Below the pieces are notes generated by a model. It was not told where the DNA came from. It made no database searches and saw only the letters and a program-made list of their open reading frames with translations. Made by a program: the position numbers and the translations under genes. A stretch of DNA of 64,000 nt from NCBI GenBank assembly GCA_019685555.1, contig JABFQN010000008.1, forward strand, positions 1 to 64,000, written 5' to 3'. Source of the DNA: Candidatus Bathyarchaeota archaeon A05DMB-3 (GTDB taxonomy: Archaea > Thermoproteota > Bathyarchaeia > Bathyarchaeales > Bathycorpusculaceae). Positions 1-64,000 of the stretch are shown in pieces. Position 1 is the first letter of the stretch. Every line of letters begins with the position of its first letter.

Positions 1-46
1 AAAAACATCGTGAAAAATACGGCTAAACCGAGCTTTTAGACGCAGT

Positions 47-130
47 GCGGGGGGTGGGATTTGAACCCACGAACCCCTACGGGACAAGGTCCTAAGCCTT
101 GCGCCTTTGACCAGGCTTGGCGACCCCCGC
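47..130 (-). tRNA. tRNA-Leu (anticodon UAG)
   Basis: Read on the minus strand this folds as a class II tRNA. It has acceptor strands GCGGGGG and CCCCCGC, a D arm, an anticodon stem CAAGG/CCTTG with loop CTTAGGA (anticodon TAG), a long variable arm and a T arm GTGGG-TTCAAAT-CCCAC. The long variable arm and anticodon give leucine (CUA codons). No intron is visible and CCA is not encoded. It is nearly identical outside the anticodon stem to the tRNA-Leu at 42.5 kb. Confidence 0.95.
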
Positions 131-216
131 GTTTTACACGTTTAATCTTTCTGTGCGAAGAATCCTAAAATAATACCTAAATAATAAATTATTTGTCTTG
201 TATAGGCTGTGGTTGT

Positions 217-308
217 GCCTCGGTGGCCTAGCCTGGTGGGGCATCGCCTTGGTAGGGGTTTGCGCTTCCAGAGAGGCGGTGGTCGCGGGTTCAAATCCCG
301 CCCGAGGC
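217..308 (+). tRNA. tRNA-Thr (anticodon GGU) with a 19-nt intron
   Basis: Acceptor strands GCCTCGG and CCGAGGC pair, and the T arm is CGCGGG-TTCAAAT-CCCGC. The anticodon stem TCGCC (244-248) pairs with GGCGG (275-279) only if 19 nt at 255-273 are removed. This leaves loop TTGGTAA with anticodon GGT at 251-253. The intron lies between positions 37 and 38, the canonical archaeal site cut by the tRNA splicing endonuclease. The 3' end of this gene is the likely attachment site for the adjacent recombinase gene. Confidence 0.9.
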
Positions 309-312
309 TTTA
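299..312 (+). repeat. Putative attL: 14-nt direct repeat at tRNA-Thr 3' end
   Basis: The sequence CGCCCGAGGCTTTA covers the end of the tRNA-Thr acceptor stem plus four downstream bases. It recurs in the same orientation at 19701-19714. A tRNA 3' end duplicated at the far side of an island, with an integrase gene next to the intact tRNA, is the usual signature of tRNA-targeted integration. The repeat is short, so this is a candidate. Confidence 0.5.
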
Positions 313-320
313 AACCAAAA

Positions 321-329
321 GTATAAAAG
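321..329 (+). promoter_or_regulatory. TATA box of the recombinase gene
   Basis: GTATAAAAG lies 12 bases after the tRNA-Thr end. An archaeal start about 25 bases downstream would fall close to the ATG at 354, so the recombinase mRNA is probably leaderless. This argues for that start over the TTG at 333. Confidence 0.5.
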
Positions 330-353
330 CGCTTGTCTCTGATGTTATTATTG

Positions 354-1550
354 ATGGCTATGAAGCAGCGTTTAGACATACATAACTTTGATGAGAGACT
401 GCATGATGCTGAGCGTAAGATAGATGCCCACAATCCGATTTCAGCAAGAAATGCTGAGCTCATTAGGGAGTTTGAGCAATACTGTTTCTCTGAGGGCTTA
501 GGCAAAGCCAGGATTGTCAAATATCTGCAGTCTCTCAAGAAGCTCGCTGAATGGTTTGGGAAGGACTTTGACAAAGCGGACAAGGCTGATGTGGAACGTG
601 TCGTAAACCTTTTGGAACGAAGTGAATATTCAGCTTGGACAAAACACGATTATAAGGTAGCCCTAAAGCGTTTTTACCTTTGGCTGGGAGGAGGCGAAGA
701 CTACCCGCCCCAAGTGAAGTGGATCAAAACCACGTTTAAGCAGAAAGATGCTATACTGCCAGACCAGCTCTTGACCGAGGAAGAAGTTATGAAAGTTGTT
801 GAAGCCTCAGACAGCCTTAGAGACAAGGCCTTCATAATGACACTTTATGAAAGTGGAGCAAGAATAGGGGAGCTTGGCTCTTTAAGGATTATGGATGTCG
901 CCTTCGAGGAAGGCTATACAGCGCTTATGCTGAAGGGCAAAACTGGCTCAAGACGCATCGTAGTAGTTGCAGCTACACCCTACCTTCAAGCTTGGATACA
1001 GAACCACCCGCTTAGGGCCAAGCCCGAAGCCCCATTATGGATTAACATGGGAACAGTTAACCGCTACGAAGCCATGAGCTATCCAGCCCTAGCTAAGATA
1101 TTGAAAGTTGCAGCCAAAAAGGCAGGAATAAAGAAGCGCATCACACCTCATAAATTCAGACATAGCCGAGCCACATTCCTAGCGGGTAAGCTTACAGAAG
1201 CTCAGATGAACCAGATATTCGGTTGGAAGCAGGGTTCAGAAATGCCAAGCATATACGTGCACCTTTCTGGAAGAGATGTCGACGACGCCATTCTAGGCGT
1301 ATATGGACTTAAAAAGCAGACAGAAGAGAAGCCAAAGCTTACACCGCGTATATGTCCGAGATGTAAAGCCACAAACGCTTATGACGCGAGGTTCTGTATG
1401 AAATGCGGCTTAGCCCTAGACGTGAAAGCTGCATTCGAAATGGAAGAAGCGAGAACTACAGCGGATAACGTCATGAACATTTTGATGAAAGATGAAGAAT
1501 TCAGGAAAATACTAGCCAAAAAACTTAAGGAATACAAAATTTCAACCTAA
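354..1550 (+). CDS. Tyrosine recombinase (integrase) with C-terminal zinc ribbon
   Basis: Site-specific DNA recombinase of the phage-integrase/Xer superfamily. An N-terminal SAM-like core-binding domain covers about residues 35-125. The catalytic domain shows Arg in GARIGEL (about 170), a Lys in LKGKTGS, HKFRHSR (HxxR, about 266-269), Trp in the GW motif (291) and the nucleophile Tyr in SIYVHLS (301), so it looks intact. A CPRC...CMKC zinc ribbon (334-352) and a basic helical tail follow. Several starts are possible (333 TTG, 342, 354 and 360 ATG); 354 is chosen because of the TATA box at 321-329. The gene lies 45 bases after tRNA-Thr and reads away from it, as expected for an integrase beside its attachment site. 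It could instead act on the dispersed 28-bp dif-like sites. Family assignment is firm; substrate is inferred. Confidence 0.9.
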   Translation: MAMKQRLDIHNFDERLHDAERKIDAHNPISARNAELIREFEQYCFSEGLGKARIVKYLQSLKKLAEWFGKDFDKADKADVERVVNLLERSEYSAWTKHDYKVALKRFYLWLGGGEDYPPQVKWIKTTFKQKDAILPDQLLTEEEVMKVVEASDSLRDKAFIMTLYESGARIGELGSLRIMDVAFEEGYTALMLKGKTGSRRIVVVAATPYLQAWIQNHPLRAKPEAPLWINMGTVNRYEAMSYPALAKILKVAAKKAGIKKRITPHKFRHSRATFLAGKLTEAQMNQIFGWKQGSEMPSIYVHLSGRDVDDAILGVYGLKKQTEEKPKLTPRICPRCKATNAYDARFCMKCGLALDVKAAFEMEEARTTADNVMNILMKDEEFRKILAKKLKEYKIST

Positions 1551-2279
1551 ATCACATGATTATAAACGGCAAATTACTCAGCATCACTACGCCAACCGGA
1601 AGCCTTAAGCATTTTAAGCAATTCCTTAACCCAGAATGGAAGCCTCTCCCAAACATCAGGGCTAACATCCATTTTCTTCTCGAAAGTTGCTCGCCTACGA
1701 ACATTCACTGATTCTGCCTCAATAAATGCTCACGATAAAACCACAAGAATTTTCTGCCCCTCCCAATGGACACTATTCATTACGAAGGCTTCCAAAGGAC
1801 ACTGTCCATTAGAAGCCTCTACAGTGGACAGTATCCAAAAACGGACATATTCGAACGTGTAATGCGCTTTATAAACCATCTTCATGAGCTTTATATCTTC
1901 TTAAGGAAATCTTGGCGGTGTTCTACTGAAGCGCCAACAGTCACCATGTAAGGTAACATGTAGGTAACCAAAAAGTAGAATTAATAGCAATTCAAACATA
2001 CATAAGGTAAAACCCAAGCATAAACTATTGCTTTGCTTTATGTCAACTACAAGGAAGTAATAATCAATGTCACTCTTTTTTATAAAGAGAACTTGGGGAA
2101 CACTACCGATGCTATTTCTTGTATTGTAACTTATTATTCTGTTAACAACAAATGACGTATTATAAACTGCTATTTTCAGTTATTGGAATAAGCAGAAAAT
2201 TTGCTGGAAACCTTTTTGAGAAAATTGTGGCGGACATTTTTGACTTTTTAGAGTTTTATTGGTTTTATCATCGGCAAGG
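1551..2279. other. Intergenic region with GGACA direct repeats
   Basis: No convincing gene is seen. Three copies of a GGACA(C/G)T motif start at 1768, 1797 and 1826, exactly 29 bases apart, with a fourth GGACA at 1843. The middle one is palindromic (GGACACTGTCC). A degenerate relative of the 28-bp dif-like sites may lie at 2135-2162 (left arm TATTCTGTTAA, weak right arm). Confidence 0.5.
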
Positions 2280-2318
2280 TTTAAATATGTAGACGTTGTT
2301 TTAAATTGTATACGGAGG
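2280..2318 (+). promoter_or_regulatory. TATA box and Shine-Dalgarno of the UPF0175/PIN pair
   Basis: TTTAAATA at about 2281-2287 is a good archaeal TATA box. GGAGG at 2314-2318 is a strong ribosome-binding site. It is 7 bases before the TTG at 2326 but only 1 base before the TTG at 2320, so it supports the 2326 start. Confidence 0.55.
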
Positions 2319-2325
2319 TTTGGTC

Positions 2326-2631
2326 TTGTCCGAAGTTGTTTCGGCCAGGTTGCCTAAGGAAAAGGTGAGGCTTGTAGAGGAGATAGCTAAAGAAGAGAAG
2401 GTGGATAAATCAACCATATTGGAGAGGGCTGTGGAACATTATACGCGGGAGTGGAAGCTTGAAAAGGCTGTGGAATTGTATAGAGAGGGGCGGGTTACGC
2501 TTTCAAGGGCAGCTGAGATCGCTGAAATCTCAGTTTGGGAGATGATTGACATACTGGCCCAGAGGAAGGTCACGCTTCAATACAGCGTTGAGGATTTGGA
2601 AGAGGATCTGAAGGCGCTTGAAAGAGAATAA
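2326..2631 (+). CDS. UPF0175-family antitoxin-like protein
   Basis: Small basic/acidic helical protein of about 101 residues. The N-terminus (SARLPKEKVRLVEEIAKEE) resembles a ribbon-helix-helix DNA-binding segment. The C-terminal half contains the hallmark AAEIAEISVWEMIDIL helix of UPF0175 proteins. The family is usually encoded directly upstream of a DUF3368 PIN-domain protein, and that is the case here with a 14-base overlap. Expected role: antitoxin that binds the PIN toxin and autoregulates the operon. The start at TTG 2326 is chosen from the GGAGG spacing. A divergent paralogue sits in the cas operon at 10334-10666. Confidence 0.8.
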   Translation: MSEVVSARLPKEKVRLVEEIAKEEKVDKSTILERAVEHYTREWKLEKAVELYREGRVTLSRAAEIAEISVWEMIDILAQRKVTLQYSVEDLEEDLKALERE

Positions 2632-3124
2632 ACACACTATTGTTGTCTCAAACTCCACTCCACTAATTTATATGGCAAAAATCGGCAAGCTAAACATAAT
2701 TAGAAATGTTTTTGCGAAAATCTTCATTCCAGAAGCCGTCTTTGAAGAAGCCGTAATTAAGGGAAAGGCGCTTGACATGAGCGATGCATACATTATCGAA
2801 AGAGCCGTGGGAACATGGATTATCAAGGAGCAAATACGACCCGAAGTAGACGCTGAATATCGATTCCTCGACACAAACCCAAGGATCGGCCTAGGAGAAA
2901 AGCAAGCCATAAAACTGTGCAAACAACTCAACGCAAAACATCTTATAGCAGACGACAAAGAAGCGAGAAAAGTATCCAAAATGCTTAACATAACACCCAT
3001 AGGAACATGCAGCATAATAATCCAAGCTTACAAACAGAAACTAATCACGAAAAAAGAAGCTCTTCAAACATTAGATGAACTTTTAAAGGTCGGATTCAGA
3101 ATAAACCCAGAAGTATACCGCTGA
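2618..3124 (+). CDS. PIN-domain ribonuclease toxin (DUF3368 family)
   Basis: A 168-residue protein with the PIN acidic pattern: NSTPLIYMAKIG at the N-terminus, a conserved Glu in PEAVFEEAV, GLGEKQAI, and the late acidic motif ADDKEARK. PIN domains are Mg2+-dependent ribonucleases. As the DUF3368 partner of a UPF0175 antitoxin it is predicted to cleave RNA when unneutralised. It has a TTG start and overlaps the antitoxin stop, suggesting translational coupling. The pair lies between a degenerate and a good dif-like site (2135 and 3181), so it may itself be a cassette. Confidence 0.8.
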   Translation: MKENKHTIVVSNSTPLIYMAKIGKLNIIRNVFAKIFIPEAVFEEAVIKGKALDMSDAYIIERAVGTWIIKEQIRPEVDAEYRFLDTNPRIGLGEKQAIKLCKQLNAKHLIADDKEARKVSKMLNITPIGTCSIIIQAYKQKLITKKEALQTLDELLKVGFRINPEVYR

Positions 3125-3180
3125 ATACTCAATGAACTAGAATCACTAAAACAATAACAATCTCAAATCCAACAATCACC

Positions 3181-3208
3181 AATTCTATTAATAGCAACTA
3201 ACAGAATA
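3181..3208. repeat. 28-bp dif-like site a
   Basis: Left arm AATTCTATTAA, 6-nt centre TAGCAA, right arm CTAACAGAATA. The arms are an imperfect inverted repeat matching the family consensus TGTTCYRTTAA / YTRAYRGAA. It lies between the toxin gene end and the cas6 promoter region. Confidence 0.6.
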
Positions 3209-3267
3209 TGTGGACTCTAAAGTTTTAATTAGTGTTTTGTGTAGAGAATCTTTTGTAAGGATAGTAT

Positions 3268-4092
3268 GTGAATCCCATTGTGGGAGTGATTAGGTTGCCT
3301 GTTGATGTTGGTTTGGAGTTGTATGGTGAGAAAGACGTTGTTTTACCGTTTTTTAGTGGGCATGTGGCTAGGGGTTTGTTGTTGCATGTTGTTAGGCAGG
3401 TAGATCCAAGCGCGGCTAATATTTTGCATGAGTTGGATGTTTCTAAGCCTTATAGTGTTACGCCTTTGCGTTTCCATAGTGTTTCGCGGGTTGAGAATGG
3501 TTTTGTTTTGGATCCTGCTTATCCTTGTCGTGTAGGTTTTAGGTTTTTGCGGGATGATTTGGCTGGTTACGTGTTGAGATTTTTTGAGCGGCAGAACAGT
3601 GTTATGATTTTTGACACGATTTTTCGTATAGCTTCCTTAAGCATTAAAAGCAAGAGTTATGCGGATTTAGAACGTGAAGCTAGTGCAACTGAGCGTTTTA
3701 GGCTTATTTTTGAAACGCCTACTTATTTGCCGTGTTTGGGTAGCAGTTATCGTTGGATGTTTCCTGATGCTGTTAGGGTTTTTTCTGGGCTTTTGCGTGT
3801 CTGGAACAGGTTTAGTGATGGTAGACGGTTTAGCAAAGAGGAGTTTTTGGCTTATAAAGAATGGTTGGCAAAGAATGTGGGGGTCTGTGGGTATAGGCTT
3901 GGGACGAGGGTGGCTGTTATGCGAGATAAGAAGGCTGTGGGGTTCACTGGGTGGTGTACTTATGAGATTGGGGATTTGGAAAGTGAATGGAATAGGGTGA
4001 CGGTTATGTTGGCGAAATACGCGGAATACTCAAACATAGGAGGAAACAAAACAGCAGGATACGGCGTAACAAAACTTATTTTGAGAATTTAG
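3268..4092 (+). CDS. cas6: Cas6 CRISPR RNA endoribonuclease
   Basis: Cas6 cuts the repeat RNA to make mature crRNAs. The protein is 274 residues, normal for Cas6. It has two RAMP-like halves and ends with the diagnostic glycine-rich loop SNIGGNKTAGYG (about residues 256-267) that contacts the crRNA repeat. The start is GTG at 3268, preceded by AAGGA at 3257-3261. It is transcribed toward the effector operon and overlaps its last gene by four bases at the 3' ends. In Sulfolobus type I-A loci cas6 also follows cas8a2, but on the same strand; here it has its own promoter. Codon use is T/G-rich compared with the A/T-rich effector operon. Confidence 0.88.
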   Translation: MNPIVGVIRLPVDVGLELYGEKDVVLPFFSGHVARGLLLHVVRQVDPSAANILHELDVSKPYSVTPLRFHSVSRVENGFVLDPAYPCRVGFRFLRDDLAGYVLRFFERQNSVMIFDTIFRIASLSIKSKSYADLEREASATERFRLIFETPTYLPCLGSSYRWMFPDAVRVFSGLLRVWNRFSDGRRFSKEEFLAYKEWLAKNVGVCGYRLGTRVAVMRDKKAVGFTGWCTYEIGDLESEWNRVTVMLAKYAEYSNIGGNKTAGYGVTKLILRI

Positions 4093-5072
4093 CTAATTTT
4101 TCTCATAAAATTACGTGCTTCTCTTATCGGAAAGGGCTTTCCAGCAACTTCTTTAAGGTCATATTTTATCTTGAGATTTATAGCTTCGGTAAGTAGCTCA
4201 CCATTGACATACCCTCGCATCAAATAATAGATGAATTTATCTAAAGTTCTTTCTGACAACTCTCGGTAATTTTCGTGAGTTATGTAAAGGGAGGAAAGAA
4301 ATAGAAGCAGTTCTATTGGTTTATTGTTATTTATAAAATCTGTGTACCATTTAACAATGAAATCTTTAACACGTGGTATTAAGTGCATCTCCTTCTTTTG
4401 TCTATGGATATTGAACAGTACTAAAGTGGCAGTTTCATCAACACTTATTTCCGACAAGAATGTGGAAAAGCCTTTTTCTTTTAGTAACTGAAGCATTTTT
4501 GAATAATGTTGTGCCTTATATTTTAGCCATGAAACAAAATAAGACAGCATTAAAAGAGAGAAGCCGAATTCCGATAGAGGAAATACCGGTAAAGAAAGAT
4601 CACTTAATACCTCCTTGAGATTAATACCTCCGCCGCGTTCCTCTCTGAGAACCAACACTTTTTTTTCAATGAGCCATTCTCGAAAATCTTCTCTAATCGC
4701 TGGCGCGACATTATCGAGATTAAAGAGGTAATTGCCTCTGTATAGACTTGTTAGAAGGAGATATAGCAATCTATAAGTCTCTTCTCTTGTTGGCTTTTTC
4801 TCGTTCTTGAACCAGAAATTTGGTGCCATTTCAGGCGATACCGCTGTTGGTAATATAGAAGCAGTATACCTTTTCTTCTTCTCTGTCGAATCTTCAACTA
4901 ACTCATTAATTATATCATCCATTCTATCAATGAAAGCAATTACTCCTGATTTTCGAGTCTCCGCAATAAAACCATGTTGATGTTGTCCTGTCAGCTTGAT
5001 GAGAATACTGCTTGCGTATATGCGATTTGATTTTTTGCTAAGAAACTCTTTCAGAAGAGTTTCATAAGTCAT
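4089..5072 (-). CDS. Unrecognised Cas protein in the Cas8 position
   Basis: I do not recognise this 327-residue protein by motif. It is the last gene of the order small subunit-cas7-cas5-cas3-X-cas6, and X in the Sulfolobus I-A operon is cas8a2/csaX, a large subunit of similar modest size. It is mostly predicted helical, with Lys/Glu-rich termini and no zinc cluster or nuclease motif. The ATG at 5072 is chosen: GGTGG stands 6 bases upstream, and this gives an 11-base overlap with cas3. No other Cas8 candidate is present in the locus, so this is the best one, by context only. Confidence 0.6.
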   Translation of the reverse strand: MTYETLLKEFLSKKSNRIYASSILIKLTGQHQHGFIAETRKSGVIAFIDRMDDIINELVEDSTEKKKRYTASILPTAVSPEMAPNFWFKNEKKPTREETYRLLYLLLTSLYRGNYLFNLDNVAPAIREDFREWLIEKKVLVLREERGGGINLKEVLSDLSLPVFPLSEFGFSLLMLSYFVSWLKYKAQHYSKMLQLLKEKGFSTFLSEISVDETATLVLFNIHRQKKEMHLIPRVKDFIVKWYTDFINNNKPIELLLFLSSLYITHENYRELSERTLDKFIYYLMRGYVNGELLTEAINLKIKYDLKEVAGKPFPIREARNFMRKIS

Positions 5073-7152
5073 ATTTTTCCACCAAACCCGTGGATTTATT
5101 GTATACTTTATCTTCAAATCTAACTATAGGATAAGGCGAATTTTTTTGTATTTCTGCATTTCTTATCCACCAAATAGGAACGGGAACTAAAATGTTTTTT
5201 ATTTTAGCCAAAAATTTTCTTTTAATCTCATATCCCTTACTATTGGCAGATTGAGATAGAAGGCGTTCCACATACCCTCTGACATCTTCGTTAATTATGC
5301 ATTCCGGATGAGGTATAATTAAAACGTTGAACGCCTCTCGGTATTGCAGAACTCTCATAAGTCGATCATCGTTGATATCAAAGCAAAAGAAAAAGGAGAA
5401 TGCTTCCTCAAACGCTTCTAGATCAATCTTTGATTGCGCTTTTTGCATATCATTCATAAACCGGTTGAAAGAATATTCTGAATCAAATACTTCAAGAAGT
5501 TCCCCTTCACTCTTCATTTTATCTCCTTCTAGTTCTTTCAAAATTTTTATAGCTAATTGAATTTCTTGAGGTTCATAAGGATAGTATAGTTCATTTTTAA
5601 TTTCAGGTTGATATAAAAATACGTTAGTATGACTCACATTTTTCCCATATCTGTTGACTCTTCCAAATCTTTGGATCATGGAAGGTAAAGGTGACACTTC
5701 TGAAAACAACAAATTGTAAGATATGTCCAATGAAACCTCACTAATCTGAGTTGAAATAAAAACATGAGGAGTTTTGTCTTTTACATCTATCTCTTGTTCT
5801 TTCTCTCTTCTATCTTTATGCATAAATCGGGAATGCAAAAGAATAATTCTTTCTTGAGGCATACATTCTACTATTTTTTTATAGATTGCTACAGCTTTGG
5901 GGATAGTATTCGCTATTACTAGGACTTTGTTTCCCTTTTTGCATTGTTCCGCTATTTCATTTATGCTATTTTCGATGTAATTTGAAGAATAGACAAATTT
6001 TACCCTTTTTAACTTATAATATTCGTCTGAATAATCTAAAAAATTATTTTCCTTTACATTTAATTCTTCCATTAAATATCTACTTAACGCTCTTGGCAAA
6101 GTAGCTGACATGAAGAGAGCCTTGACTTTGTATAGCTCTAAATATTTACGCAAAAAGTATGTTGTGAGACTCAACATTAAAGGGTTAAGTAAGTGAATTT
6201 CGTCAAAAATTAACCCCGCGTTTCTAAACATAACTCGTTTAGTGTGATATTTGCCATATTGCATAAATGATAACAAGAATTGATCAATTGTAGTTATTAC
6301 AATAGACGAAAGAAAGTTTTTCGCGAAATATAGTTCATTTAATCTATCATCGTCTTCGCTAATTTCGGCATCATAAAAGTAAAAGTATCTGCTAACACCA
6401 TGTGGAAATGCTGCCGACAATTTTTTGTGAAATTTATTAATTGCTGTAATTGTTGGCAACAAATAAAATATCTTTGGGGTATTTTTGTGGCAAAAGAAAA
6501 GTAAAGATGCTGATGTTTTTCCCCATCCTGTATAAGCTCTTAAAATGCCGATATTTCCAATTTGCTGTAAGCTACGCTGTTGAATCCATCTGTTTTCATC
6601 CACTTCCCCAATTATTTTCCTTACACTTTCTTCGTTTATTGGCAACGAGTTTAGTCTTAATTGTTTGTTGCTGGCGGAAAGAACATCGGCTATCTTAAAT
6701 AGCCCAAAAATATCGACCAGATTAATTTTTTCTTCTGTAGCATATTCCGGTAGTAACTTCCTGAGAATTTCAATAAAAATTTTATACTCTTGCAACGGAA
6801 CAGTCTTGGAGAGCTTAGAATGATGTTTGAGGATAAAGTACCAGAGAACATATGTAAGCTTGTCGTTATCCTTAAATTTTTTTGAATTTTCTAGAAGCCA
6901 TTGAACAGACCATGGTGAATGCGGAGGCGGGTTACCAATCAAATCCCATTTTTTACATAATTTCCCATAATCGTGATATTCAGCAAGATAGTCTAGGAGC
7001 TCCAAATTAAAATCAGAGAAGTTATTGGATAATCGTAATAAATCGCGAGCTATTTGCTTAACCTCTTCTATATGGTCTATTAACAATTTTCCTTTGTGAG
7101 AATATTTCTGGTTTTTGTTATCCCATTCGTGACAATCTTTAGCCGTAAACAA
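5062..7152 (-). CDS. cas3: Cas3 nuclease-helicase (HD fused to SF2 helicase)
   Basis: Cas3 unwinds and degrades DNA bound by Cascade. The HD nuclease domain is at the N-terminus: His27, YHDYGK with HD at 60-61, and HH at 110-111. The SF2 helicase follows with Walker A GWGKT (209-213), DEIH (317-320), SATLP (349-353), a motif V-like STQISEVSLDI and motif VI QRFGRVNR (about 490). All catalytic motifs look intact. The 696 residues contain both domains in one chain, whereas Sulfolobus I-A splits them as Cas3' and Cas3''. It starts with TTG, overlapping the cas5 end by 14 bases. It lies in the AT-rich effector operon. Confidence 0.92.
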   Translation of the reverse strand: MFTAKDCHEWDNKNQKYSHKGKLLIDHIEEVKQIARDLLRLSNNFSDFNLELLDYLAEYHDYGKLCKKWDLIGNPPPHSPWSVQWLLENSKKFKDNDKLTYVLWYFILKHHSKLSKTVPLQEYKIFIEILRKLLPEYATEEKINLVDIFGLFKIADVLSASNKQLRLNSLPINEESVRKIIGEVDENRWIQQRSLQQIGNIGILRAYTGWGKTSASLLFFCHKNTPKIFYLLPTITAINKFHKKLSAAFPHGVSRYFYFYDAEISEDDDRLNELYFAKNFLSSIVITTIDQFLLSFMQYGKYHTKRVMFRNAGLIFDEIHLLNPLMLSLTTYFLRKYLELYKVKALFMSATLPRALSRYLMEELNVKENNFLDYSDEYYKLKRVKFVYSSNYIENSINEIAEQCKKGNKVLVIANTIPKAVAIYKKIVECMPQERIILLHSRFMHKDRREKEQEIDVKDKTPHVFISTQISEVSLDISYNLLFSEVSPLPSMIQRFGRVNRYGKNVSHTNVFLYQPEIKNELYYPYEPQEIQLAIKILKELEGDKMKSEGELLEVFDSEYSFNRFMNDMQKAQSKIDLEAFEEAFSFFFCFDINDDRLMRVLQYREAFNVLIIPHPECIINEDVRGYVERLLSQSANSKGYEIKRKFLAKIKNILVPVPIWWIRNAEIQKNSPYPIVRFEDKVYNKSTGLVEKYDL

Positions 7153-7804
7153 TTTTAAACATCTCTAAAGGGTATACCGCAATATTGGAGTTTTCAATAA
7201 CATTGACTCGCTCTTTAAGTTTCAGCACCCCCTTTAGAACAAAGTAAAAATTTGGATTGGGAGAGTATGTATGCATTACTGGAAGAATGTTGAGTGTGGT
7301 TTCACTAGATTCGAGCCCGATAACCATGTCTTGAGGGGCATAATTGCTTACAACCTCACTTTGGATAACATTAGCTACCCCATTAATTGTTAAATCTTCA
7401 ATGAAAAAGTCGTTTTGTCCACCGTAGGGAAGATAAACAAAGTTATTGTCTTTCAAGGAATTAAAATATTTTGTTATTCGTTCACTCTGTCCAGCTATGG
7501 CTATTAAATAGGTCGGATGATTAACAATCTGTGTTCGGACAACTCCTTTTTGAACTCTTGCAGTTTTATACTGAAGGAAAGTTTCATTTTCTATTGTAAA
7601 GCCTTCGTAACTCAAAATTCCAGATCCAAAGAGCATTTCCTTGAATTCATCCTTAATTTCCTTTCTCTCTATCCCTAGCATTGCTCCAAAAATCCCAGCC
7701 ACAGATGTAGGTAAAGGCATGGGATATGTGAGTCTAAATCCTTTAGTATAATGAACTTTGAAGAAGGCTTCATAAAAAGTTATTTCAGCTAAAATAGCTT
7801 GCAT
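7139..7804 (-). CDS. cas5: Cas5 Cascade subunit
   Basis: Cas5 caps the 5' handle end of crRNA in the type I effector. The N-terminus has the Cas5 signature: a short strand, then FRLTYPMPLPTSVAGIFGAMLG (residues about 22-43), where the conserved LTYP.P.PS..G..GA stretch sits. Length is 221 residues, typical. The sequence style is closest to the I-B (Hmari/Tneap) Cas5 group rather than Sulfolobus Cas5a; that is judged by eye. It is 14 bases after cas7 and overlaps cas3. Confidence 0.85.
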   Translation of the reverse strand: MQAILAEITFYEAFFKVHYTKGFRLTYPMPLPTSVAGIFGAMLGIERKEIKDEFKEMLFGSGILSYEGFTIENETFLQYKTARVQKGVVRTQIVNHPTYLIAIAGQSERITKYFNSLKDNNFVYLPYGGQNDFFIEDLTINGVANVIQSEVVSNYAPQDMVIGLESSETTLNILPVMHTYSPNPNFYFVLKGVLKLKERVNVIENSNIAVYPLEMFKIVYG

Positions 7805-7818
7805 TGTCTACTCATTTC

Positions 7819-8754
7819 CTAAACAGAGAAAAAGAACGCAAGTATATTTTGTATCGCTTCCTGTACAGTTATAATTGGTATGGGTGCGAGTTGTAAGCCT
7901 TTTGCAATTCCTTTGTAATCTATGAGGTATATGTTAGCTTTTTTATTTTTAATTGCATCAAGATTAGCTAGCATATTCAGTTTTTCTATATCGATTGTTT
8001 CTTCCTGTAACTTATAGTCAAGGTATTGGTAAATTGGCATCGCGCCATGTGAAAGTGATATTAGCGCAACATAGTATTCTGGCACATTTAGCGAGTTTGT
8101 TCTTCTTGGAAGTATATACGAAGGAGTCAGCAAAATCTCTAGGAAATCCTTTAGTCTTTTCTTACGTTCTTCGATGGGGAGCTGTGCTGGAAGGTCGCTT
8201 GGTGCACCGGCCTGCTTTTTATCTTCTGTAAAATCACCAATATAGTCATATATCAAACAATTCAATCTGCCTATGAAATCTGCTACTTCAACTTCAAAAG
8301 GAACTGGATTTGAACCTGTGGCTGTTTGCCTTGGAAACCTAGCTGCAAACTCCGCGACCACCGACGTATCTCTTAACGCTCTTAGGTAAGAAAAAGATAT
8401 AGGTGCTTGTCGTCGGCGTGCTTGTTCTCTTCGTCCCCTAGTTACCATATACCCAAACAAGTCGTTGTCGACAAACTTGTCAGGTCGTCCAGTGTCACTG
8501 AGTCTTAAGGCTTCCACAGCGTCTGGATTTTCTACGAAGGGGTCTATATCATAACCCCGTTCCTTTAAAGCTTGTCTGATAGAATACTTCAATGCTCTTG
8601 ATGAAACAAAAGGAAGAACTTCTCCAGCAGTTGAGTACATTTTCTTTAAGGTTATCCTAGTCCCTATAACTTCATCTGCATTGACATTTCCATAGACCCT
8701 CGCCAAAATTGAAATTTGCACAGCTTTTCTTCCTTTAACCTCCATTTCATTCAC
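7819..8754 (-). CDS. cas7: Cas7 Cascade backbone subunit (Cst2/DevR-like)
   Basis: Cas7 polymerises along the crRNA spacer. The N-terminal RAMP strand (QISILARVYGNVNADEVIG) is followed by LPFVSSRALKYSIRQAL, the motif typical of the Cas7/Cst2/DevR group of type I-B. A basic loop with RRQAPISFSYLRAL follows near residue 115, and a second glycine/proline-rich strand region is near 225. Length is 311 residues. It overlaps the upstream small gene by 8 bases. The affinity to I-B rather than Csa2 is unusual next to csa1 and a separate small subunit. Confidence 0.85.
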   Translation of the reverse strand: MNEMEVKGRKAVQISILARVYGNVNADEVIGTRITLKKMYSTAGEVLPFVSSRALKYSIRQALKERGYDIDPFVENPDAVEALRLSDTGRPDKFVDNDLFGYMVTRGRREQARRRQAPISFSYLRALRDTSVVAEFAARFPRQTATGSNPVPFEVEVADFIGRLNCLIYDYIGDFTEDKKQAGAPSDLPAQLPIEERKKRLKDFLEILLTPSYILPRRTNSLNVPEYYVALISLSHGAMPIYQYLDYKLQEETIDIEKLNMLANLDAIKNKKANIYLIDYKGIAKGLQLAPIPIITVQEAIQNILAFFFSV

Positions 8755-9070
8755 CTTCGCTTTTTATCTGACCTTTATGTTTTGATAAGGAATTTAAAAA
8801 TCCAGATAAGATGGCAGATTTTGCGTAATGGAAACTATCTCCTTGCCACTTAACTTCAAATAATTTACCATGCATAGAAACATCAATAGCGATATTTCGG
8901 TTAGTTTTGTATTCCGTTAACCTCCCAGACAACTTCTCCAAAAATCTACCTGAAAGGTTCTCACCGCGTATATCAAAAATCAGTCTCCTTAGAAGTTCAT
9001 CCCCTTTATCGCTTCTTTCAAGGATGGTTAGTCCTACTGCATAAGCCCAATTGTATATTTCCTCATACAA
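8747..9070 (-). CDS. Putative small subunit of Cascade (Csa5/Cas11-like)
   Basis: A 107-residue, largely helical protein at the head of the effector operon, directly before cas7. This is the csa5 position in Sulfolobus I-A loci. I cannot match it to Csa5 by motif; size, helicity and position support a Cas11-type small subunit that stabilises the non-target strand. It starts with TTG at 9070, just downstream of a TATA-like palindrome at 9082-9095. Other identities are possible. Confidence 0.5.
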   Translation of the reverse strand: MYEEIYNWAYAVGLTILERSDKGDELLRRLIFDIRGENLSGRFLEKLSGRLTEYKTNRNIAIDVSMHGKLFEVKWQGDSFHYAKSAILSGFLNSLSKHKGQIKSEGE

Positions 9071-9081
9071 TATGTAGTCAC

Positions 9082-9095
9082 CCTATTTAAATAGG
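9082..9095 (-). promoter_or_regulatory. TATA-like palindrome before the effector operon
   Basis: CCTATTTAAATAGG is a perfect 14-bp palindrome that contains a TATA box (TTTAAATA), 12 bases before the first effector gene. It is close enough for a very short or leaderless mRNA. Its symmetry could also let it serve as an operator. Confidence 0.45.
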
Positions 9096-9162
9096 ACATC
9101 TTCTACTTTTAAAATTTGCCATCAAATAAGAGCTTAACAGATGAATCATTTAATAAACGGAG

Positions 9163-9807
9163 TTAGTTTTGTTGGCATGTTTGTTTGTGTCCGCATCCTC
9201 CTTGGCATTTGTTTTGGGCTACTCTTATGGGTGGAAGCATCTCCTCCCTAATTATCCTTTTAATATGCCCAACAACTCTCTTCACATAACTCTTCATCGA
9301 AGGCGTTATCTCAAACTTTAAAATTAACTGTTCAGGAACATAATTTACAAAACCACGCTTAACCACTGTGCCAAAGTTTTCCTCCATAAGCAAAGCATAA
9401 GCCACAAGCTGATACTTATGATCCATATAGGCTTTACCCTTATCAGAGTTCATGTTCTTGTACTCGACTGGAATGTATTCGCCTTTAACTGTCTTTATTA
9501 TGCAGTCCACTACGCCTTGAAGCTGTAGGCTCTTTGAAACAAGGGGAACAAAAAGAAGTTTCTCAGCGCCCACAAATTCGGGTGAATAATAAACCGCATC
9601 CTTCCGCCTTAACTCTTTACGCACATACTCTATATGCAGTTCTTGGCTTTCCTCCTGCTGAGAACCAAAAACAGGCTGAGCGTGCAAAACACGGTCAAAA
9701 TACACAAGCCTAGGACAATAAACATAATGTTTCACATCGGTAACCGAAACCAACGGTTCTGCAACGTCTGAAATGGGCAAACTCTGCCGTTTTTCAGCCC
9801 CACTCAT
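9163..9807 (-). CDS. cas4: Cas4 exonuclease
   Basis: RecB-like Fe-S exonuclease that helps select PAM-proximal prespacers during adaptation. N-terminal Cys in HYVYCPRLVYF (about residue 31) plus three C-terminal Cys in KCQGGCGHKQTC bind a 4Fe-4S cluster. The nuclease core is visible as VDCIIK, PVEYKN (ExK) and QLVAYALL (QxxxY). It has 214 residues. It overlaps the preceding PIN gene by four bases, so it is co-transcribed with the toxin-antitoxin pair and cas1-cas2. A second Cas4-like protein (Csa1) heads the operon. Confidence 0.92.
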   Translation of the reverse strand: MSGAEKRQSLPISDVAEPLVSVTDVKHYVYCPRLVYFDRVLHAQPVFGSQQEESQELHIEYVRKELRRKDAVYYSPEFVGAEKLLFVPLVSKSLQLQGVVDCIIKTVKGEYIPVEYKNMNSDKGKAYMDHKYQLVAYALLMEENFGTVVKRGFVNYVPEQLILKFEITPSMKSYVKRVVGHIKRIIREEMLPPIRVAQNKCQGGCGHKQTCQQN

Positions 9808-10337
9808 TCCTTATTCTTTCCCAGCTTTTCTATGTTTTCTATGATTTTTGCGTATGTTTCAACGCTGCATCTCCACCCAGCGGAAATCATGTCGTTTATT
9901 GCCTGTTTCGCCTCCCGCTTTGTAATAAGTCCTTGAGATATCGCCTTTACCAAAACGTATGGGGTTCCAGCGTAGGGTATCCCGTAGATTTTTGCTGTTT
10001 TTCTCGCAACTTCATCATCTATTATGGCTTTTCCGCCACGTTCTTTTGCTGTGGCTAGAACTTCAGCGTCAGTCACATGAAGCCCCTTCGTTTGTAGAAG
10101 AGTTTCAAAGAAACCTACATTTCTAGGTTTTACAACTTTGAAAATATCCTTTTGAAACAGCTTTTCCAAAATTATGGCGTCTGCAAGACCCTTGCGCTTC
10201 CCCTTATCCACAACCTCGCGTTTAACGCTTGGAGAAGTGAATTTCTCGCCTTTCAACTCTTCGAATATTCGGCTTAACCCAATTTTCGTTATGTAAATTA
10301 ACGGGGTCGAGTTAAACACGAGCGGCTTCATGTTCAC
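9804..10337 (-). CDS. PIN-domain toxin (DUF3368) inside the cas operon
   Basis: A 177-residue PIN ribonuclease with VFNSTPLIYITKIG at the N-terminus, ...TDAEVLATA, and IIDDEVARKTAK as the late acidic motif, followed by the GTPYVLVKAI.QGLITKREA segment common in DUF3368. It overlaps UPF0175 upstream and cas4 downstream by four bases each. The pair is thus fully embedded in the adaptation operon between cas2 and cas4. Expected: RNA-cleaving toxin neutralised by the UPF0175 protein. It is a distant relative of the PIN protein at 2618-3124. Confidence 0.82.
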   Translation of the reverse strand: MNMKPLVFNSTPLIYITKIGLSRIFEELKGEKFTSPSVKREVVDKGKRKGLADAIILEKLFQKDIFKVVKPRNVGFFETLLQTKGLHVTDAEVLATAKERGGKAIIDDEVARKTAKIYGIPYAGTPYVLVKAISQGLITKREAKQAINDMISAGWRCSVETYAKIIENIEKLGKNKE

Positions 10338-10666
10338 TCCGTCGCACTTGCTTCTTTAAACTCTTTATCAATTTCCTCTGGCGAATATCGAACCCACTCA
10401 ATGTTGCGTTGCTTCACCAAGTCGGCGAACTCCCAAAGCGAAAGCTTGGCAATTTCAGCAGCTTTGGCAAAAGTAACTTTTCCATCGCGCAATAGCTCCA
10501 AGGCTGTTTGTTTTCGCCATTCGCTTATGCCCAATTCAAGAAGATTCCTAACAACCGTAGCCTTATCTAAGCCCTCCCGTTCCACAACCTCCTGAATTTC
10601 CTTCTCGATTTCTTCTGGAACTCTTACGGCTAAGGGTTTAAGCGTCAAGCCATTCACCGTAAACAA
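10334..10666 (-). CDS. UPF0175-family antitoxin inside the cas operon
   Basis: A 110-residue protein: RVPEEIEKEIQEVVEREGL (ribbon-helix-helix-like) and then AAEIAKLSLWEFADLVKQRN, the UPF0175 signature. It is followed with a four-base overlap by its PIN partner and preceded 35 bases earlier by cas2. Predicted antitoxin and autoregulator, which would place part of the cas operon under toxin-antitoxin control. The intergenic gap before it may contain an internal promoter, but I see no clear TATA box. Confidence 0.8.
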   Translation of the reverse strand: MFTVNGLTLKPLAVRVPEEIEKEIQEVVEREGLDKATVVRNLLELGISEWRKQTALELLRDGKVTFAKAAEIAKLSLWEFADLVKQRNIEWVRYSPEEIDKEFKEASATE

Positions 10667-10701
10667 ATGATATCAAACGCATACATAAAAGTTGCGCTCA
10701 G

Positions 10702-10992
10702 TCAAAAATAGGCTATCTTTTCTTTTCCTTCCTTAAGCTCATATTTCTTCGGTTTACCAACCTCGCGTCTACCCTTAAAGCATGTGTCGCAGACCGGGTA
10801 AAGCTGAACGTTTTCCACCAGATCCTTAATTAAATTCTTCAAGTCCACTATTAGACTGTTTAATTCGTCACGGCGCAGACTGCCGATAAACGCGCTGTAC
10901 TGAATTCTCTGCAACCCATAATCTTTAAGCGTTTCAGCCACCAGAGTCCGCAAATTATCATCAGTAATATCATAAATCACCAAATACCGCAT
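10702..10992 (-). CDS. cas2: Cas2 adaptation protein
   Basis: A 96-residue ferredoxin-fold protein that bridges two Cas1 dimers in the spacer integrase. It begins MRYLVIYDITDD, the Cas2 strand with the conserved Asp, then LKDYGLQRIQYSAFIG and the second strand VQLYPVCDTC. It starts 6 bases after cas1 ends, so translation is coupled. Length and motifs are typical. Confidence 0.93.
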   Translation of the reverse strand: MRYLVIYDITDDNLRTLVAETLKDYGLQRIQYSAFIGSLRRDELNSLIVDLKNLIKDLVENVQLYPVCDTCFKGRREVGKPKKYELKEGKEKIAYF

Positions 10993-10998
10993 TTCTTT

Positions 10999-12033
10999 TC
11001 ACCAGCCCAAAGCAAACGGCACATAATCAGTTTCGCGTAATAGAAAACGTGTCACACGCCGTGCTTGATGATGAATAAAGCCTTTAATGGAACCTCGTTG
11101 CCCGTCAAACATAACCTCCGTGTCAAGGCGTTCCTGAAAGCCTTCTAGTAGGGTTTTAATAGCCTCTCTGCTTAGAACTCTGCCCTCTTCTACAGCCTCG
11201 GCAACAATAATCTCGTCAGGTTTAATTACATTCTTCGTTATCAAGCTGGTGAGGGCTCTATCCACGACTTGCTGTCGAAACTCCTCCATCAAATCCAAAA
11301 CAAGCGAAGGCTTACCCGGCCTATCCGCATGCAAATATCCCGCGTAAAAGTCTAAGCCAGCATAGCTAACGGCTTTCCAAACTTCAGGAAACAAAATTGT
11401 CTGATAACCAAAATTCAACATAGCATTAAATGGATCACGCGCTCCTCTTGTTTCTCGTCCGGTAAACTCCAACTCTGTTGGCAGAACTTGACGTATCGCT
11501 TCCCAATAGAAGCGAGCGCCCTCAGCTTCTAAATTCATTAAATCTTGACGCTTATCATCAATTCTCAAACCTTGTTCTTTCTCAACTTTACTATTGATTT
11601 GGTCGATAGCCTTGCCAGCCTCGTAAAGCTTCTCAGAAAGCGCCGGATCTGTTTGGCGCCTGTTTTTCGCCATCAACTTCAACAAGTTTGCCTGATTAGT
11701 AAGCTTTCCAGAAACGAACTTTTTGGCTAAAATAAAGCCTCTTTCATCGTTGTAGGCTATGAACTGTTCCCTGCGGGCTCTAACAGAACCCGTCATCGAA
11801 GCAGGCATCAAAACGGCGTATGGCCAACCGTTGTATCTGGCAAAAACCACTTGAATATTGTTTTGGACAGCCAGATTTAGAGCGCTTGCGGAAAATGCAA
11901 CACCAGACGAGCAGCAAATTATAGAGTCAACGTCATCCGCAACAATTTCCTTAGCTTCACCTTCTTTTTTCACAATAAAGCGGTTCCTCTTCCTTCCCAA
12001 GAAAATGCCGAAATCATCTAAGAAAATCCTCAT
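10999..12033 (-). CDS. cas1: Cas1 spacer integrase
   Basis: Metal-dependent integrase for new spacers. The N-terminal beta domain starts MRIFLDDFGIFLGRK. The helical catalytic domain carries Glu in NLEAEGARFYWEAI, His in GYLHADRPGKPSL and Asp in LVLDLMEEFR. The ATG at 12033 is preferred (344 residues) because AAGGTGG stands 5 bases upstream and it lies just after the csa1 stop; a longer frame from 12081 would overlap csa1. Confidence 0.95.
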   Translation of the reverse strand: MRIFLDDFGIFLGRKRNRFIVKKEGEAKEIVADDVDSIICCSSGVAFSASALNLAVQNNIQVVFARYNGWPYAVLMPASMTGSVRARREQFIAYNDERGFILAKKFVSGKLTNQANLLKLMAKNRRQTDPALSEKLYEAGKAIDQINSKVEKEQGLRIDDKRQDLMNLEAEGARFYWEAIRQVLPTELEFTGRETRGARDPFNAMLNFGYQTILFPEVWKAVSYAGLDFYAGYLHADRPGKPSLVLDLMEEFRQQVVDRALTSLITKNVIKPDEIIVAEAVEEGRVLSREAIKTLLEGFQERLDTEVMFDGQRGSIKGFIHHQARRVTRFLLRETDYVPFALGW

Positions 12034-12050
12034 AAGAACCACCTTGCGAT

Positions 12051-12947
12051 CTATTCGTAGCAAACTCTGAAATACATGCAATCTTCTTTACATTGAGAAC
12101 GTTCTGGTTTGCCTGGATCTTTTCCTTCAGCTACAATCCCCAACTTTTTGTCTCTTTCTTCGATCCACCACTGCCTTAACTCATCGCTAGCAAAGAACAG
12201 ATCTCTACGCACCAAAACCTTTCCATCTTTAACATCAAGGTAGACGTTGCAGCAAACATCCACCGGAACCTCGTGGACACTTTCAAAGACAAGCGCGTAG
12301 CCTACTGGCGAAAGTCTATGCCATTCTTGTGGTTCACTTGCCACTTTCAAATCGAACATTATCGCCTTCAAATAGTCATAACAATCCAAGCTTAGAATGC
12401 CGCTTAAGCCAAGCAGCTCGCCAGAAATCTTGTGCTCAACAAGAAACGGCAGAGCTGAAGCCACCAAATCAAGCTCTGAGGCATATGGCTGCCGACTGGA
12501 AACCTCAGCTAAACGCGCTTCACAGATTTTTTGGAGAAAATCCCAAACTTTTCTGGACGACTCCTTCAAGTTTTCAGGCTTTTCATTGATCTCAGACCAT
12601 CGAATGGTCTGCCACCAAGACTCAAAATTGATGCCGAGCCGTTGAACAAACGCCCTTAGACAGTCGCTGACAACTCCGTGAAGAATTTTACCCAAAGCCA
12701 CTTTACCACTGGGAACGGGCGAAATTTTCTCTACGTAACGCAGATAAACATCACGGTTTGTAGGGCAATACTTTGAGCACACCGCATACATGGGCAACTT
12801 AACACTATCGTAATAGGGCTTTAATGGCGGTTGATGCCAACTCCAACCCCGCAACTCCTTGCTAACGCCAACCTCACGGGCAGTAGGCAAAAGCTGATAA
12901 AGCAAATATTTATGCTCAACATCCGATAGGAAATACAACCCTACCAA
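12051..12947 (-). CDS. csa1: Csa1, Cas4-like adaptation protein of type I-A
   Basis: Fe-S nuclease-like protein of the Csa1 (Cas4-2) family, known mainly from type I-A loci. Cys pair in AVCSKYCP (about 57-61) and C-terminal CKEDCMYFRVC (about 287-297) supply the cluster. A central FDLKVA...VGYALVFE segment resembles the RecB-like core. Homologues usually begin M(Y/F)FL..EE..YLL, so the TTG at 12938 (giving MYFLSDVEHKYLL) may be the real start. It is the first gene of the adaptation operon and diverges from the CRISPR array. Its presence marks the adaptation module as I-A-type. Confidence 0.88.
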   Translation of the reverse strand: MVGLYFLSDVEHKYLLYQLLPTAREVGVSKELRGWSWHQPPLKPYYDSVKLPMYAVCSKYCPTNRDVYLRYVEKISPVPSGKVALGKILHGVVSDCLRAFVQRLGINFESWWQTIRWSEINEKPENLKESSRKVWDFLQKICEARLAEVSSRQPYASELDLVASALPFLVEHKISGELLGLSGILSLDCYDYLKAIMFDLKVASEPQEWHRLSPVGYALVFESVHEVPVDVCCNVYLDVKDGKVLVRRDLFFASDELRQWWIEERDKKLGIVAEGKDPGKPERSQCKEDCMYFRVCYE

Positions 12948-13074
12948 CCATCAAAAAGCCTATTTCCGATTATCTTTATAAATTAAATTGCATCCTAATA
13001 ATAATCGAAAATACATATCAAAACTAAACCCGAAAACGGTCTTGAACGACAAACCCGTCAAAATAAGCCCACGG
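12948..13074 (+). promoter_or_regulatory. CRISPR leader and divergent promoter
   Basis: AT-rich 127-base gap between csa1 and the first repeat. TTTATAAATT near 12975-12983 can act as a TATA box in both directions: leftward for csa1, rightward for the array. The repeat orientation (3' end ATTGAAAG on the plus strand) places the leader here. No extra degenerate repeat is seen. Confidence 0.55.
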
Positions 13075-13340
13075 GATGCAGAGCAAAAATCCCAATAAAG
13101 GGAATTGAAAGCTATACAAGCAACAATCTCCGTTTTTGTGGAGATACTCTAGGATGCAGAGCAAAAATCCCAATAAAGGGAATTGAAAGGCCTCGATTTT
13201 GCCATTACTGCTTAGCCAGTAACCATTGATGCAGAGCAAAAATCCCAATAAAGGGAATTGAAAGGCATACCATTTAAAGCATTACAATTTTCCGATGTTG
13301 GGCGATGCAGAGCAAAAATCCCAATAAAGGGAATTGAAAG
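13075..13340 (+). CRISPR. CRISPR array, four 37-nt repeats and three spacers
   Basis: Identical 37-nt repeats at 13075-13111, 13153-13189, 13228-13264 and 13304-13340. The repeat begins GATGCAGAGC and ends GGGAATTGAAAG. Its middle, AATCCCAATAAAGGGAATT, allows a short TCCC/GGGA hairpin. The last ~24 nt resemble the Sulfolobus-type repeat ending AATTGAAAG. Spacers are 41, 38 and 39 nt (13112-13152, 13190-13227, 13265-13303) and match nothing else in this window by eye. Transcription should run rightward from the leader at 12948-13074. The last repeat is not degenerate. Confidence 0.97.
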
Positions 13341-13396
13341 AAGTACATAAGGCATTTTTATCTATTACCCGCAAATAGAAGCCTAAGCCTACAAGT

Positions 13397-14203
13397 TTAG
13401 CAATCTGGCCATCCGAAAATCTTCGTTATTTTAGGAATCATTTGATTTACTTCCTTATTTGTTTCATAGTCTCCTAGTAACCCATTTGCAATTCTCCATT
13501 CTCTGTGAATTTCTCCAGGTTTATCGTTACCATCATATATTCCTTTTCTATCGATTAATATTGCTTTAAAGCCAGCGTTATATGCACCAATGTAGTCTTC
13601 ATCATACTTGTCGCCCACATGCAATATGCAACCGGCAGGAATGTTTAGAATTCTCGAGGCTATTCTGAAGATTTCCGGGCTTGGCTTCTCATATCCAACA
13701 TCGCCGGATGCTATGACCGCGTCAAAACAGTTTGGTATTCCTGCCTTCCTTAGATATGTTTGGAGATTCCTTCCCGACGAAACGTTGGATATTACAATCA
13801 ACTTGAATCCGGCGCTTTTAAGTTCATTTAAAGCCGGCACAGCGTCTTCGTAAGCCCTAAAATCTGCTTCAACCAGCCAACGTTCGCGAAGGTTATCCGC
13901 GACCGAAACCGTATTTGGAATTGTAAGATTCATGGCCATCCTTTGAAGCAATTTAGCCCAAGAGCGTTCAGTCCAAACCTCACCAGTTTTTGCCTTCTCG
14001 CTATTCCACCACACACGTGCATCATGTAAAGCCCTTTCAACTTCAGCCACTCCAAAATCATAGCCTAATTCATGCAAGATTCTATGGAAAACAACATAAT
14101 CTTCCTCAACCTCATAATATAGGGTTCCACCGCGATCAAAGGAAACAGCCCTAATGCCTTTATACTTCAAAGCTTTAGCCTCTATAAAACTAATTAAATG
14201 CAT
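13397..14203 (-). CDS. HAD-superfamily hydrolase
   Basis: A 268-residue haloacid-dehalogenase-type hydrolase, probably a phosphatase. Motif I is FDRGGTL (about 24-30), with the nucleophile Asp but Gly in place of the usual second Asp (DxDGT). This variant occurs in some HAD proteins but weakens a phosphatase call. Motif II is VISNVSSG, motif III lies around GYEKPSPEIF, and motif IV is HVGDKYDEDYIGA. A helical cap lies between residues 30 and 110. It stands alone between the CRISPR array and the primase/recombinase remnant; no link to CRISPR function is evident. Confidence 0.82.
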   Translation of the reverse strand: MHLISFIEAKALKYKGIRAVSFDRGGTLYYEVEEDYVVFHRILHELGYDFGVAEVERALHDARVWWNSEKAKTGEVWTERSWAKLLQRMAMNLTIPNTVSVADNLRERWLVEADFRAYEDAVPALNELKSAGFKLIVISNVSSGRNLQTYLRKAGIPNCFDAVIASGDVGYEKPSPEIFRIASRILNIPAGCILHVGDKYDEDYIGAYNAGFKAILIDRKGIYDGNDKPGEIHREWRIANGLLGDYETNKEVNQMIPKITKIFGWPDC

Positions 14204-14290
14204 ATGATTAAAATAATTTGATGATTACAGATGGTGTGGAAAGGAAGCGGTTAGTTGAGGGCGGTGAGGTTTTCGCTCGTATGAGGGGGT

Positions 14291-14701
14291 TTGGAAATGG
14301 AGCTGAAGCTACTTTCAGAAAAGTTTATGCTGGATTGGTTTGGTTGTGAAGGTCGAGAGTTAGGATGCCCCGAGAGGTTTTTCACAAGCAACTCCGCTGA
14401 CTTATTTGGAACAATCAAGAAGTGCGCGCAAACACTACAGCCATGCTATATGTCAGTGCAGCCCTATAGGGCTAAGGATACGCCATGCGCCATTGAAGCA
14501 TTAGCCAAATACGCCACAGTAGACGAAGCCATGGAAGAAATAAGGAAGCTAAGTCTAGAAAGTTATAAGCTAAAGGAAAACTCAAATAACAACCCCAAAA
14601 AGATTGTAGATGAAAAAGAGCTTGAACGCTACTTAGCCAAAGGATGGGATGTCCAAGGAGTCCTCCCATCAGGCAAAATACTCGTAAGGAAAACAGCCTA
14701 A
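14291..14701 (+). pseudogene. Chimeric remnant: primase-like N-part joined to recombinase C-tail
   Basis: A continuous 136-codon frame that looks like two gene fragments. Residues about 10-65 (WFGCEGRELGCPERFF ... PCYMSVQPYRAKD...AIEAL) match the start of PriS/PrimPol-like replication proteins of archaeal mobile elements, but stop before the catalytic Asp-x-Asp. Residues about 70-136, ending EKELERYLAKGWDVQGVLPSGKILV, resemble the C-terminal tail of archaeal tyrosine recombinases. Neither half is complete. It may be a decayed fusion from an integrated element, or a small protein in use. Family matches are from memory. Confidence 0.5.
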
Positions 14702-14807
14702 AATCGACTTGCAATACGATGACATAAAAATCATCCAAACCATTTTGTGCTAAAACGAGCAAATTTTAAATGTAGTTCACATTTTCTTGTTTTCAAGGTT
14801 GCTGCTA

Positions 14808-15122
14808 ATGAGTGTAAAAGCGTTTGATGGAACTAAAGTTTTGCTCACAGAAGAAAGATGGAAACACATAGTTTTAAGGCATCCAGAACTGGAAAACAAA
14901 TTTTCCCTCGTTTTGGACACTGTAGCCAATCCAGACGAGTTATACTTTGACCCGACAGGAGCTTTCCACGCTTTAAAAAGGTTACATGGTGAAGTGTCTG
15001 ACTATCTCGTGGTGATCTACTGCAAGGAGAATGGGGAAGGCTATATAAGAACCGCTTTCTACACAAGTTATAGAAGAAAAGCCAGGAGGTATAGGCAATT
15101 CAAAAAGTTAAAACCCTCTTAG
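14808..15122 (+). CDS. PBECR-type nuclease, putative toxin
   Basis: About 104 residues from ATG 14808 (AAGG a few bases upstream; TATA-like TTTTAAAT near 14764). The pattern LTEERWKHIVLRHPEL ... LHGEVSDYLVVIYCKENGEGYIRTAFYTSYRRKARRY is that of barnase/EndoU/RelE-like (PBECR) small nucleases found in archaeal toxin-antitoxin pairs. The HIVLRHPE His and terminal Arg/Tyr-rich strand would be the active residues. It overlaps the downstream DUF2283 frame by 25 bases, as toxin-antitoxin partners often do. Confidence 0.65.
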   Translation: MSVKAFDGTKVLLTEERWKHIVLRHPELENKFSLVLDTVANPDELYFDPTGAFHALKRLHGEVSDYLVVIYCKENGEGYIRTAFYTSYRRKARRYRQFKKLKPS

Positions 15123-15352
15123 ACATCAACGCCAAGGAAGTTCTAGAGAGGTTCGAGAAAAAATACGGAATAAAGCTGCCCAGAAAAGTCATCACAATAG
15201 ACTATGGAGACGACATTGGCGACTTGTTCATAAGATTTAAACATGCAAAAACAACCCATGGGGAACCAACAAAAGACGGGCAAGCAATCATACACTATGA
15301 CGAAAAAGGCGAAATAACCGCAATAGAAATCCTAAACATAACATCCATCTGA
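15098..15352 (+). CDS. DUF2283-family protein, putative antitoxin, ATT start
   Basis: 84 codons without ATG, GTG or TTG at the start. AGGAGGT at 15084-15090 stands exactly 7 bases before ATT at 15098, the only sensible initiator; an in-frame TAG lies just upstream at 15092. The product contains GDDIGDLFIRF ... PTKDGQAIIHYDEKGEITAIEIL, the DUF2283 signature. DUF2283 proteins commonly pair with small toxins such as DUF4258/PBECR nucleases, as here. Family is confident; the ATT start is inferred from ribosome-binding-site spacing. Confidence 0.7.
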   Translation: MQKVKTLLDINAKEVLERFEKKYGIKLPRKVITIDYGDDIGDLFIRFKHAKTTHGEPTKDGQAIIHYDEKGEITAIEILNITSI

Positions 15353-15367
15353 ACAAGCGTATATTTT

Positions 15368-15395
15368 TGTTCCGTTAACGATGATTAATGGAAAC
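15368..15395. repeat. 28-bp dif-like site b
   Basis: Left arm TGTTCCGTTAA, centre CGATGA, right arm TTAATGGAAAC. It lies just after the toxin-antitoxin pair and 14 bases beyond the 3' end of the FAD oxidoreductase gene, on its far side from site c. Confidence 0.65.
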
Positions 15396-15409
15396 GGTTA
15401 TTGTTTGAT

Positions 15410-16537
15410 TTACGGTGGGAGAAATCTGAGTTTTTCTGGTGGTAGTATTTTGTTTATTTGGTTGGCTATTAGCATGTGTAGTCCTCCTTTAAGCATGTTT
15501 AGCGGTGACAAGCTTCTTTCGAGTTCATTATTTGATGAGAGTCTTTTCATCTGCCTTTTAGCATTCGTCTCTATTTTCTTTACAAATTTTTTCATGTGAT
15601 GTTCGTATGCCTTTGCAGCTTCTGAGCCTTCTTCTTCAGCCTTTGTTATGGCTTTTACTGCCAGTCGTCCGCTGAGGGCGGCGTTATCCATCCCCACGCC
15701 TCGATATAAGTCAACTAAGCCCGCAGCATCCCCAAGAAGTAATACTCTTCCTTCACCCAAAAATACGGTGCTTTTCAGTGTTGAAGAGAACCCTTCTTTT
15801 TTGACGATTTGGCCGCGAAGCCCATACTTTTCTTTAACATAGTTGAAGAATCTGTCAGCGTATTCTAGCGGGTTTTCGTTGGCGCCAGTGCCGATAACCC
15901 ACTTGTCATCCTTCAAGTAAACCCATGCAAACATTAATGGGCAGAACTCTCGTTTATAGAACATATAAAGCGTATTTGGGTCCAAATTTGCCTCTCCAAC
16001 AAAATAATAGTTTACCGTCGCCCCTGAGGCTTTTTTATCGAAATCTTGTGGTCGCAGTTTCTTTCTAACCCTTGAAAGCATTCCATCAGCGCCAATAAGA
16101 TAGTGAGCCTTAACTTCCCTATGCTCCCCTTCCGCCGATAATTTAACGATTATTTTGCCTTCGGTTTTATCCGCAACAAAATCAATTAGGGAAGTATTAT
16201 CGTGAAACTCTGCGCCAGCATCTGCTGCTAACGAGTTAAGCCAACTGTCAAAAGTGGATCTCCAAAAATTCAGCATTTTCATTCTGCCTTTCAAAACCTT
16301 ATCCTTCGGAGTGATAATCTCCACTTTAAAGAGTTCGTTTCTGCAAAGCTTCTCCCTGGGTATTTTCTCACCAATAAGCTTTTCAAAATATTGAAACTGA
16401 ATTCCAGAACAAGGCTTATTTCGTGGAGTCTTAAACTTCTCAACTAACAAAGTCCTAAAACCACTTTTAGCAGCAAACCTTGCAGCAACAGAACCAGCCA
16501 CACCCCCACCCACAACAACCACATCATACTTTTCCAT
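15410..16537 (-). CDS. FAD-dependent oxidoreductase, geranylgeranyl-reductase family
   Basis: A 375-residue flavoprotein. The FAD-binding Rossmann motif VVVGGGVAGSVAARFA is at the N-terminus (about 6-21), with IGADGMLSRVRKKL in the middle and the second FAD motif LLLGDAAGLVDLYRGVGMDNA near residue 285. CSGIQFQYFEKL is the Cys-containing segment common in archaeal geranylgeranyl reductases, which saturate isoprenoid chains of ether lipids. The relatives also include other hydroxylase-type FAD enzymes, so the substrate is open. GGGTGA is 5 bases before the ATG at 16537. The gene is alone between sites b and c, as one cassette would be. Confidence 0.85.
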   Translation of the reverse strand: MEKYDVVVVGGGVAGSVAARFAAKSGFRTLLVEKFKTPRNKPCSGIQFQYFEKLIGEKIPREKLCRNELFKVEIITPKDKVLKGRMKMLNFWRSTFDSWLNSLAADAGAEFHDNTSLIDFVADKTEGKIIVKLSAEGEHREVKAHYLIGADGMLSRVRKKLRPQDFDKKASGATVNYYFVGEANLDPNTLYMFYKREFCPLMFAWVYLKDDKWVIGTGANENPLEYADRFFNYVKEKYGLRGQIVKKEGFSSTLKSTVFLGEGRVLLLGDAAGLVDLYRGVGMDNAALSGRLAVKAITKAEEEGSEAAKAYEHHMKKFVKKIETNAKRQMKRLSSNNELERSLSPLNMLKGGLHMLIANQINKILPPEKLRFLPP

Positions 16538-16591
16538 ACCGCTCACCCTAGGTCAATATCCATCTCATTCTCCTATGCTACAAAAATATAG

Positions 16592-16619
16592 CTTTCCGTT
16601 AAGAGACACTAACAGAAAC
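16592..16619. repeat. 28-bp dif-like site c
   Basis: Left arm CTTTCCGTTAA, centre GAGACA, right arm CTAACAGAAAC. It lies 54 bases upstream of the FAD gene start and downstream of the next minus-strand gene. Confidence 0.65.
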
Positions 16620-16662
16620 TGCGAAAATAGAGATTAATTTCATGCTCTGAAAATTTACGCAA

Positions 16663-16968
16663 CTATACTGAAAGAAAAATTATCAGCTGTGTAATGAGTA
16701 TTATTGCGGCAAAGAGAACAACCGTTGTCTTCTTAAGCCTTGGAATAGTCGGCTTAATCTCTCTCAATATTCTTTCCTGAATTGCTTTTACTTCTTCTAA
16801 TGGAACTGAATCGGGATGGGCTTCCCTTAAAGCGCCTGACTTGTCTAAGTTATATAACACTGGGCCGTAAAGTCGCGTTTTCCTTCCGCGAACGATTCTG
16901 ATAACAAAAATACCAGTAATAATTAAAGTGTTAATGAAGGAAAGCACCACCGCTTCAAACAACTGCAT
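16663..16968 (-). CDS. Small two-helix membrane protein
   Basis: About 101 residues from ATG 16968, which has GGGTGAT a few bases upstream. It has an N-terminal hydrophobic segment (AVVLSFINTLIITGIFVI), a charged loop containing RGRKTRLYGP and an amphipathic helix, then a C-terminal segment (TTVVLFAAIILITQLIIFL). No family is recognised. It lies between sites c and d together with a second tiny membrane protein. Confidence 0.6.
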   Translation of the reverse strand: MQLFEAVVLSFINTLIITGIFVIRIVRGRKTRLYGPVLYNLDKSGALREAHPDSVPLEEVKAIQERILREIKPTIPRLKKTTVVLFAAIILITQLIIFLSV

Positions 16969-17234
16969 CAACATCACCCGTTTATAAACCAGCAATGACC
17001 AAAATATATGTCTTAGTTTTTCTTTGATTATTTTGTTTATAAAAAATAGAAAAGGGAAATAGGCTGAAACTGTTCATGGACACTGATAAGTAACAACACT
17101 CAGCACGGTCATTACCGCCATAAGAATAAATGCTAAAAACTTTAGATTGAAAAGGACTAAGACAAACTAAGAATATCATCAAAACTCAAGTTTTCTGTTA
17201 ATACCATCTGAGTTTCCTGCCCCCACCATGTTAC

Positions 17235-17414
17235 TCATCTTCTCTTTCTTAGTAGTTTGTAAATTGTATTGAGAAAGGCTCCTGCTGAGGCGAAGAAAAG
17301 AAAAGCGCCAATTGCACCATTAATCGTTTCACCCCGCATAAAACACCAAACGGAAATCACACCTACACCTAATGTAGTTAATCCCATAAAGATCAATTGT
17401 CTTGTCATCTCCAT
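17235..17414 (-). CDS. 59-residue two-helix membrane protein
   Basis: ATG at 17414 and TGA at 17235 on the minus strand. The product begins MEMTRQLIFMGLTTLGVGV, has two hydrophobic stretches (LIFMGLTTLGVGVISVWCF and GAIGAFLFFASAGAFL) and a basic end (KLLRKRR). It is preceded by GGTGATGG. The coherent hydrophobic pattern and basic C-terminus support a real small gene. Unknown function; shares a cassette-like interval with the gene at 16663-16968. Confidence 0.5.
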   Translation of the reverse strand: MEMTRQLIFMGLTTLGVGVISVWCFMRGETINGAIGAFLFFASAGAFLNTIYKLLRKRR

Positions 17415-17500
17415 TGTCCATCACCGCATACCTGAACCATAGGCAATCACCACAAAAGAATAAAAAATGGGAGAATTAAAAATTTTATACGGTTGCCTTT

Positions 17501-17528
17501 TGTTCCATTAATAACGTTTAATGGAAGA
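17501..17528. repeat. 28-bp dif-like site d
   Basis: Left arm TGTTCCATTAA, centre TAACGT, right arm TTAATGGAAGA. It overlaps the stop codon of the 51-codon frame on the minus strand (17508-17663). Confidence 0.65.
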
Positions 17529-17663
17529 TGGTTTTATTTTGTTGACTTTTTGAAGCAGGTTAATGTCGGCAAAAGCTTTGAGGGCTGGCGTGAAGCCCAC
17601 CCGCGTTAGCTGAGGCTTGGCTGACCCTGCCAAACGTGTAGGCATAATCTTAGCTTCTAACAT
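17508..17663 (-). CDS. Possible 51-residue basic protein between two dif-like sites
   Basis: ATG 17663 to TAA 17508, minus strand. It begins MLEAKIMPTRLAGSAKPQL and is rich in Lys/Arg. A TATA-like CATATATAAAGG (complement of 17711-17723) stands about 50 bases upstream, and the start codon lies inside a 27-nt palindrome (17659-17685). The reading frame continues upstream to 17753, but the palindrome and promoter spacing favour the short form. It fills the 245-bp interval between sites d and e. No family recognised; may be non-coding. Confidence 0.3.
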   Translation of the reverse strand: MLEAKIMPTRLAGSAKPQLTRVGFTPALKAFADINLLQKVNKIKPSSIKRY

Positions 17664-17685
17664 TTTGCCCCGGGGGCATAATGTT
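17659..17685. promoter_or_regulatory. 27-nt near-perfect palindrome
   Basis: Arms AACATTTTGCCCC and GGGGCATAATGTT around a single central G, with one mismatched pair. It lies just downstream of the predicted transcription start of the minus-strand frame and contains its ATG. It could be an operator or an RNA hairpin in the 5' leader. Confidence 0.5.
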
Positions 17686-17710
17686 GCCTTTTTGTTTTGC
17701 CCTGGAAAAG

Positions 17711-17896
17711 CCTTTATATATGCACGTTTTTGGTTTTTCAAAATTTTTTCCAAATGGTTAATGTTTTCGTCGTGTTCTATTAATTCGTATTAACAGAACA
17801 TAAAATCCATAGTTTTGCTAAGCGGGGGCGAAGTTTTACATTTGAGATTAGTTATTAAAAATTGAAAACTGCGTGGGCATAGAGAGTATAAGTATA
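17711..17896 (-). repeat. Recombinase-upstream module, copy C
   Basis: On the minus strand, in order: TATACTTATACTCTC (about 17882-17896), a C-rich patch, dif-like site e about 85 bases later, then GGAAAAAATTTTGAAAAACC and TATA-like CATATATAAAGG. The same order and spacing occur at 18310-18545 and 25525-25745. Copy B there is the upstream region of a recombinase pseudogene. Confidence 0.55.
17773..17800. repeat. 28-bp dif-like site e
   Basis: Left arm TGTTCTATTAA, centre TTCGTA, right arm TTAACAGAACA; arms inverted with one mismatch. It is part of module copy C. Confidence 0.7.
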
Positions 17897-18309
17897 TTTT
17901 AGAATACGTGCCCCCTAGGGGGATGTGGGGTCTGCTTTTTGCATTTGTTCATTTGGAAGTGGCGTTCGTGTGATGATTTACGTACATGCAATTTGATGTG
18001 TAGGCTTTTGAACATTATCCATCCGGGTGTTTGGCTGGGTTTTATTAGTGTTAAGGTTCCAACGGAGACTATGTAGTTTGGATGTGATGAGTAGGCTTTT
18101 TTGCCTCCTTTAGGAAGGGCTACGTCTACAACTTCCAGTCAAGACTTAAAGCATAAACTGCTGTCCTATGCATCTTCAGATTCGGCTACACTTCACCTTG
18201 AAGATTTTGCTGACCTTACCATCCACACAGGGAAGCCAATGAAAATCTATTTAGAAAAATAGAAAATGCGTTGGGGCTTCCCCACTGCCCAAAGCATGTT
18301 AGAATTATA

Positions 18310-18545
18310 TACTTATACTCTCTCTGTTTCGGCGTTTTTGCTTTTTGAGCGGTTTTTTCTATTTAGAAAATTCCCTCCCCGGAGTTTTCAGTCATGAAAG
18401 ATTATGTTCTGTTAAATAATGTTAACAGAAACCACCAAAAGATTATATATTTAGAAAAATTTCAAAAAGCCAAAAAAACCTGTATATAGAGGTTTTTACG
18501 GAAAGGACAATTTTGCAGCCTATTTTTCATTATTTACTTATTAGA
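18310..18545 (+). repeat. Recombinase-upstream module, copy A (orphan)
   Basis: TATACTTATACTCTC at 18310-18324, dif-like site f at 18405, then TTTAGAAAAATTTC AAAAAGCC and GTATATAGAGGTTTTTACGG. It aligns with copy B (25525-25745) through about 18545, but no recombinase follows, so the gene has been lost or the module moved without it. Confidence 0.55.
18405..18432. repeat. 28-bp dif-like site f
   Basis: Left arm TGTTCTGTTAA, centre ATAATG, right arm TTAACAGAAAC. It is part of module copy A. Confidence 0.65.
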
Positions 18546-18696
18546 AAACTAAAACACCCCGCCCAATGTTGGATTACCCCAAAGTTTGATCGTTTCCTCT
18601 ACTCGACAGTTTTATTGGGAGACAACTTGAAACTCTCACCAGTGAGACTTTTCAGAGTGCACGGCGACTCCTCTCTAAGACAGTGATAGCCCAAAA

Positions 18697-18844
18697 TTAT
18701 AACGCGCGTTATAAAAATTAAAGCTCAGAACATAATTGTTATAACACACGTTATGACACGCGTCATGAAGACTTCGCAAATTAGAAACTGTCCTCCTCTT
18801 CTTGCTTGACTTATGTCTTGACCGCGTCTATTACGCGCGTAATA
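18697..18844. repeat. Cluster of four related palindromes
   Basis: TTATAACGCGCGTTATAA (18697-18714) is a perfect 18-bp palindrome. TTATAACACACGTTATGA (18739-18756), TTATGACACGCGTCATGA (18751-18768) and TATTACGCGCGTAATA (18829-18844) are close variants. Four copies of a CG-centred, AT-armed dyad in 148 bases suggest a multi-site protein-binding region such as an operator array or replication-origin iterons of a mobile element. No adjacent gene explains it. Confidence 0.6.
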
Positions 18845-19019
18845 AAAACTTAACCATAGATGTGCATGTCAGACGCAATATCCTTCACCTCATAAATGAC
18901 CTCTTTTACAAAGTGTAGCTAATGCCGCTGAGAAACGCTAAAACATTCAATCCGAGGCCGTCAATAAGTACAGAACCTGACTAAAAACAGTTAAAGTTAA
19001 CACTTTCTTCAAATCAAAA

Positions 19020-19035
19020 CTCTTAACGTTAAGAG
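19020..19035. repeat. 16-bp perfect palindrome
   Basis: CTCTTAACGTTAAGAG, an isolated perfect palindrome about 180 bases after the palindrome cluster. Possible protein-binding site. Confidence 0.4.
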
Positions 19036-19700
19036 TATTCCCAACTATAAGAAGACAATTTCAAGGTCCGGTATTCGTTCTCGAATGCGGTCAGCAAACA
19101 TGCACTTCCATTTCTAAGCCATAATCATACAGTCTCAGCGACTTTATTCTACACATAGTGAAATGTCCCATATAACTATAAGCCTCCTTTCTATGCAACT
19201 GAACTTATATCAAGCATAGAAAGAGTAAACTAAAAAGGAACCATATAAGGTGATTTAATATGTTTATAAGGCGCATTCTCACCCCATGTGAGACTTTTTT
19301 TAACTGAAGGCACAATCTGTAAGCTGTCATGTTTAGGAAGCTTTAAACCAAGCTTCAGTTATCCCATTTTAGCACATTTTTTCATGCAATAACGCATTAA
19401 CCTAGGAAAAACATAAGTAGTCCTGCAGCTTTCGAAGGATAATTTAAAGCGTTCAGCAGAAACAAAACCAGAACACTAGTATGCGTTAAAAATCGTTTTT
19501 TAACTGAATTTTTAACTAAACTCCATCGTAATTTTTAACTCACTCCAAACAAAAGAGAAAAACATGCTTTCTGTGGAAAAGCAGAGTTCAATTTCTTTTT
19601 CTTTCCATTAGCATGTGTTAATTTTAAATAGATCCGAAATAAATAAATCTGGATGAACATGCCAAGTATTGAAGTGCCTTTATACTTCTGGCTTGAAGCA

Positions 19701-19714
19701 CGCCCGAGGCTTTA
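19701..19714 (+). repeat. Putative attR: copy of tRNA-Thr 3' end
   Basis: CGCCCGAGGCTTTA, identical to 299-312. The 11 bases before it agree only partly with the tRNA T arm. It lies five bases beyond the stop codon of the M20 peptidase gene and would mark the right edge of a 19.4-kb integrated island. Confidence 0.45.
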
Positions 19715-19718
19715 CGTC

Positions 19719-21140
19719 TTATAGCATTTTTGAGAGGTTGTCTAGGATGGCTACATAGGATTTTTCGAGGGCTTTTAGGCCTCCTGTTGGGCCTCCTTCT
19801 TCGACGACTAGATATTCGTTTGGTGCGTGGGCTCTTGCTCCGTGGCCTATTCCGCCCATGACGAAGGGTAGGTTTAGGGGTTCGCGATTGAACATGCAGA
19901 AGGGGGCGCTTCCAGCCATGTGGGGCCATATTTCTGGTTCGTAGCCGAATTCGCGGTAAGTTTTCAGTATGGCTTGGACTGCTGGTTCGCGGATGTTTGT
20001 CTTAGCCCATCCGTAGCCTTCTTCCAGCTGCACTATTTTTATTTCTCTGAAGCCATTTTCGTCCAGATGTCTTCTTATTTTTGGGATAACCTCTTCAACC
20101 GTCATGTTGGGTACAAGGCGTACGTCTATCTTGGCTGTTATTTTGTGGGGTAAAACTGTTTTTGTGCCTGGTCCAGTGTATCCGCTCCATATTCCGTCTA
20201 TGTTTAGGGTTGGCGAGTAAAGATATTTTAGCAAAGCTTCTTTCCCGTGGACGTCGTTTGTGAAGCGTTCAACTTTCATCTCTTTTTTGATGGTTTCTTC
20301 GTCGAAGGTTTTCTCCAGTTTTTCTATTAGCTCTAGGTCTTCTGGGCTTGGCGGAGCCACGTTTTCGTAAAAGCCTTTCACTAAAACTTTGTTTCCGTCT
20401 TTTGTTGTTAAGGTGCTTAGGGCTTGTATCATTCTTAGCGCTGGGCTGTCAACCCAAGCCTTGTTGCTTCCATGAATGTCGAATTCTGTAGGTCCATAAC
20501 CCCAGCTTTTTCCGTTGAGTTCCAGTTCGAAGTAGACTATTCCCTTAACGCCTAGAGTCATTTGAACCTTGCCTTTCTCGTCTTGGTCCGCTGTTGGAAA
20601 GAAGACGGCGTCTGCCTCTTTCAGTTTATCCATATATTTGTTTATGAACTCTGGGAGGTGGCGGCTTCCAAGCTCTTCCTCTCCTTCAGCTACAAAAATT
20701 AGGTTCAGCGGGATTTCTTCGCCCACGGCCTTTATAGACTCGCAAGCGTTTAGGAAGGCTCCAAGCTCGCCTTTAGTGTTTATTGCGCCCCTTGCAACTA
20801 GACATTTGCCGAAAGGTTTCATCTCAACAACATGCCCTTCTAGTGGAGGAACAATCCAGCCCGGCTCATCCACAGGTTGTGTGTCATACATCATGTAAAT
20901 TATCACGGTTTTATCTTCGCCAGCGTCGTAAAAACCGTAAACCACAGGATTGCCTGACGTTTCCACAAGTCTGGCATCTTTACAGCCTAAACTCTTTAAA
21001 TAATCTCTAATAAGTGCGGCGCATTCGCGGATTCCAAGGTTTTCAGCTGAAATTGAGGGTTGTCTAACAAGTTCCTTTAAACGGTTAAGGTGTTCTTCAT
21101 AATGTTCTTCGATGTATTTGAAAACTTTTCCCCTATTCAT
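19719..21140 (-). CDS. M20-family metallopeptidase
   Basis: A 473-residue zinc-peptidase-fold protein related to carboxypeptidases and dipeptidases. Visible landmarks: MMYDTQPVD (about 82-90) where most M20 enzymes have GHxDxxP; the second metal segment ARGAINTKGELGAF; catalytic/metal AEGEEELGS; and late HAP in GARAHAPNEYL. The bridging Asp, Glu pair and late His are kept, but the first His ligand is Met. This subgroup may bind metal differently. The dimerisation domain lies at about 205-330. It stands alone, convergent with the island's right edge. Confidence 0.85.
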   Translation of the reverse strand: MNRGKVFKYIEEHYEEHLNRLKELVRQPSISAENLGIRECAALIRDYLKSLGCKDARLVETSGNPVVYGFYDAGEDKTVIIYMMYDTQPVDEPGWIVPPLEGHVVEMKPFGKCLVARGAINTKGELGAFLNACESIKAVGEEIPLNLIFVAEGEEELGSRHLPEFINKYMDKLKEADAVFFPTADQDEKGKVQMTLGVKGIVYFELELNGKSWGYGPTEFDIHGSNKAWVDSPALRMIQALSTLTTKDGNKVLVKGFYENVAPPSPEDLELIEKLEKTFDEETIKKEMKVERFTNDVHGKEALLKYLYSPTLNIDGIWSGYTGPGTKTVLPHKITAKIDVRLVPNMTVEEVIPKIRRHLDENGFREIKIVQLEEGYGWAKTNIREPAVQAILKTYREFGYEPEIWPHMAGSAPFCMFNREPLNLPFVMGGIGHGARAHAPNEYLVVEEGGPTGGLKALEKSYVAILDNLSKML

Positions 21141-21241
21141 TGTAATTCACCTTTAATGGTTCCTAAATATTTACGCACATTTTAATAAAGGGTTTTTGGA
21201 ATCATGCTCTGGATAATTTAATATATGCAATTTAAGATTTA

Positions 21242-21967
21242 ATGAAGATTAGAGGGAAAGTTTTGCCCTTGGATGACCCCCTAACCATCGCGTTGATAGT
21301 TACAGCCATAGGGGTGATTCCCGCGTTTTTCATAATTTTTTATGCCATGAGGAAACGATGGAGAAAGGAAGAGCGGGTTGCAGAAGAGAAGGTAGAAATG
21401 GAGGCAAAAAGTTTGCCTTTCAAAGTTGTTAAGACGGTTTCTCAGGAAGAGGCTGCGAGGGCAAGGGAAGAGCTCAGAATATTGGATTTGGAGAGGGAAA
21501 TACTGAGCGACGCTATTAGAAGGCTTTATGAGGCGCATGCTGAGGGCAAAATAACTGAAGAGGAGAGGGAAAGGCTTGCGCAGACCTATAAGGAGAGGAT
21601 GATGTCCGTTAAGGAAGCCATCTCAAAAGACGAGTCTCTTGTGGCGTTACACGAGCTTGAAGCCATGCAAGAAGACTTAATAAAGCTTTTCAGCGAACGC
21701 TTCGACGAAATAAGCGGCAAAATTGAGGAGCTTCGCTCAAAGGTTGAAGCAAAACCCATAAAAGAGATAACGATACCAGCAGTAGCCAAGCCCGCCAAAC
21801 CAGCAGAGAAAGCGGAAAAGCCGGAAGCAGAGGAAAAGGCGAAAAAGAAGAGAAAGCCGCCAGCTAAGCCTTCCCCAAGAACAGAAGCTGAAAAGCGTAT
21901 AGAAGAAATTAGGGCTGAAGTGGAAAAGGTTTTGGAAAGACTGGGGCAGATGGAAATTGAAACCTAA
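21242..21967 (+). CDS. Membrane-anchored coiled-coil protein
   Basis: 241 residues: an N-terminal transmembrane helix (ALIVTAIGVIPAFFIIFYA, about 13-31), then a long Glu/Lys/Arg-rich coiled coil (about 60-170), an Ala/Pro/Lys linker (KPAKPAEKAEKPEAEEKAKK) and a short C-terminal helix. Probably cytoplasmic with a single anchor. It overlaps rpiA by 11 bases, so the two are co-transcribed. No function is recognised. Confidence 0.7.
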   Translation: MKIRGKVLPLDDPLTIALIVTAIGVIPAFFIIFYAMRKRWRKEERVAEEKVEMEAKSLPFKVVKTVSQEEAARAREELRILDLEREILSDAIRRLYEAHAEGKITEEERERLAQTYKERMMSVKEAISKDESLVALHELEAMQEDLIKLFSERFDEISGKIEELRSKVEAKPIKEITIPAVAKPAKPAEKAEKPEAEEKAKKKRKPPAKPSPRTEAEKRIEEIRAEVEKVLERLGQMEIET

Positions 21968-22670
21968 AAAGGAAGAGGATGTGGAAAAAGCCAAAAGAAA
22001 CGCGGCGTTGGAAGCCGTAAAACACGTTAAAAACGGCTTTGTGTTGGGGCTTGGAAGCGGAAGCACAGTAGCCTATGCCGTTGATGAAATGGGAAGAAGA
22101 ATAAAGGCTGAACACCTTCACGTGAAAGTTGTTCCCACTTCTTATCAAGCTTTCCTGCTCGCTGTTAAAAATGGCATCCCAACAACAACATTGGAGGAGC
22201 ACATCACTCTAGACTTGACGATCGACGGAGCAGACCAGATAGATGAAAACTTAGACCTAATAAAGGGTATGGGGGGCGCCTTAACCCGTGAAAAAATAGT
22301 CGCTGCAGCGTCTAAAAACCTCATAATAATTGCAGATGAACGGAAAAAAGCTAAAATTCTAGGGGAAAATGGTCAACAAGTGCCAATAGAAGTCGTGCCC
22401 TTTGCTTCACGGTTTGTAATTAAGAAGGTAGAAGAACTTGAAGGGAAACCTAAAATAAGGGAAAGCACAGGGAAGGTTGGGCCGGTTATAACTGACAATG
22501 GGAACTTCATAATTGACGTTGATTTTGGACTTATAAAAGATCCAGCTAAGTTGGAAAGGAGGTTGAAGGCTATTCCAGGGGTTGTTGAAACTGGACTTTT
22601 CGTTGGTATGGCTGACATGGTTTATTTAGGTAAAAAAGTGGGTGTTGAGAAGCTGGAACGTAAAGGATAA
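21957..22670 (+). CDS. rpiA: Ribose-5-phosphate isomerase A
   Basis: Interconverts ribose 5-phosphate and ribulose 5-phosphate in the non-oxidative pentose phosphate pathway. GLGSGSTVAY (about 32-41) and DGADQIDENLDLIKG (active-site Asp-Asp region, about 88-102) followed by GGALTREK with the catalytic Glu are all present. Its 237 residues are normal. It starts with TTG at 21957 inside the end of the coiled-coil gene. Confidence 0.95.
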   Translation: MKPKKEEDVEKAKRNAALEAVKHVKNGFVLGLGSGSTVAYAVDEMGRRIKAEHLHVKVVPTSYQAFLLAVKNGIPTTTLEEHITLDLTIDGADQIDENLDLIKGMGGALTREKIVAAASKNLIIIADERKKAKILGENGQQVPIEVVPFASRFVIKKVEELEGKPKIRESTGKVGPVITDNGNFIIDVDFGLIKDPAKLERRLKAIPGVVETGLFVGMADMVYLGKKVGVEKLERKG

Positions 22671-22688
22671 CGCTGTGCGTAAAACGGT

Positions 22689-24221
22689 TTAGAAGTCGTA
22701 AAGTTTTGAGTATTTCTCTTCAAGGTATTTTATGTATGGTTTGACGTCCAGTTCTTTGTCTGTTATTTTCTTTATAAGGTCTGCTGGATCGTAGAGATTG
22801 CCATATCTATGAACATTGTTTACAAGCCAACTTTTTACTGGGCTGAAGTTTCCACGGCTAATTTGTTCTCTCCAGTTGGCTTGTTCTTTTTCCATTTGCA
22901 CTAGAATTTGCCCGCTGTATATGTTGCCTAACGCGTAGCTTGGGAAATAGCCGAACAATCCGCTGGCCCAATGGGTGTCTTGCATTACGCCTTCTGAGTC
23001 GTTTTCGATGGTCAAGCCTAAATAGTCTTTGTAGTTTTGATTCCATATTTCGGGAAGTTCTCCAACGCTTATTTTTTCGGCGAAAAGGTCTCTTTCAATG
23101 TTGAAGCGTATTATTATGTGGAGGCAGTATGTCACTTCATCTGCTTCAACTCGAATTTTTGAAGGTTTCACTTCATTTACTGCGTGGACAAAAGCGTTGA
23201 GGCTTACATCTGATAAAATGTTGCCTGTGATTTCCTTAAGTTTTGGCAGGAAATAGCTCCAAAACTCTTTTGATCTTCCAATGATGTTTTCTACAAAGCG
23301 GGACTGGGACTCGTGGAATCCCGATGAGCATGCTGTGCCGACGGGTTGGTAAATCCATTCTGGGTTTAGGTTTTGCTCGTAAATGGCGTGTCCAGCCTCG
23401 TGTAAGACTGAAAATATTGAAGAGGCAAAGTTGTTTTCATGGTAATGGGTTGTTATGCGCACATCGTCGTAATAGCCCGTTGTGAAGGGGTGTTCAGTTT
23501 CGTCGATTCTACCTCCAGCAGTGTTTGATTCTATGTCGTATTCAACGGTTTTGGCGAGTTCTTTTGCGATTTTGCGTTGAATTTCTATAGGGACTCTGCG
23601 CTGTAGAATGCTTGTGTCCGGTTTTTTCAGAGAAGCCTCGCATTTTCTCAATAGCAAGACAAGTCCCTCTTTTAGTTCGCCGAAAACTTTGGCTATGGCT
23701 TCAGCTGTCATTTTCGGCTCAAAAATGTCGATTAACGCGTCGTAAGGCGTTTTTGTCTGCTTAACTTCCATTAAGATTTCTGCAGCTTTCTTTTCTAACT
23801 CTAAAAGTTTTTCAAGTTCAGGTTTAAACATGGAAAAGTTTTTTGCAGCCTTTGCTTTTTTCCAGACATCTGTTGTTATCGCCCGCTGTTTTGCTATTGC
23901 CGCGACAAGTTCTTCTGGAAGCCTTGTCTGCTCATCATACTGCTTCTTTATTAAGTATATGTTTCTCTTTTGAATATGGCCCAGCTCTTCGTAATGTGGA
24001 CTGCGCATTATGTTGTCGAGCAGTTTCCCAATTTCAGGATCCGTGCTCATTCGATGCTCTATTGCACTAAGCAAAGCAAGCTGTTGACTTCTAATGTTTA
24101 TGGCTTTAGGAGGCATCATCGTCTCCATATCCCAATGTATAATGGACACGGCAGACTGAAAAATCAGCAAGTTCTTGACTTTATCCATCAGTTTCTTATA
24201 GCTGGATTCTAACACTTCCAT
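22689..24221 (-). CDS. M32 carboxypeptidase (Taq/Pfu type)
   Basis: Zinc metallocarboxypeptidase of the thermostable carboxypeptidase family, removing C-terminal residues from peptides. The HEAGHAIYEQ motif (HExxH, about residue 272) is followed by GFHESQSRFVEN with the third ligand Glu. Also visible: the N-terminal HWDMETMMPP motif and VRVEADEVTYCLHI, typical of M32. Its 510 residues are normal for the family. It ends 18 bases after the rpiA stop, convergent. Confidence 0.93.
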   Translation of the reverse strand: MEVLESSYKKLMDKVKNLLIFQSAVSIIHWDMETMMPPKAINIRSQQLALLSAIEHRMSTDPEIGKLLDNIMRSPHYEELGHIQKRNIYLIKKQYDEQTRLPEELVAAIAKQRAITTDVWKKAKAAKNFSMFKPELEKLLELEKKAAEILMEVKQTKTPYDALIDIFEPKMTAEAIAKVFGELKEGLVLLLRKCEASLKKPDTSILQRRVPIEIQRKIAKELAKTVEYDIESNTAGGRIDETEHPFTTGYYDDVRITTHYHENNFASSIFSVLHEAGHAIYEQNLNPEWIYQPVGTACSSGFHESQSRFVENIIGRSKEFWSYFLPKLKEITGNILSDVSLNAFVHAVNEVKPSKIRVEADEVTYCLHIIIRFNIERDLFAEKISVGELPEIWNQNYKDYLGLTIENDSEGVMQDTHWASGLFGYFPSYALGNIYSGQILVQMEKEQANWREQISRGNFSPVKSWLVNNVHRYGNLYDPADLIKKITDKELDVKPYIKYLEEKYSKLYDF

Positions 24222-24644
24222 ATATAGATCTCCAAACTGCTAAAGAGTAGGGATTAAGCTAAAACCTTATTTTAGCTTTAACCCACAAAAGCAAACTCTG
24301 GAGGACATTTGACAAGTTAATGTTTTTTAGGAAGCGCATATGAAAAGTGTATCGTGGCAGTCCAAAAAGTTGCCGGGTAGCCTATTTGCGCTGAAATTAT
24401 GGATTTCCCCCGCAAATCCTCTTTTTCTGTTAACAGCGACTATTAGAAGTCATCAAGATTTATTGTGGCATTTCGGGCATTTTAGGTAGTAGGCTGTTTT
24501 AGGTGTTTGAGTTGGGTCTGGTTTTGGATGAGGCATGCTGGGATGAGATGGGCATAGCCGCTGAAATGTTTCACAAAGATAAGCTTGAGCCGAGAAACAT
24601 TAAAATTTTGACAGCAATGAGGAGATACGAATTTCATTTTTTAC
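24222..24644. other. Intergenic region around dif-like site g
   Basis: Apart from site g (24423-24450) nothing firm is seen. A 66-codon frame at 24503-24703 overlaps the end of the opposite gene and lacks any recognisable domain. Confidence 0.4.
24423..24450. repeat. 28-bp dif-like site g
   Basis: Left arm TTTTCTGTTAA, centre CAGCGA, right arm CTATTAGAAGT. The 6-base centre is identical to that of site i at 34739. Confidence 0.6.
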
Positions 24645-25091
24645 TCAAGGTCTTTGACTCTTTAACTTGGCATGGATTCTGGGCAGAAAGTATGATAGCA
24701 TGAAGGCTATTAAAATTGTGATAATAATGAATAATGTTGCTACTTCCAGAATGAGGCTTCCAGTGATAACGTATCCATAAACAATAATTCCAAGGGATAC
24801 AGCTCCGAAAATCACTTCTAAGAACCTTTTTGCTCCTCCAAGTTCACTCTTAATGTAATACGAAAAGAAGAGCGAAATATTTCCAAATGCGATAGCCAAC
24901 CCAAAAACCATCATAACGATATCTCCAGAAAGAAAACCGCTCAAGAACATTGAAAAGCTCAGCATTACCCAAATACCCCAGCCAACTTGAACCCATCTAT
25001 CTATGCTCCTTCTGTAGAGCTTATAAGCTAAATATGAAAAGGTAGCAATTGATGTGAAGAACAAAGCAAGAAAAACAATGACCATGTCCAT
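24645..25091 (-). CDS. Multi-pass membrane protein
   Basis: 148 residues with four to five predicted transmembrane helices: MVIVFLALFFTSIATFSYL, a second around VGWGIWVMLSFSMFLSGFL, then IVMMVFGLAIAFGNISLFF, a fourth within EVIFGAVSLGIIVYGYVI and a fifth around ATLFIIITILIAFMLSYFL. A basic loop (LYRRSIDRW) follows helix 1. Unknown family. It is the only intact gene between sites g and h. Confidence 0.6.
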   Translation of the reverse strand: MDMVIVFLALFFTSIATFSYLAYKLYRRSIDRWVQVGWGIWVMLSFSMFLSGFLSGDIVMMVFGLAIAFGNISLFFSYYIKSELGGAKRFLEVIFGAVSLGIIVYGYVITGSLILEVATLFIIITILIAFMLSYFLPRIHAKLKSQRP

Positions 25092-25614
25092 ACAAAATCA
25101 CCTATTGAACACTCCTCTTCAAGCACCACACTGTAATTTTGTATTTTCAAAATAAAAACATTTCACATTATATCAACATCAACAATACTCTTAAATCTGG
25201 GAGTAAAAATCTCTTCATCCTGTAAGCTTATATCCAAAGTCGAAGTTAAGAGTTTAAAGCCTTTGCGGTGGAGGCCCCTTTAGATAGTTAGCTTTTAGTT
25301 GTTTCTGGAGTAATCGGCTACTTTATTTTACCCGCGCCCATTGAAAGGATGGTTGGTGCAGCAGCTTTAGCCTTGGCATTGCATACTACGTTCGCGTCAA
25401 AATTTGACCACCATGTCAGCGTATTTTCTAGGTCTAGGCATAGACAGAGCCACCTAAGAGGAAAATTAATAACAAACTAACTTTGATGAGCACAACCCCC
25501 ATTTTGTGGCTGAAAAATATACTTATACTCTCCATGCCCCCGCAAAAATTAATTATTTAACAGGAAATCCTAATAAGAAACACTTCCGTCTGGTTTTTGG
25601 CTTATGGAGTTTTA
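25092..25614. other. Intergenic region with a possible gene fragment
   Basis: An open stretch at about 25288-25479 (plus strand) encodes a hydrophobic segment containing GVIGYFILPAPIERMVGAAA and ends in a basic tail; it lacks a promoter and homology, so it is probably a remnant. Module copy B begins at 25525. Confidence 0.35.
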
Positions 25615-25745
25615 TGTTCTATTAACACTTCTTAATAGAACAGCCCAAAATGCCATTCTTAATAGAAAATTTTTCAAAAAGGCTAAAACGCCCAGAAATA
25701 AAGAGGTTTTCAGCCATACTATTTTTGGCTTCCATTAGATTTTTC
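25525..25745 (+). repeat. Recombinase-upstream module, copy B
   Basis: TATACTTATACTCTC at 25525, dif-like site h at 25615-25642, then TTAATAGAAAATTTTTC AAAAAGGC and AAATAAAGAGGTTTTCAGCC. It ends at the start of the recombinase pseudogene, so it is the natural context from which copies A and C are recognised. Confidence 0.6.
25615..25642. repeat. 28-bp dif-like site h (perfect inverted arms)
   Basis: Left arm TGTTCTATTAA and right arm TTAATAGAACA are exact reverse complements around CACTTC. It is the best example of the family, about 110 bases upstream of a recombinase pseudogene. Confidence 0.75.
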
Positions 25746-25751
25746 TATTGA

Positions 25752-26676
25752 ATGATGCAACAATCGTCATCAGAAATAGAGGAATTCCTATCAGCCCTTA
25801 GACCTGGAACCCGCCATATATACGCTAGGGGCTTGACCACATTCCAAGAGTTTTTGACTGCTCAAGGGTTGGACGTTGCCGGTTTCTTAAGGCTTGTTGA
25901 GGAGGACTTGCATAGGCCTAGGCTTCGAAAACCCGTGTAGCTCGCAAAACCCTAAACGCCTTCATCATCTACTTGCAGGACAGAGGCTATGCGCCAAAAT
26001 CCATAAACACTTATGTGGGAGCGGTTCAGTCGCTAGCCAAGTATTATGACATCCCTATCAGTATGCGCTTTATCAGCAGACCGCCAGCCAAAGCAGTTCA
26101 CAAAAAGCACCCATGGACTATTGAGGAGATAGGCATGTTTACGTCGTTAATGGACAACATTCAATACAAGTGTGTGGCAGCTTGCATCGTCCAAAGCGGT
26201 TTGAGCATATCGGATCTCTTAGGTCTGAGATACGGTGACATAAAAGGCGAATTTGAAAAGGGTATTACGCCACTCTGCTTGGGCCTTTCTAGGAAGAAGA
26301 CAAACATACCCTTCTTAACATTTTTGGGCAGCTGGGCTTTATCCCTTTTGAGGCGGCATTTGGATGGCAAAAACCTACAGGATGAAACGCCTTTATTCAC
26401 TGTTTCCACGAGGGCTGTGGATGGCTATTTTGCGAGAACAGCTACAAAGTTTAGTGGCGGAGAATTTGAGGGTAGAAACCCATACAGTCCTCATTCGCTT
26501 AGGGCTGCTTTTAGGATGATTCTCAGCGATCACAAGGTTGATCCGCTTTACATTGAGTTTTGGATGGGCCACAAGGTTCCAGAACAGCAATCGCCTATGT
26601 CAGTAAAAGCCGCGAAGGCTGGAGGGAAACATACCGCACATTGGCTGAGCCTTGGCTGACACCAAAACAAGCCTAA
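25752..26676 (+). pseudogene. Tyrosine recombinase pseudogene with two frameshifts
   Basis: The first part (25752-25940) reads through SALRPGTRHIYARGLTTF and ...VEEDLHRPR. Shifting one frame near 25925 continues as KTRVARKTLNAFIIYLQDRGYAPKS into 25973-26590. A second shift near 26591 is needed to reach AYVSKSREGWRETYRTLAEPW and the stop at 26674-26676; the lost part contains the presumed catalytic Tyr. HSLRAAFR (HxxR) and WMGHK are present, but the usual catalytic Arg is Ser in SGLSISDLLGL. It is related to, but distinct from, the intact recombinase at 354-1550 and lacks its zinc ribbon. Confidence 0.8.
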
Positions 26677-27010
26677 ACTCATTTAATGTCCTCTAACCTG
26701 AGTTTTTGAATGGAGTTTTCAAATCATTCGATAAACTGTAGATCCACATCTCCGCATTTTAGCAACTACTCACCTAAGTCTACTTTAAGCTGAAATTTTC
26801 TGAGGGCATGCTTGACTATGGCGTCTGCCCAGCCCGAAAACAGAAAAAAGGGAATTTGCGGGAGATTTCGCCATAATGTGGCAGGTTCAAATACCAGCTA
26901 CCCACCAATACCGTGGCCAAGAGCGCTGGGGTTAGAGCAGTCTTTTTTACCGTGTCTCACCAAACCTTTTAAACATCTGCATTAAAGAATAAGAGATGTG
27001 AAGATGGAAA
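26677..27010. other. Intergenic region before the radical SAM gene
   Basis: No gene seen. TTTTAAAC near 26967-26974 is a plausible TATA box, about 40 bases before the radical SAM start. A tRNA T-loop-like GGTTCAAATACC at about 26883 has no supporting stems. Confidence 0.4.
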
Positions 27011-28441
27011 ATGAAGTTTTCATTCATAAATCCAGGTCCAAACCCAGAGGTTTCAATGAGAGAGGCAAAGAAAATGATGGGGGCGGCTCCTCCTCTTGGC
27101 TTGTTATACATAGCTGCTGTCCTCGAAAATGAGGGGGTTGAAGTTTCACTTTTAGACCAGTCGGCTATGGGGCTTTCGATAAAGGGTGTTGTTGACTGGG
27201 TGAAAAAAGAGGACCCGGAAATTCTTGGGTTCTCTACGTTAAATGTTTCAGGCCGCAATGCAGTGTTGATTGCGGAGGCGGTGAAGAGGGAAAACCCCGA
27301 TTTGATTATAGTTTTTGGTAATTTTTATGCAACCTTTAACGCGGAAAGAATTCTTAAAAAGCATCCTTCGGTGGATGTGATTGTTCGAGGAGAAGGAGAA
27401 CACACAGCCTTAGAGCTTGTAAAATGTTTAGAAAAGGGGGGAAGCTTCAAAGAAGCTTCTGGAATAACCTTTAGGTGGAAAAAACGTGTGGTTTCCACCG
27501 CGGATAGGCCGTTGATTAAGGACCTTGACGCTATACCTTTTCCAGACCGCAGTCTTCTAAAAGTGGAATATCACAATACAACTGCTGGAATAAATGTAGC
27601 TCCCAAAAAGTTCACCAGCTTTGTTTCTTCCCGCGGGTGCGTCTTTCAATGTCGTTTCTGCGGATGCCGGAGGTTAGCCCGCAACCTTTGGAGGCCAAGG
27701 TCTGTGGAGAACATACTTGAAGAGCTTCACCTTTTAGCCAGTGAAGGTTATAGGCAGATAATGTTTGTGGATGACAACTTCACGTTGAACCCTAAAAGGG
27801 TGATTAAGCTATGCCAAAGGATGCGGCAAGAAAAGGTGGGCATAGAATGGATTTGTGAGGGAAGAGTTGACCGTTGCTCCTATGACATGATGCAGGAAAT
27901 GGTGAAAGCCAACTGCAAAATGATATATTTTGGAATAGAAAGCGCCAACCAGAAGGTTTTAGACTACTACAACAAACAAACAACCCCAGAGCAAGCTGAA
28001 GTCGCAGTGAAAAACGCCAGAAAAGCCGGAGTAGACGTCATAGTTGGCTCCTTTATTTTAGGCGCCCCAAACGAAACTAGGCGAGAAATTCAAAACACTC
28101 TAAAGTTTGCAGAAAAACTGAATGTGGACATCCCTCAGTTCAACATCCTCGCAGCCTTTCCAGGAACTGACATATGGGAAGAACTTAAAATGAAGGGCTT
28201 TCTAAACGAAGACCAACACTGGGAGACTGGAATTTTGGTGCCCGACTTTCATCCAGACACTGTGCCATGCAGTGAAATTGAAAGAATGATTCATGAAAAT
28301 TACCGGCATTTTCTCCTTCGCCCAAGATACATTCTGACGCAGGGAGCCCGAATGCTGACAAGCTCTTATCGCTTTAATCTTTTGGTTAACAATTTAACAC
28401 GGATAGACACGATATCTGAAAGCGTTCGCCTCATAATCTAA
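27011..28441 (+). CDS. B12-binding radical SAM protein
   Basis: 476 residues. The N-terminal B12-binding Rossmann domain (about 20-150) contains PPLGLLYIAAVLE and LLDQSAM. The radical SAM domain starts with CVFQCRFCGC, the CxxxCxxC cluster motif (about residue 210), followed by a TIM-barrel with FVDDNFTLNP and YFGIESAN. This class (often called BchE/P-methylase-like) performs methyl transfers or ring rearrangements; the substrate cannot be told. The gene precedes a membrane glycosyltransferase by 200 bases, which might hint at lipid or envelope chemistry. Confidence 0.88.
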   Translation: MKFSFINPGPNPEVSMREAKKMMGAAPPLGLLYIAAVLENEGVEVSLLDQSAMGLSIKGVVDWVKKEDPEILGFSTLNVSGRNAVLIAEAVKRENPDLIIVFGNFYATFNAERILKKHPSVDVIVRGEGEHTALELVKCLEKGGSFKEASGITFRWKKRVVSTADRPLIKDLDAIPFPDRSLLKVEYHNTTAGINVAPKKFTSFVSSRGCVFQCRFCGCRRLARNLWRPRSVENILEELHLLASEGYRQIMFVDDNFTLNPKRVIKLCQRMRQEKVGIEWICEGRVDRCSYDMMQEMVKANCKMIYFGIESANQKVLDYYNKQTTPEQAEVAVKNARKAGVDVIVGSFILGAPNETRREIQNTLKFAEKLNVDIPQFNILAAFPGTDIWEELKMKGFLNEDQHWETGILVPDFHPDTVPCSEIERMIHENYRHFLLRPRYILTQGARMLTSSYRFNLLVNNLTRIDTISESVRLII

Positions 28442-28640
28442 AATGAAAATTTTGGAACTTGCCCCACAATCCCCTGCAATTTCGCGTTACTTTTATAAAA
28501 TTAGTAGTTTGTTAGCAAGTTTCCTCAGTATTTGTTATGGCAAACTCCCGCGAAAGCTTCCCCTTGATAAACAAAGCTTATTTGCATGCGTCTAAAATTA
28601 GTTTAGCGTGTAATCGTGTGTGAAGCCAAAAATTGGTTAA

Positions 28641-29819
28641 ATGATGGAGCTTCGGAGAGCTGTCTATTCAATGTTTAAGAGTTTAGGCTTGGAGCACAGT
28701 TCGACGGATGTTGGAAAGGTAAAGATTAGCGTTTTCATACCAGTTTATGAAAGTTCAGAATTGTTGGAGCCTTTGCTGGAGAAGTTAACAAGCGACGGAT
28801 GCGATGATAAAGAGATTTTTGTTGCTATAGACAAGCCTAATGAGAAATCCGTGAGGATTTCGGAGCGTTACCACGGCAAAGTGCATTTTCTTTTAAGCAA
28901 TCAGAGAAGGGGAAAAGTGGAAGCCTTAAACAGTGCCGTGAAAATGTCCCATGGAGAAATCCTCGTTTTTCTGGATGCTGATGTGAAAATCGGCGACTGT
29001 AAAGATTTTTTGGAAGCCATAAGAAGGGAGATGGCGGAAACCGACATTCTTGACTTAAAGAAGAAGATTATCCCAGAATCCTTCATTTCGAGAATGGTGA
29101 ATTATGAGTATACTGGCTCGAACTTTGCGAGTTACCTCTACTCAAGACTTGTGCGGAAATGCTTCTGTGTTGGTGGAACAGCCTTCGCAATTAGAAGGGA
29201 AGCCTTCGAAGAAGTTGGAGGCTTTTCAAAAGTTGTTTCCGAAGACTTGGACCTAGCCCTTAAAACTCTTCTTAAAAATAAACGGTTCAAATATGCCGAG
29301 AAAATTGAAGTTTATACAAAGGCGCCTTCAAACTGGAAAAGCTGGTTTACCCAGAGGAAGAGGTGGGGGATAGGTACTGGTTTATGGATTAAGGAACACT
29401 GGAAAAAGTTGGTGAGGTATATAGCAAAATACCCTCATGTGGCGCTTCCATGCGCCCTAATCCTTTTTCCAACAATTGTTCCATTGCTGTTCAACTATAT
29501 CTGCTCTGTCTTTCTAAATTTTCAGATTCTTAATTTTGTTCCGCCCGTTTTAGCGGCGCAGTTGAGTTTTTCTCTTCCGCCCGTGATTTCTGTTTCAGTT
29601 TTGTCCATTATTTTTACGGGTTTGACAAACTTCTTTTTGGGTTTCATAGCGTTTGCAGCCATTTTTTATGCGGTTTCAAAGAGGCTGAATTTCCGCTTCA
29701 ATATTGCGGAATTCTTCATATATTATTTTGTTTATCAGCCCATATCTGCCCTCGTACTTTTGGTTGGTATAATACAGGCTTTTCTATCTTCAAACCATAA
29801 GTTAGACTGGAAGGTTTAA
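28641..29819 (+). CDS. Membrane-bound family 2 glycosyltransferase
   Basis: 392 residues. The GT-A domain covers about 25-255: VFIPVYESSELLEPLL, metal-binding VFLDADVKIG (DAD), SEDLDLALK as the acceptor-base ED motif and QRKRWGIG (Q-x-x-RW) as in processive transferases. Three to four C-terminal helices follow (LPCALILFPTIVPLLF and others). Likely makes or extends a glycan at the cytoplasmic face of the membrane. Substrate unknown. Confidence 0.88.
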   Translation: MMELRRAVYSMFKSLGLEHSSTDVGKVKISVFIPVYESSELLEPLLEKLTSDGCDDKEIFVAIDKPNEKSVRISERYHGKVHFLLSNQRRGKVEALNSAVKMSHGEILVFLDADVKIGDCKDFLEAIRREMAETDILDLKKKIIPESFISRMVNYEYTGSNFASYLYSRLVRKCFCVGGTAFAIRREAFEEVGGFSKVVSEDLDLALKTLLKNKRFKYAEKIEVYTKAPSNWKSWFTQRKRWGIGTGLWIKEHWKKLVRYIAKYPHVALPCALILFPTIVPLLFNYICSVFLNFQILNFVPPVLAAQLSFSLPPVISVSVLSIIFTGLTNFFLGFIAFAAIFYAVSKRLNFRFNIAEFFIYYFVYQPISALVLLVGIIQAFLSSNHKLDWKV

Positions 29820-29875
29820 TCTGCGAAAATGTTTAAATAAACTATTGCGGTTTGCTTGAGTCGGTTGGAGGCTGG

Positions 29876-30613
29876 ATGTCAACGAGTTGGGCTATAGAGG
29901 CTTCAGAAGTTACTAAGGTTTTTGGCAGCATCCACGCTTTAGACGGTTTAAGCTTCACAGTTAAGCCTGGAGAGGTTTATGGGCTTATTGGTCCCAACGG
30001 TGCTGGAAAAACCACCGCCCTAAGAATAGTTTCAACGCTGCTTTTGCCCACTTCTGGCAGTGTGAAAGTTTTCGGGTTGGATGTTGTCCAGAAGGCTGCT
30101 GAAGTTCGCAAGATAATCTCCTATCTTCCAGAAGATGCTGGTGCTTATCGATATCTTTCAGGGTGGGAATATCTGGAGTTTATGGCGAAGTTTAACGCCC
30201 AAAACAGGGAAGAAGCCTGTGCGATGGTTAGGGAGGCAGCTGAAATATCTGGTTTGGGCGATCGCTTGAAGGATAAGACTAAAGCCTACAGTAAGGGAAT
30301 GAAGCGGAGGCTTTTAGTTGCAAGGGCGCTTATGCTTAAGCCTAAACTGGCGATTTTAGATGAGCCTACAAGCGGTTTAGACGTCATCCACTCCTACCAC
30401 GTTAGGGAAATCATAAAGAGGTATGTTAGGGAACACGGCGTAACAGTGCTTCTTTCAAGCCACAACATGTTAGAGGTGGAACACCTCTGCGACAGAGTAG
30501 CCCTAATCAACAAGGGCAAGCTTGTGGCTGAAGGCGCCCCCAGAGAGCTTAAGGAAAAGTTTGGATGCACAAACTTGGAAGAGGTTTTCGCAAAGGTGGT
30601 GAAAATTGCTTAA
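29876..30613 (+). CDS. ABC-2 type transporter ATP-binding subunit
   Basis: About 245 residues from ATG 29876 (an upstream TTG at 29852 would add eight). Walker A GPNGAGKT, Q-loop region SYLPEDAGAY, signature YSKGMKRR (variant of LSGGQ), Walker B LAILDEPTSGLD and the H-loop in LLSSHNM are all present. The pattern is that of the CcmA/NatA group that drives ABC-2 permeases. It overlaps the permease gene by 8 bases. Confidence 0.92.
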   Translation: MSTSWAIEASEVTKVFGSIHALDGLSFTVKPGEVYGLIGPNGAGKTTALRIVSTLLLPTSGSVKVFGLDVVQKAAEVRKIISYLPEDAGAYRYLSGWEYLEFMAKFNAQNREEACAMVREAAEISGLGDRLKDKTKAYSKGMKRRLLVARALMLKPKLAILDEPTSGLDVIHSYHVREIIKRYVREHGVTVLLSSHNMLEVEHLCDRVALINKGKLVAEGAPRELKEKFGCTNLEEVFAKVVKIA

Positions 30614-31898
30614 AGGCTTCGGAAATTTCCTCCTGAAAGAGCTTAAAGAGCTGGCAAGAGACCCGAAAATCCTATTAGGCATGATAGTTGTGCCACTTAT
30701 CATGTTTCCAGTCCTAGGCGGAATAATGGGTTATGCAGTGCAAACAGCCCAAGAACAAGCCATAAAAGCTTCATTGATTGTTGTAGACAACGACTGTGGA
30801 AACTGGTCCAGCGTGTTTATAGGCTTTTTGAAAGGCTTGAATGTCACGGTTTACGTTGAAAACAACACAAAATTGGATAATGAAAAGGTCTTGGAACTGC
30901 TGTCCAGGTACAACACTACACAGATTCTGGAGATTCCAGAAGGATTCAGCCAAAATGTAACAGTTCACTTTAGCAATTCCAACGTGAAGGCTTCCCTAAG
31001 GTTTTATGGCGTCTTACGCGGGACAGGCGTCTTTGAAAGCGTCGGCTCCTCTGTGGTTGACGCCTTGATAAATCAGTTTAATAGGGCTGTAGCTCCGGAT
31101 ATCTTGTACTCTGAAAAAGCAACGGTTATTAAGGGTGAAATTAAGTATGGTGTAGACCCAGCCACTATTTCTGGACTTTTGATGTCGCAATCCATAGCCT
31201 TGCCAATCACGATACTTATTTTGCTTATGTATGCTGTTCAAATTGCCGCCACTTCAGTTGCTATGGAGAAGGAAGAGAAGACCCTTGAAACGCTTTTGAC
31301 GCTGCCCATGGATCGCCTTGCGATTCTCTGGGGGAAGCTTTCCAGCTCAATTATTGTTGCGGCTGTCGGTGCCATCGCCTACATGGCTGGCTACAGCTAT
31401 GTGTTAGGCTCTGCTATGGCTGGGATTCCCGTTGGCTTAAACTTGGATTTGGCTGCTTTGGGACTCACACCGTCGGTTTTTGGCTATTTGCTTTTAGGTT
31501 TAACCCTTTTCGTTACGATGCTTTCAGCTTTGGCTTTGGCTGTTATAATGTCGGCTTTCGCTGAAGACGTTAGGAGCGCCCAGTCTTTTGTAAGCTACAT
31601 TTATCCGCTGATTTTTCTCCCATCCATCGCTTTAATATATTTGGATATTAACACTTTGCCCTTCGCTTTGAGGCTTGTTTTTTATGCTATTCCCTTCAGC
31701 CACCCAGTTATAGCTTCAAAAGCTGTTATAATGGGAGATTACTGGACTGTTGTTTTTGGCATAGTTTACGTTTCAGCCTTCACGCTAGTTGTCATGTATG
31801 CGGCCTCAAAGTTTTTTGCAACAGAGAAAATCCTCACAGCAAAACTAAAATTCAAAGGGTTGAAAAGGCGGGAAGCAAAACCCACCGAAGAAATTTAG
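30606..31898 (+). CDS. ABC-2 type transporter permease
   Basis: 430 residues of the NatB-like ABC-2 family. An N-terminal helix (about 22-45, PLIMFPVLGGIMGYAV) precedes a large extracytoplasmic domain (about 50-195) rich in Asn. Five C-terminal helices follow, with MEKEEKTLETLLTLPM between the first two: this EKE-LL motif is typical of ABC-2 exporters. It forms an exporter with the ATPase encoded just upstream. Cargo unknown. Confidence 0.88.
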   Translation: MLKGFGNFLLKELKELARDPKILLGMIVVPLIMFPVLGGIMGYAVQTAQEQAIKASLIVVDNDCGNWSSVFIGFLKGLNVTVYVENNTKLDNEKVLELLSRYNTTQILEIPEGFSQNVTVHFSNSNVKASLRFYGVLRGTGVFESVGSSVVDALINQFNRAVAPDILYSEKATVIKGEIKYGVDPATISGLLMSQSIALPITILILLMYAVQIAATSVAMEKEEKTLETLLTLPMDRLAILWGKLSSSIIVAAVGAIAYMAGYSYVLGSAMAGIPVGLNLDLAALGLTPSVFGYLLLGLTLFVTMLSALALAVIMSAFAEDVRSAQSFVSYIYPLIFLPSIALIYLDINTLPFALRLVFYAIPFSHPVIASKAVIMGDYWTVVFGIVYVSAFTLVVMYAASKFFATEKILTAKLKFKGLKRREAKPTEEI

Positions 31899-32025
31899 AT
31901 GAAAGTTTTCGTCGATCGCCTATCAACAATGTTTTAATTTTAACATAACTTTCCGCTTGCGAATTCCAAACTTGAGGTAAAAGCTTTTCCAGAAAACACA
32001 CCATATTATCCACCGGTGATTTGGT

Positions 32026-33129
32026 TTGGGCATCCAGCAAATTGAGGTTTATCCAGTGACGCTGGCTTACCGTGAACCTTTCCGGATTGCGCCGGGTGCA
32101 AGCACTGAAAGCCACAACGTAGTTGCCAAAATAGTCACAGATTATGGTGTATACGGTTGGGGAGAAGCCTCCCCTTCGGAGCGAGTTACTGGCGAAACAC
32201 CGGAAACAGTCATCAAAGTTCTAGACAAGATTGTGCCAAAGCTTATTGGCATGTGTCCCTTGCGGATTGAACAAACCGTTGAGCTTATGGACAACCTTGT
32301 GGCTGAAAATCCTTCGGCGAAGGCAGCCATAGACATCGCCTTGCACGACATTTTTGGCAAAACCGTTCGAAAGGAGCTTTTCCGTGTTCTAGGCGGCTAC
32401 AGAACAGACGTGTTAACCGACATCACGTTGGGCATAAAATCTCCGAAAGAGATGGCTAGAGACGCTGTTAAAGCCGTTAAACGCGGATTCAAAGCCCTAA
32501 AAGTTAAGGTTGGTGTAAACCCGGAAGAAGACGTTGAGCGAATAAGACTTATCCGCGAGGCAGTGGGCGAAAAAATCCACATAAGAATCGACGCAAACCA
32601 AGGCTGGACGCCGAAACAAGCCATACAAGCCCTAAACAAAATGGAAAAATACAACATACAGTTCGCCGAACAACCTGTCCCAGCTGAAGACCTTAAAGGC
32701 TTAATCGAAGTCAAGCGAAACTCGCCCATACCAGTCATGGCGGATGAAAGCGTCCACTCGCCGGGAGACGCCCTACGCCTAGTAGAGGCTGAAGCCATAG
32801 ACCTAATCAACATTAAACTCATGAAAAGCGGAGGAATCCACAAAGCCGAGAAAATAGCCGCCATAGCCGAAGCGGCTGGCATACCCTGCATGATAGGTTG
32901 CATGGGTGAATCAGAAATAGGCATAGCTGCAGGCGCCCACCTAGCCGCAGCAATAAAAAACATTCAATACGCCGACCTAGACTCAGACTTGCTGCTTAAA
33001 GAAAAGCTCGCCAAGAAAGGCGGAACAAAAGTCAAAAACTCCATGCGCATATTTCCAAAAAGCCATGGACTAGGCATAAAAGAATTGGACAACTCAAAGC
33101 TTGGAAAACCATTAAAAGTATACAAGTGA
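32026..33129 (+). CDS. Enolase-superfamily dipeptide epimerase / MLE-like enzyme
   Basis: 367 residues of the mandelate racemase/muconate lactonising group. Catalytic Lys pair in ALKVKVG (KxK, about 163-165); metal ligands Asp in RIDANQGW (about 190), Glu in FAEQPV and Asp in MADES; opposite base Lys in NIKLMKSGG. The KxK/K arrangement and the PGDALRL/GCMGESEIG loops fit L-Ala-D/L-Glu or related dipeptide epimerases. It overlaps the next methyltransferase gene by four bases. Confidence 0.85.
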   Translation: MGIQQIEVYPVTLAYREPFRIAPGASTESHNVVAKIVTDYGVYGWGEASPSERVTGETPETVIKVLDKIVPKLIGMCPLRIEQTVELMDNLVAENPSAKAAIDIALHDIFGKTVRKELFRVLGGYRTDVLTDITLGIKSPKEMARDAVKAVKRGFKALKVKVGVNPEEDVERIRLIREAVGEKIHIRIDANQGWTPKQAIQALNKMEKYNIQFAEQPVPAEDLKGLIEVKRNSPIPVMADESVHSPGDALRLVEAEAIDLINIKLMKSGGIHKAEKIAAIAEAAGIPCMIGCMGESEIGIAAGAHLAAAIKNIQYADLDSDLLLKEKLAKKGGTKVKNSMRIFPKSHGLGIKELDNSKLGKPLKVYK

Positions 33130-33947
33130 ACAAAAGCTTAGAAAAACGCGAGAGCCTCTACATGGAAGAGTGGATTAAGAAGCTTTTCGTTGAAAGGGCA
33201 GACATATTCCTAAAACTTCTCAATGAAAGATGGGCTAGAACCGAAGAGCTTGTTAACGGAATGCTAAAAGTGCTAGGCAGTTTCGGTGTATCCTCCGGAA
33301 ATCTCCTTGACTTATGCTGTGGAAACGGACGCATATCGGTTTACATGGCTAAGAAGGGATTCAAAACCGTAGGAGTAGACATCTCAAGGGCTTTCATAGA
33401 AGACGCCAACAAAAAAGCGAAGGAACACAAAGTTTCAGACAAAACAAGATTTGTAGAGGGAGATGTGCGAAGACTGAAAGAAATCCTCAAGGAGGTTTCC
33501 GAACCCTTCGACGTGATTGTCAACGCATGGACTTCCATAGGCTATTTCCCTCAAGAAGAAGAGTTAAACATCTTCAAACAAGCAAGAGAACTCTCAAAGG
33601 AAGGCGCAATACTATTCATCGCCGAAACAGCCCACACAGAATTCTTTTCCATAAAGTTTACACCCACATCCTATTCAGAAATAGACAACTTCGTAATTTT
33701 GGAGAATAGAAGCTACGACCCAAAAACAGCACAATTAAACACAACATGGTCGTTCTACAAGAAGCATGGAAACAACTTAAAATTCATAGACAAAGTAGAC
33801 TTTCAACTCCACATATACAGCCTAAACGAGCTTGTGGGGCTTCTGGAAAAGGCTGGATGGGAAACAATCGCCTATTACGGAAGCCTAATGAACTTGCAGC
33901 CCATGAATCCCCTAACAAGCCTCAATGTAATCGCCAAAGCCATTTAA
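33126..33947 (+). CDS. SAM-dependent methyltransferase
   Basis: 273 residues of class I methyltransferase fold. Motif I is LLDLCCGNGRISVYMA (about 58-73), followed by VGVDISRAF, an acidic motif VEGDVRRL and FDVIVNAWTSIGYF as motif IV. The C-terminal part is a beta-rich substrate domain. It is coupled to the epimerase gene by a four-base overlap, so the two may act on the same small molecule. Substrate unknown. Confidence 0.85.
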   Translation: MNKSLEKRESLYMEEWIKKLFVERADIFLKLLNERWARTEELVNGMLKVLGSFGVSSGNLLDLCCGNGRISVYMAKKGFKTVGVDISRAFIEDANKKAKEHKVSDKTRFVEGDVRRLKEILKEVSEPFDVIVNAWTSIGYFPQEEELNIFKQARELSKEGAILFIAETAHTEFFSIKFTPTSYSEIDNFVILENRSYDPKTAQLNTTWSFYKKHGNNLKFIDKVDFQLHIYSLNELVGLLEKAGWETIAYYGSLMNLQPMNPLTSLNVIAKAI

Positions 33948-34012
33948 AACATTTACTTGAGAAATCGCAAAACTAAAAAATGAGACGCTGAAAAGCTGAT
34001 GAGGGTTTAGCC

Positions 34013-34645
34013 TTGTTCAAGCTTATTGAAGATTATTCAAAAGAGCAGATGGATAAGCTTGGGTTGTATGGCTGGCCTCATGTGCAGAGAGTCCTCCAAC
34101 TTTGTGTGAAATTGGTTAAACTTGAAAAGTGCGATGTGGACATGGAGGTTCTTAAGGCTGCTGCTTTACTGCATGACGTGGCAAAACACCTTGAAAAGAA
34201 CAATCCCCAAATCGACCACGGTGTTGTTGGGGCTGAAATAGCTGAAGCCTTCTTGAGGAAAATAGGTTTCCCAGAACCAAAAGTGCTTGCAGTGTGCCAC
34301 GCCATAAAGGTTCATACACACTCTGAAGAGCCAACATCAACCGAGGCTATGATTCTACACGACGCCGACTTTCTAGACAAGCTTGGCGCAACAGGGATAG
34401 CAACAATATTCATCAAAGCCTGCCTCACAAACAAGACAATAGAAGAAATTCTGAAAAACTTTTACAAAGAAAACCAAGAAGCATACGCTTTTCAACATAT
34501 TAAATGGATAAAAATAAAACAACCACATTTCTACACTAAAACAGCCAGAACCATAGCAAAAAGAAGAAACAAGATAGTCTCAAAATTCTTCAACCAATTG
34601 AAAAGGGAAATAAAACTTGAAGACCTAAAAACTTCAAAACAATAA
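34013..34645 (+). CDS. HD-domain phosphohydrolase
   Basis: 210 residues. H...HD...D motif: WPHVQRVLQL (His, about 24), AALLHDVAKHLE (HD, about 54-55), a helix with DHG and HDADFLDKLGA (Asp). This metal-dependent hydrolase family acts on nucleotides or cyclic nucleotides. It starts with TTG at 34013 and is alone in its orientation block. The C-terminus is Lys/Arg-rich. Confidence 0.82.
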   Translation: MFKLIEDYSKEQMDKLGLYGWPHVQRVLQLCVKLVKLEKCDVDMEVLKAAALLHDVAKHLEKNNPQIDHGVVGAEIAEAFLRKIGFPEPKVLAVCHAIKVHTHSEEPTSTEAMILHDADFLDKLGATGIATIFIKACLTNKTIEEILKNFYKENQEAYAFQHIKWIKIKQPHFYTKTARTIAKRRNKIVSKFFNQLKREIKLEDLKTSKQ

Positions 34646-35005
34646 GAAATCATCTCAGCAAATGTTTGCCATAATTTTTCAACCATAGCCCTTAAAAATA
34701 TTCTAAAAAAGATCAACATTTGTAGGTACCTTTACTGGTGATCCGTTAACAGCGACTGACAGAATAGTTAGGTGAAGATTTTGTTGAGTGTGCTACTACA
34801 TATAGGAAGTGGAGGGTTGGTTGATAAAATTTAAATCTTGCTGTTTGTTTTCATGAGTGCAATGAAAAGTAAGTATGAGTTCCGTCTCTCTAGAAAGTTC
34901 CGTTGTTATGACATTTAGAAAATGCTTGATTAGAGAAGGTGGTTAGAGCGCAACGTAAAAAGCAGATATCGATGTTGTAAAGGAGGTAGGTATACGTTTA
35001 TTGAG
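34646..35005. other. Intergenic region around dif-like site i
   Basis: Site i at 34739-34766. TAAATCTT near 34828 and AGGAGGT at 34981-34987 may serve the small gene starting at 35006, though the ribosome-binding site is further away than usual (18 bases). Confidence 0.4.
34739..34766. repeat. 28-bp dif-like site i
   Basis: Left arm TGATCCGTTAA, centre CAGCGA, right arm CTGACAGAATA. The centre is the same as in site g. It is the only copy found right of 26 kb. Confidence 0.6.
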
Positions 35006-35254
35006 TTGGCTGTTGCCTTTGTTTCAATTCTGGCTGTATCGTGTATAATTTATTTGTTTGCGCGTTTGTTGTCAGCTAAATCTGTGCGGGGTAAAAACGG
35101 TAAATCTGCTTATGCTTGTGGTGAGAATGTGAATTTTGGTAAATTGAAAATTAGCATTTCTTATTATAGGTATCTTGCATACTTTATAATTTTAGATTCT
35201 TCGGTGCTTTTGGCGGCTTTTGCTGCATTGGCTCTTTACAGAGTCTCTGTTTAG
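35006..35254 (+). CDS. NuoA-like membrane protein (complex I subunit A family)
   Basis: 82 residues with two transmembrane helices (AFVSILAVSCIIYLFARLL and YFIILDSSVLLAAFAALAL) linked by KSAYACGENVNF, which resembles the Y-x-CGE loop of NuoA/NDH-3 subunits. The canonical subunit has three helices and about 120 residues, so this is short, perhaps 5'-truncated or starting upstream at ATT 35000. No other complex I subunits are adjacent. Family is a moderate call. Confidence 0.5.
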   Translation: MAVAFVSILAVSCIIYLFARLLSAKSVRGKNGKSAYACGENVNFGKLKISISYYRYLAYFIILDSSVLLAAFAALALYRVSV

Positions 35255-35301
35255 AGATAATTATTGGGTTTTTCTGCCTTTGGGGATTCTCATTAAGCCG
35301 A

Positions 35302-36156
35302 TTGTTAGAGTTTCTTTTAGATGAATATCATATTGCTGCTAATGAAATTCAAAATGTCGATCTGTCTGCAGACGCATATATTGTAAACATGGAAAATCGG
35401 CAAATACGGGTTCCCGTCTCCAAGGCTAAATCGCACATTTTAAACAGCTGTAAAACCTGTGTAGATTTCACTTCAGAATACGCAGACCTGAGCATTGGCG
35501 GGGCAAGCCTATTAAAAGAATGGTCCATTGTAATTGTCAGGACTAGAAAAGGCGAAGAATTCCTTAATAAAGCTCTAACCAGCGGCGTCATAACAACTAG
35601 GAATGTCAAAGAGGAACCGCAAACATTAGCTCACCTAATTCAAGTGTCAGCGTACAAAAGAAACAACGCATTACGAGAAATGAAAGCTATGAAGGAAGGG
35701 GGCGTATATGTTCCGGCTGCCGCAGAACTCTCTGTTAGGCCCAGACCCGGCGAAATCAGCCTATTAGAAGGAGTTAAAGTAGAACAAAGTATGACGAGAA
35801 AGGTGGTAGCACTGTCTCCAACGCTAACTGTCAGCCAGTTTTTTGAAAAAATAGCTGAACACCATCATGTAGGCTTCCCAATAATAAACGAGTCAGGTAA
35901 AGTCATCGGAATAATAACACTGCAAGATGCAATGAAAATTGCAGAAGAAAAGCGAAGCAGTGTCTCTATCGGTGAAATCTGCACAAAGGGATTGATCACA
36001 ATTTACCCCGATAACTCTGTTGCCGAAGCCCTTGAAAAAATGGATAAGCATAATATTGGCAGACTTCTAGTTTTTGACAAAACTGACAAACACAAATTAG
36101 TAGGAATATTAACAAGAAGCGATATAATGCATCTAATAAGGAAAACCCTATATTAA
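35302..36156 (+). CDS. FrhB C-terminal-like domain fused to two CBS domains
   Basis: 284 residues. Residues 1-120 match the C-terminal half of F420-reducing hydrogenase/dehydrogenase beta subunits: CKTCVDFTSEYADLSIGGAS is the signature. Residues about 150-284 form a CBS pair (MTRKVVALSPTLTVSQFF and ICTKGLITIYPDNSVAEAL), which usually senses adenine nucleotides. The N-terminal half of FrhB is missing. The frame stays open upstream of the TTG 35302 (reading GFFCLWGFSLSRLL), consistent with a 5' truncation. May be a remnant or a regulatory fusion. Confidence 0.65.
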   Translation: MLEFLLDEYHIAANEIQNVDLSADAYIVNMENRQIRVPVSKAKSHILNSCKTCVDFTSEYADLSIGGASLLKEWSIVIVRTRKGEEFLNKALTSGVITTRNVKEEPQTLAHLIQVSAYKRNNALREMKAMKEGGVYVPAAAELSVRPRPGEISLLEGVKVEQSMTRKVVALSPTLTVSQFFEKIAEHHHVGFPIINESGKVIGIITLQDAMKIAEEKRSSVSIGEICTKGLITIYPDNSVAEALEKMDKHNIGRLLVFDKTDKHKLVGILTRSDIMHLIRKTLY

Positions 36157-36189
36157 GGCATTCCCAACTGCTTAAAGAGGAAATGCCAA

Positions 36190-36393
36190 ATGAATATAAT
36201 TTTACTCGCTTATGCTTGCACATCAACATTTATCCACATAGCTTTCCTAATCTGGTGGTTTTACAAGTATGACCGCGCTGAGCGTCAAAAGGTAGACCTG
36301 TTCTCTTATACATTTCAGTAGTGCTTGTCGGGCTCTTGTGCATTCCATATTCTTTTAATATACACACTGCACAAGGAAAACCATATTAGCCGA
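36190..36393 (+). pseudogene. Small membrane protein interrupted by a frameshift
   Basis: ATG 36190 begins a 43-codon frame (MNIILLAYACTSTFIHIAF...) with one transmembrane helix, ending at TAG 36319. Shifting frame at about 36315 continues with VVLVGLLCIPYSFNIHTAQG to a TAG near 36391, adding a second helix. The coherent two-helix product suggests a recent frameshift or a sequencing error. GAGG lies upstream. Confidence 0.4.
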
Positions 36394-36448
36394 TACACCG
36401 TATTAAAAGAGCACTGTTGGTGTTGCCGAGCATACAAAGGTAAGAATT

Positions 36449-36898
36449 ATGAGTGGGGAAAAAGCACCAAGCACCTTAACAATGGCATTAATGGTTATCA
36501 TAGCTGTCCTAGCGGTTTTATGTGCTTTTTTCACTCCGAGAAGTGAAGAGTTCCTTCCGTTTATAGATGGAGTAATATTGACTTTGCTAACATTAGTCAC
36601 AGACATTGTTTATCTCATTGGCGGAGGAATTGTGATTTTCGGAGCCCTAATAATAATAATTCGGTTTACACAAACCAAACTGAAAGACCCTGATAAACCG
36701 TCAGGGGTTACACGCTACCTTTCAGGGTATTTAACATTAAGCCTAGAACTATTCATAGGTGCAGAAATTATAAGAACAACGCTTACACGAACTTTTGAAG
36801 AATTCTCAGTGCTTATCCTCATAATAATCAGCAGAGGCCTCTTCAGCTTAATCCTCTACCTAGAGCGAAGATGGCACGGAACAGCAGAAACAGAGTAG
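36449..36898 (+). CDS. DUF1622-family membrane protein
   Basis: 149 residues with four predicted helices. GGGIVIFGALIIIIRF, then RYLSGYLTLSLELFIGAEIIRTTL and VLILIIISRGLFSLILYLERRW give the DUF1622 pattern (L-E-F/L-x-A-x-I and the terminal R..L...LE). Function unknown in the family. Confidence 0.75.
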   Translation: MSGEKAPSTLTMALMVIIAVLAVLCAFFTPRSEEFLPFIDGVILTLLTLVTDIVYLIGGGIVIFGALIIIIRFTQTKLKDPDKPSGVTRYLSGYLTLSLELFIGAEIIRTTLTRTFEEFSVLILIIISRGLFSLILYLERRWHGTAETE

Positions 36899-37192
36899 CC
36901 ACAACCCCAAACCTTTATTGATGTAGATTTAATGCACACATTTTTGAAAGAAGAAGCGAACTTACCCGAAACAAAAACATCTACACGCCTTTTTAACTCG
37001 CTTATCCTGCCCTTGTGCATATGACAGCCCTCGCAATATTATTTGGGGCGGCCCCAAAAGCCAGAGGCAAGCAAACCCATTTCTGGATTCTTTTACTGAA
37101 AGCGGAAAGATTTGGAGTGATCTGGGTGGGAACGGCACACAAATTTACCAGTAAAAATGTAGATAAGCGTATTACTGTTCACGGATGCGGCA

Positions 37193-38404
37193 TTATGGTC
37201 GTGTTCCCAGTGTTACTGCAACAGTCATTGTTTGGTTTTCTCTAACTATTGATACGTTAATTTTTTGTCCTGGTGTGGTGTTTTCTTCTAGGTATGTTGA
37301 GAGGGTGTCCATGTCGGTTATTCTAGTTTCATTTATTGCTATTATGATGTCCCCGCCAACTGTAACATATTCTCCTGCAATTAAAACTTGTTTTGTTCCA
37401 CCTCTTAGACCTGCATTGGCTGCTGGTCCTCCGCTTGTGACTTGGGTTATTAGCCATCCGTATGTGACGTTTACACCCATGGCTTTTGCTATTTCATAGG
37501 TCATGTCTACTCCTGTGGCACCTAGCCATGGATGCCTATTGTAAGAACCTGTTATTGCCAATGAACTAATTTCTCGTAAGATTGTGTTTGATGGGATTGC
37601 GAAGCCTAATCCTTGGGAATCGCTTACGATGGCGGTTGTTATGCCAACAACTTGGCCTTGAAGGTTTAGGAGTGGTCCTCCAGAATTGCCTGGGTTAAGC
37701 GGGGCAGTTGTTTGGATAATGTTGGCTATTGGATATCCACCTGTCTCTTCAGTTATTGTTCTTCCCAAAGCGCTTACTACGCCAATGCTCATTGATCCAG
37801 CTAGCCCGTATGGGTTGCCAACAGCAACAACGATGTCACCAACCTTCAGTGTCGATGAACTGACAATTTCGAGAGGTTTAAACTCGCTTTGAGGCGCATC
37901 GGTTAAAAGCACTGCCAAGTCAGCGTAAGGATCTGAACCGAGAACTGTTGCTGCGTATCCGTTTCCATTTATAAATGTCACGGTAACGTTGATTGTACTT
38001 TCGACTACGTGGTAGTTTGTGATTATCACCATTCCTCCTGTAAAGTTGTAAACGAAGCCTGAACCTTGAACTTGAGTGTAATATGCACGGTGGAAAATGT
38101 CGTATTGCACTATTACTCCTCGAATTATAACGACAGAATCTTTCACTTGCTCATATAACCCGGAAAGTGAAACGTTCTCTCCTAATATGAAAGTGTTATT
38201 TTGATTTATGACATTCTGCGTTGACTGGAGATTTGACATTTGTTCTTGAAGCGTTGAAAGTTGACTTTCTAAGTCATTGAGTTTTTCTGATGTAGTTAAG
38301 TAGCCTAGTGAATAACCCAATAGTCCTCCAATAAGTAGGCTGGCTATGACGATGGTTGTTATAAGGATTTTCGAAAGGGGTGTGGGTTTTTGTGGTAGTT
38401 CCAT
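37193..38404 (-). CDS. HtrA/DegP-like serine protease
   Basis: Membrane-anchored periplasm-type quality-control protease, 403 residues from ATG 38404 (GGAGAA is 6-7 bases upstream). An N-terminal anchor (ILITTIVIASLLIGGLLGYSLGYL) and a coiled-coil linker precede the trypsin-like domain with His in IITNYHVV, Asp in PYADLAVL and Ser in NPGNSGGPL. A C-terminal PDZ domain starts at about residue 300 (HPWLGATGVD). The triad is complete. It follows the MacB-like ABC genes, whose ATPase gene ends 14 bases before its start. Confidence 0.93.
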   Translation of the reverse strand: MELPQKPTPLSKILITTIVIASLLIGGLLGYSLGYLTTSEKLNDLESQLSTLQEQMSNLQSTQNVINQNNTFILGENVSLSGLYEQVKDSVVIIRGVIVQYDIFHRAYYTQVQGSGFVYNFTGGMVIITNYHVVESTINVTVTFINGNGYAATVLGSDPYADLAVLLTDAPQSEFKPLEIVSSSTLKVGDIVVAVGNPYGLAGSMSIGVVSALGRTITEETGGYPIANIIQTTAPLNPGNSGGPLLNLQGQVVGITTAIVSDSQGLGFAIPSNTILREISSLAITGSYNRHPWLGATGVDMTYEIAKAMGVNVTYGWLITQVTSGGPAANAGLRGGTKQVLIAGEYVTVGGDIIIAINETRITDMDTLSTYLEENTTPGQKINVSIVRENQTMTVAVTLGTRP

Positions 38405-38418
38405 TGTAGTTCTCCTTT

Positions 38419-39207
38419 TTACTCTATTTTTTTGCCGCAACGGGGACAAAATGTATGGTCTGGTTGGATTGGTTTATGGCAATGAGGACATGTGAGATCT
38501 CCCTTCAAAAGATGCATTCCTTTCTTTTCTCTGTTAAGCAGTTTTCCGTCGCTGAGGAAAAGTATTCTTCCCGCACGTGAAGCTACGTTGCTGTCGTGGG
38601 TTACCATGACTATGGTTGTTCCTTGGGTAAGGTTCAATTTACTTAATAATCTAACGATTTCAAATGAAGTTTTCATATCCAGGTTGCCTGTGGGCTCGTC
38701 TGCCAGAAGGATGGTTGGGTTGTTGGCTAATGCTCGTGCGATAGCGACTCTTTGTTGTTCTCCTGCGCTTAGTCGAGGTGGCTTATGCTCTTTTCTTGCT
38801 GATAGTCCAACAATTTCCAATAGTTCGTGAGCCCTCTTTCTCTTTTCACTTTTTGATTTTTTTGTGCCTTCCATGGGAAGTTCTACATTTTCAATGGCGC
38901 TCAAGTATGGTAAAAGATTGAAGGTCTGGAAAATGAATCCAATCTTGTGTTTTCTAAACTTCCAAAGAGCTTTCTCCGGTACTCTTGTAACATCTATGTC
39001 ATCTAGAATAACTTTTCCATTAGTCGGCCTGTCAAGGCAGCCCAAAAGGTTCAGTAGTGTTGTCTTGCCGGAGCCTGAGGGCCCCATGATGGCAACGAAG
39101 TCTCCTTTGTTTACTCGAAGGTTTACATCAGAAAGGGCATTGATCTTGCGTCTACCTATTGTGTATACTTTCTCCAAGTTTTCTGTTTCTAGGACTAAGT
39201 TACTCAT
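38419..39207 (-). CDS. MacB/LolD-type ABC ATPase with C-terminal zinc ribbon
   Basis: 262 residues. Walker A GPSGSGKT, Q-loop FIFQTFNLLPYLSA, signature RLSAGEQQRVAIARAL, Walker B ILLADEPTGNLD and H-loop VTHD. The last 30 residues add CPHCHKPIQ...FCPRCGKK, a zinc ribbon not found in bacterial LolD. It overlaps its permease gene by 8 bases. Together they form a mechanotransmission-type ABC system for envelope substrates. Confidence 0.93.
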   Translation of the reverse strand: MSNLVLETENLEKVYTIGRRKINALSDVNLRVNKGDFVAIMGPSGSGKTTLLNLLGCLDRPTNGKVILDDIDVTRVPEKALWKFRKHKIGFIFQTFNLLPYLSAIENVELPMEGTKKSKSEKRKRAHELLEIVGLSARKEHKPPRLSAGEQQRVAIARALANNPTILLADEPTGNLDMKTSFEIVRLLSKLNLTQGTTIVMVTHDSNVASRAGRILFLSDGKLLNREKKGMHLLKGDLTCPHCHKPIQPDHTFCPRCGKKIE

Positions 39208-40567
39208 ATCTTAACGCCTCCATGGGACTTGTTCTTGCCGCTCTCCAAGCAGGGTATAAGCTGCCCAATGCTCCTAGCAGTAAAAATACGCCAAATGCCA
39301 GTAACAGTGTTTGGAGGTCTGGTGTAACTGTAACAGACTGGGATAAGGCTGTTCCAAAGTTTATGTTTTGCCTAGGAAATCCCGGCTGCTGTGCGGAAAA
39401 TGGGTTGACACTGGGAAGTAAAAGCGAAGATATCACAGGTGCTCCAACAATTCCTATCAAAGCGCCGACTCCTCCAGCCATTGCGCTTAACAGTATTCCT
39501 TCAAGTATAAACTGGATCATGACATTCCAATTGCTGAAGCCTATTGCCTTAAGTATGCCTATTTCTTTTGTTCTCTCGCGTACGGTATACAACATCATAA
39601 ACAAAACAATTAAGCTTGTAGCAACAATTGCTATCAAGATCTCTTGGAAGGCAACTGCTTGCGTCTGACTAATGGTGGATTCAGCATTTTCTAAAGTAGT
39701 TTCATACATTGCTTGAGTACGCTCAAGGTTTGCCAAGCGATCTTCATATGTCGTAACATAAAGTTCTGGGTACGCTGCTTCTATCACGTCAGCTATACTA
39801 TTCACATAAGAGATGCCCTGTGCGTAAACATCAAGCCTAGTAACGTTTCCAATGTTATTGGTTATTCTTTGGGCGTCAGTAATGTTCATATACACTGTTC
39901 TTGCTGTTGAGTTGTAAATCCCTACAACTTTGAAAGTCTCGCCATAGACCTTCAGTTTGTCGCCAACATATACGCTATAGTAATCTGAAAGATTTAAACT
40001 GATGCCAATTACTCCGCTATCACCCTCTATCAGATTTCTTCCATCTATCACGTTTGTAGGCAGTATTGAATAGTTATCAATTAAAGTGGACTTTAAACAA
40101 ACACCAGTAATCGTATAAACAGGCCTGGAAATGGTGAAACTTCCACGCGGTGTACTCATAGTGTCCTCAGTTGTCTCTTCAGAGGATACTTCAAGAAATG
40201 GCACAATATCTTTGACACCTTCAATGGTGCTAATTTCATCAACAACCGTTGCATTTATGAACGCCTCCTCTTGTCCAAACCCTGGGAATGGCATGCCGGA
40301 TGGTGTACCAAAAAACATGCCTCTTCTAGAAGAAGCAGAAATTTCAATTAAGGTAGATGTTTTATTGATTTCCTCTTGCATACTAGTTATTGTATTGTTG
40401 TAATTTTCAATGATGCTTTGTGCAGCTTTTTGATTCGCCATAATACCTGCAGGGATAGAAATCATAATTGCCATGGATAAACTTAAAGCAATAATTACCA
40501 AAAAAGTTCTCATTTTCCTTCTTGAAACATTTCTAACGGCTCTTGTTAAAACCCCCAAACCTGCCAC
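39200..40567 (-). CDS. FtsX/MacB-family ABC permease
   Basis: 455 residues. N-terminal amphipathic RNVSRRKMRTFLVIIALSLSMA helix (TM1), a large extracytoplasmic MacB-type domain (about 45-290), then three helices: ILIAIVATSLIVLFMMLYT with the RERTKEIGILKAIG loop, MIQFILEGILLSAMAGGVGALIG and LLLAFGVFLLLGALGSLYPAW, ending ARTSPMEALRYE. These are hallmark FtsX features. The 50-bp element at 40601-40650 lies just upstream. Confidence 0.92.
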   Translation of the reverse strand: MAGLGVLTRAVRNVSRRKMRTFLVIIALSLSMAIMISIPAGIMANQKAAQSIIENYNNTITSMQEEINKTSTLIEISASSRRGMFFGTPSGMPFPGFGQEEAFINATVVDEISTIEGVKDIVPFLEVSSEETTEDTMSTPRGSFTISRPVYTITGVCLKSTLIDNYSILPTNVIDGRNLIEGDSGVIGISLNLSDYYSVYVGDKLKVYGETFKVVGIYNSTARTVYMNITDAQRITNNIGNVTRLDVYAQGISYVNSIADVIEAAYPELYVTTYEDRLANLERTQAMYETTLENAESTISQTQAVAFQEILIAIVATSLIVLFMMLYTVRERTKEIGILKAIGFSNWNVMIQFILEGILLSAMAGGVGALIGIVGAPVISSLLLPSVNPFSAQQPGFPRQNINFGTALSQSVTVTPDLQTLLLAFGVFLLLGALGSLYPAWRAARTSPMEALRYE

Positions 40568-40600
40568 CTTTCAAACGCAGTTAGGTTTGAGCAAAAGAAT

Positions 40601-40650
40601 GTGAACTATTAAAGAATTTTTCAAAATTATACCAAAATCTATTCCTTATC
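40601..40650. promoter_or_regulatory. Shared 50-bp upstream element, copy 1
   Basis: Contains ATTAAAGAATTTTTCAAAAT then ACCAAAATCTATTCCTTATC. It lies 34 bases upstream of the MacB-like permease operon. Near-identical copies are at 41311-41360 and 41526-41575. Confidence 0.6.
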
Positions 40651-40747
40651 TTTATTTGCAAAGTCCAAACGTGAAGAAATCGAAAATTGCAGTTTTTCAC
40701 AAAATATTAAAAAGGGATGTTTAAGAGGTTTGAATGCCGAATGCTGA

Positions 40748-41257
40748 TTAGGGCTTTTCGATCACTGTTATTGTTAGGATCTCTATTCTCGTCACTTTTT
40801 CTTGTTCTAAATCCACCCATACTGAAGCACGGCCTGTTGTATCTTTCTCCAGCATTAGAATGGCGCTTGTTGCTTTTGTAACGACTGTGCCATCTCCTTC
40901 AACTATGGTTTTGATGATTGGCTTTACTGCCGTGATGTTGTATCCTTCGTTTAGCAAATTCTGCACGTCTGCATCGTTTTGAGCAATGTTAATCACGTTC
41001 TGTTTGAATTCTTCGCTGACTTCAATAAATCCGTAGCCAAAGCATCCTCGCCCACGCATTCCTCCATGAGGCATGCCATGCATTCCCATACTTATGTTTC
41101 CGATGAACCATCCAGCGCCGAAATTCCAGCCTTGTTCGCTCTTAACTGTGGTTTGTGCGTTGGCAGTTGAATATGCATTTAAAACGATTCCTCCTATAAT
41201 TGCAACTGCAATCACTATAGATAGTAGAATTAGGACCTTCCTTCTATCTATTTTCAA
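40748..41257 (-). CDS. Exported or anchored small protein of unknown family
   Basis: About 169 residues. Start uncertain: TTG 41257 (GGAGGTGG directly before it) or GTG 41275; a longer frame to 41419 would run through the shared upstream element and is rejected. A hydrophobic signal/anchor (VLILLSIVIAVAIIGGIVL) is followed by a Gly/Met/His-rich stretch (MGMHGMPHGGMRGRG) that could bind metal. A C-terminal domain contains LLNEGYNITAVKPII and VTKATSAILMLE and resembles PepSY-like folds. Probably extracytoplasmic. Confidence 0.65.
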   Translation of the reverse strand: MKIDRRKVLILLSIVIAVAIIGGIVLNAYSTANAQTTVKSEQGWNFGAGWFIGNISMGMHGMPHGGMRGRGCFGYGFIEVSEEFKQNVINIAQNDADVQNLLNEGYNITAVKPIIKTIVEGDGTVVTKATSAILMLEKDTTGRASVWVDLEQEKVTRIEILTITVIEKP

Positions 41258-41310
41258 CCACCTCCATTTTCTCACGAAGTGCCTCGTGCACTTCACACAC
41301 GCCAAAGTGG

Positions 41311-41360
41311 TAAAATTATTAAAGGATTTTTCAGAATTAACCCCAATTCTATACCTAATC
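41311..41360. promoter_or_regulatory. Shared 50-bp upstream element, copy 2
   Basis: Contains ATTAAAGGATTTTTCAGAAT then ACCCCAATTCTATACCTAATC in pieces, same strand as copy 1. It is about 55 bases upstream of the small exported protein gene. Confidence 0.6.
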
Positions 41361-41525
41361 AGATAAGCGTCTTTCCGACCCTCTTTTTTAAACCTTGCAT
41401 CACTGAATTTCCTTATCAAGTTTTGACACAGTTAAGTTTTGGTTGGGGAGGATTAGAAAATAGGGAGAAAGGAGAGGAGAATTTGAAAATTTGCCTCCAC
41501 CAACCATTCAATTTAGTGGCTTAAT

Positions 41526-41575
41526 GGATCACTAAAGAGTTTTTCAAAATTAAACCCAAATTTGACCCTAATCCT
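41526..41575. promoter_or_regulatory. Shared 50-bp upstream element, copy 3
   Basis: Contains ACTAAAGAGTTTTTCAAAAT then AACCCAAATTTGACCCTAATC in pieces. It lies about 70 bases upstream of the winged-helix regulator gene on the plus strand. Its presence before a regulator gene suggests autoregulation. Confidence 0.6.
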
Positions 41576-41644
41576 TGATAATTTTGGAAGACACATTTTT
41601 ATTGCTAAGTCAAAATAAGTTTAGCTAAATCTGGAGTCATACCG

Positions 41645-41947
41645 ATGTCCGCTAGCGCACGTTCCCTTAAGTACTTGCTTGGATGGTTAATTGCAGGTAC
41701 GAGAGGTGGCTTAACGCGTGCAAAAATAATTATAGCCCTAAAGGAAACTCCACAAAATGCAAACCAGTTAGCGACAAATCTTAAACTGGATTATAGGACA
41801 ATAAGGCATCATCTTGAGGTTCTTGAGAAAAACAAAATAATTGTATCTGCGGGTGAAGGATATGGCACCACGTATTTCCTATCCCCCATTATGGAGGAAA
41901 ATTACGCCTTGTTTGAGGAAATTTTGAAGAAAATTTGGAAAAAGTAG
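41645..41947 (+). CDS. Winged-helix (ArsR-like) transcription regulator
   Basis: 100 residues. The winged helix-turn-helix is complete: TRAKIIIALKETPQNANQLA, the recognition helix LDYRTIRHHLEVLEKNKII and the wing SAGEGYGTTYFLSP. No metal-binding Cys cluster is seen. It is the probable regulator of the local envelope block, because the same 50-bp DNA element precedes this gene, the exported protein and the ABC operon. The last codons lead directly into the membrane protein gene. Confidence 0.8.
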   Translation: MSASARSLKYLLGWLIAGTRGGLTRAKIIIALKETPQNANQLATNLKLDYRTIRHHLEVLEKNKIIVSAGEGYGTTYFLSPIMEENYALFEEILKKIWKK

Positions 41948-41964
41948 AAAAGGAGGTAAAACCT

Positions 41965-42414
41965 ATGAAACGTGAAATGGATCAGAAATCGAGGACTTGG
42001 CCACTGCTGATACTTCTGCCCATTCTAGTAGTTGTAGCCATATTGGCTGCAACATGGGCAGCGTCAACCTTCTGGTATCCACGCCTTCCATGGCAACTTC
42101 GTCCTCCATACGAAATTCCTGGAGACATAGAATTTTATTACATAGCAAAAACAGTCATTTCCACAATCAACATAACCATGCTAATATTTCTACTAATTTT
42201 ATACGCCGACATATACAGAAAAACAAGATCAGAATTCACCATTGGACTAATAATATTCTCAACAACACTTCTCCTCTATGCCCTTGTCTCTAACCCAATA
42301 GTGATATCAATCTTCGGCTTCAGAATATTTGGACTAGGACCATTCGCCCTACTACCAGACCTATTCACCTTCGCAGCACTCATCGTTCTACTATACCTCA
42401 GCGTCAAATACTAA
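41965..42414 (+). CDS. Four-helix membrane protein
   Basis: 149 residues from ATG 41965; AAGGAGGT at 41950-41957 is 7 bases upstream and rejects the earlier TTG at 41935. Helices: PLLILLPILVVVAILAATW, around VISTINITMLIFLLILYA, FTIGLIIFSTTLLLYALV and a C-terminal pair ending IVLLYLSVKY. No family recognised. Co-transcribed with the winged-helix regulator, so perhaps a sensor or effector partner. Confidence 0.65.
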   Translation: MKREMDQKSRTWPLLILLPILVVVAILAATWAASTFWYPRLPWQLRPPYEIPGDIEFYYIAKTVISTINITMLIFLLILYADIYRKTRSEFTIGLIIFSTTLLLYALVSNPIVISIFGFRIFGLGPFALLPDLFTFAALIVLLYLSVKY

Positions 42415-42516
42415 CTTTTACTAGTAATTTTGTGTTGAAATTTCAGCCCCAATTAATATCGCCTTAATTTTAGTCTATTTTGTTAAAATACGCTTTTATA
42501 AGGCTTTATTTTTAGT

Positions 42517-42600
42517 GCGGGGGGTGGGATTTGAACCCACGAACCCCTACGGGACAGCCGCCTCAGGGCTGCGCCTTTGACCAGGCTTGGCAACCCCCGC
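42517..42600 (-). tRNA. tRNA-Leu (anticodon GAG)
   Basis: Minus-strand class II tRNA. Acceptor GCGGGGG/CCCCCGC, anticodon stem CAGCC/GGCTG with loop CTGAGGC (anticodon GAG), long variable arm, and T arm GTGGG-TTCAAAT-CCCAC. It reads CUC codons. No intron. Same body as the tRNA-Leu at 47-130, pointing to a paralogous pair differing mainly in the anticodon arm. Confidence 0.95.
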
Positions 42601-42692
42601 TTTGTTGTTGCGTTTTATTTTTAATTTTGTGGGTGGAATTAAATCTTCCTTTTGCGTGTTTTTGCGAATACTTATAAAAATGGAGAAGGCTT

Positions 42693-43205
42693 TTAGATTA
42701 GTCTAAAGTCTTCTTTTATGGTTGTTAGCACTACGTGGGTGTTTGTTCTTTCCACGTATGGCATTGCCAGTAGGCGTTTTGCGAATTTGCTTAGTTCTTC
42801 TCTGTTTTTGAATTTGGCGATTATTATGGCGTCTATTAGTCCGGTAACATCGTAGACACAGCAGACATTGGGGAGTTTTGCTATTTCGCTTTCTACTTCT
42901 AGGAGGCGTCCTTTTGAAACTGTTATTTCGCTTACGACTGTTAGTGCGTAGCCAAGTTTTTCGTGGTCTAATAGGGCTGTGTAGCCTTTTATTATGCCGT
43001 TTTCCTCAAGCTTTTTGATTCTGGATAGGGCTGTGCTTGTGGATATGCCGCAATGTTTGGCAAGCTGTCGTGAAGACAGCCTTGCATCTGAAGTTAGAGC
43101 CTTTAATATTTTAATGTCCACATCGTTCAACGCTTCTTCTTTTTTAGTGCTTTTAGTTTTTACTTTTCCTTTGGAAACTGATTTCTGAACGTTTGTTTTG
43201 TTCAT
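42693..43205 (-). CDS. Lrp/AsnC-family transcription regulator
   Basis: 170 residues. After a Lys-rich N-terminal tail (about 1-25) comes the HTH: ALTSDARLSSRQLAKHCGIS with recognition helix TSTALSRIKKLEENGII. The C-terminal RAM domain (about 90-170) carries VVSEITVSKG and VCCVYDVTGLIDAII, the ligand-binding part. It is divergent from glutamine synthetase, so control of nitrogen assimilation is plausible. Confidence 0.9.
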   Translation of the reverse strand: MNKTNVQKSVSKGKVKTKSTKKEEALNDVDIKILKALTSDARLSSRQLAKHCGISTSTALSRIKKLEENGIIKGYTALLDHEKLGYALTVVSEITVSKGRLLEVESEIAKLPNVCCVYDVTGLIDAIIIAKFKNREELSKFAKRLLAMPYVERTNTHVVLTTIKEDFRLI

Positions 43206-43341
43206 TCTTCACACGCTCCTTAAATCATTTTACATTTGTATAATTAAAATGCCCAATATTTAACATTTGTCATCATTTTTATGAAAAAACCTTTTATATT
43301 TATGGTTTGAATCTTTTTTGCTGTAAAGTTAAGTGAGAAAA

Positions 43342-44724
43342 ATGCCAGATAGAAAGAATCAGAACATTGAATTGTGTTTCAAGCTTATGAAAAATGCCGA
43401 CCATGTTCTATTACACTTCACCGATTTACTTGGCTTCTTTAAAGGCAGAACAATTCCCGTCGAAGAAGTGGAAAATGCCATAGCTGAAGGTGTCGGTTTT
43501 GATGGTTCATCTTTGATAGGCGGTGTTAGCATAGAGGAAAGCGACATGATTATGAAGCCAGACATAGCCACTTTCACAGTTTGCCCCTACTATTTCTACG
43601 ACAAAAGCGTTGTCAGCTTCATCTGTAACTTATATACGCCTGATGGCAAACGTTTTGAAGGAGACCCAAGACATATTTGCCAAAAAACCCTCGAAAGGCT
43701 AATGGCGGATGGGTATGAACCAACAGCCGCTGCAGAGTTGGAATTTTACTTGGTGCAGAGAACTCCAGCGGGGAATTTCCAACCCGTTGAAAACCACTTG
43801 ATAGACAAGCAAAGGTATTTTGACATAACACCGGGTCGAGATGTAACTGAAAGCTTCCGATTAGATTTGACTAATGCGCTTTTCACTATGGGTATGGAAG
43901 TTGAGAGGGAACACCACGAGGTTGGCGCCGCTCAGAATGAAATTACTTTCAAATATTCGGACCCTGTGACGACTTCAGATAATATAGTGCGTTATAAGTT
44001 TGCAGCTAAGGCTGTTGCGGATAGGAAATATGGGTGGATAGCCACTTTTATGCCTAAACCATGGTTTGGAAAGCCTGGAAGCGGCATGCACGTTCATCTG
44101 GGACTTTTTGATGCAGAAACTGGCAAAAACCTTTTTTACGATAAGGATGGTTACGCCTACATTTCGCAGAAATGCCGTTATTTCATAGGTGGAATCCTCG
44201 AGCATGCAAGGGCATTATGCGCTGTTGTAGCGCCTACAGTTAACAGTTATAAGAGGCTGGTGCCGGGCTATGAGGCGCCAGTTTACATTACATGGAGCAA
44301 GAAGAACCGTTCAGCCCTAATAAGAGTGCCAGAATACTTTCCAGGAAAGGAGAATGAAGCCAGAATAGAGTTTCGGTGTCCAGACCCACTATGCAATCCT
44401 TATTTGGCTTATGCTGTGATTTTTGAAGCGGGATTGGATGGCATTAAAAAGAAAATTGAACCCGGCGACCCTGTGGATGTTAATGTTTACCATTTAAGTG
44501 AAGCCAAGCGCAGAGAGCTTGGAATCAAAGTTTTGCCGGGTTCTCTTAAAGAAGCCCTAGAGGAGTGGGAAAGCGACGACATATGCAGAAAAGTGTTGGG
44601 CAGGGAAAACGCTGAGAAATACGTGGAGCTTAAAATGCTAGAATGGAAGGAATATGAGGCTTGGATGCCCAAAGAAAAGAATGAAGTCTCATGGTGGGAG
44701 TTGCAGAAATACCTTTACGCCTAA
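43342..44724 (+). CDS. glnA: Glutamine synthetase, type I
   Basis: Makes glutamine from glutamate, ammonia and ATP. About 460 residues from ATG 43342 (GTG 43333 is also possible). Features include GVGFDGSSLIGG (N-terminal beta-grasp), AAELEFYL with metal Glu, REHHEVGAAQNEI, the GSGMHVHLGL ATP/metal motif with His and NRSALIRVPEYF with the conserved Arg. No adenylylation Tyr region of the bacterial type is evident. A TATA box (TTTTATATTT, about 43291) precedes it; the Lrp gene is divergent. Confidence 0.95.
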   Translation: MPDRKNQNIELCFKLMKNADHVLLHFTDLLGFFKGRTIPVEEVENAIAEGVGFDGSSLIGGVSIEESDMIMKPDIATFTVCPYYFYDKSVVSFICNLYTPDGKRFEGDPRHICQKTLERLMADGYEPTAAAELEFYLVQRTPAGNFQPVENHLIDKQRYFDITPGRDVTESFRLDLTNALFTMGMEVEREHHEVGAAQNEITFKYSDPVTTSDNIVRYKFAAKAVADRKYGWIATFMPKPWFGKPGSGMHVHLGLFDAETGKNLFYDKDGYAYISQKCRYFIGGILEHARALCAVVAPTVNSYKRLVPGYEAPVYITWSKKNRSALIRVPEYFPGKENEARIEFRCPDPLCNPYLAYAVIFEAGLDGIKKKIEPGDPVDVNVYHLSEAKRRELGIKVLPGSLKEALEEWESDDICRKVLGRENAEKYVELKMLEWKEYEAWMPKEKNEVSWWELQKYLYA

Positions 44725-44783
44725 CAAATCTTAAATCATCCTCCATTTTTAAGTTTTGAAGTCAATGTGGGTTGAAAATAGGC

Positions 44784-46328
44784 ATGAAGTATGACGCTGT
44801 ATTAGTGTTGGATTTTGGAGGGCAATACTGCCACCTTATAGGTAGGCGTATAAGAGAAAATGGTGTGTATTCAGAAATTGTTCCCCACGACGTAAGCCTT
44901 AAGACAATAAGGCTTTTAGGCGAGAAATCCAACATTAAGGGAATAATTTTTTCGGGAGGCCCAGCAAGTGTTTTTGATGCCGATGCACCTAAACCCGATA
45001 AAGGCGTTTTTGATTTAGGGTTGCCAATTTTAGGCTTATGTTATGGACACCAGCTTATAGCCCGAATCTTTGGAGGGGAAGTTAAGCCAGCTAAACGAAG
45101 GGAGTATGGCTCAGCATACGTGACCATAGACAAACCTGTAGGGGTCCTTAAAGGTTTAGACAGAAAAGAAAAGGTTTGGATGAGCCACAGTGATACAGTG
45201 TTTTCAGTTCCATTTGAATTCGAAGTTTTAGCCCATACACAGAACTGTCCTGTTGCCGCTTTTAGGCATAAGGAAAAGCCAATTTATGGCCTGCAGTGGC
45301 ATCCAGAAGTTGTGCACACTGTTCACGGCATGCAAATGATTCGCAACTTTATTTTTGAAGTGTGCAAATGCTTTGCAAACTGGAAAATGGAAAACGTTGT
45401 GGAAAGGATGGTTAACGAAGTGAAAAACGAAGTAGGTGCTGGCAAGGCTATTATAGCCTTAAGCGGAGGCATAGACTCCAGCGTAGCCACAGCTATAGCA
45501 GCCAAAGCATTAGGAGATAGACTTACGGCAGTTTTTGTTGACCACGGTTTCATGAGGGAAAAAGAGCCGGAATTTGTGAGGGACACTTTTGAAAGGCTTG
45601 GGATAAACTTAGTAACGGTTAATGCGCAAGATAGGTTTTTTGAAAAACTTAAAGGTATAACAGAACCGGAAAGAAAGAGGAAGGTTATAGGCGAAGAGTT
45701 CATACGGGTTTTTGAAGAAGTTGCCGAAAAAACTGGCGCGGAATACTTAATTCAGGGAACAATATACCCCGACAGAATTGAGTCTGGATTTAGGAGATTT
45801 TCAGACAAGATTAAAACACACCATAATGTGGCTGGACTCCCAACAAAAATTAAGTTCAAGAAAATAGTGGAACCACTACGCGACCTATACAAGGATGAAA
45901 TTAGAAAAGTGGCTAAAATGCTTGGACTGCCGAAAGAAATAGTTTTTAGGCAACCCTTTCCAGGTCCGGGGCTTGCTGTAAGGGTTATTGGCGAAGTAAC
46001 TAGAGAAAAAATCGATATTGTTAGAAGGGCGGATAGGATTGTGAGGGAAGAAATTGAAAAAGGCGGTTTAAAGGATAGGTTGTGGCAGTATTTCGCCGTT
46101 TTAACAGATACGAAAGCCACCGGGGTTAAAGGCGACGCTAGAGCCTACGGCTATGTTGTCGCCATAAGGATGGTGGAAAGCCGTGAAGCCATGACCGCCA
46201 GCTTTGCAAAAATCCCATTTAAAGTGCTGGAGAAAATTTCCACAAGAATAACTAACGAGATTCCGCAGGTTGTCAGAGTTGTTTATGATGTGACCCACAA
46301 GCCTCCAGCGACAATAGAATGGGAATAG
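44784..46328 (+). CDS. guaA: GMP synthase (glutamine-hydrolysing), single chain
   Basis: Converts XMP to GMP. About 514 residues from ATG 44784. The class I glutaminase domain (about 1-190) has LGLCYGHQL with the nucleophile Cys and HPE in LQWHPEVVH. The PP-loop ATP pyrophosphatase SGGIDSSVA (about 220) follows, then the C-terminal dimerisation domain with RQPFPGPGLAVRVIG. Many euryarchaea split the two activities into separate genes; here they are fused. Confidence 0.96.
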   Translation: MKYDAVLVLDFGGQYCHLIGRRIRENGVYSEIVPHDVSLKTIRLLGEKSNIKGIIFSGGPASVFDADAPKPDKGVFDLGLPILGLCYGHQLIARIFGGEVKPAKRREYGSAYVTIDKPVGVLKGLDRKEKVWMSHSDTVFSVPFEFEVLAHTQNCPVAAFRHKEKPIYGLQWHPEVVHTVHGMQMIRNFIFEVCKCFANWKMENVVERMVNEVKNEVGAGKAIIALSGGIDSSVATAIAAKALGDRLTAVFVDHGFMREKEPEFVRDTFERLGINLVTVNAQDRFFEKLKGITEPERKRKVIGEEFIRVFEEVAEKTGAEYLIQGTIYPDRIESGFRRFSDKIKTHHNVAGLPTKIKFKKIVEPLRDLYKDEIRKVAKMLGLPKEIVFRQPFPGPGLAVRVIGEVTREKIDIVRRADRIVREEIEKGGLKDRLWQYFAVLTDTKATGVKGDARAYGYVVAIRMVESREAMTASFAKIPFKVLEKISTRITNEIPQVVRVVYDVTHKPPATIEWE

Positions 46329-46337
46329 CAATATGTT

Positions 46338-47096
46338 TTAAACCTTTGACTTGGTAATTAAATCTTCAACTTTTGCCTTTCTCAGCAAATCAACATGCTT
46401 AACTAGCTCGTTGATAACTGCTTCGAAGACTTTTCTGCCTTTTTCCGCTGAGGCGGTTGTTGATTTGCCAAAGACACCTGAACCCGTGTAGTCTGCTGTG
46501 TCTAGAGGGAGCGTTATGCCCTCCGTTTCGACAGCGTGTTTGCGGATTTCTTCGTCAACAGCCTTGTCTACGCTGACAAGGTGTGGATGTAAAGCCAAAT
46601 TCATGGAAGTTTCTTCAGCGCCAGCATGCCCCCTCTCATCCGACTTGAATATGTTAGGCAAAAGCTTACTCGCAACTGGCCACCATTGAAAAACAGACAC
46701 AAAAATTCTTTTTTCCCTCAGTTCTCTGGCCAATTCTGTTAAAGCGTTTAAATTTCCGCCATGCCCGTTGACGATAACTATTTTTCTAACGCCGTAATAG
46801 TTCAAGGCGAGGCAAACTTCTTTAACGTATTTTTTGAAAGTTTTAGGCGAAACGTAGACAGTGCCCCAGAACTGCCTATGATGGTGGCTTACACCGAAAG
46901 GTATGACTTGTAGGCAGATGGCTCCTGTACGTTTGGCGGTTTCTTCAGCTATAGTTTTCGCTATCAAATGGTCTGTTCCAAGAGGGTTTTGGGGACCATG
47001 TTGCTCGTTTGAACCTACTGGGATTATGGCGATGTCGTTTTTGCTAAAGTACTCCTTTGCTTCAGTCCAGCTCATCTCGTGGAGTAAAACCTTCAT
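46338..47096 (-). CDS. Creatininase-family amidohydrolase
   Basis: 252 residues. Metal ligands: PVGSNEQHGPQNPLGTDH (Glu, His, Asp), VNGHGGNLNAL (His) and GHAGAEETS (Glu). In archaea this family includes ArfB, the formamide hydrolase of riboflavin/F420 synthesis, as well as creatinine-type amidohydrolases. I cannot distinguish these by eye. It is convergent with guaA, 9 bases apart. Confidence 0.85.
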   Translation of the reverse strand: MKVLLHEMSWTEAKEYFSKNDIAIIPVGSNEQHGPQNPLGTDHLIAKTIAEETAKRTGAICLQVIPFGVSHHHRQFWGTVYVSPKTFKKYVKEVCLALNYYGVRKIVIVNGHGGNLNALTELARELREKRIFVSVFQWWPVASKLLPNIFKSDERGHAGAEETSMNLALHPHLVSVDKAVDEEIRKHAVETEGITLPLDTADYTGSGVFGKSTTASAEKGRKVFEAVINELVKHVDLLRKAKVEDLITKSKV

Positions 47097-47174
47097 TGTC
47101 TTTCACCGTCCGCGAAACTGTTTTATTGAGAATTATTGGAATATAAAGCTTGCAGCTTAAACAGAGTGACCCTT

Positions 47175-48260
47175 TTGAAGGCTTTGATTCTTGCTGGAGG
47201 GTTCGCGACAAGGCTGAGACCTCTAAGTTGCACACGGCCGAAAGTTCTTTTCCCAATACTTAACAAGCCTCTGGTGGAGTGGATTCTTGAAGGGCTTTCC
47301 AAAAGCGATGTCAAAGAAGCCGTATTTGCGGTTAACAGCCAAACAGCGTTTCATTTAAGACATTCAAAATTTTCAAAAAGCGGAATAAAAATTGTTTATT
47401 CATGTGACCCGCCGAAAAAACCTTTAGGAACAGGTGGACCGGTAAAAAGGGCTGAGAAGTTTCTGGACGAAGAATGTTTTTTGGTGGTTAATGGGGACAT
47501 TTTCGCCAATATAAGTTACGGAGAAATCATCAAAATGCATAAAGATAAAAACGCCATTGCAACAATAACCCTCCACCGTGTTAAAGACCCGTGCCGATAT
47601 GGAGTTGCAGAATTAGCAAACGACGGCAGAATTAAAAGATTTATTGAGAAACCACCAGCTGGAGCCTCTCCCTCAAATCTTATAAACGCTGGAATATACG
47701 TTCTCAGCCAGGAAATTTTTGGCTATATTCCGAAAGGGAGAAAAGTTTCCCTAGAGCGGGAAATTTTCCCAAAACTTGTGGAGGAGGGAAGGCTATACGG
47801 TTACATGTTTGAGGGATTGTGGAAGGATATAGGTAAGATGGAGGATTATTTTGAGTTAAATAAAATTTTGCTGGAAATTTTCTTTGAAAAGGGAAAAGAC
47901 GTGGTAAAAGGAGTGGGAGAGATTAGTCCGCCTACAGTTTGTGGTAAAGGTGCCTTTATTGGGAAAGGGTCTATTATTGGACCATATACAGTTTTAGGGC
48001 AAAATGTCAAGGTTGGGAGAAACGCCTGTATAAAAAACTCAATAGTGTTTCCCCAAGCTTCCATTAAAGATTCATCTGTGATTAATGGAGCCGTAATAGG
48101 AGAAAATGTTGTCATTGGGAAAAGGGTTAAAATAAGCGAGAACTGTGTAATAGGTGACTACGCTGTTATAGGAGATGACGTTACACTGGCAAAAGGCGTT
48201 TCAGTCTGCCCAGCGAAAGAAATTCTCGAAAGCGTGACAACTTCAAAATGCGTTTTTTAA
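47175..48260 (+). CDS. Sugar-1-phosphate nucleotidyltransferase with left-handed beta-helix
   Basis: About 361 residues from TTG 47175, giving MKALILAGGFATRLRP; GTG 47166 is also possible. The nucleotidyltransferase domain has GGFATRLRPLSCTRPK and VVNGDIFANI. The C-terminal hexapeptide repeats (about 265-345; IGKGSIIGPYTVLG, VVIGKRVKIS) form a left-handed beta-helix. It activates a sugar phosphate to an NDP-sugar. It is first in a cluster with a phosphosugar mutase, a dehydrogenase-like protein and a Gfo/Idh oxidoreductase. Confidence 0.9.
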   Translation: MKALILAGGFATRLRPLSCTRPKVLFPILNKPLVEWILEGLSKSDVKEAVFAVNSQTAFHLRHSKFSKSGIKIVYSCDPPKKPLGTGGPVKRAEKFLDEECFLVVNGDIFANISYGEIIKMHKDKNAIATITLHRVKDPCRYGVAELANDGRIKRFIEKPPAGASPSNLINAGIYVLSQEIFGYIPKGRKVSLEREIFPKLVEEGRLYGYMFEGLWKDIGKMEDYFELNKILLEIFFEKGKDVVKGVGEISPPTVCGKGAFIGKGSIIGPYTVLGQNVKVGRNACIKNSIVFPQASIKDSSVINGAVIGENVVIGKRVKISENCVIGDYAVIGDDVTLAKGVSVCPAKEILESVTTSKCVF

Positions 48261-48277
48261 CGGAAGGATGTGGGCAA

Positions 48278-49654
48278 ATGCTAACCTCTAGAAGGCTATT
48301 CGGCACAAATGGAATTCGAGGAGTTGCCAACAAAGAGTTAACCCCAGAACTGGCGGCAAACATTGGAAGCGCGATAGGAACCTTCTTCCAAGCTGGAAAC
48401 TTAATAGTGGGGCACGATGCTAGGACAAGCAGCCCAATGCTTACAAAAGCCGTCATATCTGGGTTAAACGCTGCTGGCTGTAATGTTTTGTTTGCTGGCA
48501 TGGCGCCGACACCAGCATTGCAGTATGCCGTGAAAAACCATGGGGCAGACGGCGCAGTCATAATAACAGCCTCCCATAACCCGCCAGAATACAATGGGAT
48601 AAAGGTTGTGTGGAATGATGGAATAGAAATCTCGCGGGAGCAGGAAATAGAGATTGAAAACATATTTTTTGATGGAAAAATGCGTTATGTGGAATGGGAT
48701 AAAATAGGAACTGTGCAAAAGCTCATCGGAATTATAGACGAATACATGGAGGCTATTAAAAAGCATGTGGATGCCGCTAAGATAAGGGAAAAGCATTACC
48801 ACGTTGTGGTTGATGCTGCAAACAGTGTAGCCACACTTGCAGTTCCAAAACTCCTTAGAGACATGGGATGCAAAGTCACAACAATAAACGCAAACATCGA
48901 CGGAACTTTTCCAGCAAGGCCGCCGGAACCGCGACCAGAAAATCTTAAAGATTTAGCTCTAACCGTTAGGGCGGTAGATGCGGACTTAGGAGTTGCATTT
49001 GACGGAGACGCTGACAGGTCAATCTTTATTGATGAAAAGGGCGAGATTCACTGGGGCGACAAGACCTTCGCCCTTGTTGAAAAATATTTCTTGATGTGGA
49101 ACCCATGTGAAAAAGTTGTGTCGCCTATTAGTTCTTCAACCCTGGTCAAGGATATTGCAGACGCCTATAGAGGGGAAGTGGTTTGGACAAAGGTTGGAAG
49201 CGTCATCGTGTCCCACACAATGAAGAAGCTAAACGCAAGACTTGGCGGCGAAGAAAATGGCGGAATCTTCTACGGACTGCATCAAGCAGTTAGAGACGGA
49301 GGGATGGCGACAGCCCTTATACTTAACATAATGGCTGAAACAGACAAGAAGCTTTCCCAACTCCTCGGAGAACTCCCTAAATACTTTATTGAGAAGGGCA
49401 AAGTGGAATGTCCAAGCGAACTTAAAGAAAAGGTTCTGGAAAGACTTATTGAACAAACTAAGGGACTGAACACGAACACGATTGACGGAGTTAAAATATG
49501 GTTTGAAGATAAAAGCTCCATTTTAATGAGGCCAAGCGGAACCGAGCCATTGTATAGGCTTTATGCAGAGGCAAAAACGAAGAATAGAGCTAAAGAGTTG
49601 ATTAACGACTTTAGTTTAAAGCTTAAAAGGATAATTGGTAGCTTAAAAAGCTAA
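48278..49654 (+). CDS. Phosphoglucosamine/phosphomannomutase
   Basis: About 458 residues from ATG 48278. Alpha-D-phosphohexomutase landmarks: FGTNGIRGVAN at the N-terminus, the phosphoserine loop TASHNPPEYNGIK, metal loop FDGDADRS, sugar loop GGEENGGI and phosphate-binding RPSGTEPLYRLYAEA. It moves phosphate between C6 and C1 of a hexose or hexosamine, feeding the nucleotidyltransferase encoded just upstream. Exact sugar cannot be told. Confidence 0.93.
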   Translation: MLTSRRLFGTNGIRGVANKELTPELAANIGSAIGTFFQAGNLIVGHDARTSSPMLTKAVISGLNAAGCNVLFAGMAPTPALQYAVKNHGADGAVIITASHNPPEYNGIKVVWNDGIEISREQEIEIENIFFDGKMRYVEWDKIGTVQKLIGIIDEYMEAIKKHVDAAKIREKHYHVVVDAANSVATLAVPKLLRDMGCKVTTINANIDGTFPARPPEPRPENLKDLALTVRAVDADLGVAFDGDADRSIFIDEKGEIHWGDKTFALVEKYFLMWNPCEKVVSPISSSTLVKDIADAYRGEVVWTKVGSVIVSHTMKKLNARLGGEENGGIFYGLHQAVRDGGMATALILNIMAETDKKLSQLLGELPKYFIEKGKVECPSELKEKVLERLIEQTKGLNTNTIDGVKIWFEDKSSILMRPSGTEPLYRLYAEAKTKNRAKELINDFSLKLKRIIGSLKS

Positions 49655-49690
49655 GAAGCAACAGTTTCTGCAAGCCCGGAGGAAGCCTAA

Positions 49691-51067
49691 GTGTCATCAG
49701 TAACTGACAAAAAACTCATAGAAATCAAAAATGGAGGACTAGGCGAAAAACCCACGGTAATCGTTATAGGCTGCGAGCGAAATGGGATTCTACACGCATG
49801 CCTCTTCGCAGAAGCAGGTTTCAAGGTCATATGTGCCGATAATGACAGGGCTGTTGTAGACCGAGTTTCGAAAGCCAAAGTTCCATTTTTAAAAAATGAA
49901 GTGGAGCCCATACTCCGAAGAAATCTAACGAATGGACGCTTAAAAGTTGTTAGCGACGTGGAGAACGCTTCAACTCAAAGTGACATTGTAATAGTTACAA
50001 CTACCGCCACTATGAATGAGAAAGGTAAGATAGACTACTCAAATATGGAGCGAATGTTGCGGCGGCTTGGCTCAAATCTTCACAAAAACGCATTAATCAT
50101 AATTGCAAGTGTTGTCGGAATCGGCGTTACAGAAAACACCATTAAAGAGATTCTTGAAAGCGTTTCCGGGCTTAAAGTAAGCGCAGATTTCTATTTAGCC
50201 TACAGTCCTATCCCATTTCCGGAAGAACAGACCCTTAATAATTTAGCGAATTGTAAACGGATTGTTGCAGCATCAGACAAGGCTAGTCTAGAAAGGGTTT
50301 CAAATGTTATAGGTGCTATAACAAGGTTACCACTCATAAAAAGTTCGGATATAAAGGCCGCAGAGGCTGCTGTGCTCTTTGAGATTGCACGGAGAAACGC
50401 CAATTTAGCGTTAACTAACGAGTTTGCCTTTTTCTGCGAGAAAACAGGCATAGATTATTTGGCTGTTCAAAATCTAATGGCAACAGATATAGGCATGTTT
50501 GCACAGCCCGCTTTAGAAAGCGAAAATGAACACGAAGCCCTTCAAATGCTACTAGAAGAGGCGGAGACTCAAAACGTAAAACTTCGAGTTTCAGCGGTAG
50601 CCTTAGAGTCAAACAAGGAAACTTTGAGGCACGGTGTTAACCTAATTCGCGAAGCTTTAAAAAGCTGCGGAAAAGCCTTGCGAAGGGCGAAAATCGCGCT
50701 GCTTGGAGCCTCCCAAACGCCAAATATGGCGGGCACTCCAAAGAACTCGGTAAAAGCGTTTGTTAAAATGCTTGAAACCAAAGGCGCTAGGCCAGTCCTT
50801 TACGATCCATATTTAACACGGAGAACGGTAACAGATTTGGAGCAAACGGCCTTTAAAAAAAGTTTAACAGAAGCTGTGGAAGGGGCAGACTGCATAGTCA
50901 TATTCACTGGGCACGACCAATTTAAGCGGTTAAATTTGAGAAAGCTTAAGCTTTTGGCGAAGACTCCCGCAGCGGTTGTGGATTTTGAAGGCATTTTAGA
51001 CCCTAAAAAAGTTGAGGAGGAAGGTTTTGTATACCGAGGTTTTGGAAGAGGAGTGTGGAAAAAATGA
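49691..51067 (+). CDS. UDP-sugar dehydrogenase-like protein lacking catalytic residues
   Basis: 458 residues, GTG start. The three-domain plan of UDP-glucose/UDP-ManNAc dehydrogenases is clear (VIVIGCERNGILHACLFAEAGF; YSPIPFPEEQTLNNLANCKRI; ANLALTNEFAFFCEKTGID; RRAKIALLGASQTPNMAGTPKNS). However, the usual GxGYVG glycine motif is altered to GCERNG. The EMAKLxEN Lys/Asn segment reads EAAVLFEI, and the GGxCFPxD catalytic Cys segment is replaced by IGMFAQPALES. It may be a non-catalytic or differently acting relative. Confidence 0.75.
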   Translation: MSSVTDKKLIEIKNGGLGEKPTVIVIGCERNGILHACLFAEAGFKVICADNDRAVVDRVSKAKVPFLKNEVEPILRRNLTNGRLKVVSDVENASTQSDIVIVTTTATMNEKGKIDYSNMERMLRRLGSNLHKNALIIIASVVGIGVTENTIKEILESVSGLKVSADFYLAYSPIPFPEEQTLNNLANCKRIVAASDKASLERVSNVIGAITRLPLIKSSDIKAAEAAVLFEIARRNANLALTNEFAFFCEKTGIDYLAVQNLMATDIGMFAQPALESENEHEALQMLLEEAETQNVKLRVSAVALESNKETLRHGVNLIREALKSCGKALRRAKIALLGASQTPNMAGTPKNSVKAFVKMLETKGARPVLYDPYLTRRTVTDLEQTAFKKSLTEAVEGADCIVIFTGHDQFKRLNLRKLKLLAKTPAAVVDFEGILDPKKVEEEGFVYRGFGRGVWKK

Positions 51068-52011
51068 AGAAGATTGGAGTTGCGGTTATCGGAGCAGGTT
51101 TTTGGGGGAGAAACCACGCAAGAGTCTTTAACGAGCTAGAGGAAACGGAGCTTTTGGCTGTATGCGATATTAACGCTGAAAGGGCTAAAAGCATTGCAAA
51201 ACAGTTTGGTGCTGAAGCCTACGTGGAAACCGGAAGAATGCTAAAAAGAAAGGATGTTGAAGCTGTAAGCGTTTGCACATGGTCTACAAGCCTTGCAAAA
51301 GAAGCATTAAAAGCGTTAAAAGCCGGAAAACATGTTCTAGTTGAAAAGCCTATGGCTGCAAACTCAAGACAGGCAGAAGAGCTATTAAAAACAGCAGAAA
51401 AAGAAGGACTGCACCTTTCAGTCGGTTTTTTAATGCGTTTTATTCCCGGAGTACAGTACATAAGAAACTCTATTGAAAGTAAAACCATAGGCGAACTTGT
51501 TTGCGCAACAGCAAAAAGGGTTTCCCAATGGCCTGAAAGGATAGGGGATGTAGGTGTTGTTAAAGACTTGGCAATCCACGACATAGACATAGTGCGATAT
51601 CTGTTTGGCGGCGACCCTATAGCTGTTTACGCAAAAACTGGAAATATGAAACATAAACTGTTTGAAGACTACGCTCACATCATGCTAACTTTTGAAAGTG
51701 GAAAAAACGCCTTCATTGAGTCTAATTGGTTAACTCCCTATAAAACGCGGATGCTGGTGGTCACTGGAAGCGAAGCCATATTAAAACTTGATTATATCAC
51801 TCAAGAGTTAACAGTAGAAGACGCAAAAGAAACTGTTCAGCCAAGAATCCCATGGCAAGAACCCTTAAAGCTTGAACTTCAACATTTCGCAAGTTGTGTT
51901 TTAGGAAAGGAAAAACCCCTCATAACAGGAGTTGATGGCTTAAAGGCTCTTAAAATTGCTGAAGCAGCGTTAAAGTCTTCGAAAACAGGCAAACTTGTAA
52001 AGATGAGATAG
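51064..52011 (+). CDS. Gfo/Idh/MocA-family NAD(P)-dependent oxidoreductase
   Basis: About 315 residues; ATG 51064 overlaps the upstream stop as ATGA. The Rossmann motif VAVIGAGFWGRNHARVF, the catalytic Lys in VLVEKPMAANSRQA (about 93) and HDIDIVRYLFGG (His) mark the family. Such enzymes oxidise nucleotide sugars at C3, so it may complete an acetamido-sugar pathway with the three genes upstream. Confidence 0.9.
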   Translation: MKKIGVAVIGAGFWGRNHARVFNELEETELLAVCDINAERAKSIAKQFGAEAYVETGRMLKRKDVEAVSVCTWSTSLAKEALKALKAGKHVLVEKPMAANSRQAEELLKTAEKEGLHLSVGFLMRFIPGVQYIRNSIESKTIGELVCATAKRVSQWPERIGDVGVVKDLAIHDIDIVRYLFGGDPIAVYAKTGNMKHKLFEDYAHIMLTFESGKNAFIESNWLTPYKTRMLVVTGSEAILKLDYITQELTVEDAKETVQPRIPWQEPLKLELQHFASCVLGKEKPLITGVDGLKALKIAEAALKSSKTGKLVKMR

Positions 52012-52013
52012 GG

Positions 52014-52289
52014 CTATTCCTTTTTCAGGTTGAATGGTTTTCCTTCACGCAATATTTTTTCTGGAATTTTCTCCTTCCACTTCTTCAAAAAAGGTAAGTC
52101 TTCCCTTTCTTTTCGCAACTCATCTGGAAGCATTTCCGGGATTTCATCTCTAATGGGATACCACCTTAAACATTTGGGACAAACAATTAAGCCTTCCACA
52201 ACCTCTTCTTTTTCCTCGAAAACATGCAGTTCAAGAGGGTGATGCTTATCGATTGGGCAAGCCAATATTTCCATAAGCTTTCTTTTCAT
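52014..52289 (-). CDS. Trm112-like zinc protein
   Basis: 91 residues. CPIDKHHPLEL and VCPKCLRWYPIRDEIPEMLPDEL are the Trm112/UPF0434 core; two of the Cys remain as CPKC. Trm112 proteins activate tRNA and translation-factor methyltransferases by forming heterodimers. It lies next to a Trm5-like methyltransferase gene in the same orientation, consistent with such a role. Confidence 0.82.
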   Translation of the reverse strand: MKRKLMEILACPIDKHHPLELHVFEEKEEVVEGLIVCPKCLRWYPIRDEIPEMLPDELRKEREDLPFLKKWKEKIPEKILREGKPFNLKKE

Positions 52290-52337
52290 ACACTATTCCC
52301 CTCTTGAGGAGATTCTTCAGAATGTTTATTAAGTTTG

Positions 52338-53192
52338 CTAAATTCCGGTTAATAAAATATCAAGAACAACTTGATACCAGTTTGGTCCAGTTGCCCGGAC
52401 AATTCTGCCATATGGTATTTGGAAGTTTATGCTCATTTCTTTAAGTTTCTTAGCAACTTTTGCCTTAACTTTTTCTATTGCACTTTCAGTTCTGCCTGCA
52501 TGTTCAAAATCATAATAGTGTATCCAACCCCCGCTGTTTCTTAATGCCAAAACAGCGTAAGGCAAATATTCAAAGGCTTTCTCGGGTAGGGGCATAAGGA
52601 CTCTGTCTGCCACGCCGCGCAGTCTGCTCTGTATTATGTATTTTGCATCTCCCTCCATCGGAATCACTTTATCGTAAACTCTGTTAAGTTTAACATTTTC
52701 CTTCATAAACTGAACTGCTGTGGGGTTGACATCTATGGAATAAATTTTTTCAGCGTTTGAGTGTTTGGCGATCACTATGGAGAAGCATCCCACTCCAGCA
52801 AACATGTTTATGACTGTTTCCCCGTTTTTAACCAGTTTTGCAATTCGCATTCTTTCATAGAAAAGCCTAGGCGAAAAATAACATCTTTTTAAGTCAACGG
52901 AGAAAAGGCACCCAGACTCCCTATGAATGGTTGTTGTTTTATTTTCTCCAGCTAAATGTTCAAGTTTTCGAAGTCTAAAATCTCCGTGAACCGGACTTGT
53001 TTGGGCTAGTACTGTCCTAACGTTTTTATGAACCGCCATAATTGTTTCGGCAATGATGTGGCTGTACTTTCTAGAAGTTTCAGTTAAACGTATAATGGCT
53101 ATGTCTCCAATAATGTCATAGGAGTTGTAAATGTCGGCTAATTCCCTGCGTGGGAGGATTTCTGAAAGAAGTTGTTTTAAACGTTTCTTCAC
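52338..53192 (-). CDS. Trm5/Met-10-like tRNA methyltransferase
   Basis: 284 residues, class I methyltransferase fold. FSPRLFYERMRIA precedes motif I (VINMFAGVGCFSIVIA, about 127-142); IYSIDVNPTAV and DRVLMPLPEKA (motif IV, in place of NPP) follow. The family makes m1G37 in tRNA, or in TYW2-like members transfers aminocarboxypropyl groups in wyosine synthesis. A taw1 gene at 57.5 kb shows that wyosine is made. It is shorter than usual Trm5 (about 330), lacking some N-terminal region. Confidence 0.88.
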   Translation of the reverse strand: MKKRLKQLLSEILPRRELADIYNSYDIIGDIAIIRLTETSRKYSHIIAETIMAVHKNVRTVLAQTSPVHGDFRLRKLEHLAGENKTTTIHRESGCLFSVDLKRCYFSPRLFYERMRIAKLVKNGETVINMFAGVGCFSIVIAKHSNAEKIYSIDVNPTAVQFMKENVKLNRVYDKVIPMEGDAKYIIQSRLRGVADRVLMPLPEKAFEYLPYAVLALRNSGGWIHYYDFEHAGRTESAIEKVKAKVAKKLKEMSINFQIPYGRIVRATGPNWYQVVLDILLTGI

Positions 53193-53252
53193 GAAAGCAT
53201 CCCAATAGGTAATTTTATTTGGAAATGCTTAAAAGTAAACAGGTTCTTTTGT

Positions 53253-53435
53253 ATGGCGGTGGCGGTTATGGAAAAGGCAACTCTAGGAATAGTTTACGAA
53301 TGTCTAAGGTGTGGAGCTAAAGTTTCCATCGAAGAGCTTGAACTTCGAGGCGGAGAAATAAAGTGCACAGTGTGCGGCTATAGGGTTTTGAAAAAAATAA
53401 GGCCTCCTGTGGTAAAACGAGTTCAAGCCAAATAG
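53253..53435 (+). CDS. rpoP: DNA-directed RNA polymerase subunit P
   Basis: 60 residues (or 55 from the second ATG at 53268). The zinc ribbon YECLRCGAKVSIEEL ... IKCTVCGYRVLKK is the Rpb12/RpoP signature, followed by a basic tail. It is an archaeal/eukaryotic polymerase subunit with no bacterial counterpart, so it fixes the domain of this DNA. Confidence 0.92.
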   Translation: MAVAVMEKATLGIVYECLRCGAKVSIEELELRGGEIKCTVCGYRVLKKIRPPVVKRVQAK

Positions 53436-53504
53436 ACTATGCAATCTGTAAATTTCGCGGAACGCGCGAGTCTCAGTTTTGGGGTTTTGACGGTTTTAGC
53501 TTTT

Positions 53505-53777
53505 TTAGAAGAGTTCTTTTTCGCCTATCTTGCGGAGAGCTCTTCCACGAAGCCTTATTCCTGGTCCAACAACTTCTTCTGGCTGCTTTTCCACAGTTTT
53601 TCTCTTTATGGTTTCCCCACATACCCCTCTGGGAAGAAGGCGTCTTTTAACGCATAAGGCATAAGAGCAGTTTGCCACGTTGCACATGTCTTCGGTCCAT
53701 CTGCACCATACGCCGTCTCGACGGAAAACCGCAGCGTTTTTGCCACACTTGAAGAGTTCGCATCTGGGAGAACACAT
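53505..53777 (-). CDS. Small cysteine-rich protein, unknown
   Basis: 90 residues from ATG 53777 (AGGT a few bases before it; TTG 53792 is possible). Eight Cys in the order CSPRCELFKC ... WCRWTEDMC ... CSYALC ... RGVC suggest one or two metal sites. The C-terminal third is basic and proline-poor. It looks like a conserved archaeal protein; I cannot name a family. Confidence 0.6.
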   Translation of the reverse strand: MCSPRCELFKCGKNAAVFRRDGVWCRWTEDMCNVANCSYALCVKRRLLPRGVCGETIKRKTVEKQPEEVVGPGIRLRGRALRKIGEKELF

Positions 53778-53924
53778 CTTTACCTGCGCCAAGGTGACAC
53801 AACCCTTTAAAACTTTTCTATAAAACCGGTTCCTAACGCATTACCTCTTCTCTAGAATTGTTCACAAAAATTGATATAAAGTTTTTCCCGCTAAACTCCA
53901 TATTTGAACTCCAACTTTAACGGC

Positions 53925-56018
53925 TCATTTTTTTAGGCGTTTTCTCGCTCCAAATTCTATTATGGTAAACAGCGCTATTGCTGCAATAGCCAAAACAATC
54001 ATTGAGAAATGAGCCGTTTCCATAAGGAATCCAGCCAAGATGACATAGTTTCCTAACGTGGCTTTAATTGGATTCGTTTCGCCTCTTGCCTTAACAACAG
54101 AGCACGTGAAGGTTAGCGCTGGCTGATCCTGGTTTCCTAAATAAACTTTTACGGTTAGGTTTCCTCCTATTTCCGTGAAGTCTGCTATGCCGTTGTTTCC
54201 TGTGAGTTTTGAGCTTATTTTTATTCCGTTTCTTTCTAAGGTTACATTCGCATTGGGAATGGGTTGTCCAAAGTAGTCGACAACTTTAATATAAATGGGC
54301 AGATTGTAAAGGGTGCAGTGGATTGTCGTCGTGTTTTCGTCAAATAATTCGACAGTTGTTTCTTTCAATAATATGCTGTTGGAATAGACTTTAACGCGGT
54401 AAATTCCAATAATGCAGTTTAAGGTTGCATTTCCACTTTGGTCTGTATAGCTGATGAAATGTAAGCCGCCCATAAACTCTTGAGCTTCTACCATGGCGTT
54501 TGCTATCGGTTGCCCTTCAGCATCAACAACGTTCACGTGGAGGGGTTTCTCTGGACAAAGTATTACTATGTTATTCCATGGCAGCGGCTGCAGATTCGAG
54601 AAAGTGCTGTTGTTTTGATTGAAAATTTTCCCATATCGGGATGCATTAACTCTATAAACTGCATTTAAAAGAAGCGAATGCAACTGCACTTTTCCCATAA
54701 TATCAGTTTGCAGAAAGACAGTTTCAGTTTTGTTTTCTACACCATCCAACTCTGTAGTATAATTGTATGTCAAGTTTAGAGATACAAAGGGAATTTTTAT
54801 TGAAGGATTCTGCGCGCTTGCCACCGCTATGTTTAGACTTGTAAGTTGACACCGAAGGTTCAGTGTTATGCTTTCATCTATAACTTCGAATTCAAGGGGT
54901 ATGCTGACTCTAACTCTTTTGAAAAAAGCTGTGGAATTGTAACTGCCTTTTTCCAACCATGTGCTTGCAATGCCGTCTTCACTGCTTGTTACATCATAGG
55001 TTGTGTTAACCGACACGTCATATATCCGTACAAGAACACCGGATGCCGGTCCATCGGCAAGGTTGAATGTGAAAATTTCGGTTTTAAATCCTGGAACCGC
55101 GAAAACTTGTGCGTCGTTAACTTTTTTAGATGATGGAGTGGGTGTGATGCTTAAAGTGTAGTTGCCAACGATAACATAGCTGGGAACTGGCCAGTTTACG
55201 TCAACAACGCCTTCTATAACGGTTTCGTTAGAATGGTAAATTGTTTTGTTTCCAAACTTTATGGTTATGGTGACATTGTCGTTGTTAAGCATAGAATAGT
55301 CCACAGCCTTAATCTTCATCAAGTCGCCTCTGTGGTACTCTGCAAGGTCCGTTAACCCTATGAAGAACGTGGCAGATGCGAGGGTTCCATTGAAGTATAC
55401 AGTGTATGTTCCAGTGTAATTTGTGTGAGCATTTATGCCGAAATCGTTTGGATAGGTGATTATTGAGGCGTTTCCCGTTCCAGTGTCTCCCGTGTTTGAT
55501 AGGTGCACGAGCTTCCAATATGTTTCGTTGGCGGGTGTCTTAACAGTCACATTTGCAGCGTAGACGGTGTTTGCCTTCCCTCCGGTTATGCTGACTGAAA
55601 TGTTGACTGCTGCCCCTTCTTGCAATTGTCGGGGATGCGGGGGCTTGCTTATTTCGAGGATGTAGTCTGTTTCTATGTAGAACCATGTTGTGGCGTTAAC
55701 GTTTGCAGCAACATCCATTAGAGTTATTGTGTAATTTCCATTGGGAAGTTGGGGAACTGGAAAGAAATAATTCACACTGTTTCCGATAGAGGTGTTGGTT
55801 GTCATGAGATTGTTCTCAAACCAGATTTTGTATTCGCCGTCCGTTGTGTTTATTGTTCCAGCAAGGCGGATTAGTTCTCCAACTTTTCCTTCATGAGTTT
55901 CTGGCGAGATGGAGGTTATTGCCACATCAACCGCGTTTACATGCAAGGGGATTGTTTGAGAGAAGATCATTACCGTTAACAGAATTATAAGAGCGGTTAT
56001 CGCTATTTTGCTTTTCAA
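53925..56018 (-). CDS. Secreted, membrane-anchored multi-Ig-like protein
   Basis: 697 residues: N-terminal signal peptide (ITALIILLTVMIFSQTIPLHVNA), about six beta-sandwich modules rich in Asn-x-Thr/Ser sequons, among them carboxypeptidase-regulatory-like repeats near the C-terminus (VVDAEGQPIANAMVEAQE and VVDYFGQPIPNANVTLER). It ends in a transmembrane helix (MIVLAIAAIALFTIIEF) and Arg/Lys. Likely a cell-surface glycoprotein. Substrate or partner unknown. Confidence 0.8.
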   Translation of the reverse strand: MKSKIAITALIILLTVMIFSQTIPLHVNAVDVAITSISPETHEGKVGELIRLAGTINTTDGEYKIWFENNLMTTNTSIGNSVNYFFPVPQLPNGNYTITLMDVAANVNATTWFYIETDYILEISKPPHPRQLQEGAAVNISVSITGGKANTVYAANVTVKTPANETYWKLVHLSNTGDTGTGNASIITYPNDFGINAHTNYTGTYTVYFNGTLASATFFIGLTDLAEYHRGDLMKIKAVDYSMLNNDNVTITIKFGNKTIYHSNETVIEGVVDVNWPVPSYVIVGNYTLSITPTPSSKKVNDAQVFAVPGFKTEIFTFNLADGPASGVLVRIYDVSVNTTYDVTSSEDGIASTWLEKGSYNSTAFFKRVRVSIPLEFEVIDESITLNLRCQLTSLNIAVASAQNPSIKIPFVSLNLTYNYTTELDGVENKTETVFLQTDIMGKVQLHSLLLNAVYRVNASRYGKIFNQNNSTFSNLQPLPWNNIVILCPEKPLHVNVVDAEGQPIANAMVEAQEFMGGLHFISYTDQSGNATLNCIIGIYRVKVYSNSILLKETTVELFDENTTTIHCTLYNLPIYIKVVDYFGQPIPNANVTLERNGIKISSKLTGNNGIADFTEIGGNLTVKVYLGNQDQPALTFTCSVVKARGETNPIKATLGNYVILAGFLMETAHFSMIVLAIAAIALFTIIEFGARKRLKK

Positions 56019-56192
56019 ATTTTGTTACTCTCCGAATGTTGTTTTATGGCGTTTCTGGCGTTGTGAACATTTACTATCAAGGGAACATTTTAAACTTTAC
56101 CTTTTCTCATTGCATCTGCAAAGTTGAACTTTGAAACCGCAAACCTTTAGACTTATTATCGCATAAGACTTTTGCACTGGAGTGTGGCATTG

Positions 56193-57371
56193 ATGATTAG
56201 TGATATTTTAAGTTTGGTTGAGAAGCATGAGCAGTGGCGTGGAAACGAATGCCTAAACCTTATTCCTTCTGAAAATGTTATGAGTCCTGCTGTGCGCAGT
56301 CTTTTGGCGTCGGAGCTTGGGCATCGTTACACTGCAAGAGACCGCTTCTACATGGGCACACGTTTCATTGACGAAATCGAACAATACGGCGAAGAATTAG
56401 CAAAAGATGTTTTTGGAGCTGAAACCGCCGACCTACGTCCGCTTTCCGGACACATCGCCGACCTAATTTTCCTGGCGTGTTTTGCGAAGCCCGGCGACAT
56501 GCTTATGTGTATTTCACCCGAAGATGGTGGCTATCCTGGGTTGTGGGATGACGGGTTAGCTGGGTTTTTGGGCGTGAAGGCTGTTCCTTTTCCTTTCTTG
56601 AAAGAGAACATGAACGTTGATGTTGAAAAGGCTGAAGAAACCATCAAACGCTTAAAGCCTAAAATCCTAATTTTTGGAGCAAGCCTAATCCTTTTCCCCC
56701 ACCCAGTTGAAGAGTTAGCCAGCGTCGCCCGCGAAAACGGTGCGCTCGTGGGATTTGACGGCTCACATGTTTTAGGGCTTATTGCTGGAAAAAATTTCCA
56801 AGACCCGCTTAAAGAGGGCACGCAAGCACTCTTCGGTTCAACCCATAAATCCTTCTTCGGCCCACAGGGCGGCATCATTTTGGCTGACAAAGAGCATGGT
56901 GAAATAATAAAGGCGAAAATCTATCCAAGGTTTGTGGATAACGCCCACTGGAACCGCATAGCCGCTTTAACTTTAGCGCTGGCCGAAGTAAAGAATTTTG
57001 GCAGAGAGTACGCTGAACAGGTGATACGAAATGCTAAGGCTTTAGCTAAAACATTGCATGGTTATGGCTTCCCAGTAAAATGTGCAAATATCGGTTTCAC
57101 CCAGTCCCATCAGGTTATTTTGGATTTTGGAAACTATGAACGGGGCAGAGAGATGGCTGAAAGGCTTCAAAGGGCAAACATAATTGTTGACTGTGTCATA
57201 AGAATTGGAACATGCGAGGTTACAAGGCGCGGAATGAAAGAGGAGGAAATGGCTAAAATTGCTGATTTAATCAAAAGAACTGTTTTAGATGGGGAAAATC
57301 CAGAAGCTATAAAGAAAGAGGTTGCTAAACTCTGTTCAGAATTTCAAAAGGTTGAGTACTGTTTCAAATAA
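56193..57371 (+). CDS. Serine hydroxymethyltransferase-like PLP enzyme
   Basis: About 392 residues from ATG 56193; starts at 56172 or 56190 are possible. NLIPSENVMSPAVRSLL and HRYTARDRFYMG match the SHMT N-terminus; VGFDGSHVLGLI carries the PLP-interacting Asp and His; GSTHKSFFGPQGG contains the Schiff-base Lys. Shorter than standard GlyA (about 430) and with a divergent folate region, so it may act on another amino acid. It precedes taw1. Confidence 0.85.
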   Translation: MISDILSLVEKHEQWRGNECLNLIPSENVMSPAVRSLLASELGHRYTARDRFYMGTRFIDEIEQYGEELAKDVFGAETADLRPLSGHIADLIFLACFAKPGDMLMCISPEDGGYPGLWDDGLAGFLGVKAVPFPFLKENMNVDVEKAEETIKRLKPKILIFGASLILFPHPVEELASVARENGALVGFDGSHVLGLIAGKNFQDPLKEGTQALFGSTHKSFFGPQGGIILADKEHGEIIKAKIYPRFVDNAHWNRIAALTLALAEVKNFGREYAEQVIRNAKALAKTLHGYGFPVKCANIGFTQSHQVILDFGNYERGREMAERLQRANIIVDCVIRIGTCEVTRRGMKEEEMAKIADLIKRTVLDGENPEAIKKEVAKLCSEFQKVEYCFK

Positions 57372-57454
57372 GGGGGCAATTTTATAAAATTGTCTTTATT
57401 TTTACAAACGAGAAGAAAAGCCGTGGAAACTTGTCTTTAAAGTAGGTATCAGCG

Positions 57455-58414
57455 ATGAGTCTTGTGCCAGATTCGTTGATTAAAGCGTTGAAGAAGCATA
57501 AATACCATGTTGTGGGAAGGCACTCAGCCGTCAAAAGATGCAGATGGCTTTATGAAACCCTAATCCACAATAGACCGTGCTATAAACAGAAATTTTACGG
57601 AATAAAAACCCACCAATGTATTCAGATGACGCCTTCACTTTTCTACTGCACCCAAAGATGTCTATTCTGTTGGAGGGCTCAAAGCGGCGACCTCCAAATC
57701 ACATGGCAAGAGATGAAATTGCCAAAATGGGATTCTCCTGAAGAAATAGTCAAGGGAAGCATAAAGGCGCAGCTTGCAATTTTAAGCGGGTATAAAGGAA
57801 ACCTTAAGGCTGACCCCCAAAAGTTTAAGGAAGCTTTAAGGCCTAGACATGCCGCCATAAGCTTGACTGGTGAACCGACCCTTTATGAGCCCATAGGAGA
57901 ACTGATACACGCATTTCATAATAGGGGGTTCACAACATTCCTTGTGTCTAATGGAACAGTGCCATCCACACTGGCTAAATTAAGCCATGAACCAACACAA
58001 CTTTATATTTCCGTTTGCGCTCCAAACAAGGAAATCCACAGAAAAGTCTGCCGTCCCATAGTCCCAGACGCTTGGGAGAAACTGAATGAAACATTGGAGC
58101 TTCTCCAAAGCTTTAGCTGCCCAACAGTGATTCGCATAACCGCCGTACGGGGTTTAAACATGGAAAATGTTGAAGAATATGCCAAACTGATAGAGAAAGC
58201 CAATCCCACATATGTTGAGCCTAAGGCTTACATGCATGTCGGTTTTTCAAGGCTGCGCTTAGGCTACGAAGGCATGCCCAGCCACAATGAGATAAAGGAG
58301 TTTGCATTAAAGCTGGCAAGGGCTACTGGCTACAAGGTTGTTGACGAGTCGGAAGAAAGCCGCGTTGTGCTGCTGAGTAGGCTTGAAAAGCCCATAAAGT
58401 TTTCATTAAGTTAA
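57455..58414 (+). CDS. taw1: 4-demethylwyosine synthase (Taw1)
   Basis: Radical SAM enzyme that condenses pyruvate carbons with m1G37 of tRNA-Phe to begin wyosine synthesis. The cluster motif CTQRCLFCWRA (CxxxCxxC) sits at about residues 64-74; CYKQKFYGIKTHQC upstream provides additional Cys for the second cluster. ISLTGEPTLYEPIG and VEPKAYMHVGFSR follow. 319 residues, as in archaeal Taw1. It is the partner of the Trm5-like product made at 52-53 kb. Confidence 0.93.
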   Translation: MSLVPDSLIKALKKHKYHVVGRHSAVKRCRWLYETLIHNRPCYKQKFYGIKTHQCIQMTPSLFYCTQRCLFCWRAQSGDLQITWQEMKLPKWDSPEEIVKGSIKAQLAILSGYKGNLKADPQKFKEALRPRHAAISLTGEPTLYEPIGELIHAFHNRGFTTFLVSNGTVPSTLAKLSHEPTQLYISVCAPNKEIHRKVCRPIVPDAWEKLNETLELLQSFSCPTVIRITAVRGLNMENVEEYAKLIEKANPTYVEPKAYMHVGFSRLRLGYEGMPSHNEIKEFALKLARATGYKVVDESEESRVVLLSRLEKPIKFSLS

Positions 58415-58505
58415 GTGTTGGTTTTCCTCTTAAGTTAACGGGAGTAAAAGTTAAATAACACCCTCTTTTATTCATTGCAGTCTTAAGCCTCAAAGAGGTG
58501 CAAAC

Positions 58506-58709
58506 ATGGTTAGTGAAGGGAGAGGAAGACTGTTTAGAAGGAAAGACGGCAAATTCCTAATATACTTGCCAAAAGACTTGGCTGAGGACAGCATGTTCCC
58601 ATTCAAAGGCTCCGACTCCATATTCGTCAAAGTAAGCTTCAAAATAGGGGACAATAAGCTGCTCATAGAAAGGTGGACTGAACAAGAAACACAACAACAG
58701 AGCAACTAA
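58506..58709 (+). CDS. Small protein, unknown
   Basis: 67 residues. GRLFRRKDGKFLIYLPKDLAED and VKVSFKIGDNKLLIERW suggest an AbrB-like or similar small beta-fold. GAGGTG lies 8 bases before the ATG. No family can be assigned, but the ribosome-binding site and residue pattern favour a real gene. It precedes the translin gene by about 100 bases. Confidence 0.55.
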   Translation: MVSEGRGRLFRRKDGKFLIYLPKDLAEDSMFPFKGSDSIFVKVSFKIGDNKLLIERWTEQETQQQSN

Positions 58710-58805
58710 AAACAGTCAAAGACACCGATACTCTCCATATCTCCCCAATCTCTTTTGGCAATTATAAAATAGCAGTTTCCCTATTTTATAGAGTGAGTGT
58801 AAAAC

Positions 58806-59465
58806 ATGGTCTCACTGAAGGCTGTTTTAAGGCAAATTAGAAAAGAGCTTAAGGGAAAGGAAAAGATTCGAGAAAAAACTCAAGCTGACATGCGGAAAGT
58901 AACAAGCCTTTCAAAACAAGCAATACTTTTCATCCATCAAAAGCGAAATCAAGAAGCAAAAAAACTCCTCGAAAAAGCTAAAGAAATCATTGCAAGGCTT
59001 AACGCAATAGCAAAGGAACATCCAGAAATCATTCACAGCGGTCTATACGACATTGCGCTTCAAGAATATTCAGAAGCAAACATATTCCTAACATTAGTTG
59101 AAGAGTCCCGTTTCATTACGCCAACCGAAATCAACGTGCCTTCCACCGATTATGTGCTTGGACTTGCAGACGTCATCGGAGAGTATAGACGTTTAGCGTT
59201 AGACGCACTGCGGGAAGGCGATTCAAAGAAAAGCGAAAAATGCCTCCAGATAATGGATGAAATTTACACGGAGCTTATGGCTATGGATGAAGCCTACATG
59301 CTTGTGCCTGGGCTTAGAAGGAAATGTGATGTTGCAAGGAAAATCATTGAAACCACGCGGGGAGACGTAACCCATGAAGTGCGGAGGCAGTCGCTGGAGA
59401 AATTTATGAAACGTTTTGAAATATTGGAAAAACACTTGAAGATTCACGAAAAGGAAGCCAAATGA
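58806..59465 (+). CDS. Translin-family nucleic-acid-binding protein
   Basis: 219 residues, nearly all helical. LVPGLRRKCDVARKIIETTRGDV near residue 168 is the conserved translin helix, and EYSEANIFLTL and YVLGLADVIGEYRR are also typical. Translin forms octameric rings that bind ssDNA/RNA and, with TRAX, cleave small RNAs. It overlaps the endonuclease V gene by four bases. Confidence 0.9.
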   Translation: MVSLKAVLRQIRKELKGKEKIREKTQADMRKVTSLSKQAILFIHQKRNQEAKKLLEKAKEIIARLNAIAKEHPEIIHSGLYDIALQEYSEANIFLTLVEESRFITPTEINVPSTDYVLGLADVIGEYRRLALDALREGDSKKSEKCLQIMDEIYTELMAMDEAYMLVPGLRRKCDVARKIIETTRGDVTHEVRRQSLEKFMKRFEILEKHLKIHEKEAK

Positions 59466-60157
59466 GCCTTGCCAAACTAAAGTCTCGCTTTTCTGTTGAA
59501 AAAGCGCACAAAATTCAACTGCAGCTGTCCAAACGCATTGTTTTTGAGGATAGACTGCCGAGGAAAATCCGTTACATTGCTGGTGTTGATGTAGCTTACA
59601 CAGACGACTTGTCTATAGGCGCAGTTGCTGTTTTGGACTACCGCAACTTAAACCTTATTGAAACTCAAACTGCCACTTGCAAAACCACTTTTCCCTATAT
59701 TCCAACACTACTATCATTTAGAGAACTTCCGTCAACAGTGCTGTGTATCAGAAAGCTAAAAACTCAGCCAGACCTTTTCTTGGTTGATGGACAAGGTTTT
59801 GCCCATCCATACCGCTGTGGCTTTGCAAGCCATCTTGGAATTGTTTTAGGCAAGCCGACGATAGGGGTTGCAAAAAGCAGATTGGTTGGCGAAGCCGAAG
59901 ATTTCAGCGGAAAAGATTTTGCTTATGTGAAGCATAAAGGGGAAATTGTAGGAGTTGTGGTTAAGGCTAAACCTGAGTGTAAGCCCGTTTATGTTAGTGT
60001 TGGGCACATGGTTTCGCTTGAAACAGCCATAAAAATCGTCAAACACTGCACCCGCTACAGCGGAATCCCAGAGCCTTTAAGAAAAGCCCATCAAACGGCA
60101 ACATCTAAGAAAAGGGAAATTCAATCTCCGCATTTAACTTCCCCCAAGCCAACCTAA
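59462..60157 (+). CDS. nfi: Endonuclease V
   Basis: Cuts DNA (or RNA) one base 3' of deoxyinosine or inosine. 231 residues. IAGVDVAYTDD holds the first catalytic Asp, PYIPTLLSFRELP is the wedge motif, and DLFLVDGQGFAHPYRCGFASHLG contains the next Asp and His; GVAKSRLVG follows. All active residues look intact. It overlaps the translin gene by four bases, so the two are translationally coupled. Confidence 0.94.
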   Translation: MSLAKLKSRFSVEKAHKIQLQLSKRIVFEDRLPRKIRYIAGVDVAYTDDLSIGAVAVLDYRNLNLIETQTATCKTTFPYIPTLLSFRELPSTVLCIRKLKTQPDLFLVDGQGFAHPYRCGFASHLGIVLGKPTIGVAKSRLVGEAEDFSGKDFAYVKHKGEIVGVVVKAKPECKPVYVSVGHMVSLETAIKIVKHCTRYSGIPEPLRKAHQTATSKKREIQSPHLTSPKPT

Positions 60158-60376
60158 TTGTCTTGAAAACCTAGTGAAGAACGTATTCTTAGAGGCTAAA
60201 CTAGAGAGGGAGGAGATAGAGAAAATAGTTGAATTTTCGGCACCATTTTCCTATTGTTTGCAAAACTTTAATTTCACAAAATAAGTGCGGATTTGCATAC
60301 TCAAGGGCGTTAAACGCGGAAATATTATATTCAGTCTGCAAAATAGAATAGCTGTTCCAGTGGATGTGTACGAAAT

Positions 60377-61084
60377 TTGCTTCACCCAAAACTTAGAGCC
60401 ATAGCTAACAAAATTCGCAATGAGGAACTGCGAAGAAAAGTTGTTAAGCTCCTTGAGAATCCAGTTTTTGAAGTTGATGGAAAAGTTTATTCAGGGTTGC
60501 CCCTTGACGTTTCGCCAGCCGGCTTGTCCCATCATCACTGTTATCCTGGCGGCTACATAGAGCATGTTGTCTCTACAACCAATCTTGCTTTGGCCTTGTG
60601 CAATTCTGTCGAAAAGGTTTACCATGGAAAGGTGAACCGCGACATTGTAATAGCGGGTATTTTGCTTCACGATATCTTCAAGCCAGTAACCTACACGGTG
60701 AATGAAAATGGAAGTTATGGCTCTACGGGCTTGGCTGATTACATGGACCATTTATCAATCGTCATAGCTGAGCTTGTGCGAAGAGGCTTTCCATTAGACC
60801 TTGTTCACGTGGTTTCCGCCCACCATGGAGACTACGGACCCATTAGGCCGCACACCATTGAGGCTTTGATTTGCCACTTGGCGGATTTGATGGATTCACG
60901 ACTAAACGGAGAAGTCTTAAATGCTGCAGCTTATTTGACTAGGAAGTCTGTTGGCGAAGAACTGAAGGGTTTAACTTCGAAAGAGGCTTTCGAAATCATC
61001 CATTCGAAGGCCGTCGAAGGCTGGAACGGTGTAGCAAAAACAATTGAAAAAATAAAAAGGAGAAGAGCTACACATAAAACTTAA
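60377..61084 (+). CDS. HD-domain phosphohydrolase
   Basis: 235 residues, TTG start. HHHCYPGGYIEHVVST gives an early His, ILLHDIFKP is the HD pair (about 95-96), VSAHHGDYGP is the HH pair and CHLADLMDSR the Asp. This His/Asp pattern resembles the 5'-nucleotidase/cyclic nucleotide class (KH-linked HD group). Substrate unknown. It is preceded by about 220 bases with no gene. Confidence 0.82.
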   Translation: MLHPKLRAIANKIRNEELRRKVVKLLENPVFEVDGKVYSGLPLDVSPAGLSHHHCYPGGYIEHVVSTTNLALALCNSVEKVYHGKVNRDIVIAGILLHDIFKPVTYTVNENGSYGSTGLADYMDHLSIVIAELVRRGFPLDLVHVVSAHHGDYGPIRPHTIEALICHLADLMDSRLNGEVLNAAAYLTRKSVGEELKGLTSKEAFEIIHSKAVEGWNGVAKTIEKIKRRRATHKT

Positions 61085-61121
61085 AAGTTGTTTGCACACG
61101 AAATTGAGTGGTGCCCCGAAA

Positions 61122-61448
61122 ATGGAGATAACATTTGAAGAGTTTCAGAAGCTAGACATGCGTGTTGGAAAAGTTTTGGAAGCAACTCAAATTCCAGGTT
61201 CACGAAACCTCATAAGAATGATTGTGGACTTTGGAACAGAGAAGAGGCAAGCTGTTGCTGGGCTTTTGCAGTGGTACAAGCCAGAAGACCTAGTGGGCAA
61301 AAAATACGCCTTCATCCTGAACCTTCAGCGAAGAAAGTTCATGGGTGTGGAGTCCCAATGCATGATTTTGGCAGCTGAAGATGACAAAGGAAACGTTGTG
61401 GCTTTAAAGCCAGAAAAAGACGTTGCAGAGGGAAGCAAAATTCACTAA
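61122..61448 (+). CDS. tRNA-binding (MetRS-C/Arc1p-like) OB-fold protein
   Basis: 108 residues from ATG 61122 (an earlier frame starts at 61092). EFQKLDMRVGKVLEATQIPG, IRMIVDFGTEKRQAVAGLLQWY and RRKFMGVESQCMILAAED are the EMAP/Trbp111 OB-fold hallmarks. Free-standing proteins of this type bind tRNA structure-specifically and dimerise; some replace the C-terminal domain of methionyl-tRNA synthetase. Confidence 0.9.
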   Translation: MEITFEEFQKLDMRVGKVLEATQIPGSRNLIRMIVDFGTEKRQAVAGLLQWYKPEDLVGKKYAFILNLQRRKFMGVESQCMILAAEDDKGNVVALKPEKDVAEGSKIH

Positions 61449-61453
61449 AGGCT

Positions 61454-62713
61454 TCAGCTTAACAATTTGTTTATTGCCTCAGCCTTTTCCTTGTTTTCTG
61501 CTAAGTATTCAATCATTTCTGGGCTTAGGTCAAGCCATTTCGCAAGTCCCGCAGCCATTTCCACGTTGTTTTTGAAGATTATCCGTAAATAGGGAAGAAC
61601 CTCTTTTGAAGCTCTTGTTGCTGAAATGTGGCATCTGCGCTTAACTTTGCGACCAATTTCTAACTGCATTGCGCGCTCGCCTTTCGACCTTGAAAGCATT
61701 TGTACTCGTCCTGGAAAGTGGAAAGGCGTCCACCCAGAAGGTTTTGTATTAACCCTTGCCATGGCTACGCCAGCAGTCATAAAATCAATTACATAACGTA
61801 CAAAACTCCAGTCTTGAGTGCTTCGTATCCTTCCACGGTAAACGTCAGCCATTGAAAGCGCATCCATAGCCCTTGCCAAATCATGAGGGTCGGTTAAGTG
61901 GGCTGGAACATTTTCATATATCCATTCAAAAAGCATGTCAATGTCGACGTCCGCCATGTTCACTGCGCGCTTCGCTCCTTCACATGTCCTTCCATATAAA
62001 ATCATCCGCAGAACTGTGAATATCGTTTCTTGTCTATCTCTGTAACCAAGCCATGATACATCATCATATGTTAGGTGCTTCTTGCCTTGCGCCAAAGCTT
62101 GCAAGTCGTTTACCGCTGAGCGGATGTCGCCCTCGGAACGTTGAGCTATAAACTTTAAAGCGTTTTCCTCAGCTTTTATGCCTTCTTTTAGGCATATAGC
62201 CTTCAAATGTTTTAGAACATCGGTTGACGATGGCTTTTTGAATTCTATTAATAGGCAGTAGTTGCGCAGGTTGATGAACCTCGGGTCGTAGGCGCTATTA
62301 GCAACGAGCACAATTGGACACTGAGCTGTTTTTATTATGTCCGTTATGGCTTTAACTCCGCCTTTGTCTGCTGTTCCAGTCAGCCCGTCAAGCTCGTCAA
62401 AGAGAATAATTCTCTTCGTGCCAAACAATGAACTATACTGGGAGGCTAGCCCGGCGAAACGTTTTACAGCCTCCTCTGTTCGATAATCGCTCGCGTTTTT
62501 CTCCACCAACTCCATTTTAAGGTCATTCGCCAAAGCCTCGACAGTAACGGTTTTTCCAATACCTGGCGGTCCATAGAGGAAGGCAGCCCTCTTTTTCGGA
62601 ATGCCCTTATTCCATGACTTTACCCATTCCACAAACTTTTGTATGGCTTCTCTATTTCCGACAACCTCTTTTAGGGTTTTAGGCTTGTACTTAACAGTCC
62701 ATGGGTGATACAC
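61454..62713 (-). CDS. rfcL: Replication factor C large subunit
   Basis: AAA+ subunit of the clamp loader. 419 residues. Walker A LYGPPGIGKT (about 46-55), Walker B LFDELDGL, sensor 1 VLVANSAYDPR and sensor 2 GDIRSAVNDL. The C-terminal collar domain ends at NKEKAEAINKLLS with no PCNA-interacting QxxLxxFF tail, and the protein is shorter than common archaeal RfcL (about 480). It follows rfcS with four bases between. Confidence 0.94.
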   Translation of the reverse strand: MYHPWTVKYKPKTLKEVVGNREAIQKFVEWVKSWNKGIPKKRAAFLYGPPGIGKTVTVEALANDLKMELVEKNASDYRTEEAVKRFAGLASQYSSLFGTKRIILFDELDGLTGTADKGGVKAITDIIKTAQCPIVLVANSAYDPRFINLRNYCLLIEFKKPSSTDVLKHLKAICLKEGIKAEENALKFIAQRSEGDIRSAVNDLQALAQGKKHLTYDDVSWLGYRDRQETIFTVLRMILYGRTCEGAKRAVNMADVDIDMLFEWIYENVPAHLTDPHDLARAMDALSMADVYRGRIRSTQDWSFVRYVIDFMTAGVAMARVNTKPSGWTPFHFPGRVQMLSRSKGERAMQLEIGRKVKRRCHISATRASKEVLPYLRIIFKNNVEMAAGLAKWLDLSPEMIEYLAENKEKAEAINKLLS

Positions 62714-62717
62714 TTTT

Positions 62718-63695
62718 TTACACCTTTTCGGCGCCTTTCATTTCATGTGCTGCTTCGACAAGTCTGGCTAGAAGCGCGCTTAACTGGACTTCTTCATCTG
62801 CCCCTTCAACAAGCCTATAATCTATTTCGCCAACTATGTCTGCTAGCTTTATCTTCCAAGGTTCTGGAATGGTTGTCCTAAAAATTTCTGTGTGGATTTG
62901 GCGGATTATGTCGCTTCCCGCCACGCCATATTTTTGAATCATGTCTCGGAGCTGTTTCCTCGCTTCAAGGAAGTTGCCCTTCATGGCGGTTTCAATCATT
63001 TTCTGCACATCAGCAGGGTTAGCTCTTCCAGCAATTGAATACACAATTTTCGCATCTATGAGCTTGCCAAGCGAGGCAGCAGCTTGCAGCGTGTTTATCG
63101 CCCTTCTTAAATCTCCGCCGCAAACTTCAAAGATGGCGTCTAACCCCTCCTCTGATAGGTTTATGTCCTCGTTCGCGGCTATGTACCTCAAATACTTGTC
63201 ATGCTCTTCCCGAGGCAAATATGTAAAGCGGAAAGGTGCACACCGCGACTGTATGGGCTCTATTATTTTGCCGCTGTAGTTTGCACAAAGTATGAAGCGG
63301 CAAGTTTCCGTGTAGCGCTCCATAGTCCTCCTTAAGGCTTGTTGAGCGTCAGCGGTCATGTTGTCCGCCTCGTCCAAAATCATTATTTTAAATGGAACCT
63401 CGCCTATAGAACGGATTCTTGCAAAGGTTTTGACGGTTTCACGTACAACATCTATGCCCCTCTCGTCGCTGGCGTTTAACTCCATAATGTGTTCCCGGTA
63501 TGCTTCACCATAAAGGTCCCGTGCCAAGCAAAGGGCAGCCGTCGTCTTTCCAGTTCCAGGCGGTCCAGCAAAAATACAGTGAGGCACATTTCTTGATTTG
63601 ACAAAGCTTTTCAGCCTCTCCACTATCTCTTTCTGGTTCACCATATCATCCAATGTTTTCGGTCTGTACTTTTCAGCCCACATCTCAAAACTCAA
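62718..63695 (-). CDS. rfcS: Replication factor C small subunit
   Basis: AAA+ ATPase; four copies plus RfcL load the PCNA clamp. 325 residues. Walker A FAGPPGTGKTTAA (about 42-54), DEAD in LDEADNMTADAQQ, the IQSRC arginine-finger motif and sensor 2 GGDLRRAINTLQ. Complete and typical. First gene of the rfc operon; the upstream 60 bases are AT-rich. Confidence 0.96.
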   Translation of the reverse strand: MSFEMWAEKYRPKTLDDMVNQKEIVERLKSFVKSRNVPHCIFAGPPGTGKTTAALCLARDLYGEAYREHIMELNASDERGIDVVRETVKTFARIRSIGEVPFKIMILDEADNMTADAQQALRRTMERYTETCRFILCANYSGKIIEPIQSRCAPFRFTYLPREEHDKYLRYIAANEDINLSEEGLDAIFEVCGGDLRRAINTLQAAASLGKLIDAKIVYSIAGRANPADVQKMIETAMKGNFLEARKQLRDMIQKYGVAGSDIIRQIHTEIFRTTIPEPWKIKLADIVGEIDYRLVEGADEEVQLSALLARLVEAAHEMKGAEKV

Positions 63696-63764
63696 GCAGA
63701 GAGCCTCCTACCCCTTCATAGGAAGAAACAATTAATAAATACTTGTTTAGCTTTCTAAACTGTT

Positions 63765-64000
63765 TTATTCTTGCGCTTCGATTTTTTCTTCTTTCTCAAG
63801 AAATCCTGTTAGGAAGATTGCGTATTCGCATGGGTGTTCGTTTTGGAGCAGGGACTTTATTATTTTTATTCTTCCCTTTTTACCGTGGCTTACACGTGAG
63901 ATGATGTATTCAATTGTCTTTTTACGGAGGCTGCACAGCCAAGTCTTTTGTCCGGTTTTTACAAGTTTGTAGTAGGGGCAGCTTTTGTATTTGAGGGTGA
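63765..64000 (-). CDS. C-terminal part of an unrecognised Cys-containing protein
   Basis: Open on the minus strand from the window edge to TAA at 63765-63767; the start lies beyond 64000. The visible 78 codons include CPYYKLVKTG, WLCSLRKKTIEYIISR and HPCEYAIFLTGFLEKEE. Three spaced Cys could bind metal. No family recognised. It is 70 bases upstream of rfcS in the same orientation. Confidence 0.5.
   Translation of the reverse strand, partial: TLKYKSCPYYKLVKTGQKTWLCSLRKKTIEYIISRVSHGKKGRIKIIKSLLQNEHPCEYAIFLTGFLEKEEKIEAQE

Follow-up and report, generated by a model that had tools for sequence, protein, structure and literature searches.

In engineered recombinase-mediated cassette exchange, two incompatible lox or FRT sites flank a cassette and a double crossover swaps the cassette. 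Among natural systems, the dif modules of Acinetobacter plasmids (pdif) consist of genes lying between 28-bp dif-like sites with 6-bp spacers, and replacement of one module is possible if its spacers match on both sides (PMC13141974). These sites are plasmid-borne, alternate in orientation (C/D, D/C), show no set order of spacers and depend on the XerC/XerD proteins of the host for recombination (PMC13141974). Integrons, archaeal ones included, are built of a tyrosine recombinase gene and an attI site that head an array of diverse accessory genes, and arrays without the recombinase are common (PMC9668308). The archaeal XerA/dif system uses a site of two arms separated by a 6-nt spacer, dif being the site of dimer resolution (PMC2958812, PMC8371274); the word cassette does not occur in the text of the review PMC8371274.

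The window analysed here, a stretch of 64,000 nucleotides from a Bathyarchaeia genome, carries three copies of a short module at 25518-25740 (forward strand), 18308-18545 (forward) and 17896-17711 (reverse), as the original prediction had proposed. The 1.46-Mb assembly contains a 15-mer (TATACTTATACTCTC) in exactly three places, each within one of these modules, while its reversed control does not occur at all; the distance from the 15-mer to the palindromic site that follows is 84, 84 and 83 bp. Pairwise blastn aligned the modules at 68.5% identity (203 bp, E 2e-18), 64.9% (194 bp, E 9e-14) and 63.1% (203 bp, E 7e-10), a likeness that is not due to chance. The first module, with its site at 25617-25640 (spacer CACTTC), is the promoter module of a recombinase gene and shows 74% identity with genome G096, starting at the site. 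The other two had been described as lacking the recombinase, and indeed no recombinase reading frame was found at either of them. The forward orphan (site 18407-18430, spacer ATAATG) is 82% identical to the module that follows a site of class D, defined below, in G100:C7. The inverted orphan (site 17775-17798, spacer TTCGTA) is adjoined, on the opposite strand, by a remnant of a recombinase 3' end at 17563-17636 (forward), 75% identical over 64 nt to the pseudogene behind the first module (E 8e-8) and with 73% identity across 71 nt to the intact L114 gene. We considered that the inverted pair at 17.7 and 18.3 kb might be a local invertible promoter subject to phase variation and rejected it, as the two spacers differ; the same arrangement exists in G083 and suggests array architecture.

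The 28-bp site of the module is a dif-like palindrome made of 9-bp arms around a 6-bp spacer, and it also occurs outside the module. Nine copies with at most two mismatches were found in the window, against 1.6 expected even at three mismatches. The pattern derived from the arms, TTCYRTTAR-N6-YTAAYRGAA, has 12 exact matches in the source genome and none when reversed. Exact copies occur in 23 genomes out of 163 in the order and in 24 out of 257 in the class, the reversed control giving a single site overall. A set of 93 sites was picked by their arms (at most one mismatch) with the spacer disregarded, and 71 of them carried one of six exact spacers, which define the classes E (CTGCAA), A (CAGCGA), B (CGATGA), C (GAGACA), D (TAACGT) and P (CACCTC). 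These spacers are common to different genera, and class C was also found in a genome of another order (G242). The sites of orphan P modules (17775 and 18407 in the window; L135, L134 and L076) have the same arms and all differ from one another in their spacers, in contrast to the sites of classes E to D. A viral origin was discarded: exact A and C sites were found in no viral contig and exact B sites in one, and the 22 scattered matches to a looser E pattern were taken to be chance.

Along the DNA, the classes follow each other in the order E-A-B-C-D-P, in one orientation and with spacings of typically 0.6-5 kb that enclose different genes. Among 65 neighbouring pairs at most 6 kb apart, 54 were exactly the next class, compared with a mean of 5.5 and a maximum of 15 in 5000 label shuffles, a statistic that counts arrays as independent although orthologous arrays share ancestry. 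The two sites had the same orientation in 62 of the 65 pairs, in contrast to the alternation seen in Acinetobacter. A complete recombinase-E-A-B-C-D array was found in G100:C12, B-C-D-P-recombinase in G096:C1 and two tandem arrays in G096:C3. The position of P was assigned from two D-P pairs and from orphan modules behind D in G083, G099, G100 and the window. One B site is flipped (G100:C15), and in one A-B cassette, present at both loci, site B points one way at L073:3751-3774 and the other way at L079:4796-4819; B may be able to flip, the centre of its spacer (AT) being symmetric.

We consider it highly probable that the modules mark the end of a cassette-exchange system, in which ordered heterospecific sites allow genes to be swapped slot by slot between chromosomes. 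The module would be the terminal (P) element of such an archaeal array. A tyrosine recombinase would bind the common pair of 9-bp arms and swap strands across the 6-bp spacer, which would need to match, and a crossover at each of the two sites bounding a slot would replace its gene or genes with those of the corresponding slot in another array. Because the spacers differ and always follow the sequence E, A, B, C, D and finally P, a slot could be swapped without scrambling the rest. One recombinase subfamily reads into E (or A), its last codons providing a half-site, and a second starts just beyond P, divergent from a small gene for a probable DNA-binding protein. The principle of single-module replacement is already known, since it is documented in Acinetobacter plasmids (PMC13141974), and the likeness between the two systems lies in this replacement with matching spacers, seen here in six cassettes between same-class sites. 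What sets the archaeal arrays apart from Acinetobacter is the fixed order of the addresses, their single orientation, the chromosomal archaeal setting and a linked recombinase with a site in its coding end, together with near-symmetric arms and six conserved spacers. Unlike in integrons, cassettes could not simply excise or join anywhere, because each slot has its own address. In its working the system would resemble both dif modules and integrons, without being a case of either. Compared with engineered cassette exchange, the archaeal system is natural and places five to six addresses in series. Our literature search, to which preprints and most subscription papers did not belong, found no account of archaea that naturally exchange cassettes at heterospecific sites.

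The gene that follows the first module is a tyrosine recombinase (PF00589, E 9e-9) that survives as a pseudogene (recombinase 2; 25752-26680, forward) with at least two frameshifts, its reading frame being broken at about 25935 and 26590. It is the sole member of its family in the source genome, where five more tyrosine recombinases are intact and none is a close relative. Family members include L111:8533-9498, L114:9665-10603 and 25973-26656 in the window; those of G077:C9 (322 aa) and of L114 in G096:C3 are intact, and other members are often frameshifted. The genes are physically joined to the sites. In seven copies, a degenerate left arm is made up of the last codons and the stop ([GA]TTTAG or near it), and the E spacer and a well-matching right arm come next. 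The recombinase end in G077:C9 has the same half-site layout but carries the A spacer; in G073 the matched recombinase core is followed after 9 bp by a perfect A site. A weak candidate for a decayed half-site (CTCATTTAATGTCCTCTAACCTGA; 26678-26701, forward) occupies the same position at the 3' end of the pseudogene, with six mismatches. In an integron this position belongs to attI, and in an integrated element to attL; integrons likewise have a recombinase gene adjoining an attI-like half-site at the head of diverse accessory genes. However, the integron-integrase model TIGR02249 did not match the two linked recombinases at E <= 0.1, and folded attC sites are lacking, the sites being by direct inspection 24-28-bp palindromes with a 6-bp spacer. 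The AlphaFold2 model of an intact recombinase (pLDDT 84) matched XerA, Tn1549 Int, Cre and IntI in Foldseek (E 6e-8 to 2e-6), with TM-scores of about 0.4 that are probably explained by a different placement of the two domains. The HSLR (HxxR), GH and Tyr residues are kept, and the position of Arg I is occupied by Ser in all eight aligned members (SGLSxSD versus GLRxSE). It is mainly this substitution that keeps us from presenting the family as the established catalyst: its activity is not assured, and another recombinase might act on the sites.

One candidate would be the host XerA/dif machinery, which would recombine the sites as XerCD does for the Acinetobacter dif modules, the linked recombinase being a passenger. 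The sites are dif-like in their arms and 6-bp spacer and the recombinase fold is alike, Arg I is missing from the linked family, whose genes are often frameshifted, and the source genome encodes XerA-like proteins, one of them in the window (333-1550). We nevertheless find this unlikely. The arms are missing from most genomes of the order, nearly complete ones included, and thus are not the general dif of these archaea; exact sites number zero in 233 of 257 genomes of the class and are many per genome where found, whereas a dif would be expected in every genome with XerA. Unlike dif again, they number up to about 20, fall into six spacer classes and enclose gene cargo. Moreover, the linked recombinase genes end in a site and their distribution tracks that of the sites: the family profile matched mainly in site-holding genomes (Fisher p 4e-5 for co-occurrence, phylogeny disregarded). 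Against a role of the linked family, no recombinase was detected in the site-bearing genomes G079, G086, G087 and G121.

Exchange was assessed by an all-against-all blastn of selected stretches of the genomes, which yielded 330 internal match ends. As many as 35 of them fell at same-class sites in both sequences, compared to 1 of 6600 random positions, and at these ends similarity stopped at most 12 bp from the sites in both sequences. Six cassettes matched exactly from site to site. The E-A cassette is 92% identical between G083 and G100, for 75-78% in the common flanks outside the array. One A-B cassette is common to G096:C3, G077:C2 (98%) and G100:C12 (88%), and another to G100:C15 and G096:C1 (93%). 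The B-C cassette of the window is 84% identical to that of G095:C2 and ends at both sites, and the other neighbouring genes showed no protein match between these two loci, except for a weak one that is not collinear. Different cargo can also occupy one locus: G083 and G096 share 2.6 kb at 96% identity beyond C, and their B-C contents have no match.

The strongest evidence for exchange comes from junctions resolved at the base level, which place the crossover within the spacer. Site A of G077:C2 is a composite: its left flank and left arm are those of G096:C2 (TTCTGTTAA), its right arm and the cargo behind it are those of G096:C3 (TTAATGGAA), and the spacer between them, CAGCGA, is identical in both parents. 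At site E, flanks were found in the pairings left1-right1, left1-right2, left2-right2 and left3-right1, and at several junctions the only shared sequence is the 24-bp site. Strand exchange within an overlap of 6 bp would leave junctions of this kind, and a full replacement would then proceed by two such crossovers. The junctions are hard to reconcile with cassette replacement by homologous recombination in the flanks, in which the sites would merely mark conserved regulatory sequence. Homologous recombination and lateral transfer do occur in these genomes and some flanks are nearly identical, but the arms switch parent at the spacer and similarity ends beside the sites, and we hold this explanation to be very improbable. 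Some genome pairs, for example G077 and G096 with flanks 99.7% identical, may reflect mis-binned contigs, a risk that arises because the genomes are fragmented and probably mostly metagenome-assembled.

Relatives of the module were found in G096 (two), G078, G095, G097, G100, G083 (two) and G099. In G096 (twice), G078, G095 and G097, which belong to other genera, the same recombinase subfamily begins directly behind the module. Copies without the gene also exist in G083 (two), G100 and G099. In G099 the module precedes the recombinase 3' end alone, the gene being internally deleted, so modules without a gene can arise by loss. The original prediction further held that the module had been duplicated or scattered by recombination; random scatter does not apply, because the orphan copies of the window end an ordered array after site D, back-to-back as in G083. 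It had also described the module as the recombinase's own site and promoter. Both parts are upheld, but the description was incomplete, since a second gene diverges on the other side. The wider pattern of ordered heterospecific sites around exchangeable genes lay outside that prediction. This gene, which encodes 169-176 aa, reads away from the module, opposite to the recombinase (G096, G083, G099, G078). Its protein was modelled as two short helices followed by long helices (pLDDT 80) and gave weak Pfam matches throughout (e.g. ParG, E 0.013); it is probably a ribbon-helix-helix protein that would bind DNA. With the recombinase on one side and the small gene on the other, the module is a divergent promoter region. 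From sequence, the TATA-like element about 80 bp to the right of the site is a predicted promoter element of the recombinase, and the reversed 15-mer (TATAAGTATA) a putative TATA box of the small gene. The window keeps only a 16-aa trace of this gene (25450-25403, reverse), a weak match of 81% across the 16 aa (E 1e-5, search restricted). Each end of a 1.24-Mb contig (G096:C1; L123, L124) carries an outward-facing copy of the order D - small gene - P - recombinase, the two copies being inverted relative to each other and 95% identical. A general promoter repeat was rejected, the 15-mer being confined to the locus and the relatives of the module preceding the same recombinase subfamily. That the palindromes are transcription-factor operators is hardly credible: operators are typically palindromic and the module holds divergent promoter-like elements, but B, C and D sites often lie between gene ends and not in promoters (the one at 15370 has the stop codon of a neighbouring gene on either side), each class keeps its spacer and cargo changes at the sites.

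Read as part of this exchange system, the window is an array B-FAD gene-C-110 aa-D-P'-P plus a decayed second array A-P-recombinase pseudogene. The first probably starts at a site with exact arms and spacer TAGCAA (3183-3206, forward), which is E-like by inference, or strictly at B, and runs to the two orphan modules. A sister site at C1:44 (spacer CAACAA) shares its flank with the E sites of G083, G097 and G100. Sites B (15370-15393), C (16594-16617) and D (17503-17526), all forward, have exact arms and class spacers; B and C are cassette boundaries, B in common with G095:C2. Between B and C lies a gene for a FAD-dependent oxidoreductase resembling geranylgeranyl reductases (15410-16546, reverse; PF01494, E 1.5e-21), and slot C-D holds a 110-aa protein with no Pfam match (16663-16995, reverse). 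The recombinase 3' remnant, inverted module and forward module that come after D are the mirror image of G083:C2. In the second array, a remnant of the motif found upstream of recombinase 1 (CCCGCAAATCCTCTTTTTC) is joined to site A (24425-24448), together spanning 24401-24448 (forward); recombinase 1 of G097 and G077 has this motif in front of it. Site A is followed by the collapsed A-P slot with a 148-aa protein lacking a Pfam match (24645-25091, reverse), the small-gene trace, P and the recombinase-2 pseudogene. A stray copy of the recombinase-1 motif lies at 26850-26872 (reverse; compare L021/L125), and a further site A at 34741-34764 (forward) has two arm mismatches and a right flank that matches the right flank of a G083 E site from the site onward. 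The locus looks decayed in the source genome, with a recombinase that does not work as it stands.

The commonest Pfam families among 87 cargo proteins are methyltransferases (6), NosD/beta-helix proteins (4) and GNAT acetyltransferases (3), with FMN reductase and HAD hydrolases as further families. Transposase and recombinase families are absent from the 25 commonest, rarer ones lying outside this count. E-A slots hold a type IIG-like restriction-methylation protein in G100 and a type II DNA methyltransferase in the source genome (C1). If the proposed mechanism is true, it constitutes a gene-exchange route particular to a group of archaea that is abundant and mostly uncultured, and it parallels in nature the engineered exchange at heterospecific sites, with six mutually distinct natural spacers. 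The arms and spacer class provide a rule for locating variable genes in Bathyarchaeia-type genomes, such as methyltransferases, surface proteins, restriction systems and possibly a CRISPR-Cas locus. With an addressed array, an Arg-I-less recombinase, six ordered heterospecific sites across archaeal genera and defence cargo, we lean towards viewing it as a third natural type of gene-capture platform, next to integrons and dif modules. A long tandem-repeat array, with units of about 66 bp that are about 68% alike, was seen inside a reading frame near an E site of G097:C3 (L085:9762-10793). In the window, a CRISPR-Cas locus (Cas6, Cas3b, Cas7b, Cas1 and others at 3268-12947, repeats near 13074-13340) stands between the E-like site and B, and may be cargo. 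At the contig end, tRNA-Leu and tRNA-Pro genes (45-309) adjoin the intact XerA-like recombinase, which has a C-terminal zinc-ribbon-like part; this locus is possibly another integrated element.
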